Shown piece by piece: positions 1 to 27,202 of a stretch of DNA of 27,202 bases. The stretch's first letter is position 1, and every line of letters starts with the position of its first letter. The notes beneath the pieces are model-generated. The model made no database searches. It saw only the letters and a list, made by a program, of their open reading frames with translations, and was not told where the DNA came from. Both the position numbers and the translations under genes were made by a program. Source of the stretch: a virus; IMG/VR virus record IMGVR_UViG_3300006916_000301, positions 1-27,202 of that record. The stretch is one strand, 5' to 3'.

Positions 1-844
1 CATACGGGTCAAGAACAAATGCGTAATCTTCATCTTTACACGGCTCGGTCATTTCAATTGGGAATAAACTTGACTCGCTGGCTATCGGCTTACATAAATA
101 TTCACGGGTAAATGCTATTGATGTCATTTCTCCCCTTCTTTGTTGCAGTGCATCAAGCGACCAGCGTTCCGGCCAAAGTGGCTTACCTGTTTCTTCATTA
201 ATAGCAGGGTATTCTCTAACTTGATACCCTTTGAGTCCTTTCAACTCTTGATACAGGTCAGTGTATGAAAATGGTGTTCCGACGATACACAACTGTGCTG
301 TGTGGTGAAGCACTGGCAATAGAGCAGTATAGAACCAAGAAGCAACATGTGTCAACTGTGTTGCCGCTTCGCTGGACAATATATCGTCAAGCACTACGAT
401 GTCGGGGTGGGCACCACGAACCGCTTTACCAACGGACATAGCCGATATAGATGATTTATTTGTGAATTTGAATTTTTGCTTCGCCCACCCACGCTTAGGT
501 TTCAAGTGCTGTAATGCTGGCACTGTTTCAATCAACTCATTCATTTTAGCCATGTGTTCAATTGACTGGTGTTGGCTGTGTGAGAAAAATAGGACTTCTG
601 TGCCGGGATTGTAAGCCATTTTCCAAAGTAAATATACCCTGTAAAAAACGGACTTACCGTGGTCACGGGATGCAATCACACAAGTCTTGTTATGGTTCTC
701 GGACATGTCGAACCATTCTTGATGAAAGTCAGCAACCATGTAGTTTTCGTGTTTTCCGCAAATGTCCTCAAAGAAATACTTGAAATCCCTGCGACCCATC
801 TCCCAGTCAACATTCTTCGCTAACTCATGGATGCCATTACTCAT
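1..844 (-). CDS. terL: Terminase large subunit (TerL), partial, C-terminus off the left edge
   Basis: I translated 281 codons from the ATG at 844. The protein is the DNA-packaging motor ATPase/nuclease of tailed viruses, which docks on the portal and pumps DNA into the prohead. A Walker A motif ASRDHGKS is at residues 58-65. A Walker B motif DIVVLDD is at 148-154, preceded by RGAHP as is usual in TerL. A coupling-type motif VGTPF follows at about residue 192. The sequence ends at FVLDPY, where the first metal-binding Asp of the RNase H-like nuclease domain is expected. The nuclease domain is therefore cut by the window edge. It lies 6 bases downstream of the lysine-rich gene at 851-2761, at the end of a long minus-strand operon. 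The AxxxxGKS form of the P-loop is normal for TerL. The family call is secure; the exact viral lineage is not. Confidence 0.93.
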   Translation of the reverse strand, partial: MSNGIHELAKNVDWEMGRRDFKYFFEDICGKHENYMVADFHQEWFDMSENHNKTCVIASRDHGKSVFYRVYLLWKMAYNPGTEVLFFSHSQHQSIEHMAKMNELIETVPALQHLKPKRGWAKQKFKFTNKSSISAMSVGKAVRGAHPDIVVLDDILSSEAATQLTHVASWFYTALLPVLHHTAQLCIVGTPFSYTDLYQELKGLKGYQVREYPAINEETGKPLWPERWSLDALQQRRGEMTSIAFTREYLCKPIASESSLFPIEMTEPCKDEDYAFVLDPY

Positions 845-850
845 TTAGCA

Positions 851-2761
851 TCAACCCGTTATTTCATCTATTTCATCGTCACTAAATCCGTGATGATCGA
901 CTAAATCTCCTTTATCATTCTTCAAACGACTAATGGCTGATGCGTTTCCATTCCTTGCCGCTTCAACCACTTCATTGACATAATCTTTATCGCTTGAACC
1001 GGAGATGTATTTTGTGTAGTTTTTTTCCTCCGGCTCACTTACCGCTTCTTTTTTTTTAGCCTTAGCCTCTTGGCGTTTTTCGCTTCGGGCTTTCGCCGCC
1101 GCTTCATTACCCTCATTGACCTTTGCCTTCTTTTCATTCTTAGGGCGTTGCCTTGCCTTTTGTGTTGGCTTATTTGGGAATGGTTTTACGCCTTGACCTT
1201 TTGTTTCTTTTCCTTTAGTGGTGTTCTCAACAAGTTTCTTTGCCGATGCCTTCTTTGGCTTGGCTGGCTCTTGCATAACTTGGGCACCTTCTATGTTCTC
1301 TTTTACTGGCTTCTTACCTCTTTGGGCTTTGGTGCCAGTCTTTTTCTTAGGCGGTGCTTCTTCTCGCATTTCTTGGGTGCCTTCAATTGCGGCTTGCTTG
1401 TTTGCTTCGGCAACTTCTTTACCCTTTTTTGTATTGCTCACAGCCTTTGCGGCTGGACCTTTCTTAGCCTTCTTAGGTGCGGCCTTCTTAGGCGGTTTCG
1501 GTTCATCCTCCGGTGTTCCCTCGTAACTGTATTTTTCTCTTATCTTATTCCTACGATTTTTTTGCTTCAAACGACCATCTTCGTATCTTGCTTCGGGGTG
1601 TTGATCGGTTATTTGTTGTTCGGTTCTTTCATTGGCGGTAGTGAATGTCCTTTTCCTTCTTCCACTATCGGCCATAGGTTGGGGTTCACGGGATTCCACC
1701 TTTTCCGGTAGCAATCTTTCATCCCGTGTTTCAATGTTTCCCATTGGTAATGCCCTTCTTGGTATTGGCGAACCTCTTTTTGTGGTTGCCACTTCGTCAG
1801 CCGAAGGCTTGTCAGTCATAGGTTCTGTTTCCTCCATTTCCTGTGGAGGCTCAACCCTTTGGCCTCGGCTATCAATACCAAATTCTCTTAACTCGTTATC
1901 TAAATCTCGCTTTGGCTGTGCAAATTCTGTGATTTTCATTTGGTTAAGCCCTGCCTCCGTTGGAGATGTCTGCTGTGGCTCAATTGGTTTCATATCGTTA
2001 TTGATTCTATCATATATGCTTTGCATTGATGATGGGGTTGTTGGGGCGGCTCGCCCTCCCATTTCTTCACGCATTTCGGCCAATCGGCTTGATGGACTGT
2101 CGGGGTCAACATCTCTATACTTGTTAGCAATTGATGGCGGTGTTGATGTAATTTGCTGTTGCTCTTGCCTTCGCTGTAATTCTTCGGGGTCATTTTGCAT
2201 AAGCCACTGTTCATCCGGTTCTTTGCCCCATGTTCTCCGGTAAGATTCAGCCGCACCTAATGGTTCTTTTTTCGGCTTTCTTTCTTCCATCGTTGGTGGT
2301 GAACCACTGGCACTTTCCACTGTTCCTTGAGTCGTTTCCTGTTCAGCAGGTTGTCGTCTAAATCTATTCATGAAACTACTAATACCTTGCTTGGCTCGGC
2401 CAAACATACCTGTCTTGTTTGGGTCACGGGTTTCGCTTCGGCCTTGACTAAAGTTAGCACCCATACCTGTTGGTGGTTGTTGCCCTGCGCTTTCTAAAGA
2501 TGCACCCTCATTCATTTGACCGAAGGGGTCTGCTGGTTGTGGTGCCATTGTATTGAAATTGCCTCTATCCTGTCTTTTTTGCTCTTGTCTTGTTTGTGCG
2601 TAAGACTCCCTCAAACCGTATGGGTCGTCTTGTCGTGGTGCTTTCATCACCTGTTCCCATACTTGAGAAAATAATTGCTTAGAATCACGACCTTTGCGTA
2701 GTGGTTGTTTGCCCATCATTTCTTCACGGGCTTTGATTAGAAGATCGTCATACCTATCCAT
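851..2761 (-). CDS. Lysine-rich low-complexity protein of unknown function, 636 aa
   Basis: Not recognised. The ATG at 2761 is chosen over a TTG at 2776 because GGTGAT lies just before it, overlapping the stop of the upstream gene. The N-terminus (MDRYDDLLIKAREEMM) is helical. Residues of about 20-380 are rich in Gln, Pro, Arg and Glu and look disordered. Residues of about 390-580 form a highly basic Lys/Ala/Pro region with loosely repeated KKGKE..., EGTQEM/EGAQVM and PKKK/KPKKA segments, similar in composition to histone H1 or AlgP tails. The last 60 residues are acidic and predicted ordered (ending DDEIDEITG). It sits directly before terL. A scaffold, a DNA-binding virion protein or a packaging accessory are all possible, and the sequence does not decide between them. 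Confidence 0.8.
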   Translation of the reverse strand: MDRYDDLLIKAREEMMGKQPLRKGRDSKQLFSQVWEQVMKAPRQDDPYGLRESYAQTRQEQKRQDRGNFNTMAPQPADPFGQMNEGASLESAGQQPPTGMGANFSQGRSETRDPNKTGMFGRAKQGISSFMNRFRRQPAEQETTQGTVESASGSPPTMEERKPKKEPLGAAESYRRTWGKEPDEQWLMQNDPEELQRRQEQQQITSTPPSIANKYRDVDPDSPSSRLAEMREEMGGRAAPTTPSSMQSIYDRINNDMKPIEPQQTSPTEAGLNQMKITEFAQPKRDLDNELREFGIDSRGQRVEPPQEMEETEPMTDKPSADEVATTKRGSPIPRRALPMGNIETRDERLLPEKVESREPQPMADSGRRKRTFTTANERTEQQITDQHPEARYEDGRLKQKNRRNKIREKYSYEGTPEDEPKPPKKAAPKKAKKGPAAKAVSNTKKGKEVAEANKQAAIEGTQEMREEAPPKKKTGTKAQRGKKPVKENIEGAQVMQEPAKPKKASAKKLVENTTKGKETKGQGVKPFPNKPTQKARQRPKNEKKAKVNEGNEAAAKARSEKRQEAKAKKKEAVSEPEEKNYTKYISGSSDKDYVNEVVEAARNGNASAISRLKNDKGDLVDHHGFSDDEIDEITG

Positions 2762-2765
2762 GTTA

Positions 2766-3713
2766 TCACCGGCCAATTTGTTTTCTTAGTAAGATGTGTT
2801 CTATCGAATTGTGAATACGCTCGGCTGATGCAAATTTCAATTGTTGCGGTTGCATTCCAGCCGCACGCATAGCCATATTTTGGTTTGCGAGATTGTATCG
2901 GTCTGTTTGGTCTTTACTTTGCTGGTTAGCCTGTCGTCTTGCGCCATATCCCGTTTGCCCCATATTTGCTGTCAATCCCATTGACAATACATCGGCAACC
3001 TTTCCACCAAATGAACGGTTCTTCATCCATGATTGCTGGTCGCCTCCCTTGCCTCTTGCCAGTGCGGCGGCATCGGCACCAAAGGCCATTTGATTAGCGG
3101 CATTTTGCATTTGGTTGCCCCCTGCGGCTGGTGCTGGTGCGCCACCTTGTTGTGCTGGTGGTGCTGGTGGATTTTGTGCTGGTGGATTTTGTGCTGGTGG
3201 ATTTTGTCCACCACCTTGTTGTGCTGGTGGTGCTGGTGGATTTTGTGCTGGTTGTTGCCCTCCACCAAACATACCAAGTCCGGGAATATGCCCTTGTGGT
3301 GCGGGTGCTGGTGCTGGGTTTTGCCCTCCACCACCTTGTGGTGCTGGTGGGTTTTGTGCTGGTGGGTTTTGTGCGGCTGGTGTTGGATTACCAACTGCGG
3401 CATTCATCGCACCCAGCCTCTTATTATCTCTTGCCAATCTTCGCTCGTCACCGACTTTATTAGCATAGTTTTCACGGCTAAGAACATTCCCTGCCTCATC
3501 CTTGAATTTTGCTTGTGCGTCGGGTGTTAATTGGTCGTATTGACCTCTTGCCTTTCGTTCAGCATTTGCATCACCTAAACGCTGAAAAGCCCCAGCAGTT
3601 TGCTGAATTGGGTTCCTCATAAAATCCTTAAATCCTTTGTCAACCGCATCTCGCTCGGCTATCATTCGTGCCCTTGCGAGCCTGTCTGCGCTAAATTCAT
3701 TATGCTTTCTCAC
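2766..3713 (-). CDS. Pro/Asn/Gln-repeat protein of unknown function, 315 aa
   Basis: Not recognised. The start is GTG at 3713, overlapping the previous gene's TGA by 4 bases (GTGA), with AGGTGG upstream. Residues 1-95 are charged and helical (DRLARARMIAERD...). Residues of about 105-205 are a repeat tract built from NPPAQ/NPPAP and PPAQQGGG units, encoded by tandem DNA repeats. Residues 210-315 are Gln/Ala/Met-rich and contain a glycine-rich segment (GGKVADVLSMGLTANMGQ). The composition suggests an extended or disordered linker between two helical ends. Its position between other low-complexity proteins and terL suggests a structural or morphogenesis role, which is inference only. Confidence 0.8.
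   Translation of the reverse strand: MRKHNEFSADRLARARMIAERDAVDKGFKDFMRNPIQQTAGAFQRLGDANAERKARGQYDQLTPDAQAKFKDEAGNVLSRENYANKVGDERRLARDNKRLGAMNAAVGNPTPAAQNPPAQNPPAPQGGGGQNPAPAPAPQGHIPGLGMFGGGQQPAQNPPAPPAQQGGGQNPPAQNPPAQNPPAPPAQQGGAPAPAAGGNQMQNAANQMAFGADAAALARGKGGDQQSWMKNRSFGGKVADVLSMGLTANMGQTGYGARRQANQQSKDQTDRYNLANQNMAMRAAGMQPQQLKFASAERIHNSIEHILLRKQIGR
3130..3375. repeat. Tandem short repeats encoding NPPAQ-type peptide repeats
   Basis: On the plus strand a 15-base unit (gctggtggattttgt) occurs three times in tandem around 3159-3208. A larger 42-base block beginning ccaccttgttgtgctgg is repeated exactly at about 3142-3183 and 3211-3252, a 69-base spacing. Degenerate copies (gctggtgggttttgt) follow at about 3345-3375. 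All keep the reading frame of the minus-strand gene, so this is a coding minisatellite. It produces long mirror ORFs on the other strand. Confidence 0.85.
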
Positions 3714-5665
3714 TGAAACACCACCTTTACTACTTGTATAACATCTAATGGAACATCCATAGATTTAGACATCTCACGCCAGTCGCCCCTACTATTTAGT
3801 ATAGCAACCACATCGGAAACAGGGCGATTTACTACACCCGCCATCATGGCAAGATCGGTAGCACTGGATTTTTGCATTGGTGTGCGGGGTATTGCTTTGA
3901 CAATGCTTTCATCTTGTAAAGCCAATTGGCATTGGACTTGTTCAAGCATTCCCTCTATGTCCTCTTTTCCGAAGATATTACCAAGTCGGCCAGCCCCCCT
4001 GCCAGTTAGATATGCTAACTTATCTGCCATTCCTCTCCAACCCTGTCTAAATCTTGGCGGTCCGTCTTGCCTGTCAACCCCAGCCTGTGGCATTTGAAAA
4101 GCGTTTAGGCGATCATTGGGCATTTCCGGTGGAATATTAGGGGGAACCTGTGGTGCTGGCACGGGTGGAGGCGGTTGTTGAATTGGCACTGGTGGTGGTG
4201 GTTGTTCCACTGGAACAGGGGGTGGTGGTGGTGGTAGTGGTTCGGCTGGGGGTTGTGGTGGTCTTGGTTGTTCAGCACGCCTTTCAGCCCTTTGTTGAGC
4301 CTGTTCTATAACTTGCTCTTGTGGTGGTTGCACTACCTCACCTTGTGGTGGTGCTGGTTGTTGCGGAACCTCCGGTTGTAATCTATTGCCTAATGGTTGA
4401 ATACCGGGGAATTGCTGTTGAAGATATTTGATATGCCCGCTAATAAGCCTATCAACTGCCGCCCTGCCTGTGCCAAGACGCATAGCAGTTTCCATATCGG
4501 GTGCCTCACGGCCACTGCCTTCATCATAATACTTGCCAACAATTTGTTCGTGGAGTTTCGGACCATAATATTTCCATGTGCTTCCAGCGTTGGCATACAA
4601 ATCTGTTCCTTTTTTATTTTTGAAATCGTCAAACCATGTCTTGTAACCATCCATAGGACTTTGAGGCATTTGGACATCGCCAACATTTTGCTGTGCTTCA
4701 ACCGCTTGCTGGGCAACATCGGGGTTCTCGGCAACCATAGCACCTTGAGCAAGCGCATCTTGTCGTCTTACCCCATATATTTGTGAGATGTCATATCGGT
4801 TGAATGGTGTGTGTTTGCTTAGAACAGGGTGGTTTAGCCAAGCGTTCTTTACTATATCAGCAGTAACAGGTTGTCCTGTGCGCTGGGCTTCTTGTGCTAA
4901 ACCACGCATCAAATCAACACTGTGTTTGTATGCTTCATGATTTACATACAATCCATTCGGCCTTACTTTACCTGCGTCAATACTTTTGTTGGTTTTACCT
5001 TTGTGACCCATTTGTTCTCGGACATGTTTTAGCCCTTCATGATATGGCCTATTCCAAGATTCAGCCATCAAGTTTTCCTGATCTCGGTTGCCCACACGCA
5101 AGCGTGGCACGCCTTGTGCATCGTATTGCCACGGTGTTTCATTCTTTTGAGGACCGAATACACCGTCACGCCATTCGGGTGCTAATACTGCTTGACCCAT
5201 ATCCATAGAAAACGGCATAGGCAAATCCATTGGTATTTTGTCAAGCCCTTTACCGGTAAGTGCCGCCTCTTGTCGCTTTTGGTCGTATAGTGCATTTTGC
5301 ACTTCAACGGCTTTGTTAATGTGTGCTGAACCTATATTGATTGCTTTTTTCAGTGCCGCTTCGTATGCTGGCATCATTCCTTCTTGTGGTCCGGCCAATA
5401 TTATTGCGGCCTCTTGTATTGTCAAGTGTTCGGGATCTGATGGGTCGGCATTGTATATCGCTTCATACACAGCATCGGCTTCAACGCCCACTAAGTGCGA
5501 ACCTGCAATATCCTGTTCGGCCATAGGATAATTTGTCAAGCCATTAGGTCCAAGATTCGCAATCAACCCATTAATTAGAGCATCAAAATCATACATGCCC
5601 ATACCTTTGGCGATACGGACTGTGCATGTGTCAAGTATAGCCCACGGATTGCGAAGTAATGTCAT
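3710..5665 (-). CDS. Large protein with central polyproline linker, 651 aa, unknown function
   Basis: Not recognised. The ATG at 5665 overlaps the preceding TGA as ATGA, indicating translational coupling. Residues 1-430 look globular, beginning NPWAILDTCTVRIAKGMGMYDFD and containing many aromatic and charged residues. Residues of about 435-535 are a Pro/Gln linker with runs of six or seven prolines and repeated QPPPPVP units. Residues 540-651 form a second ordered region ending in a possible helix-turn-helix-like segment (ATDLAMMAGVVNRPVSDVVAIL). A weak match to the shared tag motif (KKAINIGSAHINK) is near residue 106 but lacks the aromatic residue. Size and late-operon position fit a virion or tail-associated protein; no enzymatic motif was seen. 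Confidence 0.82.
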   Translation of the reverse strand: MTLLRNPWAILDTCTVRIAKGMGMYDFDALINGLIANLGPNGLTNYPMAEQDIAGSHLVGVEADAVYEAIYNADPSDPEHLTIQEAAIILAGPQEGMMPAYEAALKKAINIGSAHINKAVEVQNALYDQKRQEAALTGKGLDKIPMDLPMPFSMDMGQAVLAPEWRDGVFGPQKNETPWQYDAQGVPRLRVGNRDQENLMAESWNRPYHEGLKHVREQMGHKGKTNKSIDAGKVRPNGLYVNHEAYKHSVDLMRGLAQEAQRTGQPVTADIVKNAWLNHPVLSKHTPFNRYDISQIYGVRRQDALAQGAMVAENPDVAQQAVEAQQNVGDVQMPQSPMDGYKTWFDDFKNKKGTDLYANAGSTWKYYGPKLHEQIVGKYYDEGSGREAPDMETAMRLGTGRAAVDRLISGHIKYLQQQFPGIQPLGNRLQPEVPQQPAPPQGEVVQPPQEQVIEQAQQRAERRAEQPRPPQPPAEPLPPPPPPVPVEQPPPPVPIQQPPPPVPAPQVPPNIPPEMPNDRLNAFQMPQAGVDRQDGPPRFRQGWRGMADKLAYLTGRGAGRLGNIFGKEDIEGMLEQVQCQLALQDESIVKAIPRTPMQKSSATDLAMMAGVVNRPVSDVVAILNSRGDWREMSKSMDVPLDVIQVVKVVFQ

Positions 5666-7290
5666 CGTTTTCCAGCCCCCGCACCTGCTACTGGCAAGAG
5701 CGAAGTATCTTCAAATTTCCAACCTTTTAGATTTTCAGTGGCACCCGTTGGGGCACTGTTTTTATCTTCGCTGGCTTGGTTGCCACGCTTGGCCTCCGCA
5801 CCTAACTCCGGTGTTGCTTTGGTCAACTTCTCAACTGCCGCCAACAATTTTTTCAAATCCCTCTTTAGTGATTGTAATTCGTTTATCTTGAAACCGCTAA
5901 GTTTTACGCCTCGACTCAATAGACTTGATTTTGCTAACGGTTCTCCGCCCAGTGCATCGTGAAGAAGCACCCCTTCGCTTTCAGCCGTCTTTGGCCTTAC
6001 GAATTTCGTGCCCCTGCTACCTGCTGGGCTTGATGGTAATTTTGTTCCTGTTCCAATAGTTTGGACTCTTTCGCCAGTGATACCTCTTGTATCAGCGTGA
6101 GCCGAGAGTCCTCTTGGCAACGCACCCATTTCCCTACGGAATTTTTCAGCCGCTAACTTTCTTTGATACGCAACAGGGTCACGCAATCTTAACGGCATGT
6201 CTTTTGCTCTTGGATTACCACTGAACATTCTTCGTGGTGCAAATGCTTGTCGCTTAGTATGGCGTTGAAGGTTTTGTTCGGCTGATGCCGCACGCCTTTT
6301 TGTCTTACTGTATGGTTGACGGCTTGCTTCTTTCTTACCACGCTTCATTTTGCGCTTTCTTTCACGCTTGCCCTTTTTCTTGGCCTTTGTTTCTTCTTCT
6401 TCGGATTCTTCATCCTCTTCATACTTACGCCCACGCTTCTTACGCTTGGCTTTGAGTATGTCCGAGAGCAAAACAGGGTCGGCTGACTTCGGTAAGTCTT
6501 TGTTCCAATCGGGTGCTACCCCTATTGGAGTCGGAACAAACCATTTGAAATCATCTTTATGATAACCGCCCAATCCGTGTTCAGCGTGTTCAACAATGCC
6601 TTCACGGGTTATTTTCTCGTCTTTAGGGTCAATCTTACCCTGTGCATCCCCAGTCGCTTGTTCTATGAATGGTTGGCCTGTTGGAGTCATAGCAACATCT
6701 GTAAGCATGAATTGATTACTTGTTTTGCGTTGTTCAGGATCCATTTCAAAGTAATCGTCTTGTAATCTTTCAGCCATGAAATCCTCTAAATCTTGTCGTA
6801 TTTCATCGGGGGTGGGAATTTCATCATCGTCTTTCATCACAGCCCAAGCATCTTCAAACGCATCTTCGCTACGCCCAAATATCATACCCGGACCTTCCCT
6901 ACGAATAGAACCCGCTTGTCGCCCCTGTGAAATGCCAATGCCCGTGCTATCCATGTCAATACCCATACCAGTTTCCTTGAGAGCATCTTCGCCCACTTTC
7001 ATTGGCGTGCTACTTAGGGTATCGGCAATCTTTTCCGGCTTGATTGAGATATGCGGCATTTCGCCTTTCATTTCTTCAAGTGCTTTCTTTCGCCTTTTCT
7101 CCCTATCCAACTGTTCCATTGTTTCTTCGGATGCGGCACCATACTGGCTAACATGAGATAAGCCATCGGAGTTTTCATTGGCGTTCACATCGTAATCGCC
7201 TAACATCTCACGGGGTCTAAATCCACCTGTAAATTCTTGAACCCGTATGGATTCTTCACCTACATTTCTTCGTGGGTTAGACATTGGCAT
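5662..7290 (-). CDS. Tag-containing basic protein, 542 aa, unknown function
   Basis: Not recognised. The ATG at 7290 is preferred to a GTG at 7299 because GAGTGAT lies at a suitable distance before it and overlaps the upstream stop. An internal copy of the shared motif (DAFEDAWAVMKDD) is at residues 143-155, followed by an acidic segment. A dense charged tract lies at about 285-345 (RKKRGRKYEEDEESEEEE then KGKRERKRKMKRGKK), followed by an Arg-rich region. The C-terminus has a predicted coiled coil (LQSLKRDLKKLLAAVEKL). The basic, histone-tail-like middle suggests contact with packaged DNA. The internal tag could mark a junction between two modules. Confidence 0.82.
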   Translation of the reverse strand: MPMSNPRRNVGEESIRVQEFTGGFRPREMLGDYDVNANENSDGLSHVSQYGAASEETMEQLDREKRRKKALEEMKGEMPHISIKPEKIADTLSSTPMKVGEDALKETGMGIDMDSTGIGISQGRQAGSIRREGPGMIFGRSEDAFEDAWAVMKDDDEIPTPDEIRQDLEDFMAERLQDDYFEMDPEQRKTSNQFMLTDVAMTPTGQPFIEQATGDAQGKIDPKDEKITREGIVEHAEHGLGGYHKDDFKWFVPTPIGVAPDWNKDLPKSADPVLLSDILKAKRKKRGRKYEEDEESEEEETKAKKKGKRERKRKMKRGKKEASRQPYSKTKRRAASAEQNLQRHTKRQAFAPRRMFSGNPRAKDMPLRLRDPVAYQRKLAAEKFRREMGALPRGLSAHADTRGITGERVQTIGTGTKLPSSPAGSRGTKFVRPKTAESEGVLLHDALGGEPLAKSSLLSRGVKLSGFKINELQSLKRDLKKLLAAVEKLTKATPELGAEAKRGNQASEDKNSAPTGATENLKGWKFEDTSLLPVAGAGAGKR

Positions 7291-7295
7291 GTGTA

Positions 7296-7781
7296 TCACT
7301 CTAAATTATTAATTCCGTATTTGGCGGTTTCGGGGTCGAAGTCCTCTTGTTCTTTCTTGGGTTTCTTCATTGGTTTATCCCCATACATTCGCTTCAAGCG
7401 AGCCAACAAATCGGGATCTCTCGGCATACCAGCGTTCATGGTTGGTGGGTCGGGCTTTACATTCAATACTCCGTCAAGTGAGCCATCCTTCGGCAAGCGT
7501 GGGTTCATTTTCAAAATTGAAAAACCAGTGTTGATTGCCTTGTTGCTTGCTGATTTTAATTTGATGTAAGGCGGGTCGGCAATAAGCATACCTCCACCGC
7601 TAAACTTTCCTTCGTCTAATGCTTCTAACAAACTACTTTCCTTTTTATCATCTCTAATAGAATCTAAAGCAATAGGGTTCCTTGCACAATTTATTGCTTG
7701 TGCATCATGGACTGGCATTCGACATTCTTCATGTGGGTTAGCCCCACAGGCTGGGCAATTCGGCGACATATCTCCTTTCAT
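7296..7781 (-). CDS. Zinc-knuckle protein with tag-like motif, 161 aa
   Basis: Starts at the ATG at 7781, sharing one base with the previous stop (TAATG). An in-frame GTG at 7793 is less likely. N-terminal CPACGANPHEEC (two Cys pairs or Cys/His) looks like a small zinc-binding module of the kind seen in phage proteins. Residues of about 59-85 read MLIADPPYIKLKSASNKAINTGFSILK. The segment KAINTGFSILKM matches the shared tag pattern with Ile, Asn and Phe in place of Phe, Asp and Trp. The C-terminus is Lys/Pro-rich (PMKKPKKEQEDF). A DPPY tetrapeptide is present, but no methyltransferase fold is visible in so short a protein. Confidence 0.8.
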   Translation of the reverse strand: MKGDMSPNCPACGANPHEECRMPVHDAQAINCARNPIALDSIRDDKKESSLLEALDEGKFSGGGMLIADPPYIKLKSASNKAINTGFSILKMNPRLPKDGSLDGVLNVKPDPPTMNAGMPRDPDLLARLKRMYGDKPMKKPKKEQEDFDPETAKYGINNLE

Positions 7782-8563
7782 TAACAATTCCACCTTTTCA
7801 ACGCCGCACCTTTAGGAGTCAATTTGCCTCCTTTACTGGTCGGTCCTTTTACTCCGCCCATTCTTGCACAGAATGACTTTCGCCTCTTTGCTTTCTTTGA
7901 GCCGGGTTTGAGTTTGCTTGGTTTGGTTGTGACGGGTGGTTTCAAGTTTGAGCCTTGCTCTCTTTTGAATTTGGCACGACCCTTTGCATTTAGACCACCT
8001 TTGCGGCTATGTCTATTTGGGTTGTAGCCATGAAACGGCTTTTCCTTCTTTCCTTTCAATACTACTGAAATTAACAAGTCTTGGCTTTTATTGACTTTAT
8101 TTTGTCTTTCACATATCTCGGAACAGTATTTACTGTTGGGTGAGCCGTGCGCTAAACCGCAACCTGCACATTCTTCAATCGGCACTTCATCTTCTCCTTT
8201 CAGTAATTCCTCACGAATCACGAAGGCTTTTGCCAGCGTTACACAATTATCACAATCACACATCTTTACCATTGTTGGTTTCCCTCCTACTCCCTGCGGT
8301 TTGCTTCTCTTTCTCCTTGTCATAGCCTTCTTTTCTTTAGCACTTATCCCTTTGGTTGTTTTTGGAGTTTTATCACTTACTTTCTTCGACGGTCGGCATT
8401 TTGGGTAGCCTCTCGACGATGTATCAGCATCGCTACGACCACACGGAGGGTGTTTGCCATCTTTGTCTTTTCGGCCAACATCAACCCACTTTTCTTTGAA
8501 CCACCGCCTCAAATCTTTCGACAACATGTAAGACGCTGGATATTGAATCACAAAAATCCCCAT
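7781..8563 (-). CDS. DUF5872/DUF6321-like basic viral protein, 260 aa
   Basis: Recognisable from memory as a two-module family common in marine phages and some large viruses. The N-terminal module reads RRWFKEKWVDVGRKDKDGKH then PPCGRSDA and RGYPKCRPS (DUF5872-like). The C-terminal module has GLNAKGRAKFKREQG, KAKRRKSFCARMGG and a terminal KRWNC (DUF6321-like). Between them a Cys/His cluster (CDCDNC, CAGCGLAHG, YCSEICE) suggests one or two zinc sites. The biochemical role is unknown; the strong positive charge suggests nucleic acid binding in the virion. The start at 8563 overlaps the previous gene by 16 bases. An alternative ATG at 8527 (MLSKDLRRWF) resembles the usual family start. Confidence 0.85.
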   Translation of the reverse strand: MGIFVIQYPASYMLSKDLRRWFKEKWVDVGRKDKDGKHPPCGRSDADTSSRGYPKCRPSKKVSDKTPKTTKGISAKEKKAMTRRKRSKPQGVGGKPTMVKMCDCDNCVTLAKAFVIREELLKGEDEVPIEECAGCGLAHGSPNSKYCSEICERQNKVNKSQDLLISVVLKGKKEKPFHGYNPNRHSRKGGLNAKGRAKFKREQGSNLKPPVTTKPSKLKPGSKKAKRRKSFCARMGGVKGPTSKGGKLTPKGAALKRWNC

Positions 8564-8748
8564 CCAATATCAAATGCTTTCTTCATGTCTGCTGGGTGCT
8601 TGCCTTGTTTCTTAAGATCCTTGTAACATTGGCACATCGGCTCTTTTGCCGAGCAATCCATTACGCCCTTCTTCATACAGGCACATGGGTTTTCTTCGTT
8701 TGCACCACAGCAACACTTTTTCTTTTTCAATTCGGGCATCGGACTCAC
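8548..8748 (-). CDS. Cysteine-rich mini-protein with C-terminal tag, 66 aa
   Basis: Begins with GTG at 8748 in a GTGA overlap with the previous stop, or with ATG at 8739. Nine cysteines lie in about 45 residues (KKKKCCCGANEENPCAC, MDCS, MCQC), which suggests a metal-binding miniprotein. The last eleven residues, KKAFDIGWGFL, are a C-terminal version of the shared motif. It is almost identical to NKAFDIGWTLRK at the N-terminus of the gene at 9427-10122. A small knuckle attached to a targeting peptide is the simplest reading. Its function is not known. Confidence 0.8.
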   Translation of the reverse strand: MSPMPELKKKKCCCGANEENPCACMKKGVMDCSAKEPMCQCYKDLKKQGKHPADMKKAFDIGWGFL

Positions 8749-9005
8749 TTCTTGCTTTTCTTACCCTTCTTTTTCCAGCCGCCGCCTTTGGATTTATACC
8801 ATTTAGCCGCCCAACCATTAGCGTATGCTGATGGATAGACTTTGAATTTAGACCTTGCTTTGCTCTTGGCTTGTGCCCATAGACTTGGGTTTGTTGGGGC
8901 GTTGTCGCCTTTGTCCATTCCGCCTTTTATTACATCCCATCCGGCCAAAAATGCGGAATCGCCAATAGCCATCATGGTAACTGTTCTATCACTATCGTCA
9001 TTCAT
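8745..9005 (-). CDS. Small tagged protein with KVYPSAYAN-type module, 86 aa
   Basis: ATG at 9005 overlaps the upstream TAA by one base. Residues 16-30 carry the shared motif (DSAFLAGWDVIKGG). Residues 48-80 contain ARSKFKVYPSAYANGWAAKWY followed by a glycine/lysine tail. This KVYPSAYAN segment recurs in many marine phage proteins, where it is attached to varied partners and has no assigned activity. It is strongly basic at the C-terminus. Pairing of the tag with a module known from virions supports the idea that tagged proteins are packaged, though this remains inference. Confidence 0.85.
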   Translation of the reverse strand: MNDDSDRTVTMMAIGDSAFLAGWDVIKGGMDKGDNAPTNPSLWAQAKSKARSKFKVYPSAYANGWAAKWYKSKGGGWKKKGKKSKK

Positions 9006-9430
9006 TATCTTTGCCCCCTCAACCGGTTGTATGTTTCAGCCACCCTTACTGGTAGTGTCTTATACCACTGTGCCAACATAGGTGTCTTTGCATAAGAATG
9101 CGACAAAGGCATAAACGCTCTTGCCACTTCTTTGAGTATCATTGTTGCTTCATCTCGGCTTATCTCCGGTAGTGCCTGTTGCAGATCGTGAAACGCCATA
9201 CGGACAGTAATTACTGCACCCAACGCTTCACTGGCACTGGCCTCTTGTGTTGTAAGACCGAAGGCATCAAGTCCTTCTTTCCAAACACATACCACTTCTT
9301 CAAGTGCATCACACATCTGTAATGCTTCGGGCATAGTGAATATGTCATTACGCCCGTGTAGTAAATCAGCGTAGTCTGTGTGCTTTAGCATCAACGCTGG
9401 GATAGTTTGGTAGCCTTTATCATCGCTCAT
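9005..9430 (-). CDS. Helical hypothetical protein, 141 aa
   Basis: Not recognised. ATG at 9430 overlaps the previous stop as ATGA. The protein is predicted almost entirely helical (MPEALQMCDALEEVVCVWKEG..., DEATMILKEVARAF...) and has no Cys cluster, signal or membrane segment. Unlike its neighbours it carries no clear shared tag. It lies between two tagged genes, and a packaging or structural helper role is possible but unsupported. Confidence 0.78.
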   Translation of the reverse strand: MSDDKGYQTIPALMLKHTDYADLLHGRNDIFTMPEALQMCDALEEVVCVWKEGLDAFGLTTQEASASEALGAVITVRMAFHDLQQALPEISRDEATMILKEVARAFMPLSHSYAKTPMLAQWYKTLPVRVAETYNRLRGQR

Positions 9431-10122
9431 TCCATCATCTCCTTGAACGCATCATCGTATTGACCTTTTCCACCACCAATTCCCATAGCCCTCATGGCTC
9501 TTAGATTATCGGCATAATTCATATCCAGCCTGTCGTTATGCACACGGATCGCTTCTTCTAATGGTATTTCTTCTGTGCCCATTAGTCCGGCTAAATCATC
9601 CATAGTTATGGAAAATCCACCCATAGGTATCATACCCATTCTCTTACCTGTTTCATTAGGATTTTCACCCTCTAAGTGAATATCCATTCCATAAGGATTT
9701 TTAGCATCAATTACCCCTCCAACACCTTCGGAATTTATCATGTAAAATTCACCATTAGGTGCTTGCACTACAAACTGATCTCCATGTGAAACACTTGGCT
9801 TTGACGACCATCCATCCCTATCACGATATGGTTTAGCCATATCCATCATAGGGTAGCCATCTTCATCAACATACCCAGCATCCACAAATTTATTGTATGT
9901 TTCATCATCCATTCCCATATCCGCAAATGGGTGTCGCATTCGTGGCACTTCGTATGTTCCTTCATTCATCTGTGCCAATACATTATCGTGGAACCTTTGG
10001 GCAAATTCTTGGAGTCTATCGGGGTCAAGCCTACGCATCATAATGTTTGACGGCTCTCTATTCCCATGAACGCCCCTGCGTTTGCGTAAAGTCCAACCAA
10101 TATCAAACGCTTTATTGTCCAT
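9427..10122 (-). CDS. Tagged hypothetical protein, 231 aa
   Basis: The ATG at 10122 is chosen because it puts the shared motif at the very N-terminus (MDNKAFDIGWTLRKR) and leaves only an 11-base overlap with the upstream gene. An upstream ATG at 10218 would overlap by over 100 bases. The body is acidic and Met/Asp/Gly-rich (HPFADMGMDDETY, MGMIPMGGFSITMDDLAGLMG) and resembles no enzyme family I recognise. It is a member of the tagged set by motif only. Confidence 0.8.
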   Translation of the reverse strand: MDNKAFDIGWTLRKRRGVHGNREPSNIMMRRLDPDRLQEFAQRFHDNVLAQMNEGTYEVPRMRHPFADMGMDDETYNKFVDAGYVDEDGYPMMDMAKPYRDRDGWSSKPSVSHGDQFVVQAPNGEFYMINSEGVGGVIDAKNPYGMDIHLEGENPNETGKRMGMIPMGGFSITMDDLAGLMGTEEIPLEEAIRVHNDRLDMNYADNLRAMRAMGIGGGKGQYDDAFKEMME

Positions 10123-10825
10123 CTTCAAGCACCCCCGCATCGGCCAATGCCTTACGCATAACACGCCATTCTTCGGGCGATTTCTCGGAAAAATGTGCTT
10201 GTATGACAGTGAGGACACTGACCTGTTCGTTAGAACCTACGCTGTCTAACTTTTCAAGGTATTCCCCAATCTCACCCAAAGTGTCACGAATTTCACGGTG
10301 AAGTTTTACTGCCGTGTCAAGACCCTTGTAATCAAGTGCGCCAGTTTCCTGTTGTTCCTCACGCATTAAGTCAACATGGTCATTGAACAAGGTGTTCAAA
10401 CGCTGTAAATTGTTTTCAGTTTGGCGCATAGCGGTTCTTGCACTATCTATCCGTGCTGGCAACATCTCCACAGTCACTTCACGCTGAATAATTGGTGTGG
10501 TGTGATTTTCCATGTGTTGTGATAAAGCAGTGGTTGTGATGTCTAACTCGGTAGCCATATCTTCAATTGAAACAATGTGATTAAGCACAGCCTGTTCGAT
10601 GTTGGCTCTTTCGGGGTGTGTGCATACAGGGCATTCGCTGTTGCTATTGTTGTGGTAATCACCCGAATGCCTACGCATGTGCCTATGTGCAGTGCCCTCC
10701 GGCCATTCTTGACTACGATCTAATTCTTCGACCTCAAGCGTTCCTAAACGAATCATTCTTTCGTAATTATCACGCTGTGGGTGCTGACAGAATGGACAAT
10801 TGGCTCTTGTCCTACGCCCCGTCAT
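10112..10825 (-). CDS. Two-zinc-finger/HTH protein, candidate small terminase subunit, 237 aa
   Basis: Two related N-terminal modules are visible. The first has CPFCQHPQRDNYERMI followed by an EGTAHRHMRRH segment (residues 10-53). The second has CPVCTHPERANIEQAV followed by SIEDMATELDITTTALSQHMENH (residues 65-108). Each pairs a Cys-x2-Cys/His zinc site with a helix-turn-helix-like region ending in His. Residues 120-215 are coiled-coil-like (RQTENNLQRLNTLFNDHVDLM...). An N-terminal DNA-binding region plus a central oligomerising coil is the organisation of terminase small subunits, and the gene is in the terL operon, but not adjacent to it. A transcription regulator is the main alternative. 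Confidence 0.8.
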   Translation of the reverse strand: MTGRRTRANCPFCQHPQRDNYERMIRLGTLEVEELDRSQEWPEGTAHRHMRRHSGDYHNNSNSECPVCTHPERANIEQAVLNHIVSIEDMATELDITTTALSQHMENHTTPIIQREVTVEMLPARIDSARTAMRQTENNLQRLNTLFNDHVDLMREEQQETGALDYKGLDTAVKLHREIRDTLGEIGEYLEKLDSVGSNEQVSVLTVIQAHFSEKSPEEWRVMRKALADAGVLEDGQ

Positions 10826-10847
10826 GTTTAGCGCATAGCAAACTAAC

Positions 10848-11057
10848 TTATTTCATTTTTGACTTTTTTGGTGTGTGAACACCGCAGTAAGCGGTTCCAC
10901 GCTTTGGGTGGTTCTTACATGGTTGACCGTCTTTTTTGGTCGCTTGACACACCTTCGGTGCTTCGTGTTTAACCACTGGTCTTTTGGGTATTTCCACTAC
11001 TGCATACGCTTGTGGTGGCGGGGCTACTATTCGCCCGTTAATACCGAAAGGAAGCAT
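10848..11057 (-). CDS. DUF5763-like zinc-binding small protein, 69 aa
   Basis: The C-terminal half has CQATKKDGQPCKNHPKRGTAYCGVH, with the Cys-x8-Cys then YCGVH pattern typical of DUF5763-like small modules found in phages and bacteria. The N-terminus is proline-rich. The start at ATG 11057 overlaps the preceding gene by 20 bases. The gap to the next gene is 22 bases. The function is unknown; nucleic acid binding through a zinc knuckle is plausible. Confidence 0.78.
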   Translation of the reverse strand: MLPFGINGRIVAPPPQAYAVVEIPKRPVVKHEAPKVCQATKKDGQPCKNHPKRGTAYCGVHTPKKSKMK

Positions 11058-11292
11058 ACTGGCGGATTGCTATTGTTCCTGTCAATAGCAAACCAAAAAA
11101 CATAGCCATTACTGCACTTGTTCCCAAAGCCGGACCTTTCCATACTAATACCACTAAAGAAAACAGAATAAAGGCGATAATGTAAATCATTGTCGCACTT
11201 TCCACAATCATTTTCTTTGGACTCAATATATCCAATGTTGCCGATGAAATTGAAACCTCTCCTTGTATTGCCGACTCGTCGTTTTCTCCCAT
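11038..11292 (-). CDS. Two-pass membrane protein, 84 aa
   Basis: The ATG at 11292 is preferred over GTG at 11307 because GAGTGATAAT lies immediately before it. The N-terminal 30 residues are soluble and acidic. Two hydrophobic helices follow: MIYIIAFILFSLVVLVW, and TSAVMAMFFGLLLTGTIAI after a short turn. The C-terminus is RQYASFRY. Small size, two membrane spans and late-operon location are compatible with a holin-like role, but archaeal virus holins are poorly defined and no family is recognised. Confidence 0.8.
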   Translation of the reverse strand: MGENDESAIQGEVSISSATLDILSPKKMIVESATMIYIIAFILFSLVVLVWKGPALGTSAVMAMFFGLLLTGTIAIRQYASFRY

Positions 11293-11296
11293 ATTA

Positions 11297-11566
11297 TCAC
11301 TCTCCACTTACATTAGGCGGTGCGTCTTTATCTCCGGAAACATAAGGCCGATCATGACCTACTTTCCTACCAAAGTATCGCATCCCTGCTTTTGATTTAG
11401 ATTGAGGGTCAAGCGGGCGTTTTGCTCGACCCATTGTCGGGTCAAATTTTCCACTTGACGGGTTTTGAGGGTTTCTATCCGCTTGTAGCGGTTTAGCCGT
11501 TTCAAAATGCGCCATTGGTTCATAATTCTTCAATATCGCCCAACCGATTTCCATAGCCCTATTCAT
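11297..11566 (-). CDS. Small tagged basic protein, 89 aa
   Basis: ATG at 11566 follows TTGTGATAAT, where the upstream gene's stop overlaps the Shine-Dalgarno. The N-terminus MNRAMEIGWAILKNYEP is a variant of the shared motif with Met, Glu, Ile and Gly at the variable positions. The rest is basic and Pro/Gly-rich (PSSGKFDPTMGRAKRPLDPQ) and probably extended. No domain is recognised. It is one of the smallest tagged proteins, with little beyond the tag and a flexible tail. Confidence 0.82.
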   Translation of the reverse strand: MNRAMEIGWAILKNYEPMAHFETAKPLQADRNPQNPSSGKFDPTMGRAKRPLDPQSKSKAGMRYFGRKVGHDRPYVSGDKDAPPNVSGE

Positions 11567-11570
11567 ATTA

Positions 11571-12224
11571 TCACAATCCTACTGCCGCACCTTTAGCGGC
11601 CATATTCACACCTTGCCCCATAGTGGCACCGAAACCACCGTTTTGATGCACTTGATTACCAATAATGCCACCAAGCAGGTTGCCGAAGAAACCGGGCTGG
11701 TTTTGGGTCATGGTGTTCATCATCATACCTTGCTGGTGTGCGGCAAGGAACATTTGTAATTGTTGTTGGTTTGCATTCAATACATTCTGTGCCGCACTTT
11801 GGGCTGTCTGTAATGTCAAAGCAAGATTTTCTTGCGACATTGTAGCCATCTCGCTTGGCATTGAACCTGCGTCAAGAGTTAGTTTATTATCTTCTAACTT
11901 GAATGAAACATTGTTGAAAAATTCTTTGATTGACAATTGGACAATTTCACCGACCAAATTTAGAACCAAAGCCATGTTTTGTGATACTACAAAATTTGAA
12001 ACTGGGTCATACATGGCTAACAATTGAGATGTCGCTACGATAGGATCGTTAGCGGCTTGTTGCATCATAGGGTTCTGTGCCTGTTGCATCATGCCCATAG
12101 CACCCATGTTGTTGTTCATTCCCATCATGTTGCCACCAAATCCTTGCTGTTGAGCCGCAATTGTTGGCGCACCAAATTGTTGTGCTGGCTGTGTCTTATT
12201 TCCTCCTAATCCAAAAAATCCCAT
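11571..12224 (-). CDS. Gly/Met/Gln-rich hypothetical protein, 217 aa
   Basis: The start is taken as ATG 12224, with GGGTGAT six bases before it; ATG 12230 and GTG 12233 are also in frame. The N-terminus MGFFGLGG leads into a Gln/Met/Asn low-complexity region (GGNMMGMNNNMGAMGMMQQ). Residues 70-160 look ordered and helical or beta (NFVVSQNMALVLNLVGEIVQLSI, NLALTLQTAQSAAQNVL). The C-terminal 50 residues are glycine-rich and apolar (FFGNLLGGIIGNQ ... AAKGAAVGL) and could associate with a membrane. No family is recognised; a minor virion component is a guess. Confidence 0.8.
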   Translation of the reverse strand: MGFFGLGGNKTQPAQQFGAPTIAAQQQGFGGNMMGMNNNMGAMGMMQQAQNPMMQQAANDPIVATSQLLAMYDPVSNFVVSQNMALVLNLVGEIVQLSIKEFFNNVSFKLEDNKLTLDAGSMPSEMATMSQENLALTLQTAQSAAQNVLNANQQQLQMFLAAHQQGMMMNTMTQNQPGFFGNLLGGIIGNQVHQNGGFGATMGQGVNMAAKGAAVGL

Positions 12225-12229
12225 GTTCA

Positions 12230-13138
12230 TCACCCTTGTTTTGCCGCTATTGGTTCTTGCGGTGTCAAATTTTGTTGCGTTTGCATCATAGCATTTGCTA
12301 TGTTATTACCTTGATTCATTTGTTCTAACTGCAAGGCTCTCATATCGAATGTGACCGTGACCAAATCAGCAACCCCCGTAACCGGATTAACATGCTGATT
12401 CAACACTACACCTTTACTGTATTGGGCATCTTGCTGTATCATTTGAAAGAACGGTGCGTATTTTGCCAAAGATTCGGGTGTTGACCTATTCTTTGCCGAC
12501 GATTTACCACCAAGACCCGGCACTTTCAAGAATCGTGTGCCCTTTGCTACAATTTTACCAAACCCTTCATCCTCCATTTCATGTTCCTCTAACATGCAAC
12601 GCAGGGTGTGGTAAATGTGCAAGTGTGCTGGACAAAGTGTGCTATTCATTTCATCTCCGTGATCTCCATGCGTGCGTGCATGTGGCTTTCTTGCTTGTCC
12701 GGTATCTTCGTCAAACCAATATATATCAGCCAAAGATAAACCGGTTTTCTCATCAACAATATGGTTGTATGCGTTATCACCTTCAAGGAAACGCCTAACA
12801 TCAACACCACAGCAAGCACATTCGTGTGCGGCGTTGTATCTGTAAATTTTGAATAGGCCAAGATTGTATGATGGTGGGCGTAATGCCTTTCTCATCTTTT
12901 TGATATTCTTTTTTCTTGCCTTTCGTGGGTTCTTAGGGTTAGTTACCAACTTCAACTCAACTGTTGGGATTAACGATTCTCCTTCAACACCCCCTGTTGA
13001 ACCAGCACTTGCCATTTCGGCTCTTTGTTGTGCTTTCAACATGTCCACTGAAATGCCAGTGTGCATGGCAAGAACATTCAACTCATCATCGGTAAGACCC
13101 TTCAAAGACATGCCCCCGCCAAATGGATTTATACGCAT
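12230..13138 (-). CDS. Putative zinc-binding HNH-like protein, 302 aa
   Basis: ATG at 13138 is preceded by GGCGGTGAGAG. A central region has CACCG, then YNHIVDEKTG, then NSTLCPAHLHIYH. The order Cys-x2-Cys, (N/D)H-x-V, Asn-x3-Cys-x2-His is like HNH endonuclease folds in outline, although the usual second Cys pair is replaced by His. Flanking regions are a basic segment (NPRKARKKNIKKMRKALRPP) and a Gln-rich tail. HNH nucleases are often encoded near terminase genes and help packaging. The call is tentative, and a purely structural zinc site is equally possible. Confidence 0.75.
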   Translation of the reverse strand: MRINPFGGGMSLKGLTDDELNVLAMHTGISVDMLKAQQRAEMASAGSTGGVEGESLIPTVELKLVTNPKNPRKARKKNIKKMRKALRPPSYNLGLFKIYRYNAAHECACCGVDVRRFLEGDNAYNHIVDEKTGLSLADIYWFDEDTGQARKPHARTHGDHGDEMNSTLCPAHLHIYHTLRCMLEEHEMEDEGFGKIVAKGTRFLKVPGLGGKSSAKNRSTPESLAKYAPFFQMIQQDAQYSKGVVLNQHVNPVTGVADLVTVTFDMRALQLEQMNQGNNIANAMMQTQQNLTPQEPIAAKQG

Positions 13139-13193
13139 ACTTCTCTCACCGCCTTGACCCTGTGAGGACTGACAACATCAAAAAGATTCCCCC

Positions 13194-13922
13194 TTAAATT
13201 AAATTTATTGTGTGGATAACTGCTTCTTCAACCCGTAAGCCAAACTGCGCTGATATTGCCTCCACATTTGTAGCCACTGCCGACTTTCGCAATCTTCGCA
13301 TATCATCTTGAAAAGGTGCAACCATAGGGTGTTGTCGTTTGAGTCCGGCATCCCATATTGCTTGTGACTGACTATCCCACCATACATCCATTTTGTTTAA
13401 CAATAAACACACTACACTGGGTTTGTATTTCTTCGCACGCTTCTTCATAGATCTGCTAAATGTTGTCGGAAACTTGTGATTAACAATAATATCTGTAAGA
13501 TATTTGAAACCCGCTACTGCTTCTTGCATAGCAGGTTCCGACCATGCTATTCTATCATCAACTACAAAGAAAATGATGTTTGCTTTTCGCTTTACCATGT
13601 CCTCCGCCCACATATTCCAGTATTGACTTTGACCGCCTATATCGCTTGAAGTGATGGGCACTCTATCCCCTTTGTATCTAACCTGCTTTTTTGTAGCGTG
13701 AGGCATTTGAAACTTACCGTGTTTCACAGCGTGTGTTGTTCGTAATTCTAAAGGAATTGGGTCAATATCACCCGGAACAGTAAGATATTGGTCAAGTGTT
13801 GTTTTACCTGCCAATGAAGGACCGTATATTGCTACTTTATGGGGTCGCAATACTCTATACACATAGGTTGCTATTTGCGCTGAACCCATCAGCAGGTGTC
13901 CAGCAAACATCCATGTTGCCAT
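13194..13922 (-). CDS. Ras/Arf-like small GTPase, 242 aa
   Basis: The GTPase signature motifs are in order. G1/P-loop GPSLAGKTT is at residues 34-42, G3 DIGGQ at 94-98, G4 NKMD at 176-179, and a G5-like EAISAQ at about 222. The DxGGQ form is typical of the Arf/SR-beta/Ras superfamily. The catalytic Gln equivalent is present. Residues 1-26 (MATWMFAGHLLMGSAQIATYVYRVL) are apolar and could anchor it to a membrane. The segment of about 145-167 is basic. Two small membrane proteins lie directly upstream. The role in a virus is unknown; membrane remodelling, assembly or host interference are conceivable. The GTPase fold is convincing, the subfamily is not settled. Confidence 0.85.
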   Translation of the reverse strand: MATWMFAGHLLMGSAQIATYVYRVLRPHKVAIYGPSLAGKTTLDQYLTVPGDIDPIPLELRTTHAVKHGKFQMPHATKKQVRYKGDRVPITSSDIGGQSQYWNMWAEDMVKRKANIIFFVVDDRIAWSEPAMQEAVAGFKYLTDIIVNHKFPTTFSRSMKKRAKKYKPSVVCLLLNKMDVWWDSQSQAIWDAGLKRQHPMVAPFQDDMRRLRKSAVATNVEAISAQFGLRVEEAVIHTINLI

Positions 13923-13928
13923 TCACAA

Positions 13929-14150
13929 TCACTCGCCCCTGATCCATTTCCATACACCATGCGGGCTTATTTCTCCCCATACATCTAATCCTAAAAGAAT
14001 GAAGAATGACAAACTTGCACCAATAAAGAAAGCCAATATAGATTTTACAGTCCATGCCGCCCTTTCCATTCTTCGGTCATAAGCATTCTCGGCAAGTATC
14101 GCTGACATGGCTTCCGCCTGTCTTTCTTGTGCTGTGTTGAAAGGCCACAT
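13929..14150 (-). CDS. Single-pass membrane protein, 73 aa
   Basis: The ATG at 14150 is chosen because AGGTGGTG precedes it and it avoids overlap with the upstream gene. A longer in-frame start at 14216 would overlap by 53 bases. It begins MWPFNTAQERQAEAMSAIL, a helical charged stretch. One hydrophobic helix follows (SILAFFIGASLSFFILLGLDVW, given here as two parts: SILAFFIGASL and SFFILLGLDVW), and then a short basic tail (KWIRGE). It sits between a two-span membrane protein and the small GTPase, 6 bases from the latter, which suggests these three act together at a membrane. Confidence 0.8.
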   Translation of the reverse strand: MWPFNTAQERQAEAMSAILAENAYDRRMERAAWTVKSILAFFIGASLSFFILLGLDVWGEISPHGVWKWIRGE

Positions 14151-14163
14151 GCTACCGCACCAC

Positions 14164-14634
14164 CTATTGCTGTTCAGTTTCAGTCTTAGAATCTTCTCCG
14201 TCATTAGGTAAGCCAAATGTCTGTTGATTTTGTGGGCTTGTTACCTGTTGCCAAGCGTTTTGCTTATACATTTCAATATCCTGTTGCATTTGGTAGTCCT
14301 TTCTCATACGGCGTTGTTGTAGTCGCATTTGATTTCGATGCCACTTATCATATCGCCCTTCTTGTGCAAATTCAGCACGCAGGGCAAGTGAATCACGGAT
14401 TCCACCCACATGAAACAATACCATAGCCACACACAGGAAACCAAATGCAATCAAACCATATTGTAATCCCATTTCAGCCGGACTTGCTTCGGGCAAATAC
14501 CAATCTAAGTGAGAAACGGTTACTGAAACACCAGTCAACAATGATTGCCATAGTAACATAGCGATTAGATTAATGTCAATTCTATTTCCATCATCGGGCA
14601 TTTGCCACGGTGGCACTCTTTGTGGTTGATTCAT
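14164..14634 (-). CDS. Membrane protein with C-terminal coiled coil, 156 aa
   Basis: Starts at ATG 14634, one base after the stop of the RHH gene. Two hydrophobic helices lie at about 24-40 (IDINLIAMLLWQSLLTGV) and 55-78 (GLIAFGFLCVAMVLFHVGG). The C-terminal half is a charged coiled coil rich in Arg, Gln and Met (RNQMRLQQRRMRKDYQMQQD), ending in an acidic tail. No family is recognised. Co-transcription with another membrane protein and a GTPase is the main clue to its context. Confidence 0.8.
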   Translation of the reverse strand: MNQPQRVPPWQMPDDGNRIDINLIAMLLWQSLLTGVSVTVSHLDWYLPEASPAEMGLQYGLIAFGFLCVAMVLFHVGGIRDSLALRAEFAQEGRYDKWHRNQMRLQQRRMRKDYQMQQDIEMYKQNAWQQVTSPQNQQTFGLPNDGEDSKTETEQQ

Positions 14635-14635
14635 T

Positions 14636-14773
14636 TTATTCCGCCCCCTTCTTATCTTCAAAATATTTCTTTAGCACAAAATTGACGAATGAGGATTTAG
14701 ACTCACGCCCCCTTTCCGCTTCTAATTTTGCGAACAGATCGTCCGGCATAACTACTGAAACATGTCGGCTCAT
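14636..14773 (-). CDS. Ribbon-helix-helix transcriptional regulator, 45 aa
   Basis: I found this by translating the gap by hand. ATG at 14773, TAA at 14636-14638, 45 residues. The N-terminus SRHVSVVMPDDLFAKLEAE is the beta-strand and first helix of a CopG/Arc/MetJ-type ribbon-helix-helix fold. RGRESKSSFVNFVLKKYFED provides the turn (S-K-S-S) and second helix. Such proteins dimerise and insert the paired strand into DNA. It is the first gene of the leftward late operon and faces the plus-strand gene at 14842, so it may control one or both divergent promoters in the 68-base gap. Confidence 0.85.
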   Translation of the reverse strand: MSRHVSVVMPDDLFAKLEAERGRESKSSFVNFVLKKYFEDKKGAE

Positions 14774-14810
14774 GTATAAATCCCAGTCCTGTGAAGGCTA
14801 TGAAGGTTGT

Positions 14811-14841
14811 GATTAAATAGAAGGGCGACTTCGGGTTTAAC
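14811..14841 (+). promoter_or_regulatory. Probable TATA promoter for a leaderless transcript of 14842
   Basis: ATTAAATAG at 14812-14820 is centred about 26 bases before the ATG at 14842. That is where an archaeal TATA box would sit if transcription began at or next to the start codon. No Shine-Dalgarno is present, consistent with a leaderless message. Read on the other strand the same element is CTATTTAAT, about 43 bases before the RHH start at 14773, so it could serve both directions. Confidence 0.5.
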
Positions 14842-15354
14842 ATGCCATCAGCAAACATGCCCGATGCAGTGAAAGCCATGCGTTCATATTATTTTGTAAT
14901 AAACGCAATACCAAACAGCCCCGAAGTTTTATCTTCATGGATTCAAAGACACACAAATGAGGGGTTGGCGGCTGATTTTGATTACAGGGCGGCAATCGCT
15001 GTATTGCACCATTTTGGACATCCGTTATACTCAAGCAATTCAAACCACCCATCGGGCACTACATCGTGGTGCAATCTCATGACTGGGGCTGAAACCATAC
15101 TACAAGACGAACAGGCTTGGATAAATGACCAATTAGAAATCGCTAACATCACACGACCACAGCGTTTGTTTGATTCCGATATTACATGGTTGAACGCTTG
15201 GGGAACGGCCAACGGTGTTCCACAAAACCTTGAAACGGCCTTCTTGGTCAATATGATAATTCAGCAATTGCGAACATGTGAGGGTAGCAACGGTGCTACT
15301 GGTGCTGGTGGTATATCGCATACAGAACGCAATCCGCCAACTGAATTGCCTTAA
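14842..15354 (+). CDS. Hypothetical protein on the opposite strand, 170 aa
   Basis: Not recognised. One of only two plus-strand genes. The ATG at 14842 follows a TATA-like element at leaderless distance; a second Met is at codon 6. The sequence is soluble, with several Trp and His residues (SSWIQRHTNEGLAADFDYRA, AIAVLHHFGHPLY, ITWLNAWGTANG) and a Gly/Ser/Thr-rich tail. No membrane segment and no catalytic pattern are seen. It does not carry the shared tag. Its stop overlaps the convergent gene's stop in TTAA. Separate promoter and orientation suggest early or separately regulated expression. Confidence 0.8.
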   Translation: MPSANMPDAVKAMRSYYFVINAIPNSPEVLSSWIQRHTNEGLAADFDYRAAIAVLHHFGHPLYSSNSNHPSGTTSWCNLMTGAETILQDEQAWINDQLEIANITRPQRLFDSDITWLNAWGTANGVPQNLETAFLVNMIIQQLRTCEGSNGATGAGGISHTERNPPTELP

Positions 15355-16499
15355 ATGACCGAATCGGAACGCATTTGATTGAATATCTCATTCAATGCCT
15401 TTTCCCTCATACTCGGAGGCAATTGACGCAGGGCGTTAGTGTTATCGAGATAAACGGTTTTTGCCCCCCTTCGATAACAAGCACGGCATTTCAAATTACC
15501 AGTTAATGGATCGAACACCTTGTTACACTTTTTAGGGTTACCGGGTATTGTCGCTGGACAAATGTTTGTTTCACCATCGGTTGGTAGTTTATCATATCCG
15601 GTCATTCCGAGCATGGGTTTTCCGTCAATGCCTTTTAATTGAGATAAAAAGCCAATCGGAACATCTCGGTCGGGCACAACATTACTTGTTACCTTTAAGT
15701 TACTATCGGGTTTTACTTGTTCGGGTAACATTTTACCCGGTAATGACATTTGTAATGCTAAGTTTGGCGCAATAGCATCCGGCTCAAAACCTCTTGCTTC
15801 AAGGAAGTCATACAAGTATGGTATCTGTCTTGTTGAACCCCATATTGTTGTCATTGGGTTTCTTCGTGCTATTTGGTCAAGCATAGCAAATGCACCCGGT
15901 CCTCTTGCATCACCGGCTGAAAATCCTCTCGCCACTACATCATCGGTCGGCCTTTCACGGGCTAACATGGCTCTTGGTGTCAAAGTTTCACTGTATGCGG
16001 CGGCTATTGCTTCGGGATGAGTTAGCATACGGTCAAGATTCCGCCATTGTCCTAATTGCACATTGTTGTAAAGATAATTGCCCTTACAAGCATAACAGTG
16101 CCCACATGCCATTTTCGGATTATCTCTATCTGCGAAAATACATGCTAAAGGTGTCGAATCCATCACGGAAGGACCAGCCATTTTTTCCGGAGAACCATAG
16201 TGCCCAAATTCCATCGGGGCAATTTGTTGTAAATTTTCCGGCAAATCTTGTCTTATATCAGCATATACTGGTAAGTCGTAATCCATTTCAAGCGGCATGT
16301 CTATTAAGCGTGGTTGACCGTTGGGATAAAGATATTCATTAAACTTATCCGGATTATTTTCTATAAATTCACTAATCTTGACTTTGGGCGGTTTTCCTTC
16401 GCCAGTCCATCGGTATTTATCCCATGAGAGCATATCGCCCTCATCACCTACGGCTTTGACTAACAACTTGCCCAACCTGCGAGTTACAGCGTCAATCAA
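15351..16499 (-). CDS. Gp88-like cysteine-cluster phage protein, 382 aa
   Basis: The start is probably TTG 16499, because GGAGG lies seven bases upstream and the TTG overlaps the previous TGA. A GTG at 16529 is in frame. A Cys cluster C-x11-C-x2-C-x2-C followed by KGNYLYNNVQLGQWRNLDRM matches the 'gene product 88' family of phages. It is followed by GFSAGDARGPGAFAMLDQIA and TTIWGSTRQ, equivalent to the family's SGDF...A-YT segment. A second C-terminal cluster has CPATIPGNPKKC and LKCRAC. The family's activity is not established; the Cys clusters suggest metal or Fe-S binding. It is the last gene of the minus-strand group and converges on 14842-15354. Confidence 0.82.
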   Translation of the reverse strand: MIDAVTRRLGKLLVKAVGDEGDMLSWDKYRWTGEGKPPKVKISEFIENNPDKFNEYLYPNGQPRLIDMPLEMDYDLPVYADIRQDLPENLQQIAPMEFGHYGSPEKMAGPSVMDSTPLACIFADRDNPKMACGHCYACKGNYLYNNVQLGQWRNLDRMLTHPEAIAAAYSETLTPRAMLARERPTDDVVARGFSAGDARGPGAFAMLDQIARRNPMTTIWGSTRQIPYLYDFLEARGFEPDAIAPNLALQMSLPGKMLPEQVKPDSNLKVTSNVVPDRDVPIGFLSQLKGIDGKPMLGMTGYDKLPTDGETNICPATIPGNPKKCNKVFDPLTGNLKCRACYRRGAKTVYLDNTNALRQLPPSMREKALNEIFNQMRSDSVI

Positions 16500-17656
16500 A
16501 ACAAACCCTCCTGTTTCAGCACAGCCCACCCACTTTCAAAGGCGTTTTGGGGTTCCGACATCATAAAGTCCATCAGATCAGTTTGCTTGTTCTCCTTCGG
16601 CAAGAAACGACCATACCCATGATTTTGTAGTAATTCATTGATTGAATGGCCATCCATGTCGGGTATGTTAGCCACACCCACCATCTCTAACTTATCTCCA
16701 CGAAGTGATGGGTTAGCACCGCTATTGTCCGGCCTGTTTATGATTGTAGTGTCCAACCCGATGTCTTTGTATTGTTCAATGGGCGCAATACTGTCAAAAG
16801 CCATGACTGGTTGGCCTTCTTGTATTCTTTCTTCTAATTGCCTCAATGTCGGTCTTGGGTCAAACCCAACCCCGTATGAACCCGGCTCACCCGAATAGGG
16901 CGGGTCGTTTATGAGCAATTTGTTGTTGTCAATATCCCATTCAGCCAGTGCTTCGGCACCATCTCCCTGTCTAACATTTACATTTTGTAATGGATCTCGG
17001 TAATTCAACAGGCTTTCCGAAGTGGGTAAGTTTCGCATTGTTGGCACATCGGGAGGATTGCTTGGGAATTGCATACCTTCAAACGGGGTTTTTGCATAAC
17101 GAACCTGTCCTCTCCACCCTGCTCTTTTGTTCCTGTAAAGTGCTAAAGCGTAGCGTTGACGCTGTTCATCAGTCAAATAAGGTCTATCCCTCAACAAAGC
17201 GGTGAAATGGGTAAGTGTATCATCGGGTATTGATGCCCCAGCCCGTCTTTGGGTCATGTTCGGACCTCGTATGTATCTATTGAAGTAATCCTTCAAGGCT
17301 TGGTCGTCAAGTCCTTGTAGCATTGACCAATCCACAGTCATTCCTTCATTACCTTGATTTTTGACAGCATCCACTAACATGGCAGTGCCAAAGTCCAATT
17401 CATTGTAATCACTGGCACCTTGTGGTAAAACATTGAGAATATCATTGGCCGGACCGCCAAATGGCGTTTGAATACCGGTAGCACCAGCCCTTGCCAGTGC
17501 ATTTCTTTGTAGCATACGGTAGTGAGGCTTATTTTTTGAACCGGTATGGCGAACAATAGGACTCATGCCCAATTTACCAGTCAAGTCGGCACGCATAGCG
17601 TCATATTGGTCTTGCGCTATGCGCCTACCACCTTGACCGCCCTTGAAACGAATCAT
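16496..17656 (-). CDS. D12-type (Dam-like) adenine DNA methyltransferase-like protein with C-terminal tag, 386 aa
   Basis: ATG at 17656 overlaps the preceding stop as ATGA. DPPY at residues 251-254, preceded by LLIN, is the catalytic motif IV of N6-adenine methyltransferases. Residues 172-200 (ALYRNKRAGWRGQVRYAK, then FEGMQFPSN) match the D12 segment normally written as NRTGFNGLWRYN...FNVPFG. The AdoMet-binding motif I near residue 66 (PFGGPANDILNV) is divergent. The C-terminal 20 residues contain NAFESGWAVLKQEG, a shared motif placed at the end instead of the start. It may protect viral DNA, or modify host DNA if delivered in the virion. The divergent motif I leaves activity uncertain. Confidence 0.83.
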   Translation of the reverse strand: MIRFKGGQGGRRIAQDQYDAMRADLTGKLGMSPIVRHTGSKNKPHYRMLQRNALARAGATGIQTPFGGPANDILNVLPQGASDYNELDFGTAMLVDAVKNQGNEGMTVDWSMLQGLDDQALKDYFNRYIRGPNMTQRRAGASIPDDTLTHFTALLRDRPYLTDEQRQRYALALYRNKRAGWRGQVRYAKTPFEGMQFPSNPPDVPTMRNLPTSESLLNYRDPLQNVNVRQGDGAEALAEWDIDNNKLLINDPPYSGEPGSYGVGFDPRPTLRQLEERIQEGQPVMAFDSIAPIEQYKDIGLDTTIINRPDNSGANPSLRGDKLEMVGVANIPDMDGHSINELLQNHGYGRFLPKENKQTDLMDFMMSEPQNAFESGWAVLKQEGLF

Positions 17657-18078
17657 TCTTCCTCGCCCCTGTCGCTATGTGCCCAGTTTTCAGCGATGCC
17701 CCACGGTCCGGTATTCATGTTTTGTGCGGCTTGCTTATGTGCTTCTTCAACGGGGTATTCGACAACATTCGGTTCTCTTATTTGCCCAAGAGCGTAATAC
17801 ACATCGGCTTGCATGGTAAAACCGGTTGATGGGTCATAAACCATCTTTTTACCATCTTCGCCTGTGAATGTTGTAAAAGCGTGTGCATAAGAACGCCCTG
17901 CTAACGGACCGAACAATGGTGTCACTTCGGCATGGACTAAGTTATGGTCGGGATTCATGCAAATATGACCGTATGCTGTATCATAGCAATTGCCATATTT
18001 GTTTTCATCGGGCACATCATCAAGATCGTCTTGCTTTATCAAAGTCCATGCGGCTTCAAAAGCATGACTTGGCGACAC
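17653..18078 (-). CDS. Tagged putative Cys-His-Asp peptidase-like protein, 141 aa
   Basis: The GTG start at 18078 follows GGGGTGAGTAA, in the same stop/Shine-Dalgarno arrangement as several neighbours. The shared motif HAFEAAWTLIKQDD is at residues 5-18. The body contains NCYDTAYGHI (Cys31), LVHAEVTP, SYAHAFTTF (His66), MVYDPSTG (Asp82) and YYALGQI, and later VVEYPVEEA and GPW. This arrangement matches a phage protein family with papain- or transglutaminase-like Cys-His-Asp order that I recall only by pattern. Catalytic function is inferred from residue order alone. Confidence 0.82.
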   Translation of the reverse strand: MSPSHAFEAAWTLIKQDDLDDVPDENKYGNCYDTAYGHICMNPDHNLVHAEVTPLFGPLAGRSYAHAFTTFTGEDGKKMVYDPSTGFTMQADVYYALGQIREPNVVEYPVEEAHKQAAQNMNTGPWGIAENWAHSDRGEEE

Positions 18079-19614
18079 TTACTCACCCCAATCTATTCTA
18101 TCTTGGAAAGAAGGTGCCGAGAATGGGCTGTGGAAAGCCCCAAGTAATGTTGGCGGCTGGCTACTGGTCATAATATGCCTTCTTCGTTTTGACCTGTCAA
18201 ACATTTGACGCAATTCATCTATTGTTGATGGTGGTTCATTGTCTAATTGCTGATTTATTGAATGTGTAATTATGCCCACATTATCGGGCGTTCCTTGATT
18301 GGTCAATTGTGTGCCGTCACCTATTGACATTCGGACATTACCTTGATGTGGATAGCGGGCACTACTTGATTGCCAATTCCGTAACTGCTGTTGGGCATCC
18401 ATTACTGGCCTCTTTACGCTCGGATCCATATCCAATCTATGCTCTATCCCCGCCTCATCTAACCTGCGAGCAAGGCTTTGCAGTGTAGCAAGTCCAGCCG
18501 GACTGAAATGATTTTCTTCTAACCGGCCTGTATTTTCTAACAAACCAGCAAGCGTGGTCGCACCTAACCCCATTCCGGCAAATGCTGGGTTCACATCAAC
18601 CATCGGTCCTTGACCTAAAGCACTTATCGCCCCTGTGGACACAGGTGCTACCGTAGCACCCGCATCTTTTCTTTGTTCAAGTGCGTTAATCATAGAATCT
18701 CTTGCTATTGGCGGGAATGCTTCTCGGCTAATATTGGGGTGCCCCAACGGTTCCATATTCACACGGAGGATTTCAGCATCGCTAATCTTACCTGTATTTG
18801 GGTTCACTGCCATATCTTTTGCATAACCGGGGCGGAAATACTGATATTCGTTTTCTAAAAAATCTAACGGGTCTTGACCTACGCCCATTTCAGCCATCGC
18901 TTCATAATATTCCCATTCATCATCAAAATCTTCCTCTCTTAGTCCTACATCTTCGGCTGTTTCAAACCCTTTCGTGCGTGCGTATGATTCTAAGTCTTGT
19001 GAGGCTTCAAGATGGCGCAAAGCCTCGTTTATTGGTATATTACCACGAAGCCTCAAACCTAATTCGGCTGGCATAGCACCAAATTGACTTGACATCAAAT
19101 GGGGTTGAACAGCAAGACTGTAACCAAAATCATCACGCCCTATTTGTTTTTGCATTATATCCCATGCCGCTTCAAACGGATCTGCTGATGCGGTGAAATC
19201 ACCACTGAAATTCTCACTTGCACATTCATCCCATTCAGCAAGGATTTGACGATCTCTTGCTAATACTTTATGCCCTGCTGGATTTCCTCTTGAAATCATA
19301 CTTTGTGCAACATCATCTCTTTCCATAAATTGTCTAAATTGGTCGCATGGCATTTCATCAAGATTTGTCCGAAGGCGTTGAGCATTTGCTGGCGACATAT
19401 TGTTCGATTCCGCCCAAGCCCGTGCGAGTTTATCTTTCGCATCGGAACAACAACTGTCGCCATCATCCATTTGCACGGTTTCAGTATCGTAGTCCTCTAT
19501 TGGCTCTAAACCAGCAACCGAACCCTCATACTGAAACGGCTTTGACGGTGCGGGTTGTAGTGAGATACGGGGGGTGCCATCGGGAAGCAACTGGCTATTG
19601 CTTACGCTCGGCAT
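18079..19614 (-). CDS. Acidic protein with internal tag motif, 511 aa, unknown function
   Basis: Not recognised. ATG at 19614 opens a minus-strand group, divergent from the thermosome. Residues 1-140 include Cys residues (DSCCSDAKDKLARAWAE, EMPCDQFRQF, DECASENF). The shared motif ADPFEAAWDIMQKQIG is at 144-159, after which composition changes. The body of about 165-511 is acidic, with an Asp/Glu-rich helix (EEDFDDEWEYYEAMAEMG) and a glycine-rich apolar segment near 345-365. The internal tag could be the N-terminus of a formerly separate protein, so a fusion or an internal processing site is worth testing. Confidence 0.82.
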   Translation of the reverse strand: MPSVSNSQLLPDGTPRISLQPAPSKPFQYEGSVAGLEPIEDYDTETVQMDDGDSCCSDAKDKLARAWAESNNMSPANAQRLRTNLDEMPCDQFRQFMERDDVAQSMISRGNPAGHKVLARDRQILAEWDECASENFSGDFTASADPFEAAWDIMQKQIGRDDFGYSLAVQPHLMSSQFGAMPAELGLRLRGNIPINEALRHLEASQDLESYARTKGFETAEDVGLREEDFDDEWEYYEAMAEMGVGQDPLDFLENEYQYFRPGYAKDMAVNPNTGKISDAEILRVNMEPLGHPNISREAFPPIARDSMINALEQRKDAGATVAPVSTGAISALGQGPMVDVNPAFAGMGLGATTLAGLLENTGRLEENHFSPAGLATLQSLARRLDEAGIEHRLDMDPSVKRPVMDAQQQLRNWQSSSARYPHQGNVRMSIGDGTQLTNQGTPDNVGIITHSINQQLDNEPPSTIDELRQMFDRSKRRRHIMTSSQPPTLLGAFHSPFSAPSFQDRIDWGE

Positions 19615-19669
19615 GAACAGGCTATGCTACCCCCGTTTGAAATATGTTGCCCTCATCAAAGATAATTAG

Positions 19670-19690
19670 CGTTGGTTTATATTGTTAGCC
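19670..19690. promoter_or_regulatory. Possible bidirectional TATA element between thermosome and 511-aa gene
   Basis: The 122-base gap 19615-19736 has one TATA-like stretch, TTTATATTG at 19676-19684. On the plus strand it could start the thermosome message near 19705, giving a leader of about 30 bases without an obvious Shine-Dalgarno. On the minus strand the same site reads CAATATAAA and could serve the gene starting at 19614. A second AT-rich site at 19638-19646 is weaker. Otherwise no gene is seen in the gap. Confidence 0.4.
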
Positions 19691-19736
19691 TTGTCAACCA
19701 TCACAACCTTGATATGCTTACCAATTAACGCACAGC

Positions 19737-21298
<1,562 letters not shown>

Positions 21299-21302
<4 letters not shown>

Positions 21303-21706
21303 CCTTGAACCATACCACGCTGTTTCATTTTATCCCAAAAACCAACGGCATCGGGGTTCATTCTCCCCACTTGAACGGGCATATCGCCATATTCCGCAAT
21401 AGCATCGTCAATCATTTCTTGGAGATAGGCTTCGGACATTTTTTTGCCTCTTAGGGCTTCTGCAATTTCAAAATGGTCAAGGAATATGCGCCCATGTTCG
21501 GGTCGCATTGTTCCTCTTGCTTCTGTATCTTTAGATTGCCAATAAAACGGTTCACCCGTGCTGGTTTCATCATTCGGCCATTCCAATGACACCATTCTCA
21601 TATCGGGCATCATAGTAAAGCGAGGATCCCTACCACTGGATATATCTTCGGGATAATCATGGATAGGGGCTTTTAGCAATTGCCAAGCGGTGTCAAATGC
21701 GCTCAT
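21299..21706 (-). CDS. Tagged GNAT-like acetyltransferase domain protein, 135 aa
   Basis: ATG at 21706 overlaps the previous stop (ATGA). Residues 1-13 are the shared tag (MSAFDTAWQLLKA). Residues 74-135 look like the C-terminal half of a GNAT fold. IFLDHFEIAEALRGKKMSEA corresponds to the strand and acetyl-CoA loop, and PDAVGFWDKMKQRGMVQG to the final helix and strand. The loop is RGKKMS instead of the usual (Q/R)-x2-G-x-(G/A), so cofactor binding may be impaired. Its last 15 residues are nearly the same as those of 23548-23988, which is a paralogue. The stop shares TTAA with the convergent thermosome gene. Confidence 0.83.
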
Positions 21707-21894
21707 CCGAGAATCGCCTCCAATATGCTAAACCTTGCATCTTGCTTGAAAAGCATGGTATGGCCGCAGTTTTTACAACAAACAGCATCGAATTTCTTAT
21801 TAGCGTAATTGATTAGACGACTCCACTTACCTTGCATAATAACAGTGTCAGCCTCCATTTCGGTGGATTGACAAACTGGGCATCGGTAATTCAT
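21703..21894 (-). CDS. Zinc-ribbon protein, 63 aa
   Basis: ATG at 21894 overlaps the 42-codon gene's stop (ATGA). Two knuckles, CPVCQS at residues 5-10 and CCKNCGH at about 39-45, are separated by a basic loop, giving a classic four-Cys zinc ribbon of the kind found in small nucleic-acid-binding or adaptor proteins. There is no tag. It ends FSILEAILG. It is one of two untagged genes among the tagged operon members. Confidence 0.85.
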   Translation of the reverse strand: MNYRCPVCQSTEMEADTVIMQGKWSRLINYANKKFDAVCCKNCGHTMLFKQDARFSILEAILG

Positions 21895-22019
21895 CTCTCA
21901 AACACCACCGAATACAAATAGGCGAAGGGGAGTAAAATGATAAGGATTGGGATAAGTAACATAACGCCTATCGCCTTTAATAACAAGACCCCCACTGAAT
22001 TATCTTCGATTGACTCCAT
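21891..22019 (-). CDS. Single-pass membrane micropeptide, 42 aa
   Basis: I found this by translating the gap. ATG at 22019 lies inside the 3' end of the preceding gene and TGA is at 21891-21893, overlapping the next ATG as ATGA. The peptide has an acidic start (MESIEDNSVG) and one long hydrophobic helix (VLLLKAIGVMLLIPILIILL then PFAYLYSVV). The strict coupling at both ends and the full occupation of an otherwise empty 105-base gap support a real gene. It could be a holin- or spanin-like lysis component or a virion membrane peptide. Confidence 0.7.
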   Translation of the reverse strand: MESIEDNSVGVLLLKAIGVMLLIPILIILLPFAYLYSVVFER

Positions 22020-22791
22020 CGCTCATCATCCCATCCAAATCTTTAGCCGCTTGAGGATTGATTCGTCTTATGAAATCCTTTTCATCATCATCCATCATTG
22101 ACCAATTATCCAACAGTGTTTCAAAGTCCATATCCCTCAAGTGGTCTGTGAACGCTGTTTCCGTTGAATAAAGAAATTTATCGGGCAAAGCGACACGACC
22201 GGACATCTGATCGCGTAACCTGTTCAAAGCCCCAGCCATGTGTTCATCTCTTGCCACATCAGTGTGGTAAAAGCCGGTGGTGCCGACAGGGTTGACTGGT
22301 TTTTGCATTCGTGGTGCTACTTCATCACCATCGTCATTGTATGACCAACCCCTGTATGCTTGCTTTTCTTCTTCGGGTGTCATATCGTAATCGGGTAGCA
22401 TCGAAGCAATCATGGCATACAATTCATCTTCATCCATAAATTCACCACCCATTTCTCCATAATCATCTATGTAACCTTGCGATTGTGGGTCTTGCATGAG
22501 TGGTATGTATTCATCGGGTGGGTTTCGCATTACTTTGATTGCTGGATATGTTTCACGCATTGGTATTGTATCTTCTAAGTCACTAATCTCAATATTAGGA
22601 ACAGCCGAACCATACAGTGCATAGGCCAGTGCTTCGTCAATATCGCCTGTCCAATACCTAAAATCATCATGTATGCGGTCGCCACCGGAATACAACGGCC
22701 TATGCCTTATAGTGCTAATCTTACCGTCATTGGGGTGATAGATGTCGAAGGGTGCTTTGAGTAATGCCCATGCTCTATCAAACGCTGTCAT
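22000..22791 (-). CDS. Tagged protein with possible ADP-ribosyltransferase-like N-terminal region, 263 aa
   Basis: The ATG at 22791 is chosen because it begins with the tag (MTAFDRAWALLKAPF). A longer frame to 22875 would overlap the upstream gene. Residues 33-58 (LYSGGDRI... YWTGDIDEALAYA) resemble the first half of ART folds, in which a (Y/H)-x-G segment is followed by an S/T-x-D...A-x-x-YA strand and helix. The matching catalytic Glu is not assigned. The rest is acidic and Met/Asp-rich. The ART suggestion is weak by itself but gains support from the neighbouring genes. Confidence 0.8.
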   Translation of the reverse strand: MTAFDRAWALLKAPFDIYHPNDGKISTIRHRPLYSGGDRIHDDFRYWTGDIDEALAYALYGSAVPNIEISDLEDTIPMRETYPAIKVMRNPPDEYIPLMQDPQSQGYIDDYGEMGGEFMDEDELYAMIASMLPDYDMTPEEEKQAYRGWSYNDDGDEVAPRMQKPVNPVGTTGFYHTDVARDEHMAGALNRLRDQMSGRVALPDKFLYSTETAFTDHLRDMDFETLLDNWSMMDDDEKDFIRRINPQAAKDLDGMMSDGVNRR

Positions 22792-22792
22792 G

Positions 22793-23545
22793 TCAACCAC
22801 GCACCCTGTCAGCCATCCATTCTCGGATTTTCTTTTGACTATTGCCATACATAGGCAATACATCTTCGGGGTCAATCGCCCGTTGTGTAATTAATTCGTG
22901 CATCATGTCCGTATCATCGGCAATTGAAAGAACACTACTACCGCCAAAAGGGTCTGTTATTTCAAAATTCAAATCCGCCATTCCAACATCAGTAATCTGA
23001 TCCATTCCAATAAGGACATCATCTTCATCACCCATCCAATCTTCAACTGGTTTGTTGAAGTGTCTATACTTGCGAGCCATGATTTCTTTCATTTCGTCAA
23101 GGTAATCCTGATCGTAACCCTCCCAATCTCCTTCATCAGCGTTGTATATTGCTTCTTCCAAGTTTTGATATAAAAAGCCCAACGCATCAGCCGCCCTCAT
23201 GTTACCTGCAATTGTTTCTTTCTTGTATGGTTCCATGTCAATAATAAAATGTCTATCATTTTCTCTATTCATTCCTTGTGCATCCCTTCGGACTCTTAAA
23301 TTGCGTAAATCTTCAAGCAAGAAATCAAGAGGCATACGGTATTCTTCGTTTTCATTATTTGCTATTGGGTGACTAAACACACCGTGTGGGCGATCTAGAA
23401 TTTCGTTATGAGGATGTGTTGCGAGCATTGAATAATCGTGATTGATGTTTGGGTCTATGGGTTCACCGACAGGAACACGACCACGATGCACAGCAAAGCG
23501 TGGCATCTCCTTGAGCAATTGCCATGCTGTATCAAATGCGCTCAT
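22793..23545 (-). CDS. Tagged protein, possible divergent ADP-ribosyltransferase, 250 aa
   Basis: Three ATGs in tandem and a TTG are in frame; ATG 23545 has GGGAGG eight bases upstream and begins MSAFDTAWQLLKEMP. Residues 17-23 (FAVHRGR) could be the nicotinamide-binding strand of an ART fold. GVFSHP near residue 57, and a C-terminal ELITQRAIDPEDVLPMYG, resemble the E-x-x-x-x-x-I-x-P-E/D-x-V/I segment of many phage and toxin ARTs. The centre is acidic and helical. The fold assignment is speculative; membership of the tagged set is clear. Confidence 0.8.
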   Translation of the reverse strand: MSAFDTAWQLLKEMPRFAVHRGRVPVGEPIDPNINHDYSMLATHPHNEILDRPHGVFSHPIANNENEEYRMPLDFLLEDLRNLRVRRDAQGMNRENDRHFIIDMEPYKKETIAGNMRAADALGFLYQNLEEAIYNADEGDWEGYDQDYLDEMKEIMARKYRHFNKPVEDWMGDEDDVLIGMDQITDVGMADLNFEITDPFGGSSVLSIADDTDMMHELITQRAIDPEDVLPMYGNSQKKIREWMADRVRG

Positions 23546-23547
23546 CA

Positions 23548-23988
23548 TCATTCCTCCCAATAGCCTTGTATGATGCCTTCATCTTCCATCTTATCCCAAA
23601 AACCTCTTGACGAAGGTATAACTTCGGTAGCCAAGACCTTTGACGCACGACGCATTGGAGAATACGGATTTTCCTTCAATTCTCTAATATATTGCATCAA
23701 CGCCTCACGACCTTTTCCTTTTCCTCTTATTGCAGGGTGTAATTCAAAGTAAGGAATTTCAGCACCAACATGTGTGCCATCTCCCGTTCTGTAATCCTTA
23801 TCTCGGTGCAACCCCCAAGCCATTGGGCGTTCTTTATCATCAACCCAAAAACTTTCTTCTTCATCAGCCAACTCATGTTCATAAGGGCTAACTGAACCCA
23901 AGACACCACCCCATGCCATCTCCGGTATTTTATCGGAATGAACAAAGGGCATTTTTACCAATTGCCATGCAGTATCAAACGCTGTCAA
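23548..23988 (-). CDS. Tagged GNAT-like acetyltransferase, 146 aa
   Basis: The start is TTG at 23988, with GGAGGGG upstream and TTGA overlap with the previous stop. Residues 1-13 are MTAFDTAWQLVKM. The body matches the GNAT core: IPYFELHPAIRGKGKGREAL at 78-97 contains the acetyl-CoA loop R-G-K-G-K-G (88-93), and TEVIPSSRGFWDKMEDEGII at 121-140 is the C-terminal strand-helix-strand. It is a paralogue of 21299-21706 but with an intact cofactor loop, so this is the likelier active enzyme. GNATs acetylate proteins, small molecules or tRNA-linked targets; the substrate is unknown. Confidence 0.87.
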   Translation of the reverse strand: MTAFDTAWQLVKMPFVHSDKIPEMAWGGVLGSVSPYEHELADEEESFWVDDKERPMAWGLHRDKDYRTGDGTHVGAEIPYFELHPAIRGKGKGREALMQYIRELKENPYSPMRRASKVLATEVIPSSRGFWDKMEDEGIIQGYWEE

Positions 23989-24752
23989 TCATACCCCTCC
24001 AACCAATGTGGCTTACCGTCAACCGTAAGCGTGTTAGGGTTATCCGAAAATGGTTCTAATTCCTCCATTGTTCGTAACCAACTACGGAAACGCATATTAT
24101 TCCAGTATCTTTCATCATCAAAATAATCCAATATCCTTGACACAGGGTGTTGAATCTTTAGTGGGTCTAAGTATTCGGTTTGGAACCCTTCGGCACCAGT
24201 ATTCGGCCAAAAATCAGCCATTGGACCGATTGCTTCAAGATCTATCATGCGACTCTTACCTGCGCTATCAACGGCAAAGTTAGCATTATGCCTATCGGCC
24301 AATAGGTGTGCAAGGGCACGGTCAGCCGTTGCACGGTCGCCTTCGTGGTGTGGCCTCCCAAATACATGGCGCATTTTAGGTTGAATAGTATGAACCGAAG
24401 CCCCGCTACCCATCGGCATCTCGGTTGCTATGGGGTAGCCAATATCTTCAAGGAATTGCAGGGTTTCTATTGTATCGGGGTCAGTCCTCATATCGAAACT
24501 TTCACGGTAGTATGGGTCGTCAACAGGAACCTTGACAACATGCTCATAACTCCACGGATGTTCAAAGACATGGGCTTTCGACCCACTGCCAATAAAACCC
24601 TCCATCTCGGCCTTTGCTTCATCATCATCACTATCCCATTCGTCAATAAATGGCACTTCATCATCTTCAAGGGGTGCTATGTCCTTTACTTCATCACGCC
24701 AGTTAGGCGTGTATCGCTTGAGCAAGGCAAAAGCAGTATCAAACGCCGTCAT
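23985..24752 (-). CDS. Tagged protein-kinase-like protein, 255 aa
   Basis: ATG at 24752 overlaps the upstream stop (ATGA). The tag MTAFDTAFALLKRY has Phe in place of Trp. A glycine-rich loop GSGSKAHVF is at 55-63. VVKV places the ATP-binding Lys at 74. Residues 153-172 (DRHNANFAVD, then SRMIDLE) give a catalytic Asp153, His155, Asn158 and a DLE metal site at 171-173, like the D-x-H-x-x-N ... D of RIO, APH and phage kinases. DLE replaces DFG. Length is short but adequate for a minimal kinase lobe pair. A virion-delivered kinase that phosphorylates host proteins is a reasonable inference, by analogy with phage kinases. Confidence 0.85.
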   Translation of the reverse strand: MTAFDTAFALLKRYTPNWRDEVKDIAPLEDDEVPFIDEWDSDDDEAKAEMEGFIGSGSKAHVFEHPWSYEHVVKVPVDDPYYRESFDMRTDPDTIETLQFLEDIGYPIATEMPMGSGASVHTIQPKMRHVFGRPHHEGDRATADRALAHLLADRHNANFAVDSAGKSRMIDLEAIGPMADFWPNTGAEGFQTEYLDPLKIQHPVSRILDYFDDERYWNNMRFRSWLRTMEELEPFSDNPNTLTVDGKPHWLEGYD

Positions 24753-25393
24753 TCACGCATCACCCGCCTTTCAATTTCTTCAAGACTCAATGTGGGTGAA
24801 TATCCTGTTTCATCAGGATCGTCGTCATACCAAGACAACTTTCGCTTTGGTTCATCTTTAAACGGTAAATCAGCATCTTTGAATGAATCTTGCGCCAGCC
24901 TTTCAAATTCGGGATAACTAATAACACCATCAACATCAAAATCGGTTTGGTGAGCCAGCGACAAAAATTCGGGAGGGATTGTGACATTTGAATACAAATA
25001 ATCACGATAGGTTTCGGGGTGTTCACCTTGTCTTAACGGAAATGATGGGTCAATGCGGATAAGTGCCGGTCGGCTAACATCATCTTGAATATAGGGTGTG
25101 GATAAATTAACACCCGGATTTACTATGCCTTGTTCCTTCGCTTTCCGTCTTTGTGGCATATTTGCCGCCATTATTGCATAAACTTTGGCAAACATAGGTA
25201 TAGATGAAGCAAACACTTTCGGTTTGTCATAGACACCTTTACCGCCAATAAATTTGTTGCTGTTTTCCCAATCACTTGGTTTCAAGCCTTCTTGAAGAAT
25301 GCTCTCAACGCGATCTGATGTAGTGCCATGAAAAGGCATCTTGACTAATTGCCAAGCAGTATCAAACGCTGTTTGGATTTGCGTCATTATCAT
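24749..25393 (-). CDS. Tagged ADP-ribosyltransferase-like protein, 214 aa
   Basis: Starts at ATG 25393 or ATG 25387, both after GGGAGG. The tag TAFDTAWQLVKMP is at residues 8-20. It is followed at once by FHGTTSDRVESILQEGLKPS (21-40), the hallmark (H/Y)-G-T ... I-L-x-x-G-L start of PARP/KptA-type ART folds. VFASSIPMFAKVYAIMAAN (60-78) is the S-x2-x3-A-x-x-YA segment, and VTIPPEFL (137-144) resembles the IPPE strand near the catalytic acid. These enzymes transfer ADP-ribose from NAD to proteins or nucleic acids. Its tag coding region overlaps the 3' end of the preceding gene by about 30 bases. This is the best ART candidate in the window. Confidence 0.87.
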   Translation of the reverse strand: MIMTQIQTAFDTAWQLVKMPFHGTTSDRVESILQEGLKPSDWENSNKFIGGKGVYDKPKVFASSIPMFAKVYAIMAANMPQRRKAKEQGIVNPGVNLSTPYIQDDVSRPALIRIDPSFPLRQGEHPETYRDYLYSNVTIPPEFLSLAHQTDFDVDGVISYPEFERLAQDSFKDADLPFKDEPKRKLSWYDDDPDETGYSPTLSLEEIERRVMRE

Positions 25394-26078
25394 TTTCCTC
25401 CCTTTCGTTACGCCCCCGCCAAGTATAATTAGCGTGGTCTAATAGTGCCCGATACCTCGATCTTGGCATAGCATCATCACTGAAAATTTCGGCTGTTCCT
25501 CTATCAAAACCTGCGTTTCTCAACCACATACGCTTTGCTTGTGGGGATTGGGAATTATCGGGTCTTAATTTGATGCCGTAGTGTGTCAACAGGTCATACA
25601 TGTCAGTGCCCAACCCATACCCTTGATATGGCCTCTCAACCTCCGGCATGGGCACTATTCTTGAGTCTTTTTCCGAATCATAACCATCTAATTCTGCTAT
25701 ATTCCATGTTTGAACAGGACCAGTTTCGCCAAAAGTATCGTCATTCCCATATCCGCCACTATGCCTTTCCATTTCCACTTCAAACCCGTCTTTCTCCGGA
25801 TCTATTTCTCCCGTTTCATCCTCAAACCTTTCATCATACTTGTGCCCAACATTGACACTTGCTATTCGCCTTGTCGCATCTCTATTGCGATTTTGTAATT
25901 CTCTCAAACGCACTACCATTGGGAACCTTTCGCCAGTTCCGGGGTGAACCCATGTTGCTCGCCCCTTTGAAGTAACTGCTCGCCCTTTTTTTCTCGTTTT
26001 GTATGGTTCCAACTCGGTAACGCTATCCCAGTCAATGGGCATCTTGAGCAAGGCAAAGGCGGTTTCAAAAGCCTTCAT
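25362..26078 (-). CDS. Tagged GNAT-like protein, 238 aa
   Basis: ATG at 26078 overlaps the previous stop (ATGA). The tag is MKAFETAFALLKMP. Residues 15-140 are charged and beta-rich (RFPMVVRLRELQNRN, RRIASVNVGHKYD). IVPMPEVERPYQGYGLGTDM at 141-160 contains Q-G-Y-G-L-G, fitting the GNAT acetyl-CoA loop, and the next helix is YDLLTHYG. AKRMWLRNAGF at 181-191 fits the usual A-x-x-x-W/Y-x-x-x-G-F end of GNATs. The C-terminus is basic, then Asn/Asp-rich. Family call moderate; the substrate is unknown. Confidence 0.83.
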   Translation of the reverse strand: MKAFETAFALLKMPIDWDSVTELEPYKTRKKGRAVTSKGRATWVHPGTGERFPMVVRLRELQNRNRDATRRIASVNVGHKYDERFEDETGEIDPEKDGFEVEMERHSGGYGNDDTFGETGPVQTWNIAELDGYDSEKDSRIVPMPEVERPYQGYGLGTDMYDLLTHYGIKLRPDNSQSPQAKRMWLRNAGFDRGTAEIFSDDAMPRSRYRALLDHANYTWRGRNEREENDNDANPNSV

Positions 26079-27196
26079 ATCCCCAACTCCCGTTTCCTAC
26101 GCATCTCCGCTAATTTCCTACCCCTTTCCGTTTCATCAACAATCTCTTGGGTTCTATCTAATTCATCAATAAAGCGGCCAACATGGTGTGGCATTAATGG
26201 TTCAAAAGCCCCGCTTTCCATAGGGTGATAATCAATATCCCAGCCTTCAACTGGGTTGGTTGGTATCAATACACTACCCTCCGTAACTTCTCTTTGACCC
26301 GATGAAGAACCTCTTGCTCTTGAATTTACGGGAACAACAGCATCATGACCATACTCACCCAACAAAATGTTCATTGGTGAAAGGCCACCCGTATCTCGCA
26401 TCCTTGCATTCAATTCCTGTAATACTTCGGGGTCATTAAACCAGTTATATTCAAGATCGTCAATGTTACCAATGTCGCTACCCATGATACCTCTTACTAA
26501 TGGGGTTCTGCCTAAATAGTCAAACAATCGGTTTCTATTGCTTTGTAAAAGTGTTTCACCACCAAGACTTTTCATATCGCCCTCCGGATTAATCAAATCA
26601 TCAGTATTACCCCAATACGAACCATAATCCAGTGTGTAAGGACTTGCCATCAAATCAACCCTTTCTTCAAAGGTTTTTGGTGCCGGTGCAATTCTTGGTA
26701 AGCCAGCGTTAAATGAACCTTGACGGAATGACCCTTTCGGGGTTCTTGGACTCATGGTATAATCGGTCGGGTAGCCGTATGATGAAGATTCATCCATCAC
26801 ATTTCTCAACAACTCCATTGAAAAATCTCGGAATTTAGGTGTTGTTGCTATCGGATTTTTAGGCGGTGGGATATACACCATTGGGTTTTCCTCACCCTTT
26901 TTCTCATTTACTTCAAGCCAACGCATCAAATTTTCTAATTGAGTCTTTGTTTGACCACCGAAAAAGGGGTCAAACGGACCTCCGTGATAGTATGTTCCGC
27001 TAACACCGGTGCCCGAACCACGACTCGGTGACATGTCGTGCATATTCCAGCCGTAGCCACCCGGATCCGCCATCAAGTTTCTTCGTAAGCCAACCAACTC
27101 GGTAACTGCTGGGGCATCTAAATCAAAACCATGAACACGGAAACCTTCGCCCCATTCGGCTTTGACAACATCCCACGCTTGGTCAAACGCCGTCAT
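26075..27196 (-). CDS. Tagged protein, 373 aa, possible ADP-ribosyltransferase-like
   Basis: ATG at 27196. A TGA at 27193-27195 overlaps it in ATGA fashion, so another gene probably ends just outside the window with the peptide ...DE. The tag MTAFDQAWDVVKAEW is at the N-terminus. Residues 67-73 (GTYYHGG) could start an ART fold. ILLGEYGHDAVVPVNS and REVTEGSVLIP near 280-315 resemble the later strands and catalytic Glu region, but the 200-residue separation is long and the middle part is unrecognised. Function is therefore left open. Confidence 0.82.
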   Translation of the reverse strand: MTAFDQAWDVVKAEWGEGFRVHGFDLDAPAVTELVGLRRNLMADPGGYGWNMHDMSPSRGSGTGVSGTYYHGGPFDPFFGGQTKTQLENLMRWLEVNEKKGEENPMVYIPPPKNPIATTPKFRDFSMELLRNVMDESSSYGYPTDYTMSPRTPKGSFRQGSFNAGLPRIAPAPKTFEERVDLMASPYTLDYGSYWGNTDDLINPEGDMKSLGGETLLQSNRNRLFDYLGRTPLVRGIMGSDIGNIDDLEYNWFNDPEVLQELNARMRDTGGLSPMNILLGEYGHDAVVPVNSRARGSSSGQREVTEGSVLIPTNPVEGWDIDYHPMESGAFEPLMPHHVGRFIDELDRTQEIVDETERGRKLAEMRRKRELGI

Positions 27197-27202
27197 TCGT
27201 CA

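What the first reader, a model, noticed from the sequence alone, without database searches (positions are those of the whole stretch)
13194..13922. Ras/Arf-like small GTPase in a viral late operon
Complete G1, G3, G4 and G5-like motifs, an apolar N-terminus, and two adjacent membrane-protein genes. Small GTPases are common in Asgard and other archaea but are seldom reported in archaeal or bacterial viruses. Possible roles are membrane remodelling, egress or control of host trafficking-like processes.
Basis: partly seen in the sequence, partly recalled or inferred. Interest (0 to 1): 0.8.

Follow-up and report, generated by a model that had tools for sequence, protein, structure and literature searches.

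The report
Small GTPase cassette in archaeal viruses
Tailed viruses of marine Poseidoniales archaea all seem to carry their own small GTP-driven switch protein next to two membrane proteins, a kind of gene hardly known outside cells and giant viruses, which may control a late membrane step such as virus release.

Summary
Window 13194-13922 (minus) encodes a 242-aa small GTPase. In 46 aligned homologues G34/G39/K40/T41 (G1), T62 (G2), D94/G97 (G3) and N176/K177/D179 (G4) are invariant, and dN/dS is about 0.05. The AlphaFold model (pLDDT 83) superposes on Arf-family GTPases first (Arf6 Z 16.4, 2.4 A over 161 residues), then Rag/Gtr and Rab. The window protein reaches no curated family cut-off, so it is Arf-like in fold, not a filed Arf.

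It belongs to one lineage of Poseidoniales tailed viruses: 54 viral contigs plus a 106-kb viral contig in a single-cell Poseidoniales assembly. Order is fixed: 2-TM protein, 1-TM protein, GTPase, HNH-like Zn protein, then a packaging region with TerL, portal, protease and capsid on the same strand. The 2-TM gene is present in 53/53 and the 1-TM gene in 54/55 testable loci. All 27 contigs long enough to show it carry the GTPase. Sampled host genomes lack Arf, Roc, ArvA and ArvB matches.

Best guess (inference): a membrane-docked GTP switch that, with the TM proteins, drives or times a late membrane step. Archaeal virus release mostly lacks a known mechanism. Rivals: assembly checkpoint, host control. 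No biochemistry exists. New variant of a known kind.

The parts
13194..13922 (-). small GTPase, 242 aa, G1-G5 motifs, N-terminal apolar helix
   Evidence: 46 homologues with invariant G1/G2/G3/G4 residues; AF2 model pLDDT 83 and VIA Z 16.4 to Arf6; dN/dS about 0.05
13929..14150 (-). 1-TM protein, 73 aa, conserved WPFxTxxERQxEAM motif; stop 6 nt before the GTPase start
   Evidence: family found in 54 of 55 loci; one TM in 37 of 37 called members; start refined
14164..14634 (-). 2-TM protein, 156 aa, conserved NRIDxNLIAMLLWQSLLTG and GLQYGLIxFGFLC helices, charged C-terminus
   Evidence: 53 of 53 loci with enough upstream DNA; two TM in 45 of 48
14636..14773 (-). small ribbon-helix-helix-like protein, 45 aa, first gene of the run; probable regulator
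   Evidence: related ORFs called in 30 loci; window ORF and coordinates; family call from sequence appearance only
12230..13138 (-). HNH-like zinc protein, 302 aa, invariant ECACCGVD and LCPAHLHI motifs
   Evidence: next to the GTPase gene in 55 of 55 loci; motif conservation; HNH assignment is by eye
11571..12233 (-). Q/M/G-rich protein, 220 aa, function unknown
   Evidence: 55 of 55 loci
11038..11307 (-). third small membrane protein, 2 TM, 89 aa
   Evidence: 2 TM in 34 of 37; called in 37 loci
10112..10825 (-). double zinc-knuckle plus coiled-coil protein, TerS candidate, 237 aa
   Evidence: 55 of 55 loci; conserved Cys/His motifs; TerS role is inferred from position and layout

Best explanation
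A virus-encoded, Arf-like GTP switch that acts at the host cytoplasmic membrane late in infection. Shown: complete small-GTPase motif set under strong purifying selection, Arf-like predicted fold, N-terminal helix, fixed linkage to a 2-TM and a 1-TM protein, and placement in the morphogenesis-strand gene cluster of one lineage of Poseidoniales tailed viruses. Inferred: GTP binding releases or exposes the N-terminal helix (as in Arf and as proposed for ArvA), the protein docks on the membrane and on the 1-TM/2-TM partners, and the GTP-bound complex opens, curves or otherwise prepares the membrane for virion release; hydrolysis resets or times it. The host contributes no recognisable equivalent, so the virus brings the whole module.
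For: Invariant G1-G4 in 46 sequences; Arf/Arl/ArfR fill the first 26 ranks of the structural ranking apart from one tubulin-cofactor complex entry, ahead of Rag/Gtr and Rab; dN/dS about 0.05; 2-TM gene 53/53 and 1-TM gene 54/55 directly upstream, the latter 6 nt from the GTPase start in the window; same strand as TerL, portal, protease and MCP; evolves in step with neighbours, Mantel r 0.73-0.93; SAG contig ties the viruses to Poseidoniales; no Arf, OapB, Roc or ArvA matches in the sampled host order. Precedent: the small GTPase ArvA drives vesicle formation in Haloferax (PMC10927574). A 2015 review states that most archaeal viruses lack a known egress mechanism (PMC4456609).
Against: No expression, localisation or biochemical data. 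The N-terminal helix is only moderately hydrophobic, not clearly amphipathic, and missing from the called start in three homologues. The catalytic Gln is Asp, His or Glu in 16 of 46. Genes downstream look like nuclease and packaging genes, so membrane action is not the only reading. Apart from the TM prediction nothing shows what the partners do.
Confidence: 0.4

Rival explanations
1. Assembly or packaging checkpoint: the GTPase acts with the HNH-like protein, the TerS candidate and TerL to time DNA packaging or capsid assembly, and the membrane genes only share its operon.
For: HNH-like protein, Q/M-rich protein and TerS candidate lie downstream in 55/55 loci; TerL, portal, protease and MCP follow on the same strand; closest distance correlation is with the TerS candidate (r 0.93).
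Against: Tightest linkage (6 nt) is to the 1-TM gene; an N-terminal apolar helix is not needed for a soluble packaging factor; no packaging small GTPase family was found in PHROGs.
Confidence: 0.25
2. Host take-over or superinfection exclusion: the GTPase and its membrane proteins alter the host envelope or secretion to keep out competitors or reshape the cell.
For: Two membrane partners; predicted fold like cellular trafficking GTPases; universal in the lineage.
Against: Sits in the morphogenesis-strand cluster and not with variable accessory genes; the sampled host order shows no matching GTPase system to subvert.
Confidence: 0.15
3. Divergent descendant of the archaeal vesiculating GTPase ArvA/OapA, retooled by the virus (an origin hypothesis, compatible with the best explanation).
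For: In the phylum-wide search the weak cellular matches that were read are ArvA-like, several next to OapC, aligned over helix-G1-G2 (residues 14-72); hhalign probability 96% over 53 columns.
Against: G3 is DTPG in ArvA and D[ILVF][GA]G[QDHE] here; the match stops after G2 and the G2 Thr is not in the same place; no OapB or OapC among the ten neighbourhood proteins scanned; no ArvA found in Poseidoniales.
Confidence: 0.15

Closest known systems
Arf/Arl family GTPases, including Asgard ArfR (8oum, 8ouk)
   Same: best structural superposition (Z 15.0-16.4, about 2.5 A over 160 residues), DxGGQ-type G3, NKxD G4, N-terminal helix before the G domain
   Different: 15-23% identity; Pfam Arf score 15.1 against a cut-off of 22.3; no Gly2; insertions between G2 and G3 and around G4; catalytic Gln replaced in a third of sequences
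ArvA/OapA archaeal vesiculating GTPase (Haloferax; PMC10927574)
   Same: N-terminal helix, IYGPxxxGKTTL G1 and IPxExR stretch, archaeal setting, fixed three-gene cassette
   Different: G3 DTPG in ArvA; its partners are OapB and OapC and not TM proteins; cellular, not viral
Ras/Rab/Ran-like GTPases of eukaryotic giant viruses (BFVD hits)
   Same: small GTPase carried by a dsDNA virus
   Different: eukaryotic hosts; annotated as Rab/Ran/Ras-like; not part of a tailed-virus gene cluster
Magrovirales / Adrikavirales, Poseidoniales tailed viruses
   Same: Poseidoniales host, records up to about 108 kb, HK97-type morphogenesis genes, MCP related to Druskaviridae
   Different: no MCM in 14 records and PolB in 4 of 11 virus records, unlike Aoguangviridae as described (PMC10768690); reference genomes not held, so the lineage could not be fixed

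Membership tests
Small GTPase (Ras superfamily-like TRAFAC GTPase) | G1 GxxxxGK[ST] | tested here: met
   G34, G39, K40, T41 invariant in 46
Small GTPase (Ras superfamily-like TRAFAC GTPase) | G2 Thr and G3 DxxG | tested here: met
   T62, D94, G97 invariant
Small GTPase (Ras superfamily-like TRAFAC GTPase) | G4 NKxD and G5 SA-like | tested here: met
   N176, K177, D179 invariant; position 224 Ser in 38 and Ala in 8 of 46
Small GTPase (Ras superfamily-like TRAFAC GTPase) | G-domain fold | tested here: met
   model pLDDT 83; 1000 of 1000 Foldseek-ranked chains at VIA Z 8 or more, top rows small GTPases
Small GTPase (Ras superfamily-like TRAFAC GTPase) | GTP binding and hydrolysis | not testable with these tools
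   needs protein biochemistry
Arf family (PF00025) | Pfam gathering score | tested here: not met
   15.1 bits against 22.3; 30 of 46 members give a weak hit at E 0.1 or better, best 1.6e-4
Arf family (PF00025) | Gly2 for N-myristoylation (eukaryotic Arfs) | tested here: not met
   residue 2 is not Gly in the aligned starts shown; mostly A or S
Arf family (PF00025) | catalytic Gln in G3 | tested here: inconclusive
   Q in 30, D in 12, H in 3, E in 1
ArvA/OapA | G3 DTPG | tested here: not met
   viral D[ILVF][GA]G
ArvA/OapA | linked OapB (PF09846) and OapC (PF09845) | tested here: not met
   none among the ten proteins scanned at E 1, including those directly around the GTPase
MglA | linked MglB roadblock protein | tested here: not met
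   no roadblock hit among the ten proteins scanned at E 1
SR-beta (PF09439) | Pfam gathering score and N-terminal TM | tested here: inconclusive
   8 of 46 members hit weakly, best E 0.011; N-terminal helix below TM threshold
Magrovirales | Caudoviricetes morphogenesis genes, Poseidoniales host | tested here: met
   TerL, portal, protease, MCP, tape measure in G010; SAG contig with MCP/TerL/portal/protease at 62-80%
Magrovirales | virus-encoded replisome with PolB and MCM, as described for Aoguangviridae | tested here: inconclusive
   PolB in 4 of 11 virus records, MCM in 0 of 14; records may be incomplete

The most novel reading that the evidence does not exclude
A family of small GTPases private to one lineage of archaeal tailed viruses works with virus-encoded TM proteins as a GTP-timed egress machine, a release mechanism unlike holin-endolysin and unlike the SIRV2/STIV1 pyramids.
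Probability: 0.25. Interest if true: 0.9.

Novelty: new variant of a known kind. Interest (0 to 1): 0.68.

Why it matters
Small GTPases are thought of as cellular regulators, and among viruses the structure library used here shows them in giant viruses of eukaryotes. A core, universally conserved small GTPase in tailed viruses of marine archaea gives a specific, testable candidate for the open question of how archaeal viruses leave cells without a holin-endolysin system. It also adds an Arf-like branch outside cellular genomes, in viruses whose presumed hosts show no such GTPase in the searches run.

Tried and rejected
Non-GTPase P-loop NTPase: rejected, G4 invariant and the fold is a small GTPase. 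Recent acquisition from the host: not supported, no match in 193 of 194 Poseidoniales genomes, and the one match is a viral contig. The weak phylum-wide hits (residues 14-72) were first suspected to be ABC transporters; reading them showed ArvA-like GTPases beside OapC. One further hit, L083, is an Arf-like cellular protein beside a transposase-like ORF and matches only residues 75-126. Loci with the 545-aa neighbour but no GTPase (five) are contigs that end before the GTPase position. HVTV-1, whose MCP is a relative, has no match to the GTPase profile in 54-102 kb. Magrovirus and Adrikavirales reference genomes (OR863078, ON649702, PP497040) are not held, nor the two main Poseidoniales-virus papers. 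No held paper names both a GTPase and magroviruses. A sequence tree with Arf, Rag, MglA and SR-beta was not built: divergence is too great and the sequences were not at hand. SR-beta and MglA do not appear in the 50 rows, which excludes nothing. The sigma-70 promoter scan was uninformative.

Full report
What is there. The ORF at 13194-13922 on the minus strand encodes 242 aa. Close relatives were found in IMG/VR, and a profile of them reached 54 viral loci and one cellular record. In a 46-sequence alignment (identity to the window protein 34-93%) the residues that define a GTPase are invariant: G34, G39, K40, T41 (G1), T62 (G2), D94 and G97 (G3), N176, K177, D179 (G4), as is R124 after strand 4; the G5-like site is [IMV][SA][AST]. 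The G3 glutamine is Q in 30, D in 12, H in 3 and E in 1. Pairwise dN/dS is about 0.03 to 0.05 where dS can be estimated. This is a real, selected gene.

Fold and family. AlphaFold2 with the 46-sequence alignment gave pLDDT 83, pTM 0.82. Foldseek against the PDB lists only small GTPases among its top 50. Realignment by VIA-align 2 puts Arf/Arl/ArfR first (Arf6 Z 16.4, 2.4 A, 161 residues), with a tubulin-cofactor complex entry (9edt) inside that group, followed by Asgard RagA-like and Gtr (14.5-14.0) and Rab5 (14.1). The gap between Arf and Rab is about two Z units, so Arf-like is a description of fold and not a proven membership. By sequence the window protein reaches no curated cut-off: Pfam Arf 15.1 against 22.3, and Arf, Roc, Ras, MMR_HSR1, EF-Tu and Gtr1_RagA models all touch members weakly. 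NCBIfam's generic small_GTP domain touches 21 of 46, best 2.3e-5. PHROGs and 50,697 phage genomes have no counterpart (only a weak match of four members to phrog_124). The viral structural neighbours are GTPases of giant viruses.

Whose gene. The closest long relative (93% identical GTPase, an 86-kb record) holds TerL, portal, S78 protease, an SU10/HVTV-type major capsid protein, a tape measure protein and family B polymerase. Its capsid protein is 31-32% identical to Druskaviridae haloviruses. The only cellular-assembly match is a 106-kb contig of a Poseidoniales single-cell genome, AG-422-I20, whose readable part carries MCP, TerL, portal and protease at 62-80% identity to that virus; the first 72 kb are withheld as N. 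This is good evidence for Poseidoniales as host. These viruses resemble magroviruses, but MCM was not found in 14 records and PolB only in 4 of 11 virus records, so the exact order is left open; magrovirus and Adrikavirales reference genomes were not available.

Gene order. Clustering of ORFs around 55 GTPases gives one order: small RHH-like protein, 2-TM protein, 1-TM protein, GTPase, HNH-like zinc protein, Q/M-rich protein, a further 2-TM protein, a short Cys/His protein, a double zinc-knuckle coiled-coil protein (TerS candidate), then large conserved proteins and, in the long record, TerL and the capsid genes on the same strand. A profile search of the upstream DNA finds the 2-TM gene in 53 of 53 loci and the 1-TM gene in 54 of 55; the remaining locus (L052) has another ORF with a hydrophobic stretch there. 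In the window the 1-TM stop is 6 nt from the GTPase start and the 2-TM stop 13 nt from the likely 1-TM start. Of contigs with the capsid gene and at least 21 kb of DNA on the proper side, all 27 are in the GTPase list (my own cross-check of contig names and positions). GTPase distances correlate with those of five neighbours (Mantel r 0.73-0.93, none of 999 permutations as high), as expected of a vertically inherited core gene.

Host side. In Poseidoniales the profile matches only the viral contig (1 of 194); Arf (0/60), OapB/ArvB (0/60), Roc (0/40) and ArvA (no match beyond a P-loop stretch in 97) are not detected. These were the families tested; other GTPases may exist, and the viral protein itself also fails the Arf model, so sensitivity to very divergent relatives is limited. 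In the wider phylum, weak matches, mostly to residues 14-72, are found in 60 further genomes. Those read are ArvA-like GTPases, several beside an OapC-type protein. The shared stretch is the N-terminal helix, GIYGPxxxGKTTL and IPxExR (hhalign probability 96%, 53 columns). ArvA has G3 DTPG, a differently placed G2 Thr and other partners, so I treat ArvA as a functional parallel and a possible distant relative.

How it probably works. ArvA, in the same domain of life, has an N-terminal helix proposed to enter the membrane on GTP binding; its loss cuts vesicle production about threefold and excess raises it (PMC10927574). The viral protein has the same layout, and its closest gene partners are membrane proteins. 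Most archaeal viruses lack an identified egress mechanism, and no holin had been identified in isolated archaeal viruses according to a 2015 review (PMC4456609). The economical hypothesis is therefore a GTP-dependent membrane step late in infection, with the 2-TM and 1-TM proteins as docking sites or effectors (40%). The chief rival is an assembly or packaging checkpoint, since the genes downstream look nuclease- and packaging-related (25%). Localisation, timing and nucleotide binding are untested.

Novelty. The chemistry and fold are known; a small GTPase as a core gene of tailed viruses of archaea was not found in the families, genomes or papers searched. I rate it a new variant of a known kind. 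Interest 0.68: the gene is solid and its context specific, but the mechanism is unproven.

Noticed in passing
window 10084-10110, 11528-11557, 16514-16543, 18034-18063, 21671-21700, 22756-22785, 23510-23539, 23953-23982, 24717-24746, 25340-25369, 26043-26072, 27161-27190 (all minus): A recurring short peptide, consensus AFDTAWxLLK, stands at or near the N-terminus of about ten otherwise different proteins and at the C-terminus of one (16496-17656). It looks like a shared targeting, docking or protease-recognition tag, perhaps for packaging proteins into the virion.
   Followed up: partly
window 19737-21302 (+): Group II chaperonin (thermosome)-like gene on the opposite strand, with relatives in 12 of the loci. 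Assignment is from sequence appearance.
   Followed up: no
window 15351-16529 (-): Pfam GP88 protein (E 1.5e-13); the cluster it belongs to is present in 47 loci, often in several tandem copies.
   Followed up: no
window 12230-13138 (-): HNH-like zinc protein with invariant ECACCGVD and LCPAHLHI motifs, beside the GTPase in all 55 loci and without a significant PHROG or Pfam assignment.
   Followed up: partly
window 2766-3713 (-): Low-complexity protein with repeated PAQNPPAQ-like units.
   Followed up: no
GTPase residue 98 in alignment A2: The catalytic Gln of G3 is replaced by Asp in 12, His in 3 and Glu in 1 of 46 homologues, suggesting altered hydrolysis or GAP use in some members.
   Followed up: partly
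L083: A Thermoplasmatota protein with a strong Arf match (E 9.5e-13), with DVGGE, DHR and NKYDVW motifs like the viral GTPase, beside a transposase-like ORF and an unassigned 257-aa ORF.
   Followed up: no
virus records G002-G012, G468-G470: Long relatives of this virus show no detectable MCM and most show no family B polymerase, unlike Aoguangviridae as described, so the lineage may be separate from them.
   Followed up: partly
L056 / contig CACGHY010000002.1: A 106-kb viral contig with the cassette sits in a Poseidoniales single-cell assembly, giving direct host linkage; its first 72 kb are withheld.
   Followed up: yes
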